In this document: positions 1 to 62,074 of the stretch, piece after piece
How the letters are laid out: each line of letters starts with the position of its first letter
Numbering within the stretch: position 1 is the stretch's first letter
From: Sandaracinaceae bacterium
Lineage (GTDB): Bacteria > Myxococcota_A > Polyangia > Polyangiales > Sandaracinaceae
DNA: 62,074 bases
Direction: 5' to 3'
Assembly (NCBI GenBank): GCA_040218145.1
Contig: JAVJQK010000097.1
Coordinates: 1-62,074, forward strand
Notes under the pieces: model-generated
What the model was told of the DNA's origin: nothing
The model's database searches: none
What the model saw: only the letters and a program-made list of their open reading frames with translations
Translations under genes and position numbers: made by a program

Positions 1-296
1 CGCGGAGGCGGGCGCGGGCGCGGAGGCGGGCGCGGAGGCGGACGCGGAGGCGGGCGCGGAGGCGGGCGCAGAGGCGGGCGCGGAGGCGGGCGCGGAGGCG
101 GGCGCGGAGGCGGGCGCGGAGGCGGGCGCGGAGGCGGGCGCGGAGGCGGGCGCGGAGGCGGGCGCGGAGCCGGGCGCGGAGCCGGGCGCGGAGGCGGGCG
201 CGGAGGCGGGCGCGGAGCCGGGCGCGGAGGCGGGCGCGGAGGCGGGCGCGGAGGCGGGCGCGGAGGCGGGCGCGGAGCCGGATTCGGAGGCGAAGG
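1..296. repeat. 12-bp imperfect tandem repeat array
   Basis: About 24 head-to-tail copies of a 12-base unit, GGCGGGCGCGGA in one phase, run from the window edge to about 296. Rare single-base variants (GAC for GGC, GCA for GCG, CCG for GCG) mostly respect an Ala-Glu-Ala-Gly reading. The array sits in an open frame that continues to a stop at 410-412, so it is probably a coding minisatellite that can expand and contract by whole codons. It may extend beyond the left edge. Confidence 0.9.
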
Positions 297-412
297 CGGG
301 AGCGGATGCAGCTGACCGAGGCTTGGCCGGCAGCGGACGCCACGGAGACGCAGCGGACCCAGCTCCGGGGTCTTCACTGCGAGCGCGCGGTGGACATAGG
401 GGACGGAGGTAG
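2..412 (+). CDS. 3' end of an Ala-Glu-Ala-Gly repeat protein (start outside window)
   Basis: The frame starting at base 2 is open from the window edge to a TAG at 410-412. It reads as about 24 AEAG/AEPG/AEAD tetrapeptides, followed by an acidic to basic tail of roughly 40 residues ending in an Arg/Gly-rich stretch. The start codon lies to the left. Variants inside the array are synonymous or give Ala/Pro/Gly/Asp, which fits selection on this frame. It ends 6 bases before the stop of the convergent gene at 419. The opposite strand is also open here (an Ala-Ser-Ala-Pro reading), so the strand is not certain. No function is recognised. Ala/Glu/Pro repeats of this kind are usually flexible linkers or tails of larger proteins. 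Confidence 0.45.
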   Translation, partial: AEAGAGAEAGAEADAEAGAEAGAEAGAEAGAEAGAEAGAEAGAEAGAEAGAEAGAEPGAEPGAEAGAEAGAEPGAEAGAEAGAEAGAEAGAEPDSEAKAGADAADRGLAGSGRHGDAADPAPGSSLRARGGHRGRR

Positions 413-418
413 CGGCCT

Positions 419-1162
419 TCAGGGCTCGTCGTCGGTCGACTCGCGGGCGATGCGCCCTCGGTCGGGCGGGGCGGAACCGTGCGGTTCTCGCTCGTCGCGC
501 ATGCCGGGCAGGACGCCGAAGCGGAAGCCGCCGAACAGCAGGAGCACGGTGGCGGCGGCGACGACGTACGCGCCGACGCCGATCTCGGCCGCGATGGCGC
601 CGTGGGCTTGCTCGACCCCGCGCTGCACGTTGAGCCAGGTGTAGGCGGTCGAGAACGCCGGCATGACGGCGAGGAGCACGGCGACGAGGCGGGTGCCCAG
701 CATCTGGAGCGGGGTGCGACGCCGGAGGAGCATCCAGAAGTAGAGCGCGCCGACGAAGGGCACGGTCCAGAGGTTCTTCGCGCGGTCGGTCGCGAGGTCC
801 AGGCCCGTCCAGCGGAAGGGCTCGTCGTCGAAGGATCCCGTCACCATCGGGAGGAAGAAGGCGACGAGGAGCAGGACCGCGCCGAGCGCGAGGGCGCCGC
901 GGCCGAAGCGGATGTCCCACGGCAGGACGGGCTCGTCCCAGGCCGGGAGGTCGGTCTCGTGGGCCTGGCGCGGCAGGTCCTGGAACTCCACCAGATCCAG
1001 CTCGTGCACCGGGCAGACGCGCTCGCCCTCGTAGCACTCCCGACAGAAGGGGCAGAAGAGGATCCTCCCGTCGGATTCGATCGGCTCGGGCTCGGCGGAG
1101 GGAGGCATCGGCTCGGTCACTGTGGTCCTCGACGACGTGCTGCTCAGCGTGGTAGCGCCCAT
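419..1162 (-). CDS. Membrane protein with N-terminal zinc-ribbon-like motif, function unknown
   Basis: About 247 residues from the ATG at 1162; an in-frame TTG at 1177 and an ATG at 1108 are alternatives, and none has a clear ribosome site. Near residue 40 is a Cys cluster (CPFCRECYEGERVCPVH) that looks like a small zinc ribbon of the kind that begins many myxobacterial kinases and membrane proteins. It is followed by four to five hydrophobic segments: LALGAVLLLVAFFLPM, a segment around FVGALYFWMLL, LVAVLLAVMPAFSTAY, and VGAYVVAAATVLLLFGG. The C-terminus is polar. It lies 45 bases downstream of the Ser/Thr kinase on the same strand and may be co-transcribed, so a role linked to that kinase is possible. 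No family is recognised. Confidence 0.7.
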   Translation of the reverse strand: MGATTLSSTSSRTTVTEPMPPSAEPEPIESDGRILFCPFCRECYEGERVCPVHELDLVEFQDLPRQAHETDLPAWDEPVLPWDIRFGRGALALGAVLLLVAFFLPMVTGSFDDEPFRWTGLDLATDRAKNLWTVPFVGALYFWMLLRRRTPLQMLGTRLVAVLLAVMPAFSTAYTWLNVQRGVEQAHGAIAAEIGVGAYVVAAATVLLLFGGFRFGVLPGMRDEREPHGSAPPDRGRIARESTDDEP

Positions 1163-1207
1163 GTCGACGGCCGACAACGGCGGCGCGGCCGAGTTCCGGA
1201 CGCGACG

Positions 1208-3529
1208 CTATCCGCCCGCCGCGGGGAGCGCGAGGCTGAGCGCCGCTTCGCGCTGGTCGGCCTCGAGGGTGAGCTGCTGCTCGACCGTTTGCCGGCCCGG
1301 CGCGGCGGCCCGGATCTGGATGGTCTGGCCAGCGCTGAGCCCGGGCACGTCGAGCGGCGCGCTCCCGCGGAGCACTCCGTCGATGTAGATCTGCGCGCCG
1401 GCCGGGTCCGACTCCACGTGCAAGGTGACCCGGATGGGGTTGAGGATGACGGCCGTGCGGTTCGGCCCCTCCTGGATCCGGATCTCCTGCGACCGCGTCT
1501 CGTAGCCCGGCAGGCGCACCTCCACGCTGACCGTCTGCCCCGGCTCGACCGTCTCGAGGATCACGGGCGCCGCGCCGAGCTCGCTCCCGCCGTGCACGAC
1601 GGTCGCCCCTTCGGGGACCGTCATCACCTCGAGGCTGGTCGGCTTCGGACGGGCCGCGAGCCACGTACCGAAGCCAGCCACGAGGAACGCCCCGATCGAG
1701 ACGAGCACGATCGGGAGGATCCAGCGGCGCGGCTGGGGCTTGCCGAGATCGGCCGGCGTGCCCGTGGAGACGGGCGGCGGCTGGGCCGCGAAGGGATCGG
1801 CCAGCGGCGCCGGAGTCTCGGCCGCCACCTGCGCGCCGCCGAACGGGTCGAACTGGGACGGTTGTGCAGGAGTCGGCGGCGCGGGCGCCTGCGGAGGCTG
1901 GAAGAAGCGCTCGGCGTCGGCCGACAGGCGCATGCCCTTGGTGGGGTTGGCCAGGGCCCCCTTGCGCTGGAGGGTGGCGGTGTCCTCCGACCACGCCTGG
2001 GTCTTCTCGGGCTTGAGCTCGTCGTCGAGGGTCTGGTCGGTGGTGTCCGGATCGTCGGCCAGCGCGGGCGGCGGCGGCTGTCGCGGGGCCGCTGGCGGCC
2101 TGGGGGGGAGCCTCGACGGCGGCGGCATCGACGGGGGCTTCGGGGGCGCGTTGGGGCGGACCGACGGCGCGCGCATGCCGGCCGGCTTGGGGAACGACGC
2201 CATGGCCACGGTCTTCTCCGCCGGCATCTCCGGTTCGGAGGGCGGTCGGGCGGCCTGCGCCTGGCGGCTCTTCGCGATGAGCTGATGGACCTGGGCGAAC
2301 GTCTCTCCGTCGCCCTCGACGAGCGTCGACTCGTCCCACGCGCCGGGCGCCTTGAGCTTGGTCTCCTCTTCCCAGTCGTCGAACGAGCGCCCCGCGGTCA
2401 CCGTCGGGCCGTCGTCGGCCTCGACCTCGCTCGTGGGCTTCTGCGCGGACTTGCCCAGGACGGGCTTCCGCCGGAACGGCAGGATGTCGTTCCGGGTCAT
2501 GTCCTCGACGTCGTCGAGGTCGAAGATGACGCTCGCCTCCGCCGCCGGGCCGAACTCGGCGCGCGACATGGCCGGCAGGGAGTGCTCTTCGCTCGGGTCG
2601 GGCGCGCGGCGCGCGGCCTCCTCCTCCGCGGTCGGGAGCTTCAGCACCTGGCTGTGGCGCTTGACCTCCTCGGGGAAGAGCGTGCCCATGAGCTGCGCGA
2701 GCCGCGACGACGAGAAGGTTGGGTTCGTCCGGTACAGGAGGTCGGACAGCGCCTGGCTCATGTCGATCGCGTTCTGGAAGCGATCCTCGGGCTCCTTCGC
2801 GCACGCCTTCAGGACGATCTGCGCGAGCTCCTCGGGGATCTCGCGGCGCTTCTTGCGAGGGCTCGGCACCTCCGCCTTCCGCACCCGATCGAGGAGCGCG
2901 GGCACGTTGTCCTCCTGGTAGACCATCTCCCCGGTCAGCAGCTCGTGGAGCAGGAGCCCGGTGGCGAAGATGTCCGTGCGCGGGTCGACGGGATCGCCCC
3001 AGGCCTGCTCGGGCGACATGTAATAGTACTTGCCCTTGATCACCCCCACCTCGGTCTGCCCGCCGCGCAGCGCGGCCTTGGCGATCCCGAAGTCGACGAG
3101 CTTCACCTCGCCCGCGTAGCTGACGAGCACGTTCTGCGGGGAGATGTCGCGGTGCACGATCCCCATCGACTCGCCCTCGTGGTCGCGCTTGCGGTGCGCG
3201 TACGCCAGGCCGTTGAGGACCTCGACGGCGATGAAGCAGGCGATGTCGAGCGGCAGCGCGAGCTTCTTGTCGCGCGCGCGCTTCTGGACGCGGAAGGTGT
3301 CCGCCCCCTCGATGTACTCCATCGAGATGTAATAGGTGTCGTCGATGCAGCCGAGGTCGAAGGTCTGGGCGATGTTCACGTGCGTCAGCTGCACGGAGAT
3401 CTTCGCCTCCTCGACGAGCATCGTGATGAAGTGATCGTCCTCGCTGAAGCGCGGATGGATCACCTTGATGGCGACGAGCTTCTCGAAACCCCCGAGGCCC
3501 TTGGTCTTCGCGACATACACCTCGGCCAT
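1208..3529 (-). CDS. Eukaryote-type Ser/Thr protein kinase with C-terminal PEGA repeats
   Basis: This is a 773-residue product if read from the ATG at 3529. Kinase motifs, in this numbering, are VAIKVI with the ATP-binding Lys22, HRDISPQN with catalytic Asp128, DFG at 146-148 and SPEQ near 172. A Pro-rich linker follows to about residue 600. A single membrane segment lies at about 601-625 (ILPIVLVSIGAFLVAGFG). Two PEGA-type repeats follow (SLEVMTVPEGATV and LHVESDPAGAQIYIDG), so kinase inside and PEGA outside the membrane. The glycine-rich loop is cut by this start: GGMAEVY normally follows a stretch such as PFGPYTLLRRLAVG, and exactly that is encoded in frame upstream (to about 3583). The frame stays open to at least 3780 without ATG, GTG or TTG. 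A CTG at 3604 is the nearest plausible start. The true N-terminus is therefore about 20-25 residues longer. Confidence 0.92.
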   Translation of the reverse strand: MAEVYVAKTKGLGGFEKLVAIKVIHPRFSEDDHFITMLVEEAKISVQLTHVNIAQTFDLGCIDDTYYISMEYIEGADTFRVQKRARDKKLALPLDIACFIAVEVLNGLAYAHRKRDHEGESMGIVHRDISPQNVLVSYAGEVKLVDFGIAKAALRGGQTEVGVIKGKYYYMSPEQAWGDPVDPRTDIFATGLLLHELLTGEMVYQEDNVPALLDRVRKAEVPSPRKKRREIPEELAQIVLKACAKEPEDRFQNAIDMSQALSDLLYRTNPTFSSSRLAQLMGTLFPEEVKRHSQVLKLPTAEEEAARRAPDPSEEHSLPAMSRAEFGPAAEASVIFDLDDVEDMTRNDILPFRRKPVLGKSAQKPTSEVEADDGPTVTAGRSFDDWEEETKLKAPGAWDESTLVEGDGETFAQVHQLIAKSRQAQAARPPSEPEMPAEKTVAMASFPKPAGMRAPSVRPNAPPKPPSMPPPSRLPPRPPAAPRQPPPPALADDPDTTDQTLDDELKPEKTQAWSEDTATLQRKGALANPTKGMRLSADAERFFQPPQAPAPPTPAQPSQFDPFGGAQVAAETPAPLADPFAAQPPPVSTGTPADLGKPQPRRWILPIVLVSIGAFLVAGFGTWLAARPKPTSLEVMTVPEGATVVHGGSELGAAPVILETVEPGQTVSVEVRLPGYETRSQEIRIQEGPNRTAVILNPIRVTLHVESDPAGAQIYIDGVLRGSAPLDVPGLSAGQTIQIRAAAPGRQTVEQQLTLEADQREAALSLALPAAGG

Positions 3530-3781
3530 ACCACCGACGGCGAGGCGCCTCAGCAGCGTGTAGGGGCCGAAAGGCTTCGGCAGATCGAGGGCGTCGCTGA
3601 GCAGGGGTTGACTGTGATTTCGTGTAGGAATTCGCGAAGTCGGCCATGTGGCCGGTGCACCGAAAGCATAGCCGCTGCCCTCGCGGCCGGTAAAGCCACA
3701 TGAGCCTTGCTCCGCGCCCTCCCCTGATGGAATGGTCCGTCTGGTCCGTTCGTCGCATTCGAGCGGGAGGGCGAGAGGGTC

Positions 3782-4303
3782 ATGACAGACAACGCGTCGC
3801 CGCCGGCTCCGAGGCCGGTCAACACCTCCATTCTTCGTGAAATCGGGCTCTTCGGGGGCCTCGACGAAGCCACGCTCGAGCTGCTCGCGAAGGAGCTGCC
3901 CCTCGAGCAGGCGGTCGTGGGCTCACGGGTCGTCTCCGAGGGAGATCCGGCGCGCGAGATGTACGTCGTGGTCGGCGGCGAGCTCGAGGTCCTCAAGCGG
4001 AGCCCCGGCGGCAGCGAAGTGCGCGTCGCGATGCTCGGACCCGGCGACTGGTTCGGGGAGATGGCGATCGTGGACGTGCAGCCGCGCTCGGCCACGGTGC
4101 GCGCGCTGGCGCCGAGCACCCTGCTCCGCATGAGCGCCGAGCACGTCGATCAGCTCCTCTACCGGCGCGACCTCAAGGCCTACGCGCTGCTCGTGATGAA
4201 CATCGCGCGCGAGCTGTCGCGCCGGCTCCGCGTGGCCGACGGCATCCTCAGCCAGTTCGTCGGCTCGGTCACCGACCAGTACCTGAAGCCGTCGGCCGAG
4301 TAG
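3782..4303 (+). CDS. Cyclic-nucleotide-binding domain protein without DNA-binding domain
   Basis: This 173-residue protein is almost entirely a cNMP-binding beta-roll. The phosphate-binding cassette is FGEMAIVDVQPRSATV at about 91-106, including the Glu and Arg that contact cyclic nucleotide in the CRP family, and GDPAREMYVVVGGELEVL is the preceding strand pair. The C-terminal helix (about 135-160) ends without a helix-turn-helix, so it is a regulator or sensor subunit rather than a CRP-type transcription factor. An AGAGGG ribosome-site-like sequence precedes the ATG. It is divergent from the Ser/Thr kinase gene and runs toward the ppsR-like gene, ending 7 bases from that gene's stop. It may sense a cyclic nucleotide for a partner protein. 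The partner is unknown. Confidence 0.85.
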   Translation: MTDNASPPAPRPVNTSILREIGLFGGLDEATLELLAKELPLEQAVVGSRVVSEGDPAREMYVVVGGELEVLKRSPGGSEVRVAMLGPGDWFGEMAIVDVQPRSATVRALAPSTLLRMSAEHVDQLLYRRDLKAYALLVMNIARELSRRLRVADGILSQFVGSVTDQYLKPSAE

Positions 4304-4310
4304 CTCCGGC

Positions 4311-5153
4311 TCAGATCACGATCGAGGACGCCATCGTCGGCAGGTCCTCGCGATCCTTGAGCGCCTCGAGGATGATCGTCGCCGTCTCCTCGATGGCCCG
4401 ACCGCTGACGTCGATCACCATCCAGCCCGGGTGGCTGCTGAAGATCTCGTCGGCGTACTCGAGCTCCGCCCCGACGTGCTCGCGCAGGCCGTAGTTGGCG
4501 TCCGCGGGCATGCCGAGCTGGATGAGCCGCGCCTTGCGGATCTCCAGGAGCTTCTCGATCGCGAGCGTGAGCCCGACGACCTTCTCGGGCGCCACCTCGG
4601 ACAGCTCCGGGGGCGGCGGGACGCCGAGCACGAGCGGCACGTTGGCCACCTTCAGCCCCCGCCCCGCGAGATACGTGGAGAGCGGCGTCTTGCTCGTCCG
4701 GCTGACGCCGGTGAGCACCAGGTCCGCCTTGCGGAGGTTGCGCGGCTCCTTGCCGTCGTCGCTCTTGACCGCGAACTCGATCGCCTCGACGCGCCGGAAG
4801 TACTCCTCGCTGAGGGGCATCGTGGCGGTCGGACGGTTGAGCGGGGTCGCCTCGAGGTAGTTGGCGACCTTGTGAATGAGCTGCCCGATGACGTCGACGC
4901 TCTCGATGTGCTCCTGCGCCGCGACCTCGTGGAAGTACTCGCGCAGGTCGGGTGACACGAGGGTGAAGACCACCATCGCCCCGGCGTCGTTCGCCTTCTT
5001 GAGGACCTCTGCAACCGCCTCGGGGTCACGCACGCGCGTGAAGAGGCGGATGCGGACTCTCTGGTCGGGGAACTGGAGGAGCGCAGCGCGCACGACCCGC
5101 TCGGCCGTCTCGCCGGTGGAGTCGCTGACCACGAAGATCGTCGGGCGTTCCAT
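4311..5153 (-). CDS. ppsR: Pyruvate, water dikinase / PPDK regulatory protein (bifunctional kinase/pyrophosphorylase, DUF299)
   Basis: 280 residues from the ATG at 5153, chosen because GGGAGGAG lies 5-6 bases upstream; an in-frame GTG at 5198 has no such site. The protein starts with IFVVSDSTGETAERV and carries the family P-loop GVSRTSKTPLS at about 149-159 and the Pro-rich VLGVPPPPEL segment. Members of this family phosphorylate PEP synthase (PpsA) or pyruvate phosphate dikinase using ADP and dephosphorylate it with Pi, switching gluconeogenic flux in the cytoplasm. Its length matches the family (about 270-280). The target enzyme is not in this window. The gene is convergent with the cNMP-binding gene. 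Confidence 0.93.
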   Translation of the reverse strand: MERPTIFVVSDSTGETAERVVRAALLQFPDQRVRIRLFTRVRDPEAVAEVLKKANDAGAMVVFTLVSPDLREYFHEVAAQEHIESVDVIGQLIHKVANYLEATPLNRPTATMPLSEEYFRRVEAIEFAVKSDDGKEPRNLRKADLVLTGVSRTSKTPLSTYLAGRGLKVANVPLVLGVPPPPELSEVAPEKVVGLTLAIEKLLEIRKARLIQLGMPADANYGLREHVGAELEYADEIFSSHPGWMVIDVSGRAIEETATIILEALKDREDLPTMASSIVI

Positions 5154-5238
5154 CCGCTCCTCCCGTGAAGCGAGCGGCGTGACGCTCGATTGCGTCACGC
5201 CGCGACTTCAACCTACCACGACCGAGCCCACGAAGGGC

Positions 5239-5385
5239 TCACCACTTCTTCGCGAGACGACGCCCCGTCTTGGCGCGGCGCATGCGCTGCACGCGGCGAC
5301 GGTTCTTCGCCTTGAGCTTCGCGTTGCGTCGGTTGGTCTTCCCGCGGTTCTTCTTCCGGGGCTGCTTGGAAATGGGCAAGTACAT
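5239..5385 (-). CDS. Small, highly basic protein (48 residues)
   Basis: A short frame reads from the ATG at 5385 to TGA at 5239-5241. It begins MYLPISKQPRKKNRGKTNRR and ends RRLAKKW. About half the residues are Lys or Arg and there are few acidic residues, so it probably binds RNA or DNA or is a ribosome-associated peptide. AAGAGG about 12 bases upstream can serve as a ribosome site, and a good sigma70-like promoter lies at 5416-5443. A longer overlapping frame in the same strand lacks these signals. I do not recognise a named family. A nucleic-acid-binding role is inference from composition. Confidence 0.75.
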   Translation of the reverse strand: MYLPISKQPRKKNRGKTNRRNAKLKAKNRRRVQRMRRAKTGRRLAKKW

Positions 5386-5415
5386 GGCTGAATCGATCCT
5401 CTTGGAAGGAGCCGG

Positions 5416-5443
5416 AGCCTAGACGAAAGTCGGCGCCGGTCAA
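5416..5443 (-). promoter_or_regulatory. Sigma70-like promoter of the small basic protein gene
   Basis: On the minus strand, TTGACC (5443-5438) and TAGGCT (5421-5416) are separated by 16 bases. The -10 box lies about 30 bases before the ATG at 5385, giving a short leader. Confidence 0.55.
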
Positions 5444-5482
5444 GGGTGTCGGGCGCGAATCCGCTGGCGTTTTAAGCACGAA

Positions 5483-5508
5483 AGCCCCGGCGCCAGGGCG
5501 CCGGGGCT
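5483..5508 (-). terminator. Rho-independent terminator after the Cys-rich lipoprotein gene
   Basis: AGCCCCGGCGCC (5483-5494) and GGCGCCGGGGCT (5497-5508) form a 12-bp perfect inverted repeat. Read on the minus strand it is followed by TTTCGTGCTTAAAA, and it lies about 20 bases after the stop codon at 5529-5531. Confidence 0.75.
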
Positions 5509-5528
5509 CTCAGTGGGTCAGGCCCAGC

Positions 5529-7115
5529 CTAGGGGCGATCTTCGCAGTTACCGATCATGTTCTCGGTGAGCGTGGTCGGACAACGCTGCGACTCGAGGCA
5601 CTGCCCGTCGCCGCGGATCGGCAGACTCGGACGAAGCCGATCGGACGGGGGTGAGCACTCCCCGCCAGCGACCCGACACACGCCGGTCGTCGAACCCGTC
5701 TGGATGCGGCACTCCTCCATCATCGTCACGTCACAGTCGAGGTCCGTCGTGCAGCCATCCACGCAGCGGCCGAAGAAGTCGGCGCCGAGGACTTCACAGG
5801 CCTGGTTGCCGTTGCAGTCGGCGTCCTCGGTGCAGAGCTGGTTCAGCGGACGGCAGAAGCCCGTCGCCGATCCGTCCGGCTCCACGCAGATCTCGTCGCT
5901 CTCGCACGTGATTGCCATGGGGTCGGTGCCCGAGGGATCACAGTAGGGCTGGCACGTTCCCGCCTCGGGGTCACGGAACCCACCGATACGACAACGCTCG
6001 TCCGCGTGGCACTCGCCGTCGTTGCGGCAGATGCCAAAGCAGAGGCCGGTGTTGTCATCCGGGAGCCCGCTCTGGGGGGAGCACGCCTGACCCGCGAAGC
6101 AATCGTCGGGGGTGCGACACATGTCGAGACAGAACGCGGCGTCGTTGCCACCCACGCCCACGCAGATGGCACCGTCGGGACAGGGGAACATCGGGGCCAT
6201 ACCGGTCGCGTCGGGCAGGTTGCACTGGTAGGTCGCGCAGCGGCCACCGATCAGGCACACGCCGATATCGCTCGGGCAGTCCTCGTTGGAGTCGCACTCG
6301 GATCCGAAGGCGGCATCAGCAGGCGGCGTCCACTCGCAGCGACCGGTCGTCGAGTTGCAGGTGAAGGGATTGCCCTCACGCTGCACGGTTACGAGCTGTT
6401 CGGTGCGGTTGAGGCCCCAGTCGAGGTTGCACTGCAGGTCGGACACACAAGCCTCGATGCAGACGTTCTCGCTCACGTCACAGGTGTAGCCGTCGGGGCA
6501 GCCTCCGTTGGTCGCAGGGTCGTAGGCGCAGTTGGCACGGCAGATGCCGGGGCTCGTCTCGCTCGTGCGCCCGGAGATGTCCAGGTTGGCGGCGCCGATC
6601 CCGACGGCGCCGAACGCGCTGGCGCCTCCGAGCGTCTCCGAGCAAGTCGCACAATCGCCGCACATGTCTGTGGTGGTATCGCACGCGTTCGAGCACTGGC
6701 CGCCCGGCGCAAAGCCGATCGGCACGTCGGACGGTCCACCTGCCTCGAACTCACCCTCTTGGCCGGGTACGGGAGTGGTCCCCATGGGAATGCCGAAGAT
6801 GTTCCCAAGGGTTGCCTGAGCGCCTGTCATGGGAAGCGTGGTGAGCTCCTCGAAGCAGTTCAGACCCGTCACGCAGCGTGTGCCACCGAGACAGGTGGCG
6901 CCCATGCGACCAGGCGTCGGAGGCGTGGTGCAGCCCATCATCATCATGCCGCCGTCGCCGGCATCCACGGGGTCCACTCCCGTGTCCGGATCCATGTCTC
7001 CGTCCAGGACGATGCTCGCGTCGCCAGTGTCGACGGTGCCGTCGTCACAACCAGTGGCCACCCCGCCGATCAGCAGTGCCGCCATAATCGAATGAAAGAT
7101 CAACCGCTCGTTCAT
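5529..7115 (-). CDS. Cys-rich secreted lipoprotein, function unknown
   Basis: 528 residues from the ATG at 7115, which has GGAGGAG 4 bases upstream; longer in-frame openings (to 7385) lack a site and lack sensible sequence. The N-terminus is a lipoprotein signal (MNERLIFHSIMAALLIGGVA, then the lipobox Cys at about residue 23), followed by an acidic, Asp/Gly-rich linker. The body holds more than 40 Cys in short repeats of the type C-x-x-D-x-D-C-x5-8-C and C-x-x-G-x-C (for example CRTPDDCFAGQACSP, CTEDADCNGNQAC). These look like small disulfide or EGF/Dickkopf-like modules found in many myxobacterial surface lipoproteins. It has its own promoter (7207-7235) and terminator (5483-5508), so it is monocistronic. 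Third-position GC looks lower than in neighbouring metabolic genes. Its role may be in cell-surface adhesion or recognition (inference). Confidence 0.85.
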   Translation of the reverse strand: MNERLIFHSIMAALLIGGVATGCDDGTVDTGDASIVLDGDMDPDTGVDPVDAGDGGMMMMGCTTPPTPGRMGATCLGGTRCVTGLNCFEELTTLPMTGAQATLGNIFGIPMGTTPVPGQEGEFEAGGPSDVPIGFAPGGQCSNACDTTTDMCGDCATCSETLGGASAFGAVGIGAANLDISGRTSETSPGICRANCAYDPATNGGCPDGYTCDVSENVCIEACVSDLQCNLDWGLNRTEQLVTVQREGNPFTCNSTTGRCEWTPPADAAFGSECDSNEDCPSDIGVCLIGGRCATYQCNLPDATGMAPMFPCPDGAICVGVGGNDAAFCLDMCRTPDDCFAGQACSPQSGLPDDNTGLCFGICRNDGECHADERCRIGGFRDPEAGTCQPYCDPSGTDPMAITCESDEICVEPDGSATGFCRPLNQLCTEDADCNGNQACEVLGADFFGRCVDGCTTDLDCDVTMMEECRIQTGSTTGVCRVAGGECSPPSDRLRPSLPIRGDGQCLESQRCPTTLTENMIGNCEDRP

Positions 7116-7206
7116 CTCGCTCCTCCGCGCCAACGTGCCCACCCCACAGGTGAGGCCGTCTCGCCTACGAGCGCCAAGGCAGTGGCCCCAGCGCGAAAAC
7201 GCGCGG

Positions 7207-7235
7207 ACGCTACCGGTCCGCCCGTACAGTGTCAA
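7207..7235 (-). promoter_or_regulatory. Sigma70-like promoter of the Cys-rich lipoprotein gene
   Basis: On the minus strand a perfect -35 box TTGACA (7235-7230) and a TAGCGT -10 box (7212-7207) are separated by 17 bases. The leader to the ATG at 7115 would be about 85 bases. Confidence 0.6.
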
Positions 7236-7260
7236 GGTCAGCAGCGCAGGCCGACGTCGT

Positions 7261-7277
7261 GGTGACAACCTGTCACC
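7261..7277. promoter_or_regulatory. Palindromic operator-like site
   Basis: GGTGACA-ACC-TGTCACC is a perfect 7-bp inverted repeat with a 3-base spacer. It lies about 26 bases upstream of the -35 box of the lipoprotein promoter, a position suited to an activator dimer. The binding protein is unknown. Confidence 0.4.
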
Positions 7278-7477
7278 GCCAAGCCGACACACGCCCCTCA
7301 TCGATGTCGCAGCTGCTACGGAAATCGACCAGGGGCGTTCATGCAGCGCCCGGGCCATGGCAAACAGTGGGGTTTGGCGGCCCAATTGCCACGACGGGAC
7401 TCCGAACGCGGAGCGCTCCGGGACAACCGCGTCAGGGGGGCGTAAGAATCTGAACGCCCCGAGAGTCCGGCCGGGGG

Positions 7478-8128
7478 CTACTGGGCGTCGTCCGCACGGT
7501 CCGACATCAGCCGCTCGAGGGCCGCCGAATAGTCCGCACGAGTTAGCACGCCCTTCTCGATGAGCGCGAGCAAGAGCGCCTCCAGACGCTGCTCGACGGT
7601 CGCTCGCCGCTCTAGGCGATGAAGCGGAGCCGTGTCGGTGCTCGGCAAGTCCTCCATGGGTGCGACCAATCGCCGAGTGTTCTCGGAGATCATCTCCCCT
7701 TGGTGGGCGCGAATTGGGTACTGCCGCTCGAGACCCGCCCGCATGCCGCTCACCGTCGCGACTAGGGGCTGAACAGCAACGCCCACCGCCTCCTCCACCG
7801 CCGTCCTGGCAGCGGTGCTCAGTGGGTTGACGAACGCGACTCGCATCCGGCCGCTGCCGATTCCACCCACGGGTAGAGCAAGGTGTTGCCGGGCCAGGCG
7901 TTCTTCGAGCGGGGCGTGTTGCGGTTCGGCCACGCCCTCCAGGTCGACAACGACGGTACCGCAGGTGCGCGCCAAGACCTCGGCGAGCACATCCTCGACG
8001 ACCACTCCCGACTCGACGAGAGCCACGACTGGATCGCGGCCGTCACGGGAAGCGTCGCCGAGCACCCTCCGCAGCTGCTCGGGGGGTGCTGCGACGCCTT
8101 CTTGTACGAGCACGCGCTCCAGATTCAC
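7478..8128 (-). CDS. Orphan protein with GspE/PilB/MshE-type N-terminal domain
   Basis: 216 residues from a GTG at 8128; the ribosome site is weak, and longer frames run into the upstream gene in another phase. The sequence (VNLERVLVQEGVAAPPEQLRRVL, then LAEVLARTCGTVVVDLEGV, LEERLARQHLALPVG, MRVAFVNPLSTAART) matches the MshEN/T2SSE-N pattern that in secretion and pilus ATPases binds c-di-GMP or the platform. Here no ATPase follows. The C-terminal part (about 130-216) is charged and ends with a helix EQRLEALLLALIEKGVLTRADYS, a pattern seen at the C-termini of myxobacterial regulatory proteins. It starts 29 bases after the stop of the DCDG-repeat lipoprotein gene and may be co-transcribed. Base composition is lower in GC than the surroundings. 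A signalling adaptor is possible. Confidence 0.65.
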   Translation of the reverse strand: MNLERVLVQEGVAAPPEQLRRVLGDASRDGRDPVVALVESGVVVEDVLAEVLARTCGTVVVDLEGVAEPQHAPLEERLARQHLALPVGGIGSGRMRVAFVNPLSTAARTAVEEAVGVAVQPLVATVSGMRAGLERQYPIRAHQGEMISENTRRLVAPMEDLPSTDTAPLHRLERRATVEQRLEALLLALIEKGVLTRADYSAALERLMSDRADDAQ

Positions 8129-8157
8129 TCGCCAATAATACCCCAGCGACTGCTGAG

Positions 8158-11076
<2,919 letters not shown>

Positions 11077-11225
11077 CGTCCCTCCAACGCTCCTCGAGAA
11101 AGTCGAGAAGCGCCCCTGCATCGGCGCGGTTCACCCGTGGTTGCGTCTTTTTTTTCGACGCCCCACCCCGCGGCCGGAGCCGACCATGGCAGACCTCGGC
11201 CGGGGTGACAACCCGGCATGCGAGG

Positions 11226-12239
11226 TTAGAGAACGGCGTAGCGGGCGATGGCGGCCGGCGGGGCGTCGAGGAGGACGGTGCGGGTGTTGACGCCGCGGCT
11301 GAGGCCGACGGTGAGGTGCTGGCGCTGGCTCGCCCCGGATCGCTCGAAGTCGGCGGCCAGATCGCGCTGGAGCTCCCACATCGGGATCGGGCGGCCGGCC
11401 ATGCGCGTGATGTTCTGGGCGAGGTGGTAGGACAGATATCCGCCTGCGGAGAACTCGTCGGCCACGTAGCTCACCTGGTCCTCGGCCGAGGCGTAGAAAC
11501 CGACGCTGTCGGGGAGGCGCGCCAGATCACGCTGGAATCCGCCGGAGTAGCAGGAGTCGAGGGCGACGAAGTCGCGGCCCGCGCCCCGGGCCAGGAGCGC
11601 GGTGAGCTCGTCGTCGGTCATGGCGCCGTCGGCGAAGAGGAGGGTCTCGTCGGTTCCGTCGAGCTCGTCCCCGTCCTGGTCGGGCACCTGGTTGCCGTGG
11701 CCGCTGAAGAAGAAGACGACGGTGTCGCCCGCCCCCGCCATGCGAGAGAAGCGGTCGATGGCGGCCGTGACCTGACCGCGCGTGGCGGCGCGATCGGTGA
11801 GCACGGCGGTGTGCTCGACCTGCATCAGCCCGGCGTTGAGGAAGGCCCGCTGCATGCGCCGCGCGTCGTCGGCGCAGAACGGCAGATCGCTGGCGGAGGG
11901 GTAGTCGGTGATGCCGACGAAGACGCCGAACAAGCGAGGCGCTCCGGTCGGACCGGTGGCTTCGGGCGCTTCGGGCGCCGGCTGGATGGGCTGATTTGGC
12001 TGCGCGGGAGCGGCCGGTTCGATGGGCGCCACGGGCGCGGGGGCCACGGGTGCGGCGGCTCCCGGAAGGGTCGTCGGGACGCGAATGGCCGGGGTGACGC
12101 CCGGCATGAGGGTGATGGTGACCCCGCCGGCGTGTCGCTCGACGCGCGGCATCGGGATGTCCTGAGCGCCCGCGCTGGCGGTCGCCGCCGTGAGCCCGAT
12201 CCCGAGCGCCAACGCCACCAACCTCCGCATCCGCGCCAT
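11226..12239 (-). CDS. Caspase-family (peptidase C14-like) protein, exported
   Basis: 337 residues from the ATG at 12239, which has GGAGG five bases upstream (a GTG two codons earlier is an alternative). A signal peptide (about 1-23, ending ASAGA) is followed by a Pro/Ala-rich linker (50-95). The caspase-like p20 fold starts at LFGVFVGITDYPS. The catalytic dyad is visible: His179 in VVFFFSGHGNQ and Cys228 in FVALDSCYSGGF. Acidic DQDGDELDGTDE between them matches the insert often seen in bacterial metacaspase-like proteins. It would be a Cys protease acting outside the cytoplasm. Substrate and role are unknown. Neighbours on the same strand are lipoprotein genes. A hairpin without a T-tract lies just downstream (about 11,199-11,217). 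Confidence 0.88.
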   Translation of the reverse strand: MARMRRLVALALGIGLTAATASAGAQDIPMPRVERHAGGVTITLMPGVTPAIRVPTTLPGAAAPVAPAPVAPIEPAAPAQPNQPIQPAPEAPEATGPTGAPRLFGVFVGITDYPSASDLPFCADDARRMQRAFLNAGLMQVEHTAVLTDRAATRGQVTAAIDRFSRMAGAGDTVVFFFSGHGNQVPDQDGDELDGTDETLLFADGAMTDDELTALLARGAGRDFVALDSCYSGGFQRDLARLPDSVGFYASAEDQVSYVADEFSAGGYLSYHLAQNITRMAGRPIPMWELQRDLAADFERSGASQRQHLTVGLSRGVNTRTVLLDAPPAAIARYAVL

Positions 12240-12369
12240 ACGCACCTCCGGGGCAAGGAGGCTGCGCGCACCGTGCCAGGCGGCTGGTCGGGCGGATCGG
12301 GATTGGAACGATGCTGCTGGGAACGGATGTTCTCAGTCTCTCGTTCAGGCAGCGAGGCAGCGAGGGGGA

Positions 12370-12443
12370 CGAGCCCTAAAGGATTCGAACCTTTGACCTT
12401 CGGCTCCGGAGGCCGACGCTCTATCCAGCTGAGCTAAGGGCCC
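12370..12443 (-). tRNA. tRNA-Arg (anticodon CCG)
   Basis: The minus strand folds into a full cloverleaf: acceptor GGGCCCT pairs with AGGGCTC (one G-U), the D arm contains GCTCAGCTGGATAGAGC, the anticodon arm is TCGGC-CTCCGGA-GCCGA with CCG at 34-36, and the T arm is AAAGG-TTCGAAT-CCTTT. The discriminator base is G, and CCA is not encoded. No duplicated 3' end or integrase is seen nearby. Confidence 0.95.
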
Positions 12444-12527
12444 TCTGTGGGGAGGCGTGTGTTACTCCACCCGGGCACGGTGAGCAACCCCCATGACGCG
12501 GACGACCGCGAGTCCTATGGTTCCGGC

Positions 12528-12893
12528 ATGAGCGAGACTTCCAACGTCAGCGAAGACATCCCCATCTCGGTCACCCAGCGGGCGATCGAGATGGGCAAGC
12601 AGAAGCTCGAGGAGGCCGGCGGCGGTCACCTCGGGATCCGCGTCGGCGTGAAGGGAGGCGGCTGCTCGGGCCTGCTCTATCACTTCGAGTTCGCGGACGA
12701 CGTGCGCGAGAAGCGCGATCTGGTGGCGAAGGTGGACGGGCTGACCTTGCTCGTGGACAAGCGCAGCCTGAAGTACCTGGCCGGCTCGATCCTCGACTGG
12801 AACGACAGCCTCGTGGAGTACGGCTTCCGCTGGAAGAACCCGAACGCCGAGAAGGACTGCGGCTGCGGGACGTCGTTCACGCCCAAGGCCTGA
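12528..12893 (+). CDS. Iron-sulfur cluster assembly accessory protein (HesB/IscA/SufA family)
   Basis: 121 residues from the ATG at 12528; an in-frame GTG at 12447 next to the tRNA would add 27 poor-quality residues. The A-type carrier signature is complete: Cys46 in GGGCSGLLY and the C-terminal Cys111/Cys113 in CGCGTSF. Such proteins bind an Fe-S cluster or iron and pass it to targets. It lies about 170 bases upstream of the SUF operon on the same strand but is separated by that operon's own promoter. No strong ribosome site is seen. SufA versus IscA versus ErpA cannot be told apart here. Confidence 0.92.
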   Translation: MSETSNVSEDIPISVTQRAIEMGKQKLEEAGGGHLGIRVGVKGGGCSGLLYHFEFADDVREKRDLVAKVDGLTLLVDKRSLKYLAGSILDWNDSLVEYGFRWKNPNAEKDCGCGTSFTPKA

Positions 12894-12948
12894 GGAAGCC
12901 AGGGTGCTTGAGGCAGCCTGAGCCGCCTGGCCTCGGCGCCGCGCCCCC

Positions 12949-12976
12949 TTGACCCACAGATGGGGAGTTGTATACG
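12949..12976 (+). promoter_or_regulatory. Sigma70-like promoter of the SUF operon
   Basis: TTGACC (12949-12954), then 16 bases, then TATACG (12971-12976). The -10 box is the first part of operator element I, so a repressor there would block RNA polymerase. Confidence 0.6.
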
Positions 12977-12991
12977 GGACCTCGCCGGTCC
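12971..12991 (+). promoter_or_regulatory. SUF regulator operator, element I
   Basis: The pattern is TATAC-G-GGACC-TCGCC-GGTCC. GGACC and GGTCC form an inverted repeat with a 5-base spacer. The same pattern recurs at 13019. It overlaps the predicted -10 box. It is probably bound by the Rrf2 protein encoded at 13061 (autoregulation). Confidence 0.55.
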
Positions 12992-13018
12992 GGGTTGGAC
13001 GTGGGGCTCGTCGGGCTC

Positions 13019-13039
13019 TATACAGGACCATACCGGTAC
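13019..13039 (+). promoter_or_regulatory. SUF regulator operator, element II
   Basis: TATAC-A-GGACC-ATACC-GGTAC repeats element I with identical spacing, 48 bases downstream. One base of the right arm differs. It ends 21 bases before the ATG of the Rrf2 gene. Confidence 0.55.
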
Positions 13040-13060
13040 CGTATCGGCGAAGGCCCCGAA

Positions 13061-13533
13061 ATGCTTCGAATCTCCCGCATCGCAGACTATGGCGTCGTGC
13101 TCGGCACGCGGCTGGCTGCGCTCGAGCCGCGCGCGCTGAGGAGCGCGACGGATCTGGCGGGCGACACGGGCATCCCGCAGCCCACCGTGAGCAAGATCCT
13201 CAAGGTGCTCGGCCGCGCCGGGCTGGTCGACAGCGAGCGCGGCGCGCACGGCGGCTACCGGCTCGCGCGAGACGCGGACCAGACGTCGGTGGCCGAGATC
13301 ATCGCGGCCATCGAAGGGCCCATCGGGGTCACGGAGTGCGGGATCGAAGAAGATCACGCCGATTGTTCTCTCAGCAGCCAGTGCGACGTGCGCGGCAACT
13401 GGCAGCTCATCAATCAGGCCATCCTCTCGGCGCTGGAGGGCATCTCCCTCGCCGAGATGACGCGGCCCGCGGCCCCCGTGCTCGTCAGCCTGGGTCGCAA
13501 GCGAACGGACGGACGTCCGGAGGTCATGGAGCC

Positions 13534-13537
<4 letters not shown>
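13061..13537 (+). CDS. sufR: Rrf2-family SUF operon regulator (Fe-S sensing)
   Basis: 158 residues from the ATG at 13061. The N-terminal winged helix begins [19 protein letters not shown], typical of the SUF-associated Rrf2 subfamily, with recognition-helix region [21 protein letters not shown]. Cluster ligands are Cys93, Cys102 and Cys108 (C-x8-C-x5-C, the IscR/SufR type). It probably binds an Fe-S cluster and represses the operon when clusters are abundant. It is the first gene of the SUF operon and its stop overlaps the sufB start (ATGA). Two matching operator-like elements lie just upstream. The symbol follows the proteobacterial-type SUF regulator, not the cyanobacterial SufR. Confidence 0.88.
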
Positions 13538-15012
<1,475 letters not shown>

Positions 15013-15047
15013 GCCGCCGTCCCCGACGACCGAAAGAAAACTTGACC

Positions 15048-15794
15048 ATGTTGAAGATCGAGAACCTCCACGTGAACGTGGATGGCAAGGCCATCCTCAA
15101 GGGCATCGACCTCGAGATCGCGCCGGGCGAAGTCCACGCGATCATGGGTCCCAACGGCTCGGGCAAGAGCACGCTGAGCTACGTGCTCGCGGGCCGCGAG
15201 GGCTACGAGGTCACGAAGGGCCGCGTGCTCTTCGAGGGCGAGGATCTCCTCGAGATGGATCCCGAGGACCGCGCCGCCAAGGGCGTCTTCCTCGCGTTCC
15301 AGTACCCGGTAGAGATCCCGGGCGTGAACAACGTCTACTTCCTCAAGGCCGCGGTGAACGCCATCCGCAAGGCGCGCGGCGAGGACGAGCTCGACGCGAT
15401 CAAGTTCATGAAATACGCGCGGGAGAAGGCCAAGACGGTCCAGCTCCCGCCGGAGCTCCTGAAGCGCGCGGTCAACAGCGGCTTCTCGGGTGGCGAAAAG
15501 AAGCGCAACGAGATCTTCCAGATGGCCGCGCTCGAGCCGAAGCTCGCCATCCTCGACGAGACCGACTCGGGGCTCGACATCGACGCGCTGCGCATCGTCT
15601 CGGACGGGGTCAACGCGCTCCGCGCGGCCGACCGCGCGATGCTCGTCATCACCCACTACCAGCGCCTGCTCGACTACATCGTGCCCGACCGCGTGCACGT
15701 GCTCGTCGACGGCAAGATCGCGAAGTCTGGCGACAAGGAGCTCGCGAAGCAGCTCGAGTCGACCGGCTACGCGGAGATCCAGGCGCAGGCATGA
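15048..15794 (+). CDS. sufC: Fe-S assembly ATPase SufC
   Basis: A 248-residue ABC-type ATPase. Walker A is GPNGSGKST at 34-42, the signature region is SGGEKKRNEI, Walker B is KLAILDETDSGLD, and the switch His lies in LVITHYQRLL. These are the SufC-specific variants. It powers conformational change of the SufB-SufD pair. It follows sufB by 35 bases, the only real gap in the front half of the operon, and overlaps sufD by ATGA. The ribosome site is weak. Confidence 0.97.
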   Translation: MLKIENLHVNVDGKAILKGIDLEIAPGEVHAIMGPNGSGKSTLSYVLAGREGYEVTKGRVLFEGEDLLEMDPEDRAAKGVFLAFQYPVEIPGVNNVYFLKAAVNAIRKARGEDELDAIKFMKYAREKAKTVQLPPELLKRAVNSGFSGGEKKRNEIFQMAALEPKLAILDETDSGLDIDALRIVSDGVNALRAADRAMLVITHYQRLLDYIVPDRVHVLVDGKIAKSGDKELAKQLESTGYAEIQAQA

Positions 15795-17113
15795 GCGAGC
15801 GGACGCAAGGTTTGCTGGCCGCCGTGCCCGCCGAGCCGCGCGGGGATGGACCGGCCTGGCTCAAGGGGCTCCGTCAGGAGGCGGCGACGGCGCTGCACGA
15901 GCGCGGCTTCCCCGGCAAGAAGCACGAGTCGTGGCGCTTCACGTCGGTGCGTGACGTGGTCGGCACGACGTACGAGACAGCTTCCCTCGAGGCAGTGTCC
16001 CCGGAGACGGCGTCGGCGGATGCGTGGGTGCAACAGACGCTGGGCGACGACGGCACGTTCCGTGTGGTGCTCACCGAGGGGCGCTTCACCGGCGCCGAGG
16101 GTGTGCCGGCGGGAGTCAGCGTCCGCTCGCTGGCCGAGGTGCTCCGCGAGGAGCCTGCGCTGGTGGAGCCCGTGCTCGGCAAGCTCGCGCCAACCGAGCA
16201 CTTCGCGGCGCTCAGCTCCGCGCTCTTCGAGGACGGCGCCGTCGTCGTGGTCGAGAAGAACGCGGTGGTCGAGACGCCGATTCATCTCGTGCACGTCGCC
16301 AGCCCGGGTGCCAGCCCGAAGGCGAGCTACCCGCGGGTGGTCGTCATCGCGCGCGAGGGCAGCCAGGCGAAGGTGGTCGAGAGCTTCCTGACCCGCGAGG
16401 GCGACGAGAAGCACCTGACCAACACGGTGTGCGAGGTGCAGGTCGGCGCGAACGCGCGGCTCGAGCACGTGCGGATCACCGAGGGCACGGAGCAGGCGCT
16501 CCAGCTGGCCTACCTGAGCGTGGGACTCGATCGCGACGCCTTCTACGGCTCGCGGGTCGTGACGCTCGGCGGCGGGCTGAGCCGGCTCGAGCTGACGGCG
16601 CGCTTCGACGGGCCGGGCAGCGAGGTGAGCCTCGACGGCGTCTATCACGTGGGCGGGGCCGAGCACGTCGACCATCAGGTCCGCGTCGAGCACGCGGCGG
16701 GTCACTGCACCAGCCACGTGCGCTACCGCGGCCTGCTCGATGGGCGCGGCCACGCGGTCTTCAACGCGATGGGCATCGTGAAGAAGGACGCGCAGCAGTC
16801 GGCGGCCCACCAGGAGAACCGCAACCTGCTCCTGAGCGACGACGCGACCATCGACACCAAGCCGCACCTCGAGATCGACGCGGACGACATCACGGCGAGC
16901 CACGGCGCGACCATCGGCACGGTCGACGAGTCGTCCCTCTTCTACATGCGCTCGCGCGGCATCCCCGAGACGCAGGCGCGGGACATCCTGACCTTCGCGT
17001 TCGTGCGCGAGCTGATCGACCGCGTCGCCCACGCGCCGCTCGTGAAGCGCGCGAGCGACCGCGTGCTCGATCGCCTGCCCCACGGCGACGCGATCCGGGA
17101 GCTGACCGAATGA
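15791..17113 (+). CDS. sufD: Fe-S assembly scaffold subunit SufD
   Basis: 440 residues starting with ATG in an ATGA overlap with sufC. The N-terminal helical part contains GFPGKKHESWRFTSVRDV, the usual SufD opening (E-x-W-R-x-T). The beta-helix core contains FNAMGIVKKDAQQSAAHQENRNLLLS, which matches SufD's His-bearing H-Q-x-N segment, and DDITASHGATIG and FYMRSRGIPETQAR near the end. SufD pairs with SufB and is needed for iron entry. It overlaps sufS by ATGA. Confidence 0.95.
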   Translation: MSERTQGLLAAVPAEPRGDGPAWLKGLRQEAATALHERGFPGKKHESWRFTSVRDVVGTTYETASLEAVSPETASADAWVQQTLGDDGTFRVVLTEGRFTGAEGVPAGVSVRSLAEVLREEPALVEPVLGKLAPTEHFAALSSALFEDGAVVVVEKNAVVETPIHLVHVASPGASPKASYPRVVVIAREGSQAKVVESFLTREGDEKHLTNTVCEVQVGANARLEHVRITEGTEQALQLAYLSVGLDRDAFYGSRVVTLGGGLSRLELTARFDGPGSEVSLDGVYHVGGAEHVDHQVRVEHAAGHCTSHVRYRGLLDGRGHAVFNAMGIVKKDAQQSAAHQENRNLLLSDDATIDTKPHLEIDADDITASHGATIGTVDESSLFYMRSRGIPETQARDILTFAFVRELIDRVAHAPLVKRASDRVLDRLPHGDAIRELTE

Positions 17114-18369
17114 GCGAGCTCGCCACCCAGCCCTCCCATCGGGCCATCCCCGCCATCGACGCCGAGCGCGTGCGGCGCGACTTCCCCGCGCTGCACCAGC
17201 AGGTCCACGGCAAGCCGCTCGTCTACCTCGACAGCGCGGCGACGTCGCTCAAGCCGCAGGTCGTGATCGACGCGGTGACCCAGGTCTACGCCGAGGACTG
17301 CGCCAACATCCATCGCGCGGTGCACCTCTTGAGTCAGCGCGCGACGCTCGCCTACGAGTCCGCGCGCGGCAAGGTGCAGGCGTTCCTCAACGCGCCGGCC
17401 AAGAAGGAGGTCGTCTTCGTCCGCGGCTGCACCGAGGGGATCAACCTCGTGGCGCAGGCCTGGGCGCGGCCGCGGCTCGGCGCGGGCGACCGCATCGTCG
17501 TGACGCACCTCGAGCACCACAGCAACATCGTGCCCTGGCAGATCCTCTGTCAGCAGACGGGCGCGGAGCTGGTGGTCGTGCCCATCACCGACGCGGGCGA
17601 GGTCCGGCTCGACGACCTCGAGGCGAAGCTCGACGAGCGGGTGAAGCTGGTCGCGTGCAGCCACGTGTCCAACAGCCTCGGCACCGTGCTGCCGGTGAAG
17701 GCCATCGCCGAGCGCGCGCACGCGGTCGGGGCGAAGGTCTTGCTCGACGGCGCGCAGGCCGCGCCGCACGTGCCGGTGGACGTGCAGGACCTCGATTGCG
17801 ACTTCTACGTCTTCAGCGGCCACAAGGTCTACGGGCCGACCGGCATCGGCGCGGTCTGGGGTCGCGAGGCGCTGCTCTCGGAGGCCGAGCCCTACCAGGG
17901 TGGCGGCGACATGATCCGCTCGGTCACCTTCGAGCGCACGACGTACGCGCCCATCCCGAGCAAGTTCGAGGCGGGCACGCCGAACATCGCGGGGGCCATC
18001 GGGCTCGGCGCGGCCATCGACTACCTCGAGGGGCTCGGACGCGAGAACGTCGCGCAGCGTGAGCAGGAGCTGCTCGCGTATGGCACCGAGGCGCTGAAGT
18101 CGGTCAAGGGCCTGCGGCTGGTCGGCACCGCGCCGGAGAAGATCGGCGTGCTCTCCTTCGTGATGGAGGACGCGCACCCGCACGACATCGGCACCGTGGT
18201 CGACGCGGAGGGCGTGGCCATCCGGACCGGACACCACTGCACCCAACCGGTGATGGAGCGCTTCGGCGTGCCGGCCACCGCGCGCGCCTCGCTCGGCGTC
18301 TACAACAACGAGGCCGACCTCGACGCGCTGGTGAAGGCGCTCATCAAGGTGCAGGAGATGTTCTCGTGA
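17110..18369 (+). CDS. sufS: Cysteine desulfurase SufS (group II)
   Basis: 419 residues from the ATG at 17110 (ATGA overlap with sufD). The PLP lysine is Lys239 in [11 protein letters not shown]; a His-rich [11 protein letters not shown] motif is upstream; the catalytic Cys377 lies in RTGHHCTQP, the short-loop group II arrangement. The enzyme takes sulfur from cysteine and, with SufU, passes it to SufBCD. The sufU start overlaps its stop by GTGA. A second, IscS-type desulfurase lies four genes down. Confidence 0.97.
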
Positions 18370-18815
18370 GCGAGCTGCGCGAGCTGTACCAGGAGTACGT
18401 CCTGGACCACGGGAAGAACCCGCGGAACTTCCGCTACCCCGAGGGCGCGACGCACACCGCGGACGGCTACAACCCGCTCTGCGGCGACAAGATCACCGTC
18501 CAGGTCAGGCTCGACGGCGACGTGATCGCCGACCTCGGCTTCCAGGGCCAGGGCTGCGCGATCAGCACGGCCAGCGCCTCGACGATGACGGAGGCGGTCA
18601 AGGGCAAGACGCTCGGCGAGGCGCGCGACTACTTCGAGAAGTTCATCGCGATGGTCAAGGGCGAGGAAGAGCCGGATCTCTCGAGCGACGAGCTGGAGAC
18701 GCTGAGCGTCTTCGCGGGCGTGGCCGAGTTCCCGATGCGCGTCAAGTGCGCCACCCTCGCCTGGCACACGCTCACCGCGGCGCTCGAGGGCAAAGCGGAA
18801 GTCTCGACGGAGTAG
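18366..18815 (+). CDS. sufU: Sulfur-transfer protein SufU
   Basis: 149 residues from a GTG overlapping the sufS stop. The three conserved Cys are at 39 (PLCGDKI), 64 (GCAIS) and 128 (RVKCATL), with Asp41. The insert between the second and third Cys (about 85-120) is of the SufU rather than the IscU type. Zinc-bound SufU accepts persulfide from SufS in Gram-positives and some other bacteria. Pairing with SufS here is consistent. The R-V-K-C ending also fits SufU. Confidence 0.92.
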
Positions 18816-18818
18816 CCG

Positions 18819-19286
18819 ATGGCCGACGACATCGAGCACCTGAAGACCAAGCGCATCGATCCCGAGCTCATCCGGAAGGAGCACGGCAAGGTCTCGCTCG
18901 GCGTGCTCGGCCAGCGCCCGCCGGAGGAGCGCATCGACGAGGTGACGGCCGGCTCGGGCGAGCTCGCCGAGATCGTGCCGAACGAGGTGCTCGAGGAGCG
19001 CATCGTCGAGGCGCTCAAGACGGTCTACGACCCCGAGATCCCGCTCAACCTGTACGACCTCGGCCTGATCTACGGCTTCGTGATCGACGACGACAAGAAC
19101 GTCGAGATCGAGATGACGCTGACCGCCCCGGGCTGCCCGGTGGCCGGCACGCTGGTGCGCGAGGTCGCGGAGAAGGTGGGCGGCGTCGACGGCGTGCGCA
19201 CCTCACACGTGAAGCTCACCTGGAGCCCGCCGTGGACCAAGGACCGCATGACCGACGAGGCGAAGCTCGAGCTCGGCCTGCTGTGA
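18819..19286 (+). CDS. sufT: SUF-associated MIP18/DUF59 family protein SufT
   Basis: 155 residues. The N-terminal about 55 residues are polar and family-variable. The DUF59 core starts [28 protein letters not shown] and contains the conserved [11 protein letters not shown] with Cys, then [12 protein letters not shown]. Proteins of this type act in cluster delivery or maturation. It starts three bases after the sufU stop and overlaps the iscS GTG (GTGA). The extended N-terminus matches SUF-linked SufT forms. Confidence 0.9.
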
Positions 19287-20494
19287 CGCGGCCGGTCTAC
19301 ATGGACAATCACTCCACCACCCCGCTCGATCCGCGGGTGCTGGAGGCGATGATGCCATGGCTGACCGAGCGCTTCGGGAACGCCGCGAGCCGCAGCCACG
19401 CCTACGGCTGGGAGGCGGAGGAGGCGGTGGACGCAGCGCGCGAGCAGGTCGCGGCGCTCATCGGCGGCTCGGCGCGCGAGATCGTCTGGACCAGCGGCGC
19501 GACCGAGAGCGACAACCTGGCGATCCGGGGCGTCGCGGACGCCGTCGCCGGAGGCCCGTCCGGCGCGCACATCGTCACGACCCGGGTGGAGCACAAGGCG
19601 GTGCTCGACACCTGCAAGCGCCTCGAGCGCGAGGGCGTCGAGGTGACGTACCTCGCGGTGGACGAGCTCGGGCGCGTCTCCGCGGAGGAGGTCGGAGCCG
19701 CGCTCCGAGACGAGACCGTGCTCGTGAGCGTGATGTTCGTGAACAACGAGGTGGGCGCGGTCCAGCCCATCGCGGAGATCGGGCGCCTGGCCAAGGCGCG
19801 GGGCGTGATCGTCCACTGCGACGCGGTGCAGGGCATCGGGCGTCTGCCCTTCGACGTCGAGGAGATGAGCGTCGACCTCGTCAGCCTGAGCGCGCACAAG
19901 ATGTATGGCCCCAAGGGGGTCGGCGCGCTCTGGGTGCGGCGCAAGGGTCCGCGTGTGCGGCTGGTCGGGCAGATCGACGGCGGTGGGCACGAGCGCGGCA
20001 TGCGCTCGGGCACGCTGAACGTCCCGGCCATCGTGGGCATGGGCGAGGCGGCGCGGATCGCGAAGGAGGAGCTCGAGCGCGACGCGGCGCACGCCCGGGC
20101 GCTGCGTGACCGGCTCTGGGAGCGGCTCCGGGCCGGGCTCCCCGACGTCCAGCGCAACGGCCCTCCCCTGGACGAGACGCGCCACCCCGGCAACCTCAAC
20201 GTCAGCTTCCCGTTCGTGGAGGCGGAGTCGCTCATGCTCGCGTTGAAGGACATCGTCGCGGTGAGCAGCGGCAGCGCCTGCACGAGCGCGAGCCTCGAGC
20301 CGAGCTACGTGCTGCGCGCGATGGGCGTCGACGACGAGCGCGCCCATGCGTCGATCCGGTTCGGGCTCGGGCGCTTCAACACCGAGGAGGAGGTGGACCG
20401 CGTCAGCGAGACCCTCGTGTCCGAGGTGAAGCGCCTCCGCGCCCTGAACCCCGCGTATCGCCTCGCCCAGCGCGGCGTCGACGTCGACTGGTGA
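19283..20494 (+). CDS. iscS: Cysteine desulfurase IscS-type (group I)
   Basis: 403 residues from a GTG in the GTGA overlap with sufT; the next ATG is six codons on. It begins [21 protein letters not shown]. The PLP lysine is Lys206 in [11 protein letters not shown]; the mobile-loop Cys333 lies in [20 protein letters not shown], the long-loop group I arrangement. It could supply sulfur for tRNA thiolation, or a second entry to the SUF scaffold. Its place as last gene of the SUF operon, with SufS four genes earlier, is unusual. Confidence 0.95.
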
Positions 20495-20625
20495 GCGCGC
20501 GCTCCCCGTCTGGGGAGGGTGGCGGGTCCGCCGGCGGGCGGGTGGCGGCCGCCAGCCCTCGGACCGAAATTGCCGTGTGATCTCGGGAGCGGCGCCTCGG
20601 CACGAAGCTTGATGTGCGTTCGTGT

Positions 20626-22938
20626 ATGGGCGCGATGGCGACGATCGGGGTGGGTTTTCTGCTGGGCGCGTGGGCCGCGGTGCTCGGGCTCCGTCTGCCG
20701 TTCGCGTGGATGGCGTGCGTGGTCGTGCTCGCGGCGGGCCTGCTCGTGGCGGTCTCGACGACGAGCGCGGCGGTGCAGCCGGGCGCGCGCGGGCGCTGGA
20801 TCTTCTTCGCGCTCGCCCTGCTCACCGGGCAGGCGGTGGCGCCGGCGCGCTCGATCCAGACGGAGGTGCCGTCGGGGGTCGCGCGCGTCGAGGGTGTGGT
20901 CGAGCGGGTCGTCGCGGGGAGACGAACGAGCGCCGTGCTGCGGGTGCGGGACGGCGCGCTGCTCGAGACCGGGCGAGCTCTGCACGGGACCTCGCTGGCG
21001 ATCACGGGGCTGGACGCGCCGGCCGGGACCCACCTCCGCGCGATCGCCCGGGTGCGGCCCGCGACCCGGTTCCACAACGAGGGGCCTCACCCCGAGTGGC
21101 CGTCTGCGCGCGGCGTGGACGGCTTCGGTCGGGTGGTCGGCCAGCCGCAGATCGCGCGCCCGGCCCCGGCGTGGCGACGGCTCGGGCACGGGCTGCGCGC
21201 CCGGCTGAGGGGGTCGCTCGAGGCGACGCTCTCTCCGGACGCCGCCGCGGTGTCGCGCGCCCTCCTGCTCGGAGAGACCCGCGCGCTCGAGACGGACCGG
21301 CGCGCGCAGGTGCGGGACGCCGGGCTCTCGCACGTGCTCGCGGTCAGCGGCCTGCACGTGACGCTGCTGGCCGGCGCGCTGGTGCTGCTGTTCGGCTTCG
21401 CGCTGGCGCGGATGGAGCCCGTGGCGGCCCGCTTCGACACGCGGCGGCTCGCGCACGGGCTCGGGATCCCCGCCGCGCTGTCCTACGCGCTGCTCGTGGG
21501 CGACGCGCCGAGCGCCTGGCGGGCCGCGGTCACCGCCTCGCTGGCGTGGGCCCTGACGGCGGCGGGGCGCAAGGCGCGCCCGGTCGCGGTGACCGCGCTC
21601 GCGGCGCTCGTGCTCGGGCTGACCCGGCCCGACGACCTCGCGCGGCCGGGCTTCGCGCTCTCCATCGTCGCCACCGCCTCGCTCGTCACGGGCGCGCCGA
21701 CGGCGGGGGGCTTCCTTCGCGCGGGGCTGGTCGTGGCCGCGCGCACCATGGTGGCGACGGCGCCGATCGTGGTCTGGCTCTTCGGCGACCTGCCCCTCGT
21801 GGGGCTGCTCGCGAACGTGGTGGTCGTCCCCCTCGCGGCGCTGCTGCTGCTCCCGCTCGTGGCGATCCACGCCGCGTCGGCCACGCTGCTCTCCGGGCTG
21901 GGCGACGTCACCGGCCCGCTCGTCGAGGCCACGGCGAGCGCGTTCTTCGCCACCTGCGAGGTCTTCGCCTCGGTGCCGCTGGGCCGCGATCTGCCCCCGC
22001 TCGATCTCGCTCAGGGCGTCGCGCTGACGATCGGCTGCGTGCTTCTGCTGGCCAGCTCGACCTGGACGCGGCGGCTCGTGGTCTGCGCCGCCCTCTGCCT
22101 GACGCTCGCCGGGGCGGAGCTCCATCTTCGGCATCGCGAGCGCCCGGAGGGGATCCTGCGCGTGACCTACCTCGACGTCGGTCAGGGCGACGGGGCGCTG
22201 GTGGATCTCCCGGACGGGCGGCTGATGATCGTGGACGCAGGGGGCGCGGCCGGAGGTGGGCCGGACCCGGGCGCGCGCGTGCTGGTGCCGCTGCTGCGGG
22301 CGCGGCGCCGCTCGAGGGTCGACGTGCTCGTGCTCTCGCACCCCCACCCCGACCACTACGGGGGCATGCACGCGCTCCTCGAGGAGGTGGAGATCGGGGA
22401 GATCTGGGACAGCGGGCAGGCCGACGTCGAGCAGCCCGAGGGCGCGGCGGCGGGTCTCCTGGCCGGGCGGCGCGTGCGTCATCCCCCCGAGCTCTGCCAG
22501 GGTCCACGCGCGTTCGGCCGCGCCGTCGTGCGCGTGCGCTGGCCGTGCCCCGACTTCGACGCGGGCTGGGGCCCGAACGACAACTCGCTCGTGCTCGAGA
22601 TCGCGCACGGCGAGCACCGCTTCCTCTTCACGGGCGACATCGAGGCGCATGGCGAGGCGGGGGTCCTCCCCGAGGCCCGGCCGGTGGACGTGCTCAAGGT
22701 CGCCCACCACGGCTCACGGACGTCGAGCGACGAGGCGCTCCTGCGACGGCTGCGCCCGCGCGTCGCGGTGGTGAGCGCAGGGCGTCAGAACCGCTTCGGC
22801 CACCCGCACCCGGAGGTGTGGGAGCGCCTGACGCGGCTGGTGCCGAGGGTGTTCCGGACCGACCGGGACGGCGGCGTCACGGTGGTGAGCGACGGCCGGA
22901 CGCTGGAGGTCTCGACCGCGCGAGCTCTCGATCGATGA
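20626..22938 (+). CDS. comEC: DNA internalization competence protein ComEC/Rec2
   Basis: 770 residues from the ATG at 20626; a GTG at 20614 and an ATG at 20635 are alternatives. Domains in order are N-terminal membrane segments, an OB-fold-like region (about 70-170), and the Competence domain with LSHVLAVSGLHVTLLAGAL and many membrane helices to about 500. A metallo-beta-lactamase-like domain follows, with TYLDVGQGDGALVDLPDG, the metal motif HPHPDH at about 572-577, FLFTGDIE and KVAHHGSRTSSDE. ComEC forms the inner-membrane channel for transforming single-stranded DNA, and the C-terminal domain is thought to degrade the other strand. The gene is free-standing. All key residues are present, so natural competence is possible if comEA and pilus genes exist elsewhere. 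Confidence 0.93.
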   Translation: MGAMATIGVGFLLGAWAAVLGLRLPFAWMACVVVLAAGLLVAVSTTSAAVQPGARGRWIFFALALLTGQAVAPARSIQTEVPSGVARVEGVVERVVAGRRTSAVLRVRDGALLETGRALHGTSLAITGLDAPAGTHLRAIARVRPATRFHNEGPHPEWPSARGVDGFGRVVGQPQIARPAPAWRRLGHGLRARLRGSLEATLSPDAAAVSRALLLGETRALETDRRAQVRDAGLSHVLAVSGLHVTLLAGALVLLFGFALARMEPVAARFDTRRLAHGLGIPAALSYALLVGDAPSAWRAAVTASLAWALTAAGRKARPVAVTALAALVLGLTRPDDLARPGFALSIVATASLVTGAPTAGGFLRAGLVVAARTMVATAPIVVWLFGDLPLVGLLANVVVVPLAALLLLPLVAIHAASATLLSGLGDVTGPLVEATASAFFATCEVFASVPLGRDLPPLDLAQGVALTIGCVLLLASSTWTRRLVVCAALCLTLAGAELHLRHRERPEGILRVTYLDVGQGDGALVDLPDGRLMIVDAGGAAGGGPDPGARVLVPLLRARRRSRVDVLVLSHPHPDHYGGMHALLEEVEIGEIWDSGQADVEQPEGAAAGLLAGRRVRHPPELCQGPRAFGRAVVRVRWPCPDFDAGWGPNDNSLVLEIAHGEHRFLFTGDIEAHGEAGVLPEARPVDVLKVAHHGSRTSSDEALLRRLRPRVAVVSAGRQNRFGHPHPEVWERLTRLVPRVFRTDRDGGVTVVSDGRTLEVSTARALDR

Positions 22939-22990
22939 CTGCGCTCAATCGATGACGGCGCTCAATCGATGACTGCGCTCAATCGATGAC
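22931..22990. repeat. 17-bp tandem repeat between convergent genes
   Basis: ATCGATGAC(T/G)GCGCTCA occurs three times in full (22931, 22948, 22965), followed by a partial fourth copy at 22982. The first copy contains the comEC stop. The last copies contain the end of the convergent lipoprotein gene, so that gene's Val-Ile-Asp-stop codons are repeated. Confidence 0.85.
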
Positions 22991-23497
22991 GGTGCAGCCG
23001 ACGAGGTCGAGCTCCACCGAGACCGTCGCCGTGTTGCCGTCCACGTCCTGGACCGCGCAGTCGCCGGTGAGCCCGACCATTCCGCCGTCGTCCACGGCGT
23101 AGGGGACGTCGACCTGGCAGGTGGCGCCCGCGGCCGGGCTGTAGAGGGTCGTGCCCAGCTCCGCCTCGACGCGGCCCGCAGAGGGGTCGGCGTCGGTGCG
23201 CTGCATGATGGTGACGCTCGAGAGGCCCAGATCGTCGACCGTCGCGCCGCGGCGAATGGTCACCACGAGGCCCCAGGCGTCCTCTCCGACCTTGGCCATC
23301 TCGCACTCCCCCGTGACCAGCCCGGCCGCGCCGTCGCCGGCCACGTCGAGGCGCGTGTCGTCGGGGAACGCGAAGCCCGTGCTCCGGCCGTCGGCGTCCG
23401 CGGTCACGGAGCCCCGGGCCGTGAGGCCGTGGTCCCCGCCGCAGGCGACGAGGAGGAGCGAGGCGAAGAGGGACACGAGGAGGGTTCGTCGGATCAT
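22979..23497 (-). CDS. Small lipoprotein, function unknown
   Basis: 172 residues from the ATG at 23497. It has a lipoprotein signal (MIRRTLLVSLFASLLLVAC, then GGD) with the lipobox Cys at 19. The mature part is acidic and beta-rich with four further Cys (GECEMAK, ATCQVDV, GDCAVQD, LVGCTVID) that could form two disulfides. A longer in-frame start (TTG at 23530) would bury the signal peptide. Its last codons are duplicated in the tandem repeat downstream. No family is recognised. Confidence 0.75.
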   Translation of the reverse strand: MIRRTLLVSLFASLLLVACGGDHGLTARGSVTADADGRSTGFAFPDDTRLDVAGDGAAGLVTGECEMAKVGEDAWGLVVTIRRGATVDDLGLSSVTIMQRTDADPSAGRVEAELGTTLYSPAAGATCQVDVPYAVDDGGMVGLTGDCAVQDVDGNTATVSVELDLVGCTVID

Positions 23498-23642
23498 CAC
23501 GTCAGGCAGTATGAGCGAGATGCGTGCCAAGGCGGTTCGAATGCGCTTCCCGCGGGATCCCCCGTCGGCTGCGCCCCCCGGTTCACAGGGTCGACCCGAC
23601 GGGGCGTGAACGCCCGGCTACGCCGGCCCCCTCCGCTCGGCC

Positions 23643-24068
23643 TCAGAACGGCTTGATCTTGGCCAGGATGAGGACCAGCAGCGCCCCGACGGCGAGGCCG
23701 ATCGCCACGCCATCCAGCAGCTTCGGGGACGCAGGCTTGGTCCCCGCAGCCGCCTTGCGAAGCCGCCCCGAGGCGATCCCGGTGAAGGCGCTCAGGACGA
23801 GCAGCAGGGTGAGCTTCGCGTGCATCCAGCCCGCCCTCGCGTAGATCTCCGCGAAGTCCGGGATCAGCACGGTCAGCCCGCCGATCCAGGCGAGCAGCAT
23901 GCCGGGCGTCGCCCAGTAGAGCATCGCCTTGCGGGCGGCGACGAGCGCGCCCTGGTTGTCCTCACGCGCCGCGTACCCGGCGACGCTCAGCGCCGCCACG
24001 CTCCCGCCGATCCAGAAGATCAGGCCTAGAAAATGCGCGACCAGCGCAAGCTCTCGCGGCTCCATCAT
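23643..24068 (-). CDS. HemJ/CopD-like four-helix membrane protein
   Basis: 141 residues from the ATG at 24068, which overlaps the stop of the GNAT-like gene (ATGA). Four hydrophobic segments are visible: ELALVAHFLGLIFWIGGSVAAL, AMLYWATPGMLLAWIGGLTVL, GWMHAKLTLLLVLSAFTG and LLDGVAIGLAVGALLVLILA. His in the first helix and the W-x-H-x-K motif in the third resemble the HemJ (protoporphyrinogen oxidase) and CopD families. HemJ uses such His to bind haem. It is shorter than most HemJ proteins of about 140-180 residues only slightly. Which of the two functions applies cannot be settled here. Confidence 0.65.
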   Translation of the reverse strand: MMEPRELALVAHFLGLIFWIGGSVAALSVAGYAAREDNQGALVAARKAMLYWATPGMLLAWIGGLTVLIPDFAEIYARAGWMHAKLTLLLVLSAFTGIASGRLRKAAAGTKPASPKLLDGVAIGLAVGALLVLILAKIKPF

Positions 24069-25201
24069 GCGCTCAGCCCCCGCTCGTAGACCCGGTACTT
24101 CTTGTAGATCTTCGCGCCCATGGAGCGGATGCCGAGGTTGACCGGCGCGTTGTCTTCGAGGGTCCAGCTCAGCTCGCCCCAGCGATAGCCGGCCGCCTCG
24201 CCGCGGCGCGCGATCTCGACGTAGAGCGCGTGGCTCAGGCCGCCGTACTTCTTGCTGCCGCGGAGCTTGGAGCGGATGCCGAGCATCATCAGGCGCGCGC
24301 TCTTGGGCCGCTTCACCTTCAGGCGCCAGAGCATCTTGCCGATCTGGACCGGGCCGAGCTTGCCGTCGAAGTCGCGGATCACCTCGTTGAGGTTGGGCAG
24401 CGCGATGCACATCGCGACGGGCTCGTGGTCGACCTCGGCGATGAACGCCAGGTCGCGGTCGAGGATCATGCGGAGCTCCTCGCCGGTCTTCTTCACCTCC
24501 GCCTCGGTGGCCGGGACCCAGCCCCAGTTCTCCTTCCAGGCGTCGTTGAAGATCTCCATGATGATCGCGAGCTCGCGATCCATCTTGCGGGGCTCCACCG
24601 TGCGCAGCTTCACCTCGGGCAGACCCTGGACCTTCTCCCACGCGCGCTCGGCGCGCTTCGGGATCTTCCCGGTCTCGAAGCGCCACGCGAACAGATCCTT
24701 CGCCTTCTCGAGGCCCGAGGCGCCCGCGACGCGATCCTGCCACGCGCGCGAGTGACCCATCAGGATGACGGGCGGGTGCTCGTGGCCCTCGATGAGCACG
24801 CCGACCTCTTCGTTCATGTTGAGCGAGAGGGGGCCGCGCATCTTCTTCATGCCCCGACGCTGGAGCCACTCGGCCGCCGCGTCGATCAGCGCCTTGCCGA
24901 CCTCGTCGTCGTCGATGGTGTCGAAGAAGCCGAAGAAGCCGGTCTCGTCGCCGTGCAGGCGCAGGTGCTCGTGGTCGATCTGCGCGGACGTGCGCCCGAC
25001 CAGGCGGCCGTCCTTCCACGCTGTGAAGAGGGTGACCTCGCCGCGCTGGAAGAAGGGGTTCTTCGCGGGGGTGAGGCGCGCGCGGAGGTCGAACTCGAGG
25101 GGCGCGACCCAGGCCGGATCGCCCTCGAACACCACCCGACCCGCGCGGATGAAGTCGTCGATGTCCTCACCGGGCGTGTGCTCGCGGATCTCGATGCTCA
25201 T
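24065..25201 (-). CDS. GNAT-superfamily-like acyltransferase domain protein
   Basis: 378 residues from the ATG at 25201 (MSIEIREHTPGEDIDDFIRAG); a start six codons earlier is possible. The N-terminal part, GDPAWVAPLEFDLRARLTPAKNPFFQRGEVTLFTAW and VGRTSAQID, is typical of a widespread family of uncharacterised acyl-CoA N-acyltransferase-fold proteins in myxobacteria and other bacteria. The second half contains FNDAWKENWGWVPATEAE and the C-terminal YRWGELSWTLEDNAPVNLGIRSMGAKIYKKYRVYER. No substrate can be predicted. It overlaps the HemJ-like gene downstream and is divergent from the PHP lipoprotein gene. Confidence 0.75.
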   Translation of the reverse strand: MSIEIREHTPGEDIDDFIRAGRVVFEGDPAWVAPLEFDLRARLTPAKNPFFQRGEVTLFTAWKDGRLVGRTSAQIDHEHLRLHGDETGFFGFFDTIDDDEVGKALIDAAAEWLQRRGMKKMRGPLSLNMNEEVGVLIEGHEHPPVILMGHSRAWQDRVAGASGLEKAKDLFAWRFETGKIPKRAERAWEKVQGLPEVKLRTVEPRKMDRELAIIMEIFNDAWKENWGWVPATEAEVKKTGEELRMILDRDLAFIAEVDHEPVAMCIALPNLNEVIRDFDGKLGPVQIGKMLWRLKVKRPKSARLMMLGIRSKLRGSKKYGGLSHALYVEIARRGEAAGYRWGELSWTLEDNAPVNLGIRSMGAKIYKKYRVYERGLSA

Positions 25202-25289
25202 GACGCGCCGCAGTAGCACGGGCGGCAGAGGCCTCCAAGCGCTCGGGACCGCTCTGTTCGAGGCGCGCGAGCAGGGCTACGATGCCTCC

Positions 25290-27884
25290 GTGTCACGTCT
25301 TCGCCTCTTCGCCTCGGCCCTCTCTCTCTTGCTGCTCTCCTGCGACGGGACCGAGCCTCCGCCCGACGCGCAGGTCACCCCCGACACGGGCCCGCCACCC
25401 ACGTGCGAGGCGCTGCCCGACTTCGAGACCGGCGACGACGGCGCCGCCAGCCCGCTCGAGGTGCCGGCCGGTCAATCGCGCGCGGGTCGCGTGGGCGCGG
25501 CGCAGCTGCCCGAGGACCGGCTGAACCTCGCGGTGTGGGCGGAGGAGGACTTCGTGCTCACCAACGGCGAGGTCGCGCTGTTGATCGAGGACACGGGGCT
25601 GTCGGACATGTACGACCGCCACGGCGGGCGCCCGGTCGGCGTCGCGCGGGTCGAAGGCGACCGGCTGGTCGACGCGGGTGACTTCAACGAGATCCTGTTC
25701 GGCTTCGGCGCCTTCCTCGTCGAGACCGAAGCGGTGACCGTGCTGAACGACGGCAGCGACGGCGAGGCGGCGGTGATCCGCGCGACCGGTCCGCTCGGGC
25801 GCCTCGAGTTCGCCGGCGACCTGCTCGCCGATCTCCTGCCGGGCGAGGACTACAGCGGGCTGCCTGGCGCGATGGACTACGTGATGGCGCCCGGCTCGAA
25901 CGCGGTCGACATCGTGCTCCACGTGGGCCAGCCGGGCACGCGTCCGGCGCGGGTGCCGTTCCTGGTGGCCGCGTTCTTCCAGCACTACCGCATGCCGCTC
26001 TGGACCGACGAGGGCGGTTTCGTGCGGCCCGACGGCGAGGTGCCGATGGTCTCGTTCGTGGACGACGCCGCGACCAGCTACGCGTACTTCGCGCCCGAGG
26101 GCTCGACGCTCGCCCCCATCTTCGAGCAGAGCGGCGTGATGGTCTTCAGCCTCGGCCGCTCGATCGTGCCCGGCTGCTCGGTGGCGGAGATCCCGCTCGC
26201 CACCTTGGTGCTCGGCGGGCCGGGGCTCGGCGGCCTCCAGACGGCGCTGGGCGACTACCGCGGCGAGACGCTCCGCACCGTCACGGGCCGGGTCGAGAAC
26301 GCCGACGGCAGCCCCGCGCCCGACGCGCGCGTGCACGTGCGGCGCGCCGATGGGCGGCACTTCTCCCGCGCCCTCCCCGCCGAGGACGGCACCTTCAGCC
26401 TCGACGTGCCGGACGAGGGCGTGAGCTTCTACGCGCATCGGCTCGGCACGCCCGTGCACGGCCCGGTCGAGGTCGACGCGGGCGCCGACACGGTCACGCT
26501 CACCCTCCCCGCGCAGGGCGTGCTCGAGGTCTCCGTGACCGACGGGGACTCGCTCGCCTCGATCCCGGCGCGCGTGCAGGTCGTGCCCGTCGGCGGCGCG
26601 CCCGAGGTCCCGGCGGACTTCGGCGAGCGCAACATCCGGAACGGACGCGCGCACGTCGCGTTCACCACGAGCGGCGCCGTCTCGCTGCCGGTCGCGCCCG
26701 GGGAGCACGACGTCTACGTGTCCCGCGGCTTCGAGTGGGAGCTGTTCACCGACCGGGTCACCGCGGTGGCGGGCGAGACGACGCGCGTCGACGTGACCCT
26801 CAGCCGCGTCGTCGACACGACGGGCGTGATGTGCGCCGACTATCACATCCACACCCACCGCAGCCCGGACTCGCCCGACTCGCCGGAGCTCAAGCTCGCG
26901 GGCCTCATCGCGGACGGGCTCGAGATCCCGATCCGCGCCGACCACGAGTGGGTCAACGACTTCCAGCCGGTCATCGAGCGCATGGGCCTGGCGGACTACG
27001 CGTTCGGGATCGGCGGCGAGGAGCTGACCACCTTCGCGTGGGGGCACTTCGGGGTCTTCCCGCTGGTCGAGGATCGGTCGATGCAGAGCGGCAGCGCCAT
27101 CTCGTGGATCGGTCGGCTGCCGCCGGCGGTCTTCGCCGACGTGCGCGCCCGGCCCGAGAACCCCGCCCTGATCATCCATCACCCGCGGAGCGGCGGCACC
27201 TTCGGCGGCTACTTCAACGCGGCCGGCTTCGACCGGGACACCGCCACCGCGGTCAACGCCGATCACTGGGACGAGGACTTCACGCTCCTCGAGGTCTTCA
27301 ACGACGACTCCTTCGATCAGGCGCGGGACAGCGAGGTCGCCGACTGGTTCGCGCTGCTGAACAGCGGGCGGCGCGTGTTCGCGGTCGGCTCCTCCGACAG
27401 CCACGACATCTACGGCTCGCCCGTGGGGTACCCGCGCACCTGCCTCGATCTCGGCGTCGACGACCCCCGCGCGCTCGACGCGGACACGGTGCGCGACGTG
27501 ACCAACGCGGGCGACTCCGTGATCAGCGGCGGCATCTACCTCGACGTGGTCGGCCCGGGCGGCGCGGGCCCGGGCGAGGAGGTCTCGGGCGCGGGCGACA
27601 CGGCGAGCTTCGAGCTGACCGTGCAGGCGGCGTCCTGGATCCGCGGCGCCATGCAGGTCGAGGTGATCGTCGACGGCGTGACCACGGAGACCATCCCGAT
27701 CCCCGACATGGGCCCCGATCCGCTCAACCCGGTCCTGCGGCTGCAGACGAGCGGCATCGAGGCGCCCGTGGCCGCGGAGGGCTCGTGGGTCGTCTTCCAC
27801 GTCTCGGCCGAGGGCGACCTCGCCCCGGTGCACCCGGGCCGCCGGCCGTTCGCGGTGAGCAACCCGATCTTCCTGACGCGCTGA
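25290..27884 (+). CDS. Large lipoprotein with C-terminal PHP-type phosphoesterase domain
   Basis: 864 residues from a GTG at 25290. The signal peptide VSRLRLFASALSLLLLSC places the lipobox Cys at 18, followed by an Asp/Pro-rich linker. The middle (about 40-500) is beta-rich and includes a carboxypeptidase-regulatory-like segment (VTGRVENADGSPAPDARVHV). The PHP domain begins at ADYHIHTHRSPDSPD with His519, His521 and His523, then RADHEWVND, HHPRSGG and GSSDSHDIYG. These give a plausible metal cluster for phosphoester hydrolysis. The gene sits alone between divergent and convergent genes. PHP domains are normally cytoplasmic (polymerase, histidinol phosphatase, tyrosine phosphatase), so a surface-anchored one is notable. 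Its substrate is unknown. Confidence 0.85.
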   Translation: MSRLRLFASALSLLLLSCDGTEPPPDAQVTPDTGPPPTCEALPDFETGDDGAASPLEVPAGQSRAGRVGAAQLPEDRLNLAVWAEEDFVLTNGEVALLIEDTGLSDMYDRHGGRPVGVARVEGDRLVDAGDFNEILFGFGAFLVETEAVTVLNDGSDGEAAVIRATGPLGRLEFAGDLLADLLPGEDYSGLPGAMDYVMAPGSNAVDIVLHVGQPGTRPARVPFLVAAFFQHYRMPLWTDEGGFVRPDGEVPMVSFVDDAATSYAYFAPEGSTLAPIFEQSGVMVFSLGRSIVPGCSVAEIPLATLVLGGPGLGGLQTALGDYRGETLRTVTGRVENADGSPAPDARVHVRRADGRHFSRALPAEDGTFSLDVPDEGVSFYAHRLGTPVHGPVEVDAGADTVTLTLPAQGVLEVSVTDGDSLASIPARVQVVPVGGAPEVPADFGERNIRNGRAHVAFTTSGAVSLPVAPGEHDVYVSRGFEWELFTDRVTAVAGETTRVDVTLSRVVDTTGVMCADYHIHTHRSPDSPDSPELKLAGLIADGLEIPIRADHEWVNDFQPVIERMGLADYAFGIGGEELTTFAWGHFGVFPLVEDRSMQSGSAISWIGRLPPAVFADVRARPENPALIIHHPRSGGTFGGYFNAAGFDRDTATAVNADHWDEDFTLLEVFNDDSFDQARDSEVADWFALLNSGRRVFAVGSSDSHDIYGSPVGYPRTCLDLGVDDPRALDADTVRDVTNAGDSVISGGIYLDVVGPGGAGPGEEVSGAGDTASFELTVQAASWIRGAMQVEVIVDGVTTETIPIPDMGPDPLNPVLRLQTSGIEAPVAAEGSWVVFHVSAEGDLAPVHPGRRPFAVSNPIFLTR

Positions 27885-27887
27885 CGC

Positions 27888-29297
27888 TCAGACCTGGAAG
27901 CGCTGCACGAGGCCGCCCAGGCGCTCGGCGAGGTGCGAGAGATCGCGCGCGGCCTGCAGCGTCTGGTTCGTTCCCGCGCTCGTCTGGGTCGCGGCGCTCG
28001 CGATGTCGTTCATCGCCCGCGTGACCTCCTCGGTGCTGCGCTCCTGGTCGCGGGTCACGGCGCTGATCCGGTGCGCGGCCTCGGTCGTGTCGGCGGCGAT
28101 CCGGGTGGCGCCCGCCGTGGCCTCGGTGGTGGCGCGCGTCGCCCCGCGGATGTCGTCGGTGAGCGTCTTGACGTCGCGCACGCTGGCCATGACGTCCTCG
28201 GCGAGCCGCTGCATGCGCGCCGCGACGAGCGAGAAGCCGCGCCCCGCCTCCTCGGCCTTGGCCCCCTCGAGCGCGGCGTTCAGCGCGAGCAGCTCCGACT
28301 TGTTGGCGATGTCCTTGATGACGTCGAGGATCTCCGCGATGCGATCGGTGTGTCGGCGCAGGCCGTCGAGGCTCTCGTCGATGGTGCGCGCGTTGTCGAG
28401 CGTGGCCTCGGCGTTCTCGGCCACGCCGCGCGCGGAGCTGGCGATCTCCCGCGAGCTGCCGAGCATCGCCTCGATGGTGCGGCGCGTCTCCTCGACCGCG
28501 CTCGACTGCTCGACCGCGCTCTCCTCCTGCTGGCGCGCCATCGCGCCGATCTCCTGGGTGGCCGACGCGAGCTGGGCCGAGGTCTCCTGGATCTGGCCGA
28601 CCATCTCGCGGAGGTTGGTCAGCATCGAGCGGACCGTCTTGGGCACGTCGCCCTCCCCGTCCACGTCGCCCGTCAGGTCGCCGGCCGCGATGCGGCGCGC
28701 GCGCTCCATCACCACCTCGATGTCGTCGAGCCGCATGCGCAGCAGCCCGAGGTTCTCGTCCGAGTGCCGCACGAAGACGACGCCCATCGCCGCCACCGCG
28801 GCGAGCAGGATGGACGTGCCCATGCCCATCGGGCCCGCGTCGGCCCAGGCGACCTCCCCCACGGCGAGGCCCTTCGCGAACGCGCCGAGCACGACGAGCA
28901 TCGCCGCGAGCACCGTGCCGATGGTGTAGGCGCGCGGGAGGAGGAACGGCGCGAGGAACGCGACGAGGAAGAGGGTCTGCAGGGTGCCCACCGCGAACGC
29001 GCCGCCGACCCCGCGGAAGAGGGTGACCGCGGCGCTGCCCACCAGCCCGGCGAGCAGCACGCGCGCGCCCAGGTCCGCCCGGCCGCCGAAGGACAGCATG
29101 AGGGTCACGAGGCAGGTCACCGTCGTCACGGCGACGGTCGCGATGGAGCCCCCCTCCGCGCCGACGGTGGCGTAGACGAGCACGCCCGTGAGGCCGAAGA
29201 GGAGGAGCACCCCGGCGATGACCATGACGAAGCGTCTCCGGAAGGCCTCGGTGCGACGCTCGAGGCTCGCGCTCACGTGGGGATCGGTGGCGTCCAT
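27888..29297 (-). CDS. Methyl-accepting chemotaxis protein with six membrane segments and no large sensor domain
   Basis: 469 residues from the ATG at 29297, which lies inside the end of the cheR gene (25-base overlap). Residues about 20-210 hold six hydrophobic segments with short loops and no periplasmic domain. A HAMP-like linker follows (about 215-270). The signalling helices have the hairpin tip ANKSELLALNAALEGAKAEEAGRGFSLVAARMQRLAEDV. The tip resembles that of FrzCD-type receptors of Myxococcus. It is the last gene of the chemosensory operon and is probably the receptor for its CheA. Its signal may be sensed within the membrane. Confidence 0.92.
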   Translation of the reverse strand: MDATDPHVSASLERRTEAFRRRFVMVIAGVLLLFGLTGVLVYATVGAEGGSIATVAVTTVTCLVTLMLSFGGRADLGARVLLAGLVGSAAVTLFRGVGGAFAVGTLQTLFLVAFLAPFLLPRAYTIGTVLAAMLVVLGAFAKGLAVGEVAWADAGPMGMGTSILLAAVAAMGVVFVRHSDENLGLLRMRLDDIEVVMERARRIAAGDLTGDVDGEGDVPKTVRSMLTNLREMVGQIQETSAQLASATQEIGAMARQQEESAVEQSSAVEETRRTIEAMLGSSREIASSARGVAENAEATLDNARTIDESLDGLRRHTDRIAEILDVIKDIANKSELLALNAALEGAKAEEAGRGFSLVAARMQRLAEDVMASVRDVKTLTDDIRGATRATTEATAGATRIAADTTEAAHRISAVTRDQERSTEEVTRAMNDIASAATQTSAGTNQTLQAARDLSHLAERLGGLVQRFQV

Positions 29298-30478
29298 GAC
29301 TTGTCTCCAGGCTCTGGGAAGGCGCGCCGGGCGAGCAGCACGCGCGCGCGGTCGGGGTCGAGATCGAGGCCGGCGAGGCCCGTGACGTTCGAGGCGAGTC
29401 GGCGCGGTGGGCGACGCTCGAGGGCGGCGCGGGCCGCGTCGATCGCGGCGCCGGCGCGCGCGGTGAGCCCGAGCGCGTCGTGCAAGCCCGCCAGCGCCCA
29501 CCACGCCTGCCAGAGATCGGCGTCGAGGAAGGTGGCCTCGCGGAGCGCGCCGACCGCCACCTCGAGATCGCCGCGGCGGCGGAGCGCGACGCCGGCCAGG
29601 AGCCGCGCCTCGGCCGCGAGCCGCGCGCTCGGATCGGCGAACGCCTCCGCGTAGCAGGCGAGCGCGCCCTCCTGGTCGCGCGCCACCGCGAGCCGGTTCC
29701 CGGCGTCGAGGTGGACGAGCGCGCTCGGCGGCGGAGGCGCGCTCGGTGGGGCGCGGTGCGCCAGGGAGGGCGACTCCGGTGGCGAAGCGGGCGACGCCGC
29801 GGGCGGCTTGGTCCGTGGCCTGAGCAGCGCGTCGGCGGCGCCGAGCACGAGCACGCCGCCGGGCGCGAGCGCCGCGCCGAGACGCACGATCACCCGGCGC
29901 GCCGCGTCGGGGTGGAAGTGGATGAGCACGTTCCGGCAGACGATCGCGTCCCAGCTCCCCGGCGCCACGGGGTCGTCGCAGAGGTTGTGCCGGGCGAAGC
30001 GGACCTGCTCTCGGATCGCGTCGCGCATGACGAAGTCGCCGTCGACCTCGTGGAAGAACCGCTCGCGGAGCCGTTCTTCCACATGCCGGAGCGCCAGGCC
30101 GGCGTAGCGAGCCGCCCGGGCCCGCGCGAGCACGGACGGGACCACGTCGGTGGCGAGCACGTGCAGCGACGGACGCCCCGCGAGCGCGGCCAGCATCGCG
30201 AGCGAGTACGGCTCCTCCCCGCTCGCGCAGCCCGCGCTCCAGACGCGCGCAGTGGCCGGCAGCGCGCGCACGAGGGCTTCGAGCTGCGGCCGGTCGCGCA
30301 GGAACCAGGTGTGGTGGTTCGCGATCAGCGGGAGGAACGCGTCGAGATCTCCGGGACGCGCGGCGAGGACCTGCGAGACCGCGCGGCGGACCCGTGGCGA
30401 CTCGGGCGGGCGCAGCCCGTAGCGGGCCTCGAGCCGGGTCAGCATGCGCTCCGCGTCCGCCGCCGAGACGTCGCTCAC
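29273..30478 (-). CDS. cheR: CheR methyltransferase with C-terminal TPR-like domain (FrzF-like)
   Basis: 401 residues from a GTG at 30478 overlapping the cheB stop (GTGA). The CheR part has LEALVRALPATARVWSAGCASGEEPYSLAM (SAM-binding), TDVVPSVLARARAARYAGLAL and VCRNVLIHFHPDAARRVI. A Pro-rich linker at about 235-265 is followed by TPR-like helices (GNRLAVARDQEGALACYAEAF, LLAGVALRRRGDLEVAVGALREATFLDADL). The CheR-plus-TPR layout is that of FrzF. It methylates Glu residues in the receptor encoded next. Confidence 0.93.
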   Translation of the reverse strand: MSDVSAADAERMLTRLEARYGLRPPESPRVRRAVSQVLAARPGDLDAFLPLIANHHTWFLRDRPQLEALVRALPATARVWSAGCASGEEPYSLAMLAALAGRPSLHVLATDVVPSVLARARAARYAGLALRHVEERLRERFFHEVDGDFVMRDAIREQVRFARHNLCDDPVAPGSWDAIVCRNVLIHFHPDAARRVIVRLGAALAPGGVLVLGAADALLRPRTKPPAASPASPPESPSLAHRAPPSAPPPPSALVHLDAGNRLAVARDQEGALACYAEAFADPSARLAAEARLLAGVALRRRGDLEVAVGALREATFLDADLWQAWWALAGLHDALGLTARAGAAIDAARAALERRPPRRLASNVTGLAGLDLDPDRARVLLARRAFPEPGDKSWTPPIPT

Positions 30479-31506
30479 GTTCCAGCCCTCCGCGCGCGCG
30501 CCTCGATCAGGTGCCCGAGCTCGAGCGGGGTGCCGTGCTGCGCGACCACGCCGCGCGCGGTGGCGGCGCCGGGCATGCCCCACACCACGGAGCTCTCCCG
30601 ATCCTGGGCCACGGTGAGCGCCCCGGCCGCCCGCAGCGCCGCCATGCCCTCGACGCCGTCGCGGCCCATCCCCGTCAGCAGCACGCCGAGCGCGTGCCGA
30701 CCGTGGCTGCGCGCGAGGGACGCGAAGAGCACGTCGATCGAGGGCACGTGCCCACCGCGCGCCGGCTCGACGCGCACCCGCGTCCCCGGCAGAGACAGGT
30801 GCGCGCCGTCCGGCGCGAGCAGGACGCAGCCTGGCTCCGGGCGCTCGCCGTCGCGCGCCACCCGCACAGAGAGGCGCGTCTCCCGGGCGAGCCACCGCGC
30901 GAGCCCGTCGACGAAGCCGTGCGCGAGGTGCTGCACGACGAGCACGGGCGCGGCGAAGTCGCGGGGGAGCGGGCCGAGGAGCGCGCCCAGCGCGGCGGGG
31001 CCTCCCGTCGACGCGCCCACGCCGATGACCCGCGCCCGGGAGGCCGGCGGCGCCTCCACCCGCGGCGGCCTCGGCGCCGGCCGCTCGACCCGCCCCGCGA
31101 GGGCGTGGAGCCGTCGCCGCCACGCCGCGCGCTCGGTCGGCCCGAGGCGCCACTTCTCGGGCTTCGGGATCAGGTCGCGCGCCCCGCGGCGGAGGGCCTC
31201 GAACGCGAGCTCCCCGTCCTCGCCGGGGTCGCCCGTGACCATGACGATGGGCGTCGGGCGGCGCGCCATGATCGCGGCGACCGCGTCGAGGCCGCCCATG
31301 ACCGGCATGTGCACGTCCATCAGGATCAGGTCGGGAGAGAGCCGCTCCGCGAGGGCGCACGCGTCGGCGCCGTTGCGCGCGCGCCCGACGAGCGAGAGCG
31401 TCCCCTCCGGTCGGCCGGTGTGCGGCGGGAGCAGCTCCGTCTCCACCCACCGGAAGAAGAGCGGCGAGTCGTCGGCCACGAGCAGCCGGAGCGGCGCCGC
31501 GCTCAC
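30475..31506 (-). CDS. cheB: CheB receptor methylesterase/response regulator (FrzG-like)
   Basis: 343 residues from a GTG at 31506 overlapping the cheA stop. REC domain: LRLLVADDSPLFFRW with the acidic pair, phospho-acceptor Asp in LILMDVHMPVMGG, and Lys in IPKPEKW. After a Pro-rich linker the methylesterase domain has the triad Ser in GVGASTGGPAAL, His in VVQHLAHGFVDGLA and Asp in GMGRDGVEGMAAL. It demethylates or deamidates the receptor. The order cheA-cheB-cheR, all overlapping, implies tight translational coupling. Confidence 0.95.
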   Translation of the reverse strand: MSAAPLRLLVADDSPLFFRWVETELLPPHTGRPEGTLSLVGRARNGADACALAERLSPDLILMDVHMPVMGGLDAVAAIMARRPTPIVMVTGDPGEDGELAFEALRRGARDLIPKPEKWRLGPTERAAWRRRLHALAGRVERPAPRPPRVEAPPASRARVIGVGASTGGPAALGALLGPLPRDFAAPVLVVQHLAHGFVDGLARWLARETRLSVRVARDGERPEPGCVLLAPDGAHLSLPGTRVRVEPARGGHVPSIDVLFASLARSHGRHALGVLLTGMGRDGVEGMAALRAAGALTVAQDRESSVVWGMPGAATARGVVAQHGTPLELGHLIEARARRAGT

Positions 31507-33476
31507 GCGACCTCCCGTGAGAGGAGGCCGAGCACGGCCCGCTCGAGCTCCACGCGCGAGAGCCGCGACTTGACCACGTAGGCGTCGGCGCCGAGCGCCC
31601 CGGCGCGGCGGACCGACGCGTCGCCTTCGCTGCTGGTGAACACGACGACGGGCAGGTGCTCGGTCTCGGGCGCCGCCCGCAGGGCCTCGAGGAGCGCGAA
31701 GCCGTCCATGACGGGCATGTCGAGGTCGGTCACGACGAGCTGGGGCCGCCCCTCGGCGATCACGCGCAGCGCGTCGCGTCCGTCGACCGCCTCGAGCACC
31801 TCGTGCCCCATCTCGCGGAGCGCCGACGCGGCGACGTCCCGCATGAGCTCGGAGTCGTCCACCACGAGCACGCGGCGTCGCCCGACGTGCGCGCTCGACC
31901 GCGCGCGCGCGGCGCCGACTCCGTCCAGCCGCATCAGCGCCGCCACGTCCAGCATCGGCACGACCTCGCCGTCCTCGAGCACGGCCGCGCCCGAGAGCAG
32001 CTCGAGGTCCGCGACCAGCACGGTGTCGCGGCGCACCGTGACGCGCTGCACGCCCCGACAGCGGTCGACGCCGAGCGCCACCTCGCCGCGTCCGTCGCGC
32101 AGCACCACCACTCGCCGCGGAAGGGCGCTCGCGGGGGCGCCGATCGCGTCGGCGAGGGACAGGTAGCGCAGGCGCTCGTCTTCGAGGCGCATGACCCACC
32201 CCGCGCCTGCGGGCTCGAGCGGCGCGGCGGCGGCGTCGAGCACCACCCCGACGGCCCGCGCCGGGACGACCCACGCGCTGCCGCCCGCCTCGAGCACCGC
32301 GCCGCGTGAGACGACACGGGAGCCCGGGACGCGGAGGCGGATCGACGTGCCCCGGCCGCGCTCGCTCGACACCTCCACCCGCCCACCGACCGCGATCAGC
32401 GCGCTCGCCACCGCGTCGAGGCCCACGCCGCGTCCCGAGGTGACGCTGGCCTTCACCTGGGTGCTCAGGCCGGGCAGGAGGACGGCGCGCAGCGCCTCGT
32501 CGTCGCTGGCGTCGGGTCCGAGCGCGCCGAGCGCCTGCGCTCTTCGACGGACCGCCTCGACGTCGACCCCGCGCCCATCGTCGGCGACCTCGACCTCGAC
32601 CTCGCTCCCGTCGACGCGGGCGCGGACCAGAACGCTCCCGCACGACTCCTTGCCCGCAGCGAGGCGCTCGTCCGGGCGCTCCAGGCCGTGGTCGATCGCG
32701 TTCCGGAGCAGATGCACGAGCGGCACCCGGAGCGCCTCGAGCACCTCGGCGTCGACCTCGATGTCCCCGCCGAGGGTCTCGAGCGCGACCTCCTTGTCCT
32801 GCTCGAGCGCCATGCGCCGAACCGCGGCCCGCTGCGACGCGAAGAGCCCACCGAGCGGCACGAGGCCGAGCTCCCGCGCGGACGCCTCGAGCGCGTCGGC
32901 GTGCTCGCGCGCGTCGGCGGATACGGCGCGGGCCGCGGTCGCGAGGTTTGCCGCGTGCCGCTCCACGCGGTCGAGCCGGAGCCCGATCGCGTGCCGGTCC
33001 GGCGCGGAGCCGGCGAGCGCCGCGCGCATGGCCGCCAGCTCCTCACGCAGCTGCGCGAGCTCGCCCGAGAGCCCCCGCATCGCCGCGTCCCCGCTCCTGG
33101 CGGCGAGCGCGAGCTCGGTCAGGCGCGCTACCCGCGCCTCGCTCGGTCGCACTCCGTCCCGCGCCGCGGGCACTGCGCTGACCGCGAGGCTCTCGGCCAC
33201 CGCGTCCAGCGCCGCGTAGAGCGCGCGGCGGTGCGACTCGGAGGTCACGTCCGCGGCCAGCTCGGCCGCCACGCCTTCGGCGTCGTGCACGCGCGCGGCG
33301 ACCGCGGCGAGCCCGACGAGCCGCGCCTCGCCCTTGAGCGTGTGGAGCTCACGCGCGAGCGTGCGCAGCGCCTCGCCCGGCGCGTCCGGGTCGAGCTCCG
33401 CGACCAGGGCCTCCACCGTCGCCAGCCGCTCGGCCGCGATCGCCTGCAGATCCAGCACCAGATCGGGCGCAATCAT
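31503..33476 (-). CDS. cheA: Hybrid chemotaxis histidine kinase CheA-REC (FrzE-like)
   Basis: 657 residues from the ATG at 33476 (ATGA overlap with the gene upstream). Domains in order are Hpt (phosphorylated His45 in ELHTLKGEARLVG), a dimerisation region without a P2 domain, HATPase (N box HLLRNAIDHGLE, then VEVADDGRGVDVEAV and SVTSGRGVGLDAV), a CheW-like domain (about 400-520), and a C-terminal REC domain (RRVLVVDDSELMRD, acceptor Asp in LVVTDLDMPVMDGFALLE, Lys in AYVVKSRLS). A CheA carrying its own receiver is the FrzE design. The REC may act as an output or as a phosphate sink. Confidence 0.95.
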   Translation of the reverse strand: MIAPDLVLDLQAIAAERLATVEALVAELDPDAPGEALRTLARELHTLKGEARLVGLAAVAARVHDAEGVAAELAADVTSESHRRALYAALDAVAESLAVSAVPAARDGVRPSEARVARLTELALAARSGDAAMRGLSGELAQLREELAAMRAALAGSAPDRHAIGLRLDRVERHAANLATAARAVSADAREHADALEASARELGLVPLGGLFASQRAAVRRMALEQDKEVALETLGGDIEVDAEVLEALRVPLVHLLRNAIDHGLERPDERLAAGKESCGSVLVRARVDGSEVEVEVADDGRGVDVEAVRRRAQALGALGPDASDDEALRAVLLPGLSTQVKASVTSGRGVGLDAVASALIAVGGRVEVSSERGRGTSIRLRVPGSRVVSRGAVLEAGGSAWVVPARAVGVVLDAAAAPLEPAGAGWVMRLEDERLRYLSLADAIGAPASALPRRVVVLRDGRGEVALGVDRCRGVQRVTVRRDTVLVADLELLSGAAVLEDGEVVPMLDVAALMRLDGVGAARARSSAHVGRRRVLVVDDSELMRDVAASALREMGHEVLEAVDGRDALRVIAEGRPQLVVTDLDMPVMDGFALLEALRAAPETEHLPVVVFTSSEGDASVRRAGALGADAYVVKSRLSRVELERAVLGLLSREVA

Positions 33477-33832
33477 CGAAGTCGCGCGAGCCGTTCCGGG
33501 TCGAGGAGGAGCGCGAAGCCGGCCGGTCGCGTGACCAGGGCCGAGACGCCGAGGCGCGCGCAGAAGTCGGCGAGCAGCGGCGGCACCGCGACCGGCGGCG
33601 CCACCTCCTCGACGCGCACGCGGCCTACGCGCAAACGAAGCGCCGCGGCGCCCGCCCGCACGAGCACCTCGCACGCGCGCTCGGCTCCCGCGAGCCCGAG
33701 CCAGTGGGCCAGGTCGAGCAGCCCGTCGTCGTCGGGATCGTCGTCGTGCTCGAGGAACGCGAGGAGTGACTCGGCGGGGAGCGCCACCTCCTGCTCTCCG
33801 AACGACATGAGGGCGACCCGGTCAGCAGGCAC
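33473..33832 (-). CDS. Small CheW-like protein
   Basis: 119 residues from a GTG at 33832, with AGGTGA four bases before it; the ATG at 33808 is an alternative. It overlaps cheA by ATGA and the upstream cheW by 11 bases. LMSFGEQEVALPAESLLAFLE at the start and FALLLDPERLARLR at the end resemble a shortened CheW fold, with a divergent middle. Myxococcus FrzB is likewise a small CheW-like scaffold. The assignment rests mostly on position and size, so it is tentative. Confidence 0.6.
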   Translation of the reverse strand: MPADRVALMSFGEQEVALPAESLLAFLEHDDDPDDDGLLDLAHWLGLAGAERACEVLVRAGAAALRLRVGRVRVEEVAPPVAVPPLLADFCARLGVSALVTRPAGFALLLDPERLARLR

Positions 33833-34247
33833 GGCTCACCTCGAACAGCGCGTGAGGGTCGAGCTCGAGCGTCACGCCGTCCGGCGAGAGCACCTCGCCG
33901 ACGGTCACGGTCCGGAGCGCCGCGTCGAGGGGAGCGGTCGAGCGCTGCCGCTTGGCGTCGGCGATCACGCCGTGCACGCGCGAGACGAGGAAGCCCGCCC
34001 GCAGGCCGCCTTCGAGTTCGGCGATCACCGCGCGCCCCTCGCGCGGTGGGAGCGCTCCGATGGACAGGAGCACGCCGAGGTCCACGAGCGGCAGCGGCGC
34101 CCCGCGGAGGCTCGCGAGCCCGACGAGGTGCGCCGGCGCGCGCGGGAGAGGCCGCGACGGGGGCCGGTCCACGATCTCCTGCACGACCGCGACCGAAAGC
34201 CCCAGCCGCAGCGACTCCACCGACATCGCGAGCAGCGCGCCGCTCAC
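33822..34247 (-). CDS. cheW: CheW-like coupling protein
   Basis: 141 residues from a GTG at 34247 (GTGA overlap with the response-regulator gene). The CheW features LRLGLSVAVVQEIVDRPPSRPLPRAPAHLVGLASLRGAPLPLVDLGVLL and AGFLVSRVHGVIAD are read from about residue 10 to 95, given here only by their key parts. CheW bridges the receptor tip to CheA. It is about as long as typical CheW. The conserved G-L-x-x-L-R-G-x-x-L-P-x-V-D-L pattern is intact. Confidence 0.85.
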   Translation of the reverse strand: MSGALLAMSVESLRLGLSVAVVQEIVDRPPSRPLPRAPAHLVGLASLRGAPLPLVDLGVLLSIGALPPREGRAVIAELEGGLRAGFLVSRVHGVIADAKRQRSTAPLDAALRTVTVGEVLSPDGVTLELDPHALFEVSRAC

Positions 34248-34981
34248 GACGCGGGCTCCAGGGAGAGCACGATGTCGCGGATCGCGCTCGGCGCCGCGTC
34301 GTGGTCGACCATCGGAGGATGAAACCCCTCCACCCGGGTGAAGCTCGCGCCCCGGGGCCCGCGCAGGATCACGAAGCGGTCGCGGTAGCTGTCGTCCACG
34401 CGGATCGCCTCCCGGGCGAGCTTGGACAGCGGCAAGTCGTCCAGCTCCGTGCTCGCCACCACCAGCTCAGGCGGCCGCGGGCTCATGACGAGGAGCAGGG
34501 CCTCGGTGCCCGAGTCGGAGCTGGTCACGTCCGCGAAGCCGGCGAGCCCGTCGGTGATGCGCGCGCGGCGGTCGGCCTCCGGCTCGACCACGAGCACGGC
34601 ACGCCGGCGGGTCTGCGGGGCGCGCACGAGCCGCCTCAGCCGCTGCGCGATCTCCGCCACGGGCGTGCCCTTGGGGATGGTCCCGTCCGCCCCGTGTCGC
34701 CGCGCGAGCGCCTCCAGCTCCGCCGGGTCGCGGTCCGAGTGCAGGAGCACGCGCGGCCGCCGTCGCGCCTGGGCGAGCGTGGCCAGCACCTCCCCGCCGT
34801 CGAGCGCGGGCATCGAGACGTCGAGCAAGACGACGTCCGGCTTCTCCCGCGCGATCGCGGCGCCGGTGCCGATGGGGTTCAGTCGCGTGACGACCTCGAA
34901 CCCCTCGGCGCCGAGCGCGCGCTCCAATGCCCGGCAGACGAGCACGGAGTCGTCCACCACCATCACCCGAATGCCGCCCAC
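34244..34981 (-). CDS. Tandem REC-domain response regulator (FrzZ-like), second REC degenerate
   Basis: 245 residues from a GTG at 34981 (weak ribosome site; ATG at 34963 is an alternative). The first REC is complete: acidic pair Asp10/Asp11, acceptor Asp54 in VVLLDVSMPALDGG and Lys104 in TIPKGTPV. The second REC (about 127-225) starts RRAVLVVEPEADRRARI but reads LVVASTELDDLPLSK where the acceptor Asp is expected, so it probably cannot be phosphorylated. No DNA-binding or enzymatic output domain follows. Two REC domains and no output is the FrzZ layout. It is the first gene of the operon. Confidence 0.85.
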   Translation of the reverse strand: MGGIRVMVVDDSVLVCRALERALGAEGFEVVTRLNPIGTGAAIAREKPDVVLLDVSMPALDGGEVLATLAQARRRPRVLLHSDRDPAELEALARRHGADGTIPKGTPVAEIAQRLRRLVRAPQTRRRAVLVVEPEADRRARITDGLAGFADVTSSDSGTEALLLVMSPRPPELVVASTELDDLPLSKLAREAIRVDDSYRDRFVILRGPRGASFTRVEGFHPPMVDHDAAPSAIRDIVLSLEPAS

Positions 34982-35076
34982 CGGGAAGAGAGTGCCCTGC
35001 AGCGCGACAGTCGTCTGTCAGGAGAAGGCGGACACCAAACTGGACGCGCGATGTTGCCACCGGCGCGCGCGCCCGA

Positions 35077-36468
35077 TCAGCGCTTCGGGCCGACCATCTC
35101 GGCCGGCTTCACGGCCGCCTCGAACTCCTCGGCGCTCAGGAAGCCGAGCTCGACCGCCGTCTCCTTCAGGGTCTGACCCTTCTCGTAGGCGGTCTTCGCG
35201 ATCTTGGCCGCCTTGTCGTAGCCGATGACCGGGTTGAGCGCGGTCACGAGCATCAGGCTGTTCTTCAGGTTCTTCTCGATGACCGCGCGGTTCGGCTCGA
35301 GGCCGCGCGCGCAGCGCTCCTCGAAGCTGGCGCAGGCGTCGCCCAGGAGCCGCACCGACTGCAGCAGGTTGTACGCGATGACGGGCTTGAAGACGTTCAG
35401 CTCGAAGTTGCCCTGGCTGCACGCGAAGCCGATGGCCGCGTCGTTGCCCATCACCTGGGCGCAGACCATCGTCATCGCCTCGGCCTGGGTCGGGTTGACC
35501 TTGCCCGGCATGATCGAGCTGCCCGGCTCGTTGGCGGGGATGAGCAGCTCGCCGATGCCGCAGCGCGGCCCGGACGCGAGCCAGCGCACGTCGTTGGCGA
35601 TCTTCATGCACGCCGCCGCGAGCTGCTTGCAGGCGCCCGACGCGAACACGAAGGCGTCGTGCGCCGCGAGGCCCGCGAACTTGTTGGGGGCGCTGACGAA
35701 GTCGAAGCCGGTGAGCTCCGCGATCTGCTGCGCCACGTGGCGCGCGTAGTCGGGGTGGGTGTTGAGCCCGGTGCCGACCGCGGTGCCGCCGAGGGCGAGC
35801 TCGCGAAGCTGGGTGAGGCTCATCTTGAGCGCCGCGACCGCGTGGTCGAGCTGCGCCACCCAGCCGCTGATCGCCTGCCCGAGGGTGAGCGGCGTCGCGT
35901 CCTGGAGGTGCGTGCGGCCGATCTTGACGATGTCCGCGTAGGCCTCGGCCTTGCCGTGGAGGGTCTCGCGGAGCTGCTTCACGCAGGGGAGGAGGTGCCT
36001 CTCGATCTGCTCGACCGCGGCGATGTGCATCGCGGTCGGGAAGGTGTCGTTGGAGCTCTGGCTGCGGTTGACGTGGTCGTTCGGATGCACGGGCGACTTG
36101 CTGCCCATCTCGCCGCCCGCGATCTGGATGGCGCGGTTCGCGATGACCTCGTTCACGTTCATGTTCGACTGGGTGCCCGAGCCGGTCTGCCAGACGACGA
36201 GCGGGAAGTGGTCGTCGAGCTTCCCGGCGATGACCTCGTCGGCCGCCTGCACGATCAGGTCCTTGATCTCCGCCTCGAGGTTGCCCAGCGAGTGGTTCGT
36301 GAGCGCGGCCGCCTTCTTGAGCACGCCGAACGCGCGCACGATCTCGGTCGGCATCCGCTCCTCCCCGATGGGGAAGTTCATCTTCGAGCGCTCGGTCTGG
36401 GCGCCGTAGTAGGCGTCGGCGGGGACCTCGAGCTTGCCCATGGTGTCGGATTCGGTGCGGGTGGCCAT
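35077..36468 (-). CDS. fumC: Fumarate hydratase class II
   Basis: 463 residues from the ATG at 36468, with AGAGGAG six to seven bases upstream; a start at 36489 lies inside that site region and is less likely. It has all class II signatures: [56 protein letters not shown] and [13 protein letters not shown]. It interconverts fumarate and malate in the TCA cycle without an Fe-S cluster. Length is standard. It is divergent from the MBOAT-like gene and ends about 95 bases from the start of the chemosensory operon. Confidence 0.97.
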
Positions 36469-36585
36469 CGTCGCTCCTCTTTCGTTCACGGTCGTCTCGT
36501 CCGCGGAGGGATCGCCGCTGCCTTACCCGCCGCCCCCGCCGCTGGCAACCGCCCCCGCGCACGCGCCGAGCGGGGACGTGCGAAG

Positions 36586-37497
36586 ATGTCCGGGAAGGTG
36601 AACACGTCCCCGCCGGTCTTCGCCGCCTGGATCGCCGGACAGATCGCGCTGTCCGTGGCGGTCGGGCTCGCGACCACCCGGGGCCCGCGCGCGCTGCTCG
36701 GCGCGGTCGTGCTGGCCGTCGCGCTCGCCCTCCCCTGGCTGGCCCCTCCCCACGTGGGCCTTCGCTTCTGGCTCGCGCTCATCTCGGTGCTCTCCTGCCT
36801 GATCTTCGTGGAGCTGGCCCGGGAGCGCCGCACGTCCTCGCCGTTGGTCCGTGTGTGGATGGCGCTCACTCCCTCCGACGTGCGCCTGGCCGCGCGGGTC
36901 CCGCCCCGGCTCGACGGCTTCGGGATGGCGTCGGGGCTCGGCTACGCGCTCGCCGCGGCCGGAGGCGCGTGGCTTGTCTTCGCCGTCGCGCCGGCCCTGG
37001 ACGGCGCCTCGCGCTGGCTCGTCCGCTGGGGCGCGGGCCTCGTGTTCGGCTACGCGCTCTTCGAGGCGGCCGTGCACGCCATCCGCGTGTCCTACCGGGC
37101 GCTCGGGGTGGAGCTGCCGCGCATGCACGACGCGCCCGTGCTCTCGCGCACGGTGAGCGAGCTCTGGTCGCGCCGCTGGAACCAGACCGTGCACGTGTGG
37201 CTGAGGCGTCACTGCTTCGCGCCGCTCGCGCGCCGCCGTCACCCCGTGCTCGGCATCGCGTGGGCGTTCGTGGTGAGCGCGGCCATCCACGCCTGGCTGG
37301 CCTTCGTCGCGCTCGACCTCGAGATGACCGCGTGGATGGGCGGCTTCTTCCTGGTGCAGGGCGCGGCGGTCCTCGCCGAGCGCGCGCTGGGGGTCGCGCG
37401 GTGGCCGGGGTGGCTGGCCCGCGCCTGGACCTGGGCCGTGATGCTCTGTAGCGCGCCCCTCTTCGTCGAGCCCTTCCTCCGGTTCACCGGGGCGTGA
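36586..37497 (+). CDS. Membrane-bound O-acyltransferase, wax-synthase-like
   Basis: 303 residues from the ATG at 36586. About eight hydrophobic segments are visible. The motif FWSRRWNQTVH-type sequence is present as LWSRRWNQTVHVWLRRHCF (about 198-216), and the conserved His lies in LGIAWAFVVSAAIHAWLAF, as in the MBOAT_2/wax synthase family. It would esterify an acyl chain to a hydroxyl, for example making wax esters or acylating a lipid. The stop overlaps a GTG that could start the next gene. Substrate is unknown. Confidence 0.75.
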   Translation: MSGKVNTSPPVFAAWIAGQIALSVAVGLATTRGPRALLGAVVLAVALALPWLAPPHVGLRFWLALISVLSCLIFVELARERRTSSPLVRVWMALTPSDVRLAARVPPRLDGFGMASGLGYALAAAGGAWLVFAVAPALDGASRWLVRWGAGLVFGYALFEAAVHAIRVSYRALGVELPRMHDAPVLSRTVSELWSRRWNQTVHVWLRRHCFAPLARRRHPVLGIAWAFVVSAAIHAWLAFVALDLEMTAWMGGFFLVQGAAVLAERALGVARWPGWLARAWTWAVMLCSAPLFVEPFLRFTGA

Positions 37498-37532
37498 TTG
37501 GACGCCGGGCCCACCGGCCCTACTCTGTGGGT

Positions 37533-38225
37533 ATGCAGGGCTCCATCCGAATCGAGCGCGGCGCCCGCGGGGTCGCCGTCGTGTCCCTCCTGGCCTCCGC
37601 CGCCTTCTTCGCCTGGTACGGCTTCGCGGTCGGGTCGAGCTGGGCGGCCATGCTGCCCTTCTTCGGTGGGCTCATCCTCGCATGGGTGGTCGCGGCCATC
37701 GGCGTGAGCCGGCAGCGGGTCTGGGGTCCGAGCTACGCGGCCGGCCTCGCGGCCATCTCCACGATGGTGATGATGCCGACCGGGCTGCACCCCTCGGTGA
37801 TGGTCTTCCTCGGCGCCCAGGTCGTGCTGCTCACCGCGCTCGCGGTCCGGACGGTGTCCGCGCAGGACGCCGGCGCGCCCGTCGCCGACTGGAGGCACGC
37901 GGCGGTCGGCTTCATGGCCGGCGTCGCGGTCCCGCACCTCGTGGTCGCGGGCCTGCTCCCCGGCGCGGCGTGCGGCGTCGCGCTGACCGGCGTCGCCGCG
38001 GCCGGGCTCGCCGTCCTCGGGCTCTCGGGCGTGTTCCGCGGCAAGACCTGGGGCCTGTTCGCGCTGATGGGCGCCGTCCCGCTCCTGGTGGCCATCCCCG
38101 AGGTGGCGCACCCCTGCCTCACCACCGCCCACGACCGCGCAGGCGACCTCGCCGCGCTCGCCCTGGGCCTGGGTTTGATCCCCTGGATCGCGCCCCTCGC
38201 CCGCGCGCTCCGGCCGCGGGGCTGA
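37533..38225 (+). CDS. Multi-pass membrane protein, function unknown
   Basis: 230 residues from the ATG at 37533. A GTG at 37494, in a GTGA overlap with the MBOAT-like gene, would add 13 residues and is possible given how often that overlap is used in this genome. Six or seven hydrophobic segments fill the protein with very short loops (for example VAVVSLLASAAFFAWYGFAV, VMVFLGAQVVLLTALAV, LAALALGLGLIPWIAPLA). No family motif is recognised. Confidence 0.65.
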   Translation: MQGSIRIERGARGVAVVSLLASAAFFAWYGFAVGSSWAAMLPFFGGLILAWVVAAIGVSRQRVWGPSYAAGLAAISTMVMMPTGLHPSVMVFLGAQVVLLTALAVRTVSAQDAGAPVADWRHAAVGFMAGVAVPHLVVAGLLPGAACGVALTGVAAAGLAVLGLSGVFRGKTWGLFALMGAVPLLVAIPEVAHPCLTTAHDRAGDLAALALGLGLIPWIAPLARALRPRG

Positions 38226-38269
38226 TCCTCCCTTTCGGGCGCGCGGCGGTCTGCTAACGTCCCGGCGCC

Positions 38270-39622
38270 ATGGCCGGATTCGTTGGTTTTCACCGGCTCT
38301 TCGTCGCGAATCGCGGCGAGGTCGCCGCCCGCATCGCCCGCACCTGTGACCGCCTCGGCGTGACGCCCGTCTTCGGGGTCTCCGAGGCCGACGCGGACGC
38401 CCCCTACGTTCGAGATCGCGAGAGCGTCGTGCTCGGGCCCGCGCGCGCCGCGTCGAGCTACCTCGACCTCGAGCGGGTCGTGCAGGCGGCCAAGCAGGCT
38501 CGCTGCACCGCGGTGCACCCGGGCTGGGGCTTCCTGGCCGAGAACCCCCGCTTCGCCGCGCTCTGTGAGCAGCACGGGCTGACCTTCGTCGGGCCGCCCG
38601 CGCACGTCATGCACCTGATGGGCAAGAAGACGCCGGCCAAGGACGCGATGCGCGAGGCAGGGCTCACGCTCATCCCCGGCTCGGACGGCGTGCTCGCCGA
38701 CGCGGCCGAGGCGCGGCGCGTGGCGGACGAGGTCGGCTACCCCGTGCTGCTCAAGGCGGAGAGCGGCGGCGGCGGGCGCGGCATGCGCGTGGCCCGCAGC
38801 CCCGACGAGGTCGCGGGCGCCTACCAGGACGCGTCGGCCGAGGCGCGCGCCGCGTTCGGCGACCCGCGGCTGTACCTGGAGAAGCTGATCGAGGGCGGCC
38901 GCCACATCGAGATCCAGCTCCTCGCCGACCGCTACGGCAAGGCCATCCACCTCGGCGAGCGCGACTGCACCGTCCAGCGCAACCACCAGAAGCTCATCGA
39001 GGAGTCGCCCTCACCCGTGCTCGACACCGAAGAGCGCGCGCGCACCCTCGACGCCGCGGTCCGCGCCACCGAGTCGATCGGCTACGTGGGCGCGGGCACG
39101 ATGGAGTTCCTGCTCGACGAGGACGGCGTGCTCCGCTTCATGGAGATGAACACCCGCCTCCAGGTCGAGCACTGCGTCTCCGAGGAGCGCAGCGGCATCG
39201 ATCTGGTCGAGGAGCAGCTCCGCGTCGCGGCGGGACAGCCGCTCCGACACTTGCAAGACGACGTGTCGCTGCACGGGCACGCGATCGAGTGCCGGATCAA
39301 CGCGGAGGATCCCGAGAACGGCTTCCGCCCCACCCCCGGCACCCTCGAGGTGTGGGAGGTGCCGCCCCTCGAGGGCGTGCGCGTCGACACCCACGTCGCC
39401 CAGGGCTACGTGGTCCCGCCGCACTACGACTCCCTGATCTGCAAGGTCATCGCGTACGGCGACGACCGCGATCAGGCCTGCGACCGGATGGTCGCGGCGC
39501 TGAAGGGGCTGAAGGTCGAGGGCATCTCCACCACCGCCCCGATGCACGTCGCCATCCTCGAGAGCAAAGCGTTCCGCGAGAGCGACTACGACACCCGCGC
39601 CATCCCCGGCTGGCCCGCCTGA
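38270..39622 (+). CDS. Acyl-CoA carboxylase, biotin carboxylase subunit
   Basis: 450 residues from the ATG at 38270. Biotin carboxylase features are [29 protein letters not shown], the ATP-grasp loop [14 protein letters not shown] at about 162-175, [19 protein letters not shown], and [15 protein letters not shown] with the catalytic Glu/Arg. It carboxylates the biotin of the carrier protein encoded two genes down. The length fits AccC. With the next two genes it forms a three-part carboxylase. The acyl-CoA substrate (acetyl, propionyl or longer) cannot be read from sequence by eye. Confidence 0.92.
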
Positions 39623-39637
39623 CGAGAGAAAGCATTC

Positions 39638-41367
<1,730 letters not shown>

Positions 41368-41371
<4 letters not shown>

Positions 41372-41952
41372 GCGACGGACGACGTTTCGCGAAGGGCCTC
41401 GAGGTCCGAGGGGAGCGGGACGACGCGGGTCGCCTGACCCTCTTCGCGCCCCGGCCCGGGCTGTGGCGCGACGCGCCGCGCGAGGGGGCGCTGGTTCGCC
41501 CTGGCGACGCGGTCGGTGAGCTCGAGGTGCTCGGGGTCGTGCACGCGCTCCGGGCCCCCGCCGACGCGTTCGGGGTCGTCTCCGGGCTCCCGGGCGGCCG
41601 CCGCCTCGGACGGCGCCCGGTCGACGCCCGCACCGCGCTGATGACCCTCGACCCCGAGGGCGTCAGCGGCGAGGAGGCGGCCAAGGTCGCGGCCGAGGCC
41701 GCCGCGGACGCGAGCGGGCCCGTGTTCCGCACCCCGCTCGGCGGCCGCTTCTACGCGCGCCCCTCCCCCGACGCCGATCCGTTCGTGACGCCCGGCCTCG
41801 CGCTGAAGGGCGGCGAGACGATCGCGCTCATCGAGGTCATGAAGACGTTCAACCGCGTGCAGTACGCGGGTGAGCCCGCCACCGTGAAGGCCGTCCGCGC
41901 GAAGGACGGAGACGACGTCGAGGCCGGCGACGTCTTGTTGGAGCTCGAATGA
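41368..41952 (+). CDS. Biotin carboxyl carrier protein of the acyl-CoA carboxylase
   Basis: 194 residues (ATGA overlap). The C-terminal lipoyl/biotinyl domain contains [19 protein letters not shown] with the biotin Lys159; the usual A-M-K-M box reads V-M-K-T here, a known variant in some carboxylase carriers. It ends [12 protein letters not shown]. The N-terminal half includes a second barrel-like segment ([30 protein letters not shown]), perhaps a degenerate biotinyl domain. It completes the three-subunit carboxylase and overlaps the transporter gene by ATGA. Confidence 0.88.
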
Positions 41953-43475
41953 GCGAAGAGGACGGAGACGACGAGGGCACGCTCCTCGACCGGTTCCTCC
42001 GGGTGTTCAGTGACGTGCGGCGAGGCGAAGGCGCCACCGCGCTCATCCTGCTGTTCACGATCTTCGTCCTGCTCGTCTGCTACTACGTCCTGAAGACCGT
42101 GCGCGAGCCGCTGGTGCTCGCCAGCGCGGAGCAGGATCTCCAGCTCCTGCGCGGCACGGGCCTGCCCGACTGGCTCGTCGACACGATCGTCCAGGGAGAG
42201 GGCGCGCAGCTGAAGGCGGTCGCGGCCGGCTTCCAGGCCCTGCTCCTGGCCGGCTTCGTGCCCGCCTACTCGTGGCTCGCCTCGAAGGTCACGCGCATCC
42301 GCCTGATCGTGGGCGTGACCCTCTTCTGGATCGCGTGCATCCAGCTGTTCTTCTTCCTGCGCCTCGCCGGCGTGCCGATGCTCGGCTTCTTCTTCTACAT
42401 CTGGGTCGGCATCTTCAGCGTCTCGATCATCGCGCAGTTCTGGTCGTTCGCGAACGACATCTACAGCGACGAGCAGGGCAAGCGGCTCTTCCCGATCATC
42501 GGGGTCGGCGCCACCGCGGGCGCCCCCGTCGGCTCATGGGGCGCGGGCGCGCTCTACGACTACATCGCCCCCGACGACGTGGAGCGCGCGGACCTCGACG
42601 GGCTGCAGACCTGGCTCGCGGACCTCGGGCTCGACCCGAGCTTCATCCTGCTCCAGGTCCCCGCGATCACGCTGCTCGTGTTCCTGGGCATGATGATCTG
42701 GGCCGCGCAGCGGAAGCGCCTGGCAGAGGGCGTGAGCGACGCGCCGCAGGAAGAGGACGAGGACAAGGGCAGCGCCAAGGACGGCTTCGCCCTCATCCTG
42801 AAGAGCCCCTACGTCCGGCTCATCGCGGCGGTGATCCTCACCCTGAACCTCGTCAACACGATGGGCGAGTTCTTGCTGAGCGACATGGTCGACCAGGCGG
42901 CGGAGCAGGCGGTCGCGGCGGGCACGGCCGCGAACGAGGGGAAGTGGATCGGGAGCTTCTACTCGAGCTTCTTCCTCTACGTGAACATCGCCGCGCTCGT
43001 GCTGCAGGCCTTCGTGGTCTCACGGCTGGTGAAGTACATCGGGCTCAAGGCGGTCCTCTTCGCGCTGCCGGTGGTGGCGCTCGGGAGCTACTCGCTCTTC
43101 GCCGCGGGCTTCGGGCTCGTGGTGCTCCGCTGGGCGAAGACGGCCGAGAACTCGACCGACTACTCCATCATGAACACGGGCAAGGCGATGGTCTGGCTGC
43201 CGACCACGCGCGCGGCCAAGTACCAGGGTAAGCAGGCCGTGGACACGTTCATCGTGCGCATCGGCGACCTCGCCTCGGCCGTGATGTTCCTGATCGGCAC
43301 CGCCGCGCTCGGCATGGGCCTCCAGGGCCTGGCCGCGGTGAACCTAGGCTTCGTGATCCTCTGGCTCGGGCTGACCTACCTGCTCGTGCGCAAGCACCAG
43401 CAGGTCGAGCGCGATCCCAGCGCCGACCCTGCGGCCAGCGCCGAGGCGGTCGAGCTCGAGAACGAAGCCGCCTGA
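41949..43475 (+). CDS. ADP/ATP translocase (Npt1/NTT, TLC family)-like transporter
   Basis: 508 residues from the ATG overlapping the biotin-carrier stop. It has 11-12 membrane segments. The region FWSFANDIYSDEQGKRLFPIIGVGATAGAPVGS matches the characteristic F-x-N-D-x-Y-x-x-x-x-G-K-R-L-F-P segment of the nucleotide transporter family. The pattern EFLLSDMVDQAAEQ and KYIGLKAVLFALPVVALGSYS is also family-like. Chlamydial, rickettsial and plastid NTT proteins exchange ATP for ADP. Free-living bacterial relatives are poorly characterised and may carry other substrates. It is coupled to the carboxylase genes. Confidence 0.8.
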   Translation: MSEEDGDDEGTLLDRFLRVFSDVRRGEGATALILLFTIFVLLVCYYVLKTVREPLVLASAEQDLQLLRGTGLPDWLVDTIVQGEGAQLKAVAAGFQALLLAGFVPAYSWLASKVTRIRLIVGVTLFWIACIQLFFFLRLAGVPMLGFFFYIWVGIFSVSIIAQFWSFANDIYSDEQGKRLFPIIGVGATAGAPVGSWGAGALYDYIAPDDVERADLDGLQTWLADLGLDPSFILLQVPAITLLVFLGMMIWAAQRKRLAEGVSDAPQEEDEDKGSAKDGFALILKSPYVRLIAAVILTLNLVNTMGEFLLSDMVDQAAEQAVAAGTAANEGKWIGSFYSSFFLYVNIAALVLQAFVVSRLVKYIGLKAVLFALPVVALGSYSLFAAGFGLVVLRWAKTAENSTDYSIMNTGKAMVWLPTTRAAKYQGKQAVDTFIVRIGDLASAVMFLIGTAALGMGLQGLAAVNLGFVILWLGLTYLLVRKHQQVERDPSADPAASAEAVELENEAA

Positions 43476-43480
43476 AGCGA

Positions 43481-44320
43481 CTATCGATCTCGTACGCGGG
43501 CGACGTCGGCGAGGCAGTTCGCGTCGAAGTCGGGGAGCGAGCCGCCGAGGAGACGCTCGCGGATCGAGCTGATCCCGCTCCGCGACTCGAACGCCCAGTA
43601 CATGATGCACTCGTCGCTCTCGTCGTGACGGCCGTGGTCGGCGTCCCGGTGGGGGGTGACCATGTCGAGGCCGTTGTCCACGAGGCCGAGGGTGTGGCCG
43701 ACCTCGTGCAGCCAGACGAGGTACTGGGCCTCGCGGCAGACGTCGGCGCCGAGGATCGGATCGCTCTGGCAGGCCCGCTGCAGGCTCTCCTGGAACATGA
43801 CGATGAACTGGTGGCCGAAGGCGAGGCCCAGCGTCACGCCGCCGCCCGCGTCGCCCGCGTCGTGGCCGTCGACCCAGAGCACGTGGAGCACGACGGTGCC
43901 CGGCGTCGGGTCGTCGTCGAAGGACTCCGCGGCGAGGCGACCCAGCTCTTCGTGGGTCCACGCGTGATCCGAGCCGCGCGGAGAGAGCCGGTCGCTGCGC
44001 ACGATCTCGATCCCCGCCGGCTTGTCGACCAGCGTCTCGAGCCGCGCGACGAGATCCGCCTCGGCGCCGGCGAGCGGCTCGTGCCCCGGCACGTAGTCGA
44101 GCTCGATCACCAGCCGCTGCGCGAGGTCACCGCGAAGGTAGCGCTCGTTTCGCGGATGGGTCTCGGGAGGACCGGCGTCCGGGCCGGGCTCGGTGAAGGC
44201 GTCCAGCGGCGCGCCGCCGTCGGCGGGGCGGGGCGGCGGATCGTCCTCGGGGAAGAGGAAGCAGCCCGTCAGGAGCAGCGCTGGAAGGATGGCGAGGTTG
44301 TTCAACGCGAGGATCTTCAT
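43481..44320 (-). CDS. Lipoprotein with HExxH metalloprotease-like motif
   Basis: 279 residues from the ATG at 44320. The signal peptide MKILALNNLAILPALLLTGC puts the lipobox Cys at 20, and a Pro/Asp/Gly-rich linker follows to about 60. The zinc motif WLHEVGHTLGLVDN (His205, Glu206, His209, Asp215) fits HExxHxxGxxD metzincin-like peptidases. Upstream is VLHVLWVDGHDAGD and downstream HDESDECIMYW, a Met-turn-like ECIMYW segment. It would be a surface-anchored protease. It is convergent with the transporter gene, five bases away. Confidence 0.8.
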   Translation of the reverse strand: MKILALNNLAILPALLLTGCFLFPEDDPPPRPADGGAPLDAFTEPGPDAGPPETHPRNERYLRGDLAQRLVIELDYVPGHEPLAGAEADLVARLETLVDKPAGIEIVRSDRLSPRGSDHAWTHEELGRLAAESFDDDPTPGTVVLHVLWVDGHDAGDAGGGVTLGLAFGHQFIVMFQESLQRACQSDPILGADVCREAQYLVWLHEVGHTLGLVDNGLDMVTPHRDADHGRHDESDECIMYWAFESRSGISSIRERLLGGSLPDFDANCLADVARVRDR

Positions 44321-44363
44321 CGACACCCGAAGCCGCCCCACACCGTCGGCGGCTCCCGCCAGC

Positions 44364-44918
44364 TTACCGCAGCAGGTGCACGACCACACCCGCGCGACCG
44401 CTGGCCGGGGCGCGCACGCCGTCGAGCGCGTCCACGACGCAGCGCTCCTCCGGGCTGCCCGCGAGCGCGCCCTGCAGCCCGAAGGTGAGCGTCCCGTCCG
44501 CCGCGTAGGCGACACGGACGGCGGCCCGCTCCGCGCCCACGCACGCGAGCACGTCGTCTTTGCGGGCGTCGAGCCCGGCCCGGATGCGGGCCTCCTGCGC
44601 CTGCTCCTGCTCTCGCTCTGGCGCCACGGTCTGCGAGGGCTCGACCTCCCCCGGCGCGTGATCCTCCACGTCCGCCGCGACCGGCGCCGCGTCGCTCACC
44701 CGCAGGCACCGGGGCTCGAGCGCGCTGGCCGTGCACGCCACGGTGACCTCGCCTCCGCAGCCGGCCGCGCGGTAGCGGTAGGCGCCGACCTGCGACATCT
44801 CGAGCGCGGCCTCGTTGCAAGCGAGCAGCTCCGCCGCGGAGGACCGGGCGACCGAGCCCGTGTCGAAGCTCGCGCACCCCGACGCCAGAATCCAGCCCAT
44901 CCACAACGCGCGCCGCAT
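44364..44918 (-). CDS. Small lipoprotein, function unknown
   Basis: 184 residues from the ATG at 44918. The short signal MRRALWMGWILASGC gives a lipobox Cys at 15. The mature part has a Cys-rich patch (GCGGEVTVACTASALEPRC), a Glu/Gln-rich stretch and a C-terminal domain AAVRVAYAADGTLTFGLQGALAG with ERCVVDALDGV. That end resembles the TonB/AgmX-like C-terminal pattern seen in many myxobacterial secreted proteins. It starts 43 bases upstream of the metalloprotease-like gene and may share its mRNA. No certain family is recognised. Confidence 0.7.
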   Translation of the reverse strand: MRRALWMGWILASGCASFDTGSVARSSAAELLACNEAALEMSQVGAYRYRAAGCGGEVTVACTASALEPRCLRVSDAAPVAADVEDHAPGEVEPSQTVAPEREQEQAQEARIRAGLDARKDDVLACVGAERAAVRVAYAADGTLTFGLQGALAGSPEERCVVDALDGVRAPASGRAGVVVHLLR

Positions 44919-44955
44919 GGTCGGGAGGATGCGCGGCGCGCTGGCCGCGCGCCAG

Positions 44956-46134
44956 TCAGCCGAGGGCCTTCTCGATCTCGCGCGCCACGAGGGTGCGCTG
45001 GATCTCGTTCGTGCCCTCGTAGATGCGCGTGATGCGCGCGTCGCGGTAGAGGCGCTCGATGACGTACTCGCGGCTGTAGCCGTAGCCGCCGTGCAGCTGG
45101 AGCATGCCGTCGACGACCCGCCCGCACGCCTCGGTCGCCGCGATCTTCGCCATGCTCGACTCCATGCGCGCGGGCTTGCCCTGGTCGAGGAGCGCGGCCG
45201 CGCGCAGCGTCAGCAGCCACGCCGCGTCGAGCGCGGTGCGCGCGTCCGCGAGCACGAAGCGCGTGTTCTGGAAGTCGAGCACGCGCTGACCGAACGCCCG
45301 CCGCTCCGCGACGTAGCCGAGCCCCTCGCGGAAGGCGGCCTCCCCGATCCCGAGCGCCTGGGCCGCGATGCCGACCCGGCCCGCGCCGAGCGCCTCGAGC
45401 GCGATCGAGTAGCCGCGGCCGAGCTCCCCGAGGCGCTGCGCGTCGGAGACCGGGCACGCCTCGAAGTGCAGCGCCGCCGTCCCGCTCGAGCGGAGCCCCA
45501 TCTTCTTCTCCTCGCGCCCGACGCTCAGGCCCGGCGCGCCCCGCTCCAGGATGAACGTGGTGATGCCCCGGGTGCCCGCCGCGGGATCGGTCTTGGCGAA
45601 GACCAGGTGGATCCCGGCCTGCGCGGCGCTCGTGATCCACATCTTCTGCCCGTCGAGGACCCAGCCCTCGCCGTCGCGGGTCGCGGTCGTGCGGATGGCC
45701 CCCGCGTCCGAGCCCGCCTGCGGCTCCGTCAAGGCGAAGGACGCTGGCCCGAGCTCCCCCGCCGCATAGGGCCGCAGCCAGCGCGCCTTCTGCGCGTCGC
45801 TCGCGTGATCTCCCAGGATCTTCGTCGCGAGGTTGCTCGACGCGAGGATCACCGCCACCGAGGCGTCCGCCTCGGCGATGGCCGACATGGCCAGGACGTA
45901 GCCGACGTTGTCCATGCCGGAGCCGCCGTCCGCCTCGCTCACCTTCATCGCGAGCAGGCCCAGCTCCGCCAGCGCGCCGAGCTGCTCGCTCGGAAAACGC
46001 TCCTCCTCGTCCCGCGCCGCCGCGCCAGGGGCGAGCTCGGCGAGCGCGAAGCTCCGCGCGGATTCGTAGAGCTGTCGGTGCTCCTCCGTGAGCGGGAAGC
46101 CCAGATCGAGCGGGCGCGCCTCGTTGACACCCAT
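44956..46134 (-). CDS. Acyl-CoA dehydrogenase
   Basis: 392 residues from the ATG at 46134. Signatures are ALTEPQAGSDAGAI, WITSAAQAGIHLVFAKTD, AFGQRVLDFQNTRF and LQLHGGYGYSREYVIERLYRDARITRIYEGTNEIQR, which includes the catalytic Glu in YEGTNE. It is an FAD-dependent short- or medium-chain type enzyme of beta-oxidation or branched-chain acid breakdown. Its first base overlaps the last base of the lipoprotein gene upstream, an odd partner for a metabolic gene. The carboxylase operon lies nearby, so a shared acyl-CoA pathway is possible. Confidence 0.93.
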   Translation of the reverse strand: MGVNEARPLDLGFPLTEEHRQLYESARSFALAELAPGAAARDEEERFPSEQLGALAELGLLAMKVSEADGGSGMDNVGYVLAMSAIAEADASVAVILASSNLATKILGDHASDAQKARWLRPYAAGELGPASFALTEPQAGSDAGAIRTTATRDGEGWVLDGQKMWITSAAQAGIHLVFAKTDPAAGTRGITTFILERGAPGLSVGREEKKMGLRSSGTAALHFEACPVSDAQRLGELGRGYSIALEALGAGRVGIAAQALGIGEAAFREGLGYVAERRAFGQRVLDFQNTRFVLADARTALDAAWLLTLRAAALLDQGKPARMESSMAKIAATEACGRVVDGMLQLHGGYGYSREYVIERLYRDARITRIYEGTNEIQRTLVAREIEKALG

Positions 46135-46637
46135 CAGCGCGCCTCCACGAGACCACTGGCGGTGCACCCGGGCGCGCACTGTCCCTGACCGGGCTCGGGC
46201 GCCTCCTCGTAGGTGTAGGCGAGCGGGGCGCCGAGGCTGCCCGCGATGCGCTGCTTGCTGCGCCACTGGCAGCCGTCGCTGAAGGGGAAGGTCGTCTCGA
46301 TGGCGACGTCGACCTCTCCGCCCGTGACGCTCCCCGTGAACACCGAGGTGCCGAACGCCGCGGTGGCCGCGCCTCCGTCGCAGGGATAGGTCAGCACCGC
46401 CGACTGGCCGCTGACGCGCTCGTCGATCTGGCAGCCCGCGCGCGCTTGCACGCGCCCCACGCTCAGCGTCAGCTGGCACTCGTTCGTGGTCAGGGTGGAG
46501 GTCGTGGTCCCGCTCGAGCCCGAGCTCTGCGTCACCGTGACGGGGCGCGTGTGCCCCGTGACCTCGCTCCGGCTCGCGCACCCACAGAGCGCCAGGACGG
46601 CCACCGCCACGAACGTCACCCGCACCCCACGCGTCAT
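46134..46637 (-). CDS. Small lipoprotein, function unknown
   Basis: 167 residues from the ATG at 46637. The signal peptide MTRGVRVTFVAVAVLALCGC ends in a lipobox (Cys20). A Ser/Thr-rich linker is followed by a beta-rich domain with Cys pairs (TNECQLTL, AGCQIDE, TYPCDGG, SDGCQWR, QCAPGCTA). No family is recognised. Its stop shares one base with the acyl-CoA dehydrogenase start, so the two are probably co-transcribed. Confidence 0.75.
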   Translation of the reverse strand: MTRGVRVTFVAVAVLALCGCASRSEVTGHTRPVTVTQSSGSSGTTTSTLTTNECQLTLSVGRVQARAGCQIDERVSGQSAVLTYPCDGGAATAAFGTSVFTGSVTGGEVDVAIETTFPFSDGCQWRSKQRIAGSLGAPLAYTYEEAPEPGQGQCAPGCTASGLVEAR

Positions 46638-46667
46638 GCGAAGACGCTACCAGATCGCGCCCGCGCT

Positions 46668-48083
46668 TCAGTAGGCGTTGCGGTGCACCTTGGGGCTGAA
46701 GACGGTGAGCAGGATGATCTTCAGGTCGAACCACAGGCCCCAGCGACGGATGTACTCGAGGTCGTGCTCGACCCGCTTCTCCATCTTCTCGAGCGTGTCG
46801 GTCTCGCCGCGCCAGCCGTTCACCTGCGCCCAGCCGGTCAGCCCGGGCTTGACCTTGTGGCGCAGCATGTAGCCGTGGATGCGCTTGCGGTACGCCTCGT
46901 TGTGGGCGACGGCGTGGGGACGCGGCCCCACCAGGCTCATCGAGCCCGTGACGACGTGGAAGAGCTGCGGCAGCTCGTCCAGCGAGAGCCGGCGGAGGAT
47001 CGCGCCGACGGGCGTGATGCGGCTGTCGTTCTTCTCGGCCTGCTTCACCTTGGCCCCGTCCTCCGCGACCGTCATCGAGCGGAACTTCAGGACGTGGATG
47101 ATCTCGCCGTCGAGCCCGTAGCGACGCTGCTGGAAGAACACGGGCCCCTTGCTCGTGAGCTTGATCAGCAGCGCGATGAGGGCCATCGGGAGAGCCGCGA
47201 TGGTGAGGAAGACCGTCCCCAGCACGATGTCCTCGAAGCGCTTGACCCAGCCGTCGATGCCGTAGAACGGCGTCTCGAACACGCTCACCACCGGGATGTC
47301 GTCGAGCGCGCTCCAGCGGCCGTGCAGCAGATCGAAGACGAAGAAGTCCGGCACCACGTAGACGCTGGCCGTGGTGTCGGCGAGGTCGCGCAGGAGCTTC
47401 TGCACGCGCGGCTCGGCCCGCATGGGGAGCGCGATGTAGAGGATGTCGATCTCCCCCTCGCGCGCCTTGCGCACCGCGTCGTCGAAGGTGCCCACCAGGT
47501 CGGGCAGATCCGCCTCCGGGGTGTGGAGGCGCTCGGGCGTGCGGTCGTCGAAGAAGCCGACCATCTCCATACCGAGCCACGGCGTCTCCGCGAGGTGGGC
47601 CGCCACGCGCTCGCCCATCTCGGTCATGCCGATCACCCCCGCGCGGCGCATGTTGCGGCCGCGCTTGCGCGCCTCCTGCAGGGCGAGCCGGAGCAGGCCC
47701 CGGCCGACGCTGATCAGGGTCGGCGCCCCGATGAACCAGCCAAGGGTGGCGACGCGGCTGAAGGTCGACGACTCCTTGGTGAAGAAGGCGGCGAGCAGCA
47801 GCGCGGTCAGCACGCCGCCCCACACGGCCCACACCCGGACCAGCTCCTTGTGGAGCGGCACGCCACGCCACGCGCGGTAGAGGCCCCCCGCCTCCGCGAG
47901 GAAGAGGAAGACGAGCAGAGCGCCGCCGGTGGCGACCGTGTGGTGGTTGTCCCACTCGCCGGCCGAGTCGTAGACCCAGAACGCGAGCGCGTGGGCGAGG
48001 ACGATCCAGGCGGCGTCGAGGAGACGCTGTACGAGCCCGGTCTTGTTGTGGAGGGGGCGAATGAATCCGCGCTGGCGAGGCAT
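46668..48083 (-). CDS. Undecaprenyl-phosphate sugar-phosphate transferase (WcaJ-type)
   Basis: 471 residues from the ATG at 48083; a longer frame upstream to 48356 is Arg-rich and not membrane-like. Five membrane segments are followed by a CoA-binding-like domain ([17 protein letters not shown]), and the bacterial sugar transferase domain at the C-terminus has [27 protein letters not shown] and [15 protein letters not shown]. Such enzymes start repeat-unit synthesis by loading a hexose-1-phosphate on undecaprenyl phosphate. It is divergent from the OPX gene, so the two sides of 48084-48372 probably carry promoters for the same surface polysaccharide system. Confidence 0.92.
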
Positions 48084-48372
48084 GAGAATGATTCCGTCGA
48101 GTGGGGACGTCGTCCGTCCCGGCTGTGAGTCGACGGGACCCACTTCAACCGCCATGCCTGCCCGTATGCCTGCCACTGTGCGTGCCTCGTACGCCTCTGA
48201 GGTGGGGTACTCGGCCACGGGTGAGGCCGAGCGGCCGCCACGCGACCGCGCCCTCCCGCGCCGCTGTGTTCTACGTGTCGGCGTGTCGTGTCTTCCCGTC
48301 TCGTCCGGGGCGCATACGTCCGCTCGGGGCCCGCGCCTTGCTTGGGCCGTGACCACGGAGTAACGACGAATC
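48084..48372. other. Divergent intergenic region of the polysaccharide locus
   Basis: 289 bases lie between the WcaJ-type gene (minus) and the OPX gene (plus). It should hold promoters for both. I see a GGAG about 12 bases before the OPX GTG start, but no convincing -35/-10 pair. No gene is supported here. Confidence 0.5.
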
Positions 48373-49401
48373 GTGAACGCACATCTGCCTCACACCGCCG
48401 TGCTGATTTTCGCCACGGTCTCTTTTTCCCTCTTGCCGGGCTGCATCGGCAGCCTGCCGACCCCGCCGACGGTGCCGGACGCGAACGCTGGCTTCCGCGC
48501 CATGGAGTCGACGCCCGCGCCCGGCGTGGACCAGGACGAGCCGCGCCCGATGGCGCTCTATCCGGGCGACGTGGTCGCGCTGCGCATGCAGGCGGCCGAC
48601 GTCGAGACCATCGAAGGACTGAGCGTCGACGAGCGTGGCATGCTGCACGTCCCTCTGGCGGGTGACGTCCAGGTCGCGGGGCTCCCGCTCGTGGACGCCG
48701 AGGAGCGCATCGAGCAGGCCATGCGGCGCTTCATCAGCACCGTGCGCGTCACGATCGTGATGAGTGACCCAGCGGGGCACGTCGCGTCGGTCATCGGCGC
48801 GGTGGGGGAGCAGGGCCGCGTCGTGATCGCGCCCGGCATGCGCGTGGCGGATCTCCTCGCCGCGGCAGGTGGGCCCGCCACGTCGAGCGAGGGCGGGTCG
48901 ACCACCCTGCTCGCCGATCTCTCGAGCGCCCGGCTGGTCCGCGGCGGCGAGGCGGTGCCGATCGACGTCGGTACCGCGGTGACCGGAGATCCTCGGCACA
49001 ACGTCTTCGTGCGACCGGGCGACTACCTCTACGTGCCGCCGCAGCTGCGCGGGCTGATCAGCGTGCTCGGCGAGGTGAACGGGGCGCGCGTGCTCCCGTT
49101 CCAGCCGGGCATCCGCCTCTCGCAGGCCCTGGCGATGGCGGGCGGAATCACTCGTGATGCCAACGGAGGCGACATCCGGATCGTCCGCGGCGGCCCCGAC
49201 GACGCGATGATCTACCGCGCCGGCATCGATCACGTGGTGAGCGGCCACTACGAGGACCCCGTGCTCGCGCCCGGCGACATCGTCTACGTGGGCTCGAGCG
49301 GCCTGGCAGATTTCCGCGACTTCACGACCGCGATCTCCCCGATCATCAGCATCGGCGCCACCACCGCGATCGGCGTCGCCGCCTTCAGCTCGGGCCCGTA
49401 G
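48373..49401 (+). CDS. OPX/Wza-like polysaccharide export lipoprotein
   Basis: 342 residues from a GTG at 48373 (GGAG 12 bases upstream). The signal peptide has its lipobox Cys at 24 (SLLPGC). The Poly_export region runs from LYPGDVVALRMQ through VDERGMLHVPLAGDVQVAGLPLVDAEERIEQAM. Two SLBB-like domains follow (ASVIGAVGEQGRVVIAPGMRVADLLAAAGG and ISVLGEVNGARVLPFQPGIRLSQALAMAGG). The C-terminal segment TTAIGVAAFSSGP is hydrophobic. It would form, or be part of, the outer-membrane exporter for the glycan built by this locus. It is the first gene of the plus-strand unit. Confidence 0.9.
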   Translation: MNAHLPHTAVLIFATVSFSLLPGCIGSLPTPPTVPDANAGFRAMESTPAPGVDQDEPRPMALYPGDVVALRMQAADVETIEGLSVDERGMLHVPLAGDVQVAGLPLVDAEERIEQAMRRFISTVRVTIVMSDPAGHVASVIGAVGEQGRVVIAPGMRVADLLAAAGGPATSSEGGSTTLLADLSSARLVRGGEAVPIDVGTAVTGDPRHNVFVRPGDYLYVPPQLRGLISVLGEVNGARVLPFQPGIRLSQALAMAGGITRDANGGDIRIVRGGPDDAMIYRAGIDHVVSGHYEDPVLAPGDIVYVGSSGLADFRDFTTAISPIISIGATTAIGVAAFSSGP

Positions 49402-49420
49402 CGGACTCGGGAGCATATGG

Positions 49421-49446
49421 GGCGCGGAGCGCGTAAGCTCCGCGCC
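49421..49446 (+). terminator. Strong hairpin between OPX and NRPS genes (terminator or attenuator)
   Basis: GGCGCGGAGC (49421-49430), six-base loop GCGTAA, GCTCCGCGCC (49437-49446): a 10-bp perfect stem. No T-tract follows directly. It lies 20 bases after the OPX stop, so it may terminate, attenuate or protect the mRNA. Confidence 0.55.
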
Positions 49447-49452
49447 GCAGCT

Positions 49453-49470
49453 CGGCGGGCGCGTCCGCCG
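49453..49470 (+). promoter_or_regulatory. Second hairpin upstream of the NRPS-like gene
   Basis: CGGCGG (49453-49458), loop GCGCGT, CCGCCG (49465-49470), followed by GGCTTTCG. It lies seven bases after the first hairpin and about 35 bases before the NRPS ATG. Two hairpins in series suggest an RNA-level control point. Confidence 0.4.
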
Positions 49471-49504
49471 GGCTTTCGACTCGCCCAACCAGAGAGACTG
49501 CGAC

Positions 49505-52500
49505 ATGACCGCCGAGAACCCTTTCCGCTGCTACGTGATGGGCAGCGAATCTCTCCTCGTGCAGTGCACCGAGATCCTCCTCCGCGAAGGCCACAAGGTG
49601 CTGGGGGTGATCAGCGAGGCGGACGACATCGTCCGCTGGGCCGAGGATCAGAAGATCCCCGTGGTGCCGCCCGGGAAGGACCTCGCGTCGCGCCTCTCGG
49701 ACGACCCCTTCGAGTGGTTCTTCAGTCTCGCGAACCTCTCCATCATCCCGGACGACGTGCTCGCGAAGCCCACCGAGGGGGCGATCAACTTCCATGACGG
49801 CCCGCTGCCTCGCTACGCCGGCCTCAACGCGACGACCTGGGCCCTGCTCCACGGCGAGCGGACCCACGGCGTCAGCTTCCACCTCATCGAGGGCGGAGTG
49901 GACGAGGGCGACCTGCTCGCCCAGCGCGTCTTCGAGCTGAACGACCGGGAGACCGCGCTCACGCTCAACACGCGCTGCTACGAGCTCGGCATCGAGACCT
50001 TCGGACAGCTGGTCGAGCAGCTCGGCGCGGGCACGCACGAGCGCACCGAGCAGGACCTGGGCAAGCGCAGCTACTTCGGCAAGTTCGACCGCCCCGACGG
50101 CGGCTCCACCATCGACTGGGACCAGCCGGCGCACGTCATCGACGCGCTCGTCCGCGCGCTGGACTACGGCGGCTACCCGAACCCGGTCGGCGCGGCCAAG
50201 GTCGTGCTCGAGCGCGGCGTGCTGCTCCTCCCGGAGGTCGAGCGGGCCGCGGACAGCACCTCCGAGAAGCCCGGCACCGTGGTCGGCGTCGACGACGACG
50301 GCCTCGAGGTCGCCACGCAGACGGGCACCCTCCTCTTCCCGCGCGTGCTCGACGGCGAAGGTCGTCCGCTCACGGCGGAGGCCGCGTTCGCCCTCGGCGT
50401 GCAGCCCGGAGCGAGCCTGGTCGCGAGCCCCTCGACCCGGAAGCGGCTCGGGGAGCTGGACCGCGCGATGGCCAAAAACGAGGCCTTCTGGACGCGCCGG
50501 CTCTCCACCCTCGAGGCGGCGAAGATCCCGCAGGCCGATCACGCGACCGTCGCGAAGCCGAAGCAGGAGCGCCGCGCGATCGAGGCGACGGCCGCGCCGA
50601 CGCGGCTCTTCGCGGGGCTGGGCGCGTGGCTCGCGCGCGTCAGCGGCAAGCACGCCTTCGACGTGGCGCACCGGCCGCCGTCGCTCTCCGAGACCATCGC
50701 GGGGGCCGAGCGGCTCTACGCAGATCGCGTCCCGATGCGGCTCTCGGTCGATCTGGAGGCGCCGTTCTCCGCCCTCCTCGAGGCCACCGAGAAGGAGCTG
50801 GCGCGGGTCGACGCGAAGGGCACCTACCCCCTCGAGCTCTTCCACCGCCAGCCGAGCGCGCAGCGCCCGAGCTACGACGTGGTGGCGGAGCAGGTCACCT
50901 CGCTCGACGACTGGAGCCTCCCGAGCGGCGCGATCGCCGGGCTGATCACGGACGGGAGCCGCGCGGCCCTCGTCTTCGACGCGGAGCGGCTCGCGCCGGC
51001 CCAGGCGGACGCGATGCGCCAGCAGCTCGAGGCGCTCCTGCGCGGCGCCGACGAGACGCTCGTGGGTGACCTCCCGCTGCTCTCGGAGGGTGAGCGGCGG
51101 CGCCTCCTCGAGGAGTGGAACGACACCGCGAGGGACTTCCCGCGCGACCAGGGCGTGCACCAGCTCTTCGAGGCGCAGGTCGACCGCAGCCCCGACACGC
51201 AGGCGCTCGTCTACCGCGGCAGCGCGCTCACCTACGCGGAGCTGGACGCCAAGGCCAACCAGCTCGCGCACCGCCTCATCGGCCTCGGCGTGAAGGCCGA
51301 CACCCCCGTCGGCCTCTGCACCGACCGCAGCCTCGATCTCCTCATCGGCGCCCTCGGCATCCTCAAGGCGGGCGGCGCCTACGTGCCGCTCGACCCCAGC
51401 TACCCGAAGGATCGCCTGGCCTTCATGGTCGAGGACAGCGCCGCGCCCGTGATCGTCACGCTCTCCCGCACCCGAGACGTGCTCCCGGAGGGCGAGGCCA
51501 CGCGGGTCGTGCTCGACGAAGAGGACCTCGGCGGCCAGCCGACCACGCGACCCTCGGTCGACGGCTGGAGCAGCGACAACCTCGCCTACCTCATCTACAC
51601 GAGCGGCTCGACCGGCAAGCCCAAGGGCGTGATGGTCGAGCACCGGAACGTCGCGAACTTCTTCACCGGCATGGACGCGGAGATCCCGCACGAGCCGGCC
51701 GGCCGCTGGCTCGCGGTGACCAGCCTCAGCTTCGACATCTCGGTGCTCGAGCTGTTCTGGACGCTCGCCCGCGGCTTCACGGTGGTGCTCTCGAGCGACG
51801 AGGACCGCGCGCTCGTCAGCGGCGGCGGCGCCGGCGTCAGCCAGTACAGCCACCGCAAGATCGACTTCAGCCTCTTCTACTTCGCATCCGACGCGGGCGA
51901 GAACGCGACCGACAAGTACAAGCTGCTCCTCGACGGCGCCCGCTTCGCCGACGAGAACGGCTTCGCCGCGGTCTGGACCCCGGAGCGTCACTTCCACGCG
52001 TTCGGCGGCCTCTACCCGAACCCGTCGGTGGCCAGCGCCGCGCTCTCGACCATCACCAAGAACGTCAAGCTGCGCGCCGGCAGCTGCGTCAACCCGCTCC
52101 ACCACCCGGTCCGCGTGGCCGAGGAGTGGGCCCTCGTCGACAACCTCTCGAACGGGCGCGTGGGCATCAGCTTCGCCGCGGGCTGGCAGCCCAACGACTT
52201 CGTCATCCGACCGGAGGCGTTCGAGAACAACAAGCAGCGCATGCTCGACGAGATCGACATCATCCGTCGCCTCTGGCGCGGCGAGGGCGTGACCTTCGAG
52301 GGGCCGACCGGCCCGGTCGAGGTCAAGACCCTGCCCCGCCCGGTGCAGAAGGAGCTGCCGTTCTTCATCACCGCGGCTGGCAACCCGCAGACCTTCGAGC
52401 TGGCCGGGACCCTCGGGGGCGGCATCCTGACCCACCTGCTGGGCCAGAGCGTCGACGAGGCCAAGGAGAAGATCGGGATCTACCGCAAGGCCTGGAAGGA

Positions 52501-54118
52501 CGCGGGGCACCCCGGAGAGGGGCACGTCGTCCTGATGCTCCACACCTTCGTCGGCGACGACGAGGAGAGCGTGAAGGAGATCGTGCGCGAGCCGATGAAG
52601 GCCTACCTCAAGAGCTCGATGATGCTGATCCAGCAGCACGCCTGGTCGTTCCCGGCGTTCAAGAAGCACGCGCGCGAGGACAAGTCCTTCAAGGACAACT
52701 TCCTCAACCTCTCCGCGGAGGACACCGACGCGTTGCTCGACCACTCGTTCGAGCGGTACTACGAGACGAGCGCGATGTTCGGCACCCCCGAGAGCTGTCG
52801 CGAGCAGGTCGAGCGCTGCCGCGGGATCGGCGTCGACGAGATCGCGTGTCTGATCGACTTCGGGATCGACAGCGAGACCGTGCTCACGCACTTCCCGCAG
52901 CTCAACACGCTGCGGGCCGAGGCGACGGCGCCGCGCGAGGACCTCTCCGAGGACGACTACTCCATCGCCGCCCAGCTCGAGCGTCACGCGATCACGCACA
53001 TGCAGTGCACGCCGTCGATGGCGCAGATGCTCGTGATGAACGACGAGGCGCGGACCGCGCTCGGCGGGCTGAAGCACCTGATGGTCGGGGGCGAGGCGTT
53101 CCCGGGCGCGCTCGCGAAGGCGCTCCGAGAGGCGACCTCGGCCAGCATCACGAACATGTATGGCCCCACGGAGACCACGATCTGGTCTTCCACGGAGGCG
53201 GCCGAGCCGGGAGAGGGGACCGTCGCGATCGGCACCCCCATCGCGAACACCCAGCTCTACGTGCTCGACGAGCGGCGCCAGCCGGTGCCGGTCGGCGTCC
53301 CGGGGGAGCTCTACATCGGCGGCGACGGCGTCACGCGCGGCTACTGGAAGCGCGAGGATCTGACGGCCGAGCGCTTCGTGGCCGATCCATTCCGAGGTGG
53401 CGAGGCGCGCATGTACCGCACAGGCGACGAGGTGCGCTGGCGCGAGGACGGCCACCTCGAGTTCCTCGGCCGCATGGACCACCAGGTGAAGCTCCGCGGC
53501 TACCGCATCGAGCTGGGAGAGATCGAGGCGCGCCTCCGGCTGCACGACAGCGTGCGCGAGGCGGTCGTGATCGCGCGGGAAGACACGCCGGGAGACAAGC
53601 GTCTGGTCGGCTACCTGGTGACCGACGGAACCTTCGACGCGGCCGCTCTCAAGGCCCACCTCGGCGAGACGCTGCCCGACTTCATGGTGCCGGCGCACCT
53701 CGTGAAGATGGATCGCTTCCCGCTCACCCCGAACAAGAAGATCGATCGCAAGGCGCTGCCCCGCCCGGAGGCCGCCGTCACGCGCGCCGAGGAGCACGTC
53801 GCGCCGGCGGGCGAGGTCGAGGAGAAGATCGCGGGCGTGTGGAAGCGCATCCTCGGCCTCAGCGAGGTCGGCACCCGGGACAACTTCTTCGAGCTCGGCG
53901 GCCACTCGCTCCTCGCCGTGCAGGCGCACCGCGAGATCGCCGAGGCGACGGGCGCGAAGCTCACCGTGACCGACATCTTCCGCTTCCCCACGATCCAGGC
54001 CCTCGCGGATCACCTCGAGGGCGACGGCGGCGGCAACGAGGCGCTCCAGAAGAGCGCCGATCGCGCGGCGGCGCGCCGACAGGCGCTGGGCCGGCGCAGG
54101 GTCCTACGGCGGCGGTGA
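49505..54118 (+). CDS. One-module NRPS-like enzyme: formyltransferase - C remnant - A (with inserted luciferase-like monooxygenase) - T
   Basis: 1,537 residues. 1-310: methionyl-tRNA-formyltransferase-like domain with Asn95/His97 in INFHDGPLPRYAG and Asp133 in GGVDEGDLL. About 380-540: the C-terminal part of a condensation domain; the catalytic HHxxxDG motif is absent. About 545-1415: adenylation domain with LIYTSGSTGKPKG (698-708), NMYGPTETT (1217-), YRTGD (1304-), GYRIELGEIE and NKKIDRKALP (1410-). It is split after FTVVLSS by a luciferase-like monooxygenase of about 350 residues (785-1133; RHFHAFGG, SCVNPLHHPVRVAEEWALVD). 1425-1515: carrier protein with phosphopantetheine Ser1468 in FFELGGHSLLAV. 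There is no thioesterase or reductase. It probably activates one amino acid, which may be formylated and oxidised while bound. It overlaps the PPTase gene (GTGA). Position in a glycan locus suggests aminoacyl transfer to a sugar or lipid (inference). Confidence 0.9.
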   Translation: MTAENPFRCYVMGSESLLVQCTEILLREGHKVLGVISEADDIVRWAEDQKIPVVPPGKDLASRLSDDPFEWFFSLANLSIIPDDVLAKPTEGAINFHDGPLPRYAGLNATTWALLHGERTHGVSFHLIEGGVDEGDLLAQRVFELNDRETALTLNTRCYELGIETFGQLVEQLGAGTHERTEQDLGKRSYFGKFDRPDGGSTIDWDQPAHVIDALVRALDYGGYPNPVGAAKVVLERGVLLLPEVERAADSTSEKPGTVVGVDDDGLEVATQTGTLLFPRVLDGEGRPLTAEAAFALGVQPGASLVASPSTRKRLGELDRAMAKNEAFWTRRLSTLEAAKIPQADHATVAKPKQERRAIEATAAPTRLFAGLGAWLARVSGKHAFDVAHRPPSLSETIAGAERLYADRVPMRLSVDLEAPFSALLEATEKELARVDAKGTYPLELFHRQPSAQRPSYDVVAEQVTSLDDWSLPSGAIAGLITDGSRAALVFDAERLAPAQADAMRQQLEALLRGADETLVGDLPLLSEGERRRLLEEWNDTARDFPRDQGVHQLFEAQVDRSPDTQALVYRGSALTYAELDAKANQLAHRLIGLGVKADTPVGLCTDRSLDLLIGALGILKAGGAYVPLDPSYPKDRLAFMVEDSAAPVIVTLSRTRDVLPEGEATRVVLDEEDLGGQPTTRPSVDGWSSDNLAYLIYTSGSTGKPKGVMVEHRNVANFFTGMDAEIPHEPAGRWLAVTSLSFDISVLELFWTLARGFTVVLSSDEDRALVSGGGAGVSQYSHRKIDFSLFYFASDAGENATDKYKLLLDGARFADENGFAAVWTPERHFHAFGGLYPNPSVASAALSTITKNVKLRAGSCVNPLHHPVRVAEEWALVDNLSNGRVGISFAAGWQPNDFVIRPEAFENNKQRMLDEIDIIRRLWRGEGVTFEGPTGPVEVKTLPRPVQKELPFFITAAGNPQTFELAGTLGGGILTHLLGQSVDEAKEKIGIYRKAWKDAGHPGEGHVVLMLHTFVGDDEESVKEIVREPMKAYLKSSMMLIQQHAWSFPAFKKHAREDKSFKDNFLNLSAEDTDALLDHSFERYYETSAMFGTPESCREQVERCRGIGVDEIACLIDFGIDSETVLTHFPQLNTLRAEATAPREDLSEDDYSIAAQLERHAITHMQCTPSMAQMLVMNDEARTALGGLKHLMVGGEAFPGALAKALREATSASITNMYGPTETTIWSSTEAAEPGEGTVAIGTPIANTQLYVLDERRQPVPVGVPGELYIGGDGVTRGYWKREDLTAERFVADPFRGGEARMYRTGDEVRWREDGHLEFLGRMDHQVKLRGYRIELGEIEARLRLHDSVREAVVIAREDTPGDKRLVGYLVTDGTFDAAALKAHLGETLPDFMVPAHLVKMDRFPLTPNKKIDRKALPRPEAAVTRAEEHVAPAGEVEEKIAGVWKRILGLSEVGTRDNFFELGGHSLLAVQAHREIAEATGAKLTVTDIFRFPTIQALADHLEGDGGGNEALQKSADRAAARRQALGRRRVLRRR
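51857..52903 (+). other. Luciferase-like monooxygenase domain inserted in the adenylation domain
   Basis: Residues about 785-1133 of the NRPS-like protein. The TIM-barrel monooxygenase starts RKIDFSLFYFASDAG and ends around HFPQLNTLR. It matches the natural-product luciferase-like monooxygenase type that occurs inside NRPS/PKS proteins. It uses reduced flavin and oxygen. Adenylation motifs A3 lie before it and A5 onward after it, so the adenylation fold resumes at about 1150. Confidence 0.85.
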
Positions 54119-54783
54119 TCGAGGACGCGCTCAGCGACCTGCTCGGCCCCCGGGTGCGCTTCGCGGTGCGGATCCCCGGAGAGGTGCCTCTGACGGCGCT
54201 CATGGCGCCGGAGGAGCACCTCGCCGCGCGCGCCGTCGACAAGCGCCGCTACGAGCTCGCCGCGGGTCGGGACGCCGCGCGGGCCGCGCTCCGTCTACTC
54301 GGCGCCCCCACGATCGCGATCGGGCGCGGCGGACGCGGGGAGCCTCTGTGGCCCGAGGGCGTCGTGGGCACGATCACGCACACCGACACGCTCTGCGTGG
54401 CCGCGGTCGCGGACGCCGGGGCGATGCGCGGGCTCGGGCTCGACGCCGAGCCAGACGAGCCGCTCGACCGCGAGCTGTGGTCCCTGATCACGACGCGCGA
54501 GGAGCACGTCGCCCTGCAGGATGACCCGCGCCCCGGTGAGCGCGCGCGGCGCACCTTTTGCGCGAAGGAGGCAGCCTACAAGTGCCAGTACCCGCTCAGC
54601 GGGACCTTCCTCGAATTCGAGGACGTGGTGATCCGGCACGACGCCGACGATCGCTTCGACGCCGTCTTCCAGCGCAGCGCGCCCCCGTTCGCGGCGGGCG
54701 CGACGATCCACGGTCGCTTCGTGCGGGCCGGGGCGCACGTGATCGCGGGTGCCTGGATCGACAACGAAGGAGAGACGCGCTGA
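54115..54783 (+). CDS. 4'-phosphopantetheinyl transferase (EntD/Sfp-like)
   Basis: 222 residues from a GTG overlapping the NRPS stop (GTGA). The PPTase core is visible: GRGGRGEPLWPEGVVGTITHT, the metal-binding Asp110 and Glu112 in LGLDAEPDEPLDR, and FCAKEAAYKCQYP with Lys151, Glu152 and Lys156. It uses CoA to load phosphopantetheine on the carrier domain (Ser1468 of the preceding protein). Translational coupling with a single-module NRPS strongly suggests a dedicated partner. EntD-type length (about 200-230) fits. Confidence 0.92.
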   Translation: MIEDALSDLLGPRVRFAVRIPGEVPLTALMAPEEHLAARAVDKRRYELAAGRDAARAALRLLGAPTIAIGRGGRGEPLWPEGVVGTITHTDTLCVAAVADAGAMRGLGLDAEPDEPLDRELWSLITTREEHVALQDDPRPGERARRTFCAKEAAYKCQYPLSGTFLEFEDVVIRHDADDRFDAVFQRSAPPFAAGATIHGRFVRAGAHVIAGAWIDNEGETR

Positions 54784-54871
54784 TGTTGCCGCGGAGCGTG
54801 GTTGTGGCGACTTCGGCCGGTGCTAGCTGGATGGTTCGAGTACCATGTCAGCGTTTTCGAGGAGCACCGCG

Positions 54872-56893
54872 ATGAGCGGCCGAGAGATGGATCTCGACGA
54901 CGAAGAGACCAAGCCGTCTCGTCCGGGCTACCCGGTCGATTGGCGCCGCGTTCTGAGGGCCATCTCCAGAGGGAAGTGGTGGCTCCTGATCGCGGCCGCG
55001 GTGGGCGGTCTGATCGGCGTCGTCATCGGGAAGTTCGTGATGCAGCACACGTACGAAGCGAGCACCTCGCTTCGGTACGAAGGCTTGCCCGGCGACGACT
55101 TCCAGGAGCCGCAGCGGGCCTTGCCGGCTCTGGTCGCGGTGACCCACACCGACCCGATCATGATCGAGCTGCGCGCCCGCACGAACAAGGACGGGGCCAC
55201 CCTCGACCTCATGCGGCGCATGGTCCAGGTGACGAGCGACGCGCAGAGCGGCCTGGTCACGTTCACGACCACCGGCGGCACGGCCGAGGAATCGGCGGAC
55301 ATGGCGAACACGCTCGTGGACGTCTTCCTCGAGCACCACCGCGAGCGTCGCAGCGCCGAGCTCCGCGCGGAGATGGCGAGCCTCGACGAGCGCATCGCCG
55401 CGTCCGAGAACGAGGCCGCGACCGCGCGCCGCGCCTACGACTCCTTCCGCGAGGCCAACGGCATCACGGATCTGACGGCGGAGCAGGAGCAGGCCATCGA
55501 CCAGGCGGCCGACCTGCGCTCGCAGGCGGACCTCGCCCAGGCGGAGATCATGGCGCTCGAGGCCCGCGTCCGGCAGCTGACCGAGGCGCGCGAGCGCACG
55601 CCCCGCATGGAGACGGTGAGCACGAGCAGCGGCGGCTCGAGCCGCGTCCGGGAGCTGGAGGCGCGCCTCGCCGAAGCGCGCGGTCAGGGCATGAGCGAGC
55701 AGCACCCGACGGTGCAGGCGCTCCAGCGTCAGATCTCGGCGCTGCGAAGCTCGGGCGGCGGCGGGGGCGGCTCGCGCACGGCGCGCAGCAGCCTCTACGA
55801 GCAGATCGAGACCAGCCTCTCGGAGGCGGAGACCGAGCTGTCGGCGGCGCGCGAGCGGCACAACAGCCTCGAGCAGCTCGCGGGCACCGCGCAGGAGCGC
55901 ACCAACCGGTTCAGCGCGATGGAGGGCCAGGCGGCCAACCTGCTCGCGCAGGTCAACGTCAAGCAGGCCCTCGTCAACGAGCTCAACGAGCAGCGCGCGG
56001 GCATCGAAGATCAGCTGCGCGACATCGAGACCGGCTTCCGCACCGTCGCGGAGGCGCGTCCCCCCGAGAGCGCGGTCCCCTCGAAGAAGAAGTACGCGGT
56101 CGCGGGCGGCATCCCGCTCCTCTTCGTGACGGTGATGCTCGGCATGCTGCTCTACCGCGAGCTCCGCGGGCTGCGCGTCATCACGCCGACCGAGGTGGCC
56201 TGGTGGGGCAACGGGCCGGTGATCGGCATGACGACCTGGCCCCGCGATCCACGCGCGCTGATCGACCTGATCGCGGACATGGACGACTTCGCGCCCGACG
56301 CGCGCGGCACGATGCTGGTGGTCGGGGCCACCGACTCCGAGCAGGAGCTCGCGAGCGAGATCGCCGGCCAGCTCAACCACGACTGGAGCTCGACCACGCT
56401 CATCGACGTGCCCGTGGTGGGCGCGCTCCCGCCGGGCGATGACCCCGCGCCGATCACGACGCCGTCCTCCTCCCGCGGCCACCACGACGTCTACGACGAC
56501 GACGAGGTGCTCAGCGGCGAGATCCACGACGGCCCGACCGAGATCGTGCTCGCCGGCAGCCCCGCCGACACCCTCGCGATGGGGGCCCCGAGCTACGCGC
56601 CGCCGCCGCGCCCGATCAGCGACGACCCGGCCGACCGGCTGATCTGCACCGCGTGGAACGGCCCGCCCGAGGGGCAGGCCCTGCGCCGCGCGGCCCGGCT
56701 CGCCGAGCGGGTGCTGGTGGTGGTGACGAGCGGGAACATCAAGGCGACCGATCTCGCCCAGACGCAGACCCGGCTCGGGCGCGATGGAGCCATCGGCTAC
56801 GTGCTCGTCGGCGCGAGCGAGAGCACGGCCAAGCTCCCCGACCGCGAGGGCCCGGTGGAGCACTTCTGGGTGCCCTCCCCGTCTCCTCGCTGA
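54872..56893 (+). CDS. Wzz/Wzc-like polysaccharide co-polymerase with degenerate kinase domain
   Basis: 673 residues from the ATG at 54872, with GAGGAG seven bases upstream; the ATG at 54845 lacks a site. Two membrane segments at about 36-57 and 408-430 flank a long coiled-coil periplasmic domain (helices about 165-390), the PCP-2/Wzc layout. The C-terminal cytoplasmic part (about 445-673) has the tyrosine-kinase-like fold pattern, but the P-loop position reads VVGATDSEQELASE instead of a G-x-x-x-x-G-K-(S/T) motif, and there is no Tyr-rich tail. It is probably an inactive pseudokinase that controls chain length or scaffolding. It starts 88 bases after the PPTase. Confidence 0.85.
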   Translation: MSGREMDLDDEETKPSRPGYPVDWRRVLRAISRGKWWLLIAAAVGGLIGVVIGKFVMQHTYEASTSLRYEGLPGDDFQEPQRALPALVAVTHTDPIMIELRARTNKDGATLDLMRRMVQVTSDAQSGLVTFTTTGGTAEESADMANTLVDVFLEHHRERRSAELRAEMASLDERIAASENEAATARRAYDSFREANGITDLTAEQEQAIDQAADLRSQADLAQAEIMALEARVRQLTEARERTPRMETVSTSSGGSSRVRELEARLAEARGQGMSEQHPTVQALQRQISALRSSGGGGGGSRTARSSLYEQIETSLSEAETELSAARERHNSLEQLAGTAQERTNRFSAMEGQAANLLAQVNVKQALVNELNEQRAGIEDQLRDIETGFRTVAEARPPESAVPSKKKYAVAGGIPLLFVTVMLGMLLYRELRGLRVITPTEVAWWGNGPVIGMTTWPRDPRALIDLIADMDDFAPDARGTMLVVGATDSEQELASEIAGQLNHDWSSTTLIDVPVVGALPPGDDPAPITTPSSSRGHHDVYDDDEVLSGEIHDGPTEIVLAGSPADTLAMGAPSYAPPPRPISDDPADRLICTAWNGPPEGQALRRAARLAERVLVVVTSGNIKATDLAQTQTRLGRDGAIGYVLVGASESTAKLPDREGPVEHFWVPSPSPR

Positions 56894-56901
56894 GGTATTC
56901 G

Positions 56902-57411
56902 ATGCGTCGAGAAGCGTCTCGGAAGAAGATCGTCGCCATCAGCTCGGGAGGCGGTCACTGGATCGAGCTCCTCCGCCTCCGCCCCGCCTTCGACGGCCAC
57001 TTCGTGGTCTGGGTCACCGTGAGCGAGGCCTACCGCGCGCACGTCGACGGACCGCTGCGGGTGATCGACGACGTGACCCGCTGGGACCGGCTCGGCCTGC
57101 TGAAGTGCGCCTGGCAGGTGACGCGCATCCTCCTGAGCGAGCGGCCCGACGTGGTCGTGAGCACGGGCGCCCTCCCCGGCTTCTTCGGCGTGGTGCTCGC
57201 GAAGCGGCTCGGCATCCGGACCGTCTGGGTCGACAGCCTCGCCAACGTGGAGGAGCTGTCGATGAGCGGGCAGAAGGTCGGCGCGCACGCCGATCTGTGG
57301 CTGACGCAGTGGCCGGAGCTCGCGCGCGAGGGCGGCCCGCTCTACGCGGGGAGCGTGCTCGGGGAGCTCGACCGCCCCTCGGAGTCCCCCGTCATGGCGG
57401 AGGCCGAGTGA
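56902..57411 (+). CDS. Alg14/PssD-like glycosyltransferase subunit
   Basis: 169 residues from the ATG at 56902, with GAGG six bases upstream. It begins KKIVAISSGGGHWIELLRLRPAF, continues with VVSTGALPGFFGVVLAKRLGIRTVWVDSLANVEELSMSG, and matches the Alg14-type acceptor-binding half of a two-part GT28-like enzyme. The catalytic donor-binding half follows in a GTGA overlap. The donor sugar is unknown (GlcNAc in yeast; glucuronic acid in rhizobial PssDE). Confidence 0.88.
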   Translation: MRREASRKKIVAISSGGGHWIELLRLRPAFDGHFVVWVTVSEAYRAHVDGPLRVIDDVTRWDRLGLLKCAWQVTRILLSERPDVVVSTGALPGFFGVVLAKRLGIRTVWVDSLANVEELSMSGQKVGAHADLWLTQWPELAREGGPLYAGSVLGELDRPSESPVMAEAE

Positions 57412-57887
57412 AGCTCTTCGTCACCGTGGGCGCGCAGATGCCCTTCGATCGCCTCATCGAGGCCGTCGACGCCTGGGCAGCGACGCAGGACGACGTGGAG
57501 ATCCTGGCGCAGATCGGGGACTCCGAGGTGTCGCCTCGCCACCTGACGCACACGCGCTTCCTCGAGCCGGTGGAGTTCGACCGCGCCTACGACGAGGCCG
57601 ACGCCGTCATCGGCCACGCCGGCATCGGCACCCTCTTCGCGGCCCTCGAGCGCGGCAAGCCGATCGTCGTGCTCCCGCGCGAGGCGGCGCGCCGCGAGAC
57701 GCGGAACGACCACCAGATCGCGACCGCGAAGGCCTTCGCCCGGTTCGCCGGCGTGCACGTCGCCTGGAACGAAGCCGAGCTTCCCGCCAAGCTCGGCACG
57801 CTCTCCCGCTCTCGAACCGGGCCGCAGCTGGGCGCCTACGCGTCCGGCCCGCTCGTCGAGCGGATCTCCGCTTTCATCGACTCGTGA
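57408..57887 (+). CDS. Alg13/PssE-like glycosyltransferase subunit
   Basis: 159 residues from a GTG overlapping the Alg14-like stop. It has LFVTVGAQMPFDRLIEAVDAW, HAGIGTLFAALERGKPIVVLPR and a C-terminal RNDHQIATAKAFARF, the Alg13-type donor-binding domain with the G-H-A-G-x-G-T motif. With the preceding gene it forms one transferase acting on a lipid-linked acceptor at the inner membrane. It overlaps the epimerase gene by GTGA. Confidence 0.88.
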   Translation: MKLFVTVGAQMPFDRLIEAVDAWAATQDDVEILAQIGDSEVSPRHLTHTRFLEPVEFDRAYDEADAVIGHAGIGTLFAALERGKPIVVLPREAARRETRNDHQIATAKAFARFAGVHVAWNEAELPAKLGTLSRSRTGPQLGAYASGPLVERISAFIDS

Positions 57888-58837
57888 GGCAGACCTTGAA
57901 GATCCTCGTCACCGGAGGCGCCGGCTTCATCGGCAGCCACGTCGCGGACGCGCTCCTCGAAGAGGGGCACAGCGTGGTCGTGCTCGACGACCTCAGCAGC
58001 GGACGCGCCGAGAACGTGCCCGAGAAGGCGCTCTTCCTCGAGGGCGACCTGCGGGACGCGGCGCTCGTGGACCGCGCGTTCGCCGAGCACGACTTCGACG
58101 TGGTCTGCCACCAGGGCGCGCAGACGAGCGTCAGCGTCTCCACCCGCGAGCCCGTGCGCGACGCGGAGATCAACGTGATCGGCGGGCTCAACGTGCTCGA
58201 GGCTGCGCGCGCGCACGGCATCGCCCGCTTCGTCTTCGCCTCGACGGGCGGCGCCATCTACGGCGACATCCCCGAGGGCCAGCGCGCGGGCGAGGGATGG
58301 CCACCGCAGCCCATCAGCCCCTACGCGTGCTCGAAGCTCGCGTTCGAGCGCTACCTCGCGGCCTACCACCACGAGCACGGCACCCCCTCGACCATCCTCC
58401 GCTACGCCAACGTCTACGGCCCGCGCCAGGACCCCCACGGCGAGGCCGGCGTGGTCGCCATTTTCTGCCAGCGCCTGGCGAGCGGAGAGAAGATCCGCAT
58501 CAACGCCATGCGCGAGGTCGGCGACGCCGGCTGTGTGCGCGACTACGTCTACGTGGCCGACGTCGTGAAGGCGAACCTGCTCGCCATCCAGGGCAAGCTC
58601 GAGGGCAAGGTCATCAACGTCGGCAGCGGCGAGGGGACCTCCACCCTCCAGCTCGCGGAGCGCATCGAGGCGGCCCTCGGCGTCAAGACCGACAAGGAGT
58701 GGGGCACGCGGCGCGCGGGCGATCTCGAGCGCTCGGTGCTCGAGCCCAACGACGAGCTCCAGCGGCACACGGGCCCGGCGACGCCGATCGCGGACGGCAT
58801 CCGAGAGACGGCGCGCTGGTTCGCGGGACGGGCGTGA
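57884..58837 (+). CDS. NAD-dependent nucleotide-sugar epimerase (UDP-glucose 4-epimerase-like SDR)
   Basis: 317 residues from a GTG overlapping the Alg13-like stop. The Rossmann motif is VTGGAGFIGSHVADALLEEGH (G-x-x-G-x-x-G), then LDDLSSG, STGGAIYGD with the catalytic Ser/Thr region, YACSKLAFERYL (Y-x-x-x-K) and RYANVYGPRQDP. It belongs to the extended SDR epimerases/dehydratases. It would make a sugar donor for the glycan. The exact reaction (4-epimerase, uronate epimerase or dehydratase) cannot be set here. Confidence 0.9.
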   Translation: MRQTLKILVTGGAGFIGSHVADALLEEGHSVVVLDDLSSGRAENVPEKALFLEGDLRDAALVDRAFAEHDFDVVCHQGAQTSVSVSTREPVRDAEINVIGGLNVLEAARAHGIARFVFASTGGAIYGDIPEGQRAGEGWPPQPISPYACSKLAFERYLAAYHHEHGTPSTILRYANVYGPRQDPHGEAGVVAIFCQRLASGEKIRINAMREVGDAGCVRDYVYVADVVKANLLAIQGKLEGKVINVGSGEGTSTLQLAERIEAALGVKTDKEWGTRRAGDLERSVLEPNDELQRHTGPATPIADGIRETARWFAGRA

Positions 58838-58841
58838 TCAC

Positions 58842-60758
58842 ATGTGCGGCATCGCCGGCGCAGTCGGTCTGATCGAGAGCGGGCTCCCCGACGCGGTCGC
58901 GCGCATGACCGACGCGCAGGCGCACCGCGGGCCCGACCAGGACGGGCAGTGGCGGAGCGGGGAGCGGGGCCGCGGCGCGGTGCTCGGCCACCGCCGCCTC
59001 TCCATCCTCGACCTGAGCGAGGCGGGCCGCCAGCCGATGATCGACCCCGAGACGGGCGTCGTCATCGCCTACAACGGCGAGGCCTACAACTTCGGCGAGC
59101 TGGCCGCGGAGCTGCGCGCGCTCGGCGTCGAGCTGAAGTCCACGAGCGACACCGAGGTCGTGCTGAAGGCGTACGCTCGCTGGGGAGAGAAGGCGATTGC
59201 GCGCCTCCGCGGCATGTTCGCCATCGCGCTCTGGGACCCGCGGGACCAGACCCTGCTCCTCGCGCGCGACCGGCTGGGCATCAAGCCGCTCTACTACGCC
59301 GAGGTCGACGGCGCGCTCCTCTTCGCGTCCGAGATCCGCGCCATGCTCGCGTCCGAGAAGATCGCGCGGCGCCTCGACCCGAGCGCGCTCGAGCGCTTCC
59401 TATGGCACGGCTTCGTCCCCGGGCCCGGCACCCTGATCGAGGGCGTGAAGCTGCTGCCCGCGGGCACGTGCATGCGCATCCCGCTCGAGGGCCGGCCGTC
59501 CCGCCCCGCGCCCTACTGGACGCTGCCGAAGCACCGGCCGGTGGGCGAGGACGAGGCGGTGGCGGACCTGTCGGAGCGCCTGAACGAGGCGGTGAAGCTG
59601 CGCCTGATCGCGGACGTGCCGCTCGGCATCTTCCTGAGCGGCGGGGTCGACTCGAGCGCGGTCGCGGCGCTCGCCCAGCGCGCGGCGGACGCGCCGGTCA
59701 CCACCTTCAACATCTCGTTCGAGGAGGCGCGCTACGACGAGTCGAAGTACGCGCGCCAGGTGGCCGAGAAGCTCGGCACCGAGCACCGCGAGATCACCCT
59801 GACCGAGCAGGACTTCACCGGTCACCTCGACGAGGCGCTCGAGTCCATCGACCAGCCCACCTTCGACGCGATCAACACCTGGTTCGTGAGCCGCGCGGTC
59901 AAGCAGGCGGGGCTGACGGTCGCGCTGGCCGGCACCGGGGGCGACGAGCTCTTCGGCGGCTACGCGAGCTTCACCGACATCCCGAAGGCGCGCCGGGTGG
60001 CCAGCGCGCTCGGCCCCGTCCCGCAGCGCGCCAAGGCGGCGCTGGCCGACGCCGTCGTCGCCGCGAAGACCGGCCGCGCGAGCGAGGTCTCGCCGCAGAC
60101 CCGCTGGGGGAAGCTGGCCGACGTGCTCGGCACCCGAGGCGACCGGCTCGCGCTCTACCAGACCAGCTACGCGCTCTTCACGCGCGAGATGAACCGTCAG
60201 CTCGCGCTCCGCCCGAGCGGCACCCTGGACTGGGGGCTCGACGTGGCCCGCGCGGCGGAGCTGCGGGAGCTGATCGACGGTGAGCCCGATCTGCACGCGG
60301 TGAGCCTGCTCGAGCTGTCGTCGTTCCTGGGGGAGCGCCTGCTCCGGGACACCGACGCGGCCTCGATGGACGTCTCGCTCGAGGTGCGCGTGCCGCTGCT
60401 CGATCACCTCGTGGTCGAGAGCCTGGCCCGCGTGCCGATCGCGCGCCGCTTCGAGCCGCTCCGGCGCAAGCAGCTGCTGCGCGAGATGATGGCGGACGAC
60501 CTCGACCCGGCGATGTTCGACCGCCCGAAGGCCGGCTTCGAGCTCCCGCTCGCCGTCTGGTGCCGTCGCGGGCTCGGTCCGAAGCTCGCCAACACCTTCC
60601 GCGATCTCGTGCTCGCGCACCGGATCGGCCTCAACGGCGAGGCGGTGGGACGCGTCTGGCGCGCCTTCGACAAGGGCGGAGCCGGGGTCTACTGGTCCCG
60701 CGTTTGGGCCCTATTCGTCCTTCTGAGATGGTGCGAGGCGCACGGCGTCGAGGCGTGA
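58842..60758 (+). CDS. asnB: Asparagine synthetase-type glutamine amidotransferase (AsnB)
   Basis: 638 residues. It starts MCGIAGAVGL, so Cys2 is the glutaminase nucleophile after Met removal. Glutaminase residues include HRGPDQDGQW and YNGEAYN. The ATP pyrophosphatase loop is FLSGGVDSSAVAA at about 264-276, and GTGGDELFGGY follows. It starts four bases after the epimerase. In polysaccharide clusters such enzymes often amidate uronic acids or similar groups rather than make asparagine. It could also act on the amino acid carried by the NRPS product (inference). Confidence 0.9.
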   Translation: MCGIAGAVGLIESGLPDAVARMTDAQAHRGPDQDGQWRSGERGRGAVLGHRRLSILDLSEAGRQPMIDPETGVVIAYNGEAYNFGELAAELRALGVELKSTSDTEVVLKAYARWGEKAIARLRGMFAIALWDPRDQTLLLARDRLGIKPLYYAEVDGALLFASEIRAMLASEKIARRLDPSALERFLWHGFVPGPGTLIEGVKLLPAGTCMRIPLEGRPSRPAPYWTLPKHRPVGEDEAVADLSERLNEAVKLRLIADVPLGIFLSGGVDSSAVAALAQRAADAPVTTFNISFEEARYDESKYARQVAEKLGTEHREITLTEQDFTGHLDEALESIDQPTFDAINTWFVSRAVKQAGLTVALAGTGGDELFGGYASFTDIPKARRVASALGPVPQRAKAALADAVVAAKTGRASEVSPQTRWGKLADVLGTRGDRLALYQTSYALFTREMNRQLALRPSGTLDWGLDVARAAELRELIDGEPDLHAVSLLELSSFLGERLLRDTDAASMDVSLEVRVPLLDHLVVESLARVPIARRFEPLRRKQLLREMMADDLDPAMFDRPKAGFELPLAVWCRRGLGPKLANTFRDLVLAHRIGLNGEAVGRVWRAFDKGGAGVYWSRVWALFVLLRWCEAHGVEA

Positions 60759-60763
60759 GCGCC

Positions 60764-60805
60764 GCACCGTACGAACCGAACCGTACGAACCGCACCGTAC
60801 GAACG
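60764..60805 (+). repeat. 14-bp tandem repeat upstream of the GT2 gene
   Basis: Three copies of G(C/A)ACCGTACGAAC(C/G) (60764, 60778, 60792), ending about 23 bases before the GT2 start codon. Each holds the palindrome CGTACG. Confidence 0.8.
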
Positions 60806-60828
60806 AGAGAGCGCAGAGGAGAGACCCC

Positions 60829-61833
60829 ATGGCCGAGCCCTTCCGACCCGTCGAGCGCCCCGAGGGACGCGCCTATTGCCTGATCTCGCCGTGCCGAGAC
60901 GAGGCGAAGTACCTGCGCACCACGCTCGAGACGACCTGCACCCAGACCGTGCCGCCCGCGCTGTGGGTCGTGGTCGATGACGGGTCCACCGACGCGACGC
61001 CCGAGATCCTCGCCGAGTACGCCGCGAAGTACGACTTCCTGAAGGTCGTCACGCGCAAGGATCGTGGCGGCCGCGCCGTGGGCCCGGGCGTGATCGAGGC
61101 GTTCTACGAGGGGCTCAGCCACATCGACCTGGACGACTTCGACTACGTCTGCAAGTTCGACTGCGACCTCGAGATGCCGCCCCGCTACTTCGAGCGGGTG
61201 ATGGAGCGCATGGAGGCCGACCCCTACCTCGGCAACCTCTCCGGCAAGCTCTTCGAGCGCAAGGACACGGGCGAGCTCTGGGAGGAGCGCACGGGCGACG
61301 AGAACGCGGTCGGGCCGGCGAAGTTCTACCGGACGGCGTGCTTCCAGGAGATCGGCGGCTTCGTGCGCGAGGTGTCCTGGGACGGCATCGACGGCCACGT
61401 CTGCCGGATGAACGGCTGGATCGCGCAGAGCATCGACGACCCGGAGATGCGCATCGTGCATCTCCGGCCGATGGGCTCGAGCCAGCAGAACATCAAGGTC
61501 GGCCGCGTGCGCTGGGGCCGCGGCAAGTACTTCATGGGCAGCGCGTTCTATTACGTGCTCGCCTCGGCCGCGTACCGCTCGATGGAGCCGCCCTGGATCT
61601 GGGGCGGGCTCGGCATCACGTGGGGCTACTTCAAGGCGATGATCGAGGGGCACCCCCGCTACGACAACCCCGAGTACCGCCGCTACCTGCGCCGCTTCGA
61701 GCGCAACCAGCTCTTGATGGGCAAGAAGCGCGCGCTCGAGCGCGAGAACGCGCGGCTCCGCGAGCACTTCGAGCCCAAGGCCGAGATGAAGCGCAGCGCC
61801 GCGCCAGCCCGAGCGGCCGCAAGCTCTTTGTAA
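60829..61833 (+). CDS. Family 2 glycosyltransferase
   Basis: 334 residues from the ATG at 60829, with GAGGAGAG eight to nine bases upstream. The GT-A fold shows YCLISPCRDEAKYLRTTL, VVVDDGSTDATPE (Asp50/Asp51) and the D-x-D region FDYVCKFDCDLEMPP. The acceptor side has AKFYRTACFQEIGGF and WDGIDGHVCRMNGW. No membrane helices are obvious, so it acts at the inner face of the membrane on a lipid-linked acceptor. It is separated from asnB by the 14-bp repeats. The C-terminus is rich in Arg, Glu and Ala. Confidence 0.9.
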   Translation: MAEPFRPVERPEGRAYCLISPCRDEAKYLRTTLETTCTQTVPPALWVVVDDGSTDATPEILAEYAAKYDFLKVVTRKDRGGRAVGPGVIEAFYEGLSHIDLDDFDYVCKFDCDLEMPPRYFERVMERMEADPYLGNLSGKLFERKDTGELWEERTGDENAVGPAKFYRTACFQEIGGFVREVSWDGIDGHVCRMNGWIAQSIDDPEMRIVHLRPMGSSQQNIKVGRVRWGRGKYFMGSAFYYVLASAAYRSMEPPWIWGGLGITWGYFKAMIEGHPRYDNPEYRRYLRRFERNQLLMGKKRALERENARLREHFEPKAEMKRSAAPARAAASSL

Positions 61834-62074
61834 GCCCGCGCGATCGCGCTGCAGCACGGCGAGGCCGAGGCCGCCTCGCTAGCGTCTCTCCCGGGTCTTC
61901 GGGAGGGCGTGTGACATGAGATGGATCTGGCTGGCAGCGCGCGGCGAAGATGCGCGTGATGGATCGGCGAGCGCGACGTCGCGTCCAGCGCGGCGGGCCG
62001 ACGACGAAATGCTTCAGCATTTCGGAGGAGCGACTGGCGCGCTGGGCGCGGCGTCCCGCCGACGAGGCGCGCGC
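61834..62074. other. Right-edge region, no certain gene
   Basis: After the GT2 stop there is a small hairpin (61888-61905). Two plus-strand frames then stay open to the window edge, one from an ATG at 61917 and another from an ATG near 61954. Neither shows a motif. The next gene may begin here but cannot be called. Confidence 0.3.
61888..61905 (+). terminator. Weak hairpin after the GT2 gene
   Basis: CTCCCG (61888-61893), loop GGTCTT, CGGGAG (61900-61905). The stem is six bases and there is no T-tract. It is the only candidate end of the polysaccharide operon seen in the window. Confidence 0.3.

Follow-up and report, generated by a model that had tools for sequence, protein, structure and literature searches.

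The 1537-residue protein encoded at 49505-54118 combines a formyltransferase (FT) domain, the C-terminal part of a condensation (C) domain, an adenylation (A) domain that is interrupted by a luciferase-like monooxygenase and a single carrier (T) domain, in this order. We propose that this module is the loading partner in an NRPS-PKS line of two proteins, in which it would hand an N-formyl-(alpha-hydroxy)glycyl starter to the PKS for conversion into a short product that is probably bound to a sugar or polysaccharide, and we assign this reading a probability of about 60%. The combination of an FT domain, a glycine-type A domain and a monooxygenase between the A-domain motifs A4 and A5 represents a variant of two module types that are already known. 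The window analyzed here, 62,074 nucleotides in length, is the entire contig C97 of a genome of 11.06 Mb in 148 contigs.

The preliminary description of this DNA found the combination, in one stand-alone module, unfamiliar. A cluster of PKS, glycosyltransferase (GT), NRPS and phosphopantetheinyl transferase (PPTase) genes is already on record in roseobacters, where it is conserved in 28 of 57 genomes and was still an orphan with no product identified as of 2016 (PMC4337385, PMC5014874). What the present analysis adds is the domain logic of this cluster, its occurrence outside roseobacters and its location next to capsule/EPS export genes. Reading the two proteins as FT-A(Gly)-monooxygenase-T and KS-AT-KR-DH-T-TE leads to a small and definite product hypothesis for a cluster that was orphan in 2015 and 2016. 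Beyond the preliminary description, we also find that the PPTase gene overlaps the module, that polysaccharide genes flank both, that a PKS with a thioesterase is encoded elsewhere in the genome and that the A-domain code is of the glycine type.

Domain organization of the module

The open frame begins with ATG, and its codon composition is typical of coding sequence (GC by position 0.70/0.45/0.96). Searches with Pfam and NCBIfam models returned Formyl_trans_N (residues 79-164), Formyl_trans_C (202-294), AMP-binding in two stretches, AMP-binding_C, a single PP-binding match and TIGR04020 (seco_metab_LLM, titled 'MupA/Atu3671 family FMN-dependent luciferase-like monooxygenase') at residues 788-1137, the last with 496 bits against a cut-off of 244. 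Together with hhalign, these matches confirm the preliminary reading of one frame with an FT domain, a broken C domain, an A domain, a monooxygenase and one carrier domain (Table 1). The nearest solved relative across the full length of the protein is LgrA, the initiation module of linear gramicidin synthetase (F-A-T), which agrees with the gramicidin-type FT start suggested earlier. RefSeq names the protein after its monooxygenase, and no paper giving its domain order was found in an incomplete coverage of the literature.

Table 1. Features of the module and of its flanking genes in the window.
Feature	Position	Strand	Basis
Undecaprenyl-phosphate sugar transferase (Bac_transf, CoA_binding_3), start codon uncertain	46668..48356	-	
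Wza-type polysaccharide export protein	48373..49401	+	Poly_export + SLBB
FT-(half C)-A(LLM)-T protein, 1537 aa	49505..54118	+	Domain searches, homologue alignment
FT domain, aa 1-306, FMT/ArnA-like, both subdomains	49505..50422	+	Pfam, alignment, fold match
C-terminal part of condensation domain, aa 310-545	50432..51139	+	hhalign, structure model
A domain, N-terminal part with A3 and A4	51137..51853	+	Pfam, motifs, structure model
Luciferase-like flavin monooxygenase (TIGR04020), between A4 and A5	51866..52915	+	NCBIfam
A domain, C-terminal part with A5-A10	52925..53764	+	Pfam, alignment
Carrier (T) domain, phosphopantetheine Ser1468	53822..54016	+	Pfam, alignment
Basic C-terminal tail of the module	54017..54115	+	K/R count in homologues
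4'-Phosphopantetheinyl transferase (PPTase), GTG start overlapping module stop	54115..54783	+	
Wzz/Wzc-like chain-length protein	54845..56893	+	Appearance and position; no Pfam match
Alg14/Alg13-type glycosyltransferase pair, first start approximate	56653..57887	+	
NAD-dependent sugar epimerase/dehydratase	57884..58837	+	
Asparagine-synthase-type amidotransferase	58842..60758	+	
Glycosyltransferase family 2 (GT2)	60829..61833	+	

The FT residues reported in the preliminary description are intact: N95, H97 and D133, which correspond to the Asn, His and Asp of the active site in methionyl-tRNA formyltransferase (E. coli FMT), are invariant across 73 aligned homologues. In a structure model of residues 1-560 (mean pLDDT 94 for the whole construct), the FT part adopts a complete FMT/ArnA-type fold, matching ArnA (2bln) with a Z of 27.9 and an rmsd of 2.6 over 290 residues. 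The region that follows, residues ~310-552, aligns with the portion of condensation domains that follows HHxxxDG (hhalign 98.8%, E 8e-17, 235 columns), and HHxxxDG itself is absent from this part of the module, as had been noticed from the sequence. The half-C region is well folded in the same model; a fold search of residues 1-560 returned no condensation-domain structures, and because matches to the FT domain fill that list, the identity of the half-C region rests on profile comparison and not on fold. Mean column identity among homologues is 41% in the stretch of FT and half C vs. 60% in the A-monooxygenase stretch and is lowest in the half-C region, which fits the structural role that this domain may have.

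Like LgrA, the module carries an FT domain with the Asn/His/Asp residues ahead of the A and T domains in one protein, and it has no functional upstream C domain, as only the part after HHxxxDG is present. Unlike LgrA, which starts with valine, it has a half C separating FT from A, and its A domain contains a monooxygenase.

An adenylation domain with a glycine-type code and an inserted monooxygenase

The A domain breaks off after A4 (SFDISVLEL) and picks up before A5 (NMYGPTE), and the monooxygenase of about 350 residues that the preliminary description placed inside the A domain is thereby located precisely between A4 and A5. Although the model of the A-domain part is less certain overall (pLDDT 84, pTM 0.57), it superposes on A domains such as that of TycA (Z 52.7, 386 residues), as well as on LgrA and DhbF, and the insert loops out. 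The substrate code given by the ten pocket positions is DILQMGMIWK; this exact code occurs in 45 of the 73 aligned sequences, positions 1, 2, 3, 6 and 9 are invariant in all 73, and nearly all homologues have the code DILQ(M/L/F)GMIWK. Among PDB entries, the pocket segment best matches DhbF (5u89; ITIMQATPT...VLVGGEA...NLYGPTETTIW), whose aligned pocket residues are alike and whose first module activates glycine. L141, a homologue that lacks the monooxygenase, carries precisely DILQLGLIWK, a glycine code. The A-domain code of the module is regarded as glycine-type, and glycine is its predicted substrate.

The solved structure nearest to the monooxygenase domain is PuwE of puwainaphycin (6ket, E 5e-112), which belongs to a different synthase, is not accompanied by an FT domain and, as far as known, has a different substrate. 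A flavin monooxygenase located between A4 and A5 is described for the myxothiazol and melithiazol synthetases, in which it hydroxylates the glycyl alpha-carbon (PMC10204066). The A-MOx modules MtaG and MelG of these systems, as described in the same paper, share with the present module a flavin monooxygenase between A4 and A5 of an A domain, which takes glycine in MtaG and MelG and is predicted to do so in the present module, but are terminal modules that act on a long chain and carry a TE, whereas the present one is a loading module with an FT domain and no TE. Two other systems were considered as precedents and rejected: althiomycin, in which an oxime is formed from glycine, has an oxidase that acts in trans and no named FT (PMC3445576), and in SolF of solanimycin the insert lies between A8 and A9 instead of A4 and A5 (PMC10204066).

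Three homologues of about 1200 residues each lack the insert, so oxidation is not required in all family members. These proteins, from Thiomargarita (L105:9986-13606), Thiotrichaceae (L126:3278-6922) and Streptomyces palmae (L141:3012-6611), are natural insert-free comparators. In the latter two loci, the genes that follow include one for a putative ATP-dependent amidotransferase-like protein (CxxC, SGGxDS motif).

The partner polyketide synthase

The preliminary description saw a stand-alone module without a release domain. This reading is not supported: a PKS is encoded on contig C83 of the same genome (41935-48426; 54% identity over query residues 10-2126), and a dedicated single-module PKS that ends in a thioesterase accompanies the module. 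The two genes are on different contigs here and 20-55 kb apart in several relatives, which counts against our proposal. Three PKSs from the loci of relatives were scanned for domains and are all KS-AT-KR-DH-T-TE. By inspection, the motifs of the C83 PKS are intact in KS (TACSTS, ECHGTGT, NIGH), AT (GHSLGE), KR (TGGLGGLG with S, Y and N), the carrier (GGHSL) and TE (GGFSGG, GDHD). Its DH domain has the His and Asp, a one-residue insertion in the motif and no usual DxxxQ, which makes dehydration by this PKS uncertain.

The PKS co-occurs with the module. It is found in all 14 relatives with an A-monooxygenase module vs. none of 43 without (57 relatives; Fisher p 1e-13, with kinship ignored). Among Myxococcota, where 20 of 237 genomes contain the module, a KS of the clade of this PKS (>=58% identity) is present in 19 of the 20 module-bearing genomes vs. 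2 of the 217 module-less genomes. Near the module in the best 80 of at least 580 loci, a type I PKS occurs in 63, a GT2 in 37 and a PPTase, mostly directly downstream, in 33. In addition, at least eight K/R are found among the last 30 residues of the module in 58 of 69 homologues, and this basic C-terminal tail is possibly a docking element.

All four genes of the roseobacter cluster have homologues in this genome, as a GT2 homologue adjoins the PKS on C83. Unlike in roseobacters, they are not adjacent: the module and the PPTase are found beside a Wza gene on C97, while the PKS and GT2 are on the other contig, and the host is probably a myxobacterium of the Polyangia type. In Leisingera ANG-Vp (L135) and Ruegeria ANG-S4 (L154), strains of the roseobacter study (PMC4337385), the homologues are ordered PKS-GT2-module-PPTase. 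One locus (L073:7319-11065, genome G041) encodes a half C-A(LLM)-T protein without an FT domain, and its PKS partner is still nearby.

Proposed pathway

The domains and the conserved FT residues support the earlier suggestion that an N-formylated or oxidized amino acid may be formed on the carrier. From these domains, their active-site residues, the glycine-type code, the co-occurrence with the PKS and the genomic context, we infer the chemical steps, their order, the product and its use as follows. The PPTase would arm the carrier of the module, and the A domain would activate glycine as Gly-AMP and load it onto the T domain (Gly-T). By the logic of LgrA, the FT domain would then formylate the amino group from formyl-tetrahydrofolate to give N-formyl-Gly-T, while the inserted flavin monooxygenase, by the logic of MtaG/MelG, would hydroxylate the alpha-carbon of the glycine, with the C-N bond presumably retained. 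The resulting N-formyl-(alpha-hydroxy)glycyl unit would be passed to the KS of the separate single-module PKS, which would add one malonyl-derived C2 unit, followed by ketoreduction and, provided that the DH domain is active, dehydration. Finally, the TE may release or transfer a short product of the 4-formamido-(4-hydroxy)but-2-enoyl type, which would probably be joined to a sugar or polysaccharide. Such a final acceptor is suggested by the glycosyltransferase and the surrounding genes.

Polysaccharide context and fate of the product

In the window, the module and its PPTase lie between genes for polysaccharide synthesis and export (Table 1), and the end of the contig at 62074 falls inside this cluster. 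Of 13 relatives with only two to three Wza/Poly_export genes per genome, ten have one of these genes no more than 4 kb from the module. In two genomes (G042 and G034), the module, the PKS and Wza/Wzc/Wzx/Wzy-like genes are in one locus, and the plasmid copies of Roseobacter and Aminobacter lie among genes annotated as sugar transferase, CpsD kinase, WecB, flippase, O-antigen ligase and export genes. The presence of the pair inside polysaccharide loci in two lineages suggests a form of surface decoration that has yet to be described.

The same assembly line may instead make a free and possibly glycosylated secondary metabolite, such as a signal, an antibiotic or a metallophore, in which case the polysaccharide genes would be mere neighbors or would share the glycosyltransferase. 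We consider this a possible, though clearly the lesser, outcome. A free product would be consistent with the C-terminal type I thioesterase of the PKS, a domain that usually serves for release, and with a link to EPS that is strong only in Polyangia and Rhodobacterales, but the proximity of Wza genes in genomes with so few of them and the whole Wzx/Wzy-type loci that hold module and PKS argue for a bound one. Polysaccharide hallmark genes are found in 22 of 36 rhodobacteral loci vs. 10 of 44 others; the link to EPS is thus not general and is weak outside Polyangia and Rhodobacterales. It is a tentative and rather doubtful extension of our proposal that the NRPS-PKS pair carries out a widespread modification of surface polysaccharides, in which an acyl group derived from N-formyl-alpha-hydroxyglycine (4-formamido-4-hydroxybutenoyl or its lactone) would be placed on capsule/EPS sugars in myxobacteria, roseobacters and other phyla.

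Two other features of the window lie upstream of this region. Genes for a biotin carboxylase, a carboxyltransferase and a biotin-carrier protein at 38270-41952 are, by sequence reading, probably an acyl-CoA carboxylase operon. They are followed at 41949-43475 by a gene for a membrane protein that by appearance resembles carriers of the ATP/ADP-translocase (Npt/Tlc) type, which is unexpected for a free-living bacterium.

Alternative chemistries

In the myxothiazol and melithiazol systems, the monooxygenase inserted at this position brings about cleavage of a carbinolamide and formation of a glyoxyl thioester (PMC10204066). By analogy, the hydroxylated N-formylglycyl-T could undergo C-N cleavage, so that glyoxylyl-T would be the starter for the PKS and formamide would be released. 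This course is unlikely, as it would be wasteful to formylate the amine and then discard it, and solanimycin B keeps its hydroxyglycine (PMC10204066).

The monooxygenase could also oxidize the nitrogen and not the carbon, which would yield an N-formyl-N-hydroxyglycyl unit, a hydroxamate and perhaps a metal ligand. N-formyl-N-hydroxy units occur in siderophores, and an FT domain and a monooxygenase share one module here. Nevertheless, the precedent for inserts between A4 and A5 is alpha-hydroxylation of glycine (PMC10204066) and no siderophore transport genes were noted within the window, so that oxidation of the nitrogen appears improbable.

It is very improbable that the FT domain is a sugar N-formyltransferase which has become joined to a carrier module and whose substrate is an amino sugar of the polysaccharide rather than glycine. 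The FT fold matches ArnA and, at lower Z, sugar formyltransferases, and the gene context is that of a polysaccharide locus; however, LgrA is the closest solved protein over the full length, and the FT-A-T fusion is kept where polysaccharide genes are not near.

Distribution of the module

A search of 84,980 genomes with the FT domain identified at least 580 relatives. The best 80 of these at least 580 loci are from myxobacteria, Rhodobacteraceae, Hydrogenophaga, Planctomycetes, Anaerolineae, Acidobacteria, Gemmatimonadota, Actinobacteria and others, and nearly all complete homologues among them have the full architecture in about 1500-1700 residues. The truncated C domain might suggest separate genes joined by assembly error or a decayed NRPS remnant, but the whole layout, truncated C included, recurs in more than 60 full-length relatives across many phyla along with the conserved catalytic residues. 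This rules out such an artefact for practical purposes, including the assembly error that the preliminary description had named as a possible refutation.

Larger and different NRPSs with an FT domain that is 35-37% identical are encoded on rhizobial plasmids of Bradyrhizobium, Rhizobium and Sinorhizobium (for example, L179:12052-24474, NZ_CP096256.1), and one Rhizobium plasmid record has four such places. The genome analyzed here also contains a second large NRPS locus, at about 164630-186296 of contig C70 (L002-L008), with an open frame of 6173 residues.

Follow-up and report, generated by a model that had tools for sequence, protein, structure and literature searches.

A polysaccharide co-polymerase with a fused, predicted BY pseudokinase from a Sandaracinaceae bacterium and its kinase-dead clade

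Closest Described Systems

Wzc-type machines are thought to require cycles of Tyr phosphorylation for the opening and closing of their rings. According to the available portion of PMC12004946, from which the descriptions of the published pseudokinase systems below are also taken, Wzc and CapAB assemble into rings when unphosphorylated, and these rings break upon Tyr phosphorylation. The same source describes EcpK/EpsV of Myxococcus xanthus, a pair published in 2025, as a PCP-2 system independent of phosphorylation, reports a scaffold role proposed for EcpK and HfsB, and names, after Cuthbertson et al., the fused PCP-2/BY pseudokinases SMc01795, BCETI_6000729, Mlr8439 and VV1_2305 (PMC12004946). 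Kinase-dead PCP-2 systems are thus not unprecedented, as EcpK/EpsV, HfsB/HfsA and the listed fused cases are known (PMC12004946).

The protein described here, a membrane protein of the kind with which bacteria make and export long sugar chains, is encoded in a window of 62,074 nucleotides (the whole stretch of DNA that was analysed), which is an entire contig of an 11-Mb genome in 148 contigs; the host belongs to the Sandaracinaceae, in the order Polyangiales. It resembles EcpK/EpsV in joining a PCP-2 part with a domain of BY-kinase fold that lacks the Walker motifs and the Tyr tail, in belonging to the same phylum and in having a five-stranded core; however, EcpK is a separate protein that retains the strand after the P-loop position (PMC12004946), whereas the domain of the window is fused and carries a linker replacing the middle strands. 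Moreover, the transferase and the OPX protein of the window are not EpsZ and EpsY, as judged by NCBIfam. The proteins listed by Cuthbertson et al. are likewise single chains with lost catalytic residues, but belong to other phyla and are likened here by description (PMC12004946). The holdfast system HfsA/HfsB of Caulobacter would be alike in having a pseudokinase partner that is essential for the polymer and phosphorylation-independent, but this system consists of two proteins and comes from another lineage (PMC12004946). Wzc (PCP-2a, with an active BY-kinase) shares the layout and the predicted fold of the window's protein but has the Walker motifs and the Tyr tail that are absent here, and it falls in a separate clade even inside the same genomes. 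In addition, Pseudomonas PslE (PDB 9v75, 9v6l) matches in its periplasmic half the profile A1, which derives from the fused family, and the available portion of the 2019 Psl paper makes no mention of Walker motifs.

No description of the fused kinase-dead family was found in the open-access literature; for polysaccharide co-polymerases combined with Sandaracinus, the available part of PMC7310880 mentions only a BPS-type cluster. Two things appear to be new. One is the fused family, which extends across one order, has a signature of its own (W-x-G-P..G..LRRxxR; DRxG..FW) and carries a linker replacing the middle of the kinase fold; the other is a stand-alone relative that resembles EcpK, neighbours an EpsV-like PCP and is seen in other families of the host's order. 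The fused kinase-dead form occurs across many families of this order, where it shares cells with canonical Wzc and has a two-gene counterpart in sister families, and these coexisting forms are a natural experiment on the role of a kinase fold without catalysis. Furthermore, the single chain is an easier cryo-EM target than the EcpK/EpsV pair.

Architecture and Predicted Fold

The gene lies in an uninterrupted open reading frame (54845-56893, plus strand) of 682 amino acids. The start at 54872, which gives 673 amino acids and has AGGAG 7 nt upstream, is preferred by the codon-usage gene caller, and the residue numbering throughout counts from 54845 (682-aa form). The features of the protein and of its neighbourhood are collected in Table 1.

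Table 1. Features of the co-polymerase gene and of the neighbouring genes in the window.
Feature	Position	Strand	Basis
WcaJ-type priming phosphoglycosyltransferase	46668-48083	-	TIGR03023, 530 bits, over cut-off; Bac_transf
Outer-membrane polysaccharide export (OPX) protein	48400-49401	+	Poly_export, SLBB; best NCBIfam EpsE, 76 bits, below cut-off
NRPS-like protein	49505-54118	+	formyltransferase, adenylation and carrier domains
Phosphopantetheinyl transferase of the NRPS-like protein	54115-54783		
PCP-2 co-polymerase with fused, predicted BY pseudokinase domain	54872-56893	+	673 aa; 682 aa from start 54845
Transmembrane helix 1 (residues 33-65)	54941-55039	+	AlphaFold2 model; Wzz Pfam match 32-79
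Periplasmic alpha/beta base and coiled coils (69-402)	55049-56050	+	model; profile A1 matches Wzc and PslE chains
Transmembrane helix 2 (414-439)	56084-56161	+	AlphaFold2 model
Predicted cytoplasmic BY pseudokinase domain (443-676)	56171-56872	+	fold Z to Wzc and CapAB
Walker A place, VVGATDSEQELASE (492-505), without GK[ST]	56318-56359	+	sequence, alignment
Disordered, poorly conserved linker (516-594) replacing middle strands	56390-56626	+	pLDDT <50 over most; conservation 0.23
Signature W-x-G-P-x-x-G-x-x-L-R-R-x-x-R (604-618) at Walker B place	56654-56698	+	alignment A1
C-terminal signature D-R-x-G-x-V-x-x-F-W (666-675) where BY-kinases carry the Tyr tail	56840-56869	+	alignment A1
Two-part PssD/PssE (Alg14/Alg13)-like glycosyltransferase	56902-57411 + 57408-57887	+	below NCBIfam cut-offs
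NAD epimerase	57884-58837	+	
Asparagine synthase-like amidotransferase	58842-60758	+	
GT2 glycosyltransferase	60829-61833	+	

The sole Pfam match of the protein is to Wzz at residues 32-79 (E 2.7e-5), just under the cut-off (24.8 bits against 25.5), and NCBIfam gives sub-threshold matches only, to chain-length determinants, Wzc and coiled-coil proteins. In the predicted model, two transmembrane helices flank a large alpha-helical periplasmic domain, as in a PCP-2 co-polymerase. The full-length AlphaFold2 model, computed from 25 aligned sequences, has a mean pLDDT of 82, and its best Foldseek match is Wzc (E 2e-16). An earlier note on this DNA, made from its letters alone, had described a Wzc-like co-polymerase, a layout that the model bears out and that is shared by the 25 aligned sequences of the fused family (alignment A1).

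The same note had taken the segments RVLVVVTSG and GAIGYVLVGA as still fitting the kinase fold and had proposed an overlay on Wzc or CapB as a check. When the C-domain was modelled alone (257 residues, 23 sequences), its core reached a pLDDT above 90, with strands at 459-462, 489-494, 600-603, 622-628 and 650-655, and these two segments are the last two strands of the model. The overlay, run with AlphaFold2 and VIA-align, points to a BY-kinase fold, with Z of about 11-13 to Wzc/CapAB: the values against the kinase domains of Wzc, CapAB and BceF range over 9.5-12.9, with 12.9 to Wzc 9exo_A, 11.2 to Wzc 3la6 (rmsd 2.6 over 144 residues) and 11.2 to CapAB 3bfv, and the first unrelated row stands at Z 6.7. 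Foldseek with the C-domain alone was weak (best E 9e-3), its top rows being all Wzc. According to these models, the cytoplasmic half has a BY-kinase fold adjoining the PCP-2 part. Between the fused domain and canonical BY-kinases, hhalign detected no direct sequence link (probability 1.4%); consequently, the homology of the C-domain to BY-kinases rests on the predicted fold, on its position and on an EcpK-like bridge.

Loss of the Catalytic Motifs

The Walker A' consensus of BY-kinases is phi3-D-x-D-x-R. It is unmatched in the window's protein, where a degenerate remnant, TLIDVP, lies in the disordered linker. Assigned by order along the chain, the P-loop strand is kept but runs into GATDSEQELASE; a linker of about 80 residues stands where the Walker A' strand and the next ones belong; and the Walker B strand reads ICTAWNGPP, with Walker B and D-x-PP missing. 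The segment VVGATDSEQELASE comes after the strand of residues 488-494, which in BY-kinases runs into the P-loop, and it holds no GK[ST], as the claim that the Walker A place has no P-loop would have it. The chain terminates in DREGPVEHFWVPSPSPR and not in a Tyr tail, with 1 Tyr within its last 60 residues, so that the claimed absence of a C-terminal Tyr cluster is confirmed as well.

The linker of the window's family has the lineage motif DGPTEI. Linkers that are otherwise unalignable share a short motif, DGPTE[IV] in the window's family and [ST]GPYP[VI] in another, with Thr or Tyr at the same place; a linker motif common to all members was rejected, GPTE[IV] and [ST]GPYP[VI] being lineage-specific only.

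Conservation, Distribution and Canonical Kinases

The dead kinase domain is the best-conserved part of the protein. Conservation, taken as the average share of the commonest residue, reaches 0.57 and 0.60 for the two ordered halves of the C-domain, as against 0.23 in the linker and 0.36-0.50 in the periplasmic and membrane parts. R614, R615 and R618 of the first signature and D666, R667 and G669 of the second are identical in 25/25 rows of A1, as are P407, E450, W454, W465 and P466, and W604 is identical in 24 of the 25; the FW end is missing in some family members. As calculated by Nei-Gojobori for four pairs, the dN/dS of the C-core is 0.05, 0.12, 0.15 and 0.33, and that of the periplasmic part, for the same pairs in order, 0.12, 0.18, 0.23 and 0.13, the C-core being at least as constrained as the periplasmic part in three of the four. 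The L025/L027 pair is reversed, with a faster C-domain (0.33-0.34 versus 0.13), and the motifs are weaker in L024, L025, L026 and L027. Being the best conserved and under purifying selection, the dead domain is therefore taken to be functional.

Relatives were found in 30 of the 56 near genomes, the host's own included (E 1e-3), and a profile search with the C-domain matched 30 of the 377 genomes of the phylum, 27 of them in the host's order. The matches outside this order (G128, G136 and G140) were judged to be due to chance, no protein with the family motifs being present in their ORF lists, and tblastn for direct relatives on plasmids returned none. The earlier suggestion to check whether myxobacterial relatives share the loss has a positive answer: GK[ST] occurs in the last 280 amino acids of 0/26 relatives, and each of the 26 has at most 3 Tyr in its last 60 residues. 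Partial, contig-end or very divergent sequences (L012, L013, L016, L019, L024, L029 and L030) were left out of some counts: the motif count, which retains 26 of 30 sequences, omits L012, L019, L029 and L030; alignment A1 omits these and L024; and the tree omits L012, L013, L016, L019, L029 and L030 but includes in addition the paralogues L078, L044 and L066. In the tree of the membrane-plus-periplasmic half, one branch splits 27 kinase-dead rows from 30 canonical rows, with support of 100/100. The kinase-dead family is one clade in the host's order, and the kinase loss is the state of the whole clade, not a quirk of the window's protein.

A second, long-linker branch of the kinase-dead family is seen in a protein of 936 aa at L078:11308-14118 (G001:C1, near 4243715), whose scanned neighbours are not polysaccharide genes, and similar long-linker forms also occur in G006, G011, G019, G039 and G046.

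Regarding canonical kinases, TIGR01007 is matched (E 1e-25) in 43 of the 56 near genomes. Among 30 canonical Wzc proteins taken from the host's order, 27 match EGK[ST] and every one carries 4 or more Tyr among its last 60 residues, and the G, K and T are invariant in 17/17 aligned canonical sequences (A4), including the three without EGK[ST]. The window's genome has one canonical BY-kinase above the TIGR01007 cut-off, on another contig (C113), together with an OPX, a Wzy_C protein and a transferase of its own. A TIGR01007 match at E 1e-25 is missing from 7 of the 30 fused-family genomes; a wider search of five of these gave a divergent or partial BY-kinase in three, and MinD/ParA-like matches only in G039 (95% complete) and G042 (98% complete). 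The idea that many fused-family genomes are without any BY-kinase was thereby cut to these two. In G022, beside a priming transferase, a split PCP-2b occurs with a stand-alone BY-kinase that carries GGGTGKT and almost no Tyr tail (L120:1441-3598).

Two-Gene Relatives in the Same Order

Myxococcus-like EPS loci were sought via the EpsY family, found in 76 of 377 genomes at E 1e-30 with none over the cut-off, and stretches from seven genomes were examined. G390, G021 and G373 each encode an EpsV-like PCP (500-512 aa) whose chain stops about 25 residues past TM2, with a small soluble protein near it; the small protein is also present in G020. The fused-domain profile, at E 7e-4 and 4e-3 for two of these four proteins, recognises it better than the canonical BYK profile does. 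From the gene setting and the published description, we infer that this small protein is probably the orthologue of M. xanthus EcpK. A profile search for EcpK-like small proteins matched 26 of the order's 144 genomes; these belong to families f12 and f7, and the weakest match (G040) is doubtful. Among the genomes shared with the near-genome search, both the fused and the EcpK-like kinds occur only in G027.

When compared by hhalign, the EcpK-like proteins and the fused domain score 31.9 (the maximum of 60 column shuffles being 19.1), with a probability of 33%, or 56% with 4 EcpK-like sequences; the EcpK-like proteins and canonical BYK score 23.9 (shuffle maximum 18.3; probability 4%), and the fused domain and canonical BYK 21.7 (shuffle maximum 20.7). 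These profile scores may be read as a chain from BYK through the EcpK-like proteins to the fused domain, a reading that is moderately supported. The LRRxxR loop and D666-R667 are missing from the EcpK-like proteins. Descent of the PCP half from EpsV is not claimed: the tree joins the fused and EpsV-like rows (98/96), but the branch measures 2.3, and most canonical Wzc rows score higher with A1 than the EpsV-like rows do.

Proposed Role of the Dead Domain

The earlier note considered the protein a probable pseudokinase and expected chain-length control without Tyr phosphorylation cycles. The former is supported by the predicted fold, the motif loss and the conservation of the dead domain, and the same evidence points to the latter; the Tyr phosphorylation switch cannot run here, because the P-loop and the Tyr tail are absent. 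As the predicted kinase fold is kept, the catalytic parts are gone and the loss is common across the order, the domain is therefore probably a scaffold and not an enzyme, and we regard it as likely that the protein is a PCP-2 co-polymerase whose fused BY pseudokinase acts as a phosphorylation-independent scaffold of the PCP ring. The ring of subunits would stand, as usual, between Wzy and the OPX protein, and the pseudokinase domains, as its cytoplasmic base, would hold or switch it by protein contacts, replacing the Tyr phosphorylation cycles. The fused protein would then act like the Myxococcus EcpK/EpsV pair, as one chain, with the invariant arginines and the DRxG..FW terminus as candidate subunit contacts.

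As regards a conserved alternative nucleotide-binding motif, which the earlier note had named as refuting its reading, the family has an invariant Gly/Arg loop (W604-R618), located at the Walker B end. This loop, W-x-G-P-x-x-G-x-x-LRRxxR, could provide a non-standard site through which the domain still binds nucleotide or phosphorylates, as it is Gly-rich, has three invariant arginines and follows a core strand, D666-R667 being invariant as well; such activity seems improbable, however, since the Lys-Ser/Thr P-loop is missing in 26/26 sequences, neither a paired acidic Walker B nor a Tyr tail is present, and the loop is not at the P-loop position. It is also unlikely, in our estimate, that the dead domain was rebuilt as a sensor, in which the WGP..G..LRRxxR loop and D666-R667 would bind an anionic ligand, putatively a cyclic dinucleotide, a lipid head group or a phosphopeptide, and switch the PCP ring.

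Dependence in trans on the canonical Wzc kinase of the cell, as hetero-oligomer partner or substrate, would fit the presence of a canonical BY-kinase in 43/56 near genomes, the window's included. We give it a low probability, as the Wzc of this genome has a separate OPX, Wzy_C protein and transferase beside it on the other contig, the fused-family genomes G039 and G042 have only MinD/ParA-like matches, the fused protein offers no Tyr tail for phosphorylation, and active BYKs are dispensable for EPS in Myxococcus, as stated in the available text of PMC12004946. The lost motifs, the deleted middle, the weaker conservation in L024-L027 and the existence nearby of PCPs without a cytoplasmic domain could also suggest a vestigial, decaying domain, with the membrane and periplasmic parts sufficing for chain-length control; yet no other region of the protein is as conserved, and the domain has low dN/dS in three of four pairs and invariant residues of surface type (Arg, Asp, Trp), which makes such decay very improbable.

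Gene Neighbourhood

The genes for the priming transferase, the OPX protein and the PCP are grouped in the window, and likewise in G019 and G033. No kinase gene is found among the neighbourhood genes scanned, nor are Wzx and Wzy, and the contig stops 241 bases past the last gene. The NRPS-like protein has a formyltransferase, followed by an adenylation domain that carries an inserted MupA-type luciferase-like monooxygenase (TIGR04020) and then by a carrier domain; its homologue adjoins the OPX and PCP genes in G001 and G002, and its product may be an N-formyl acyl group that decorates the polysaccharide. The window also holds a homologue of TLC-type ATP/ADP transporters at 41949-43475 on the plus strand (Pfam E 1.8e-17), a type known chiefly from intracellular bacteria and plastids.
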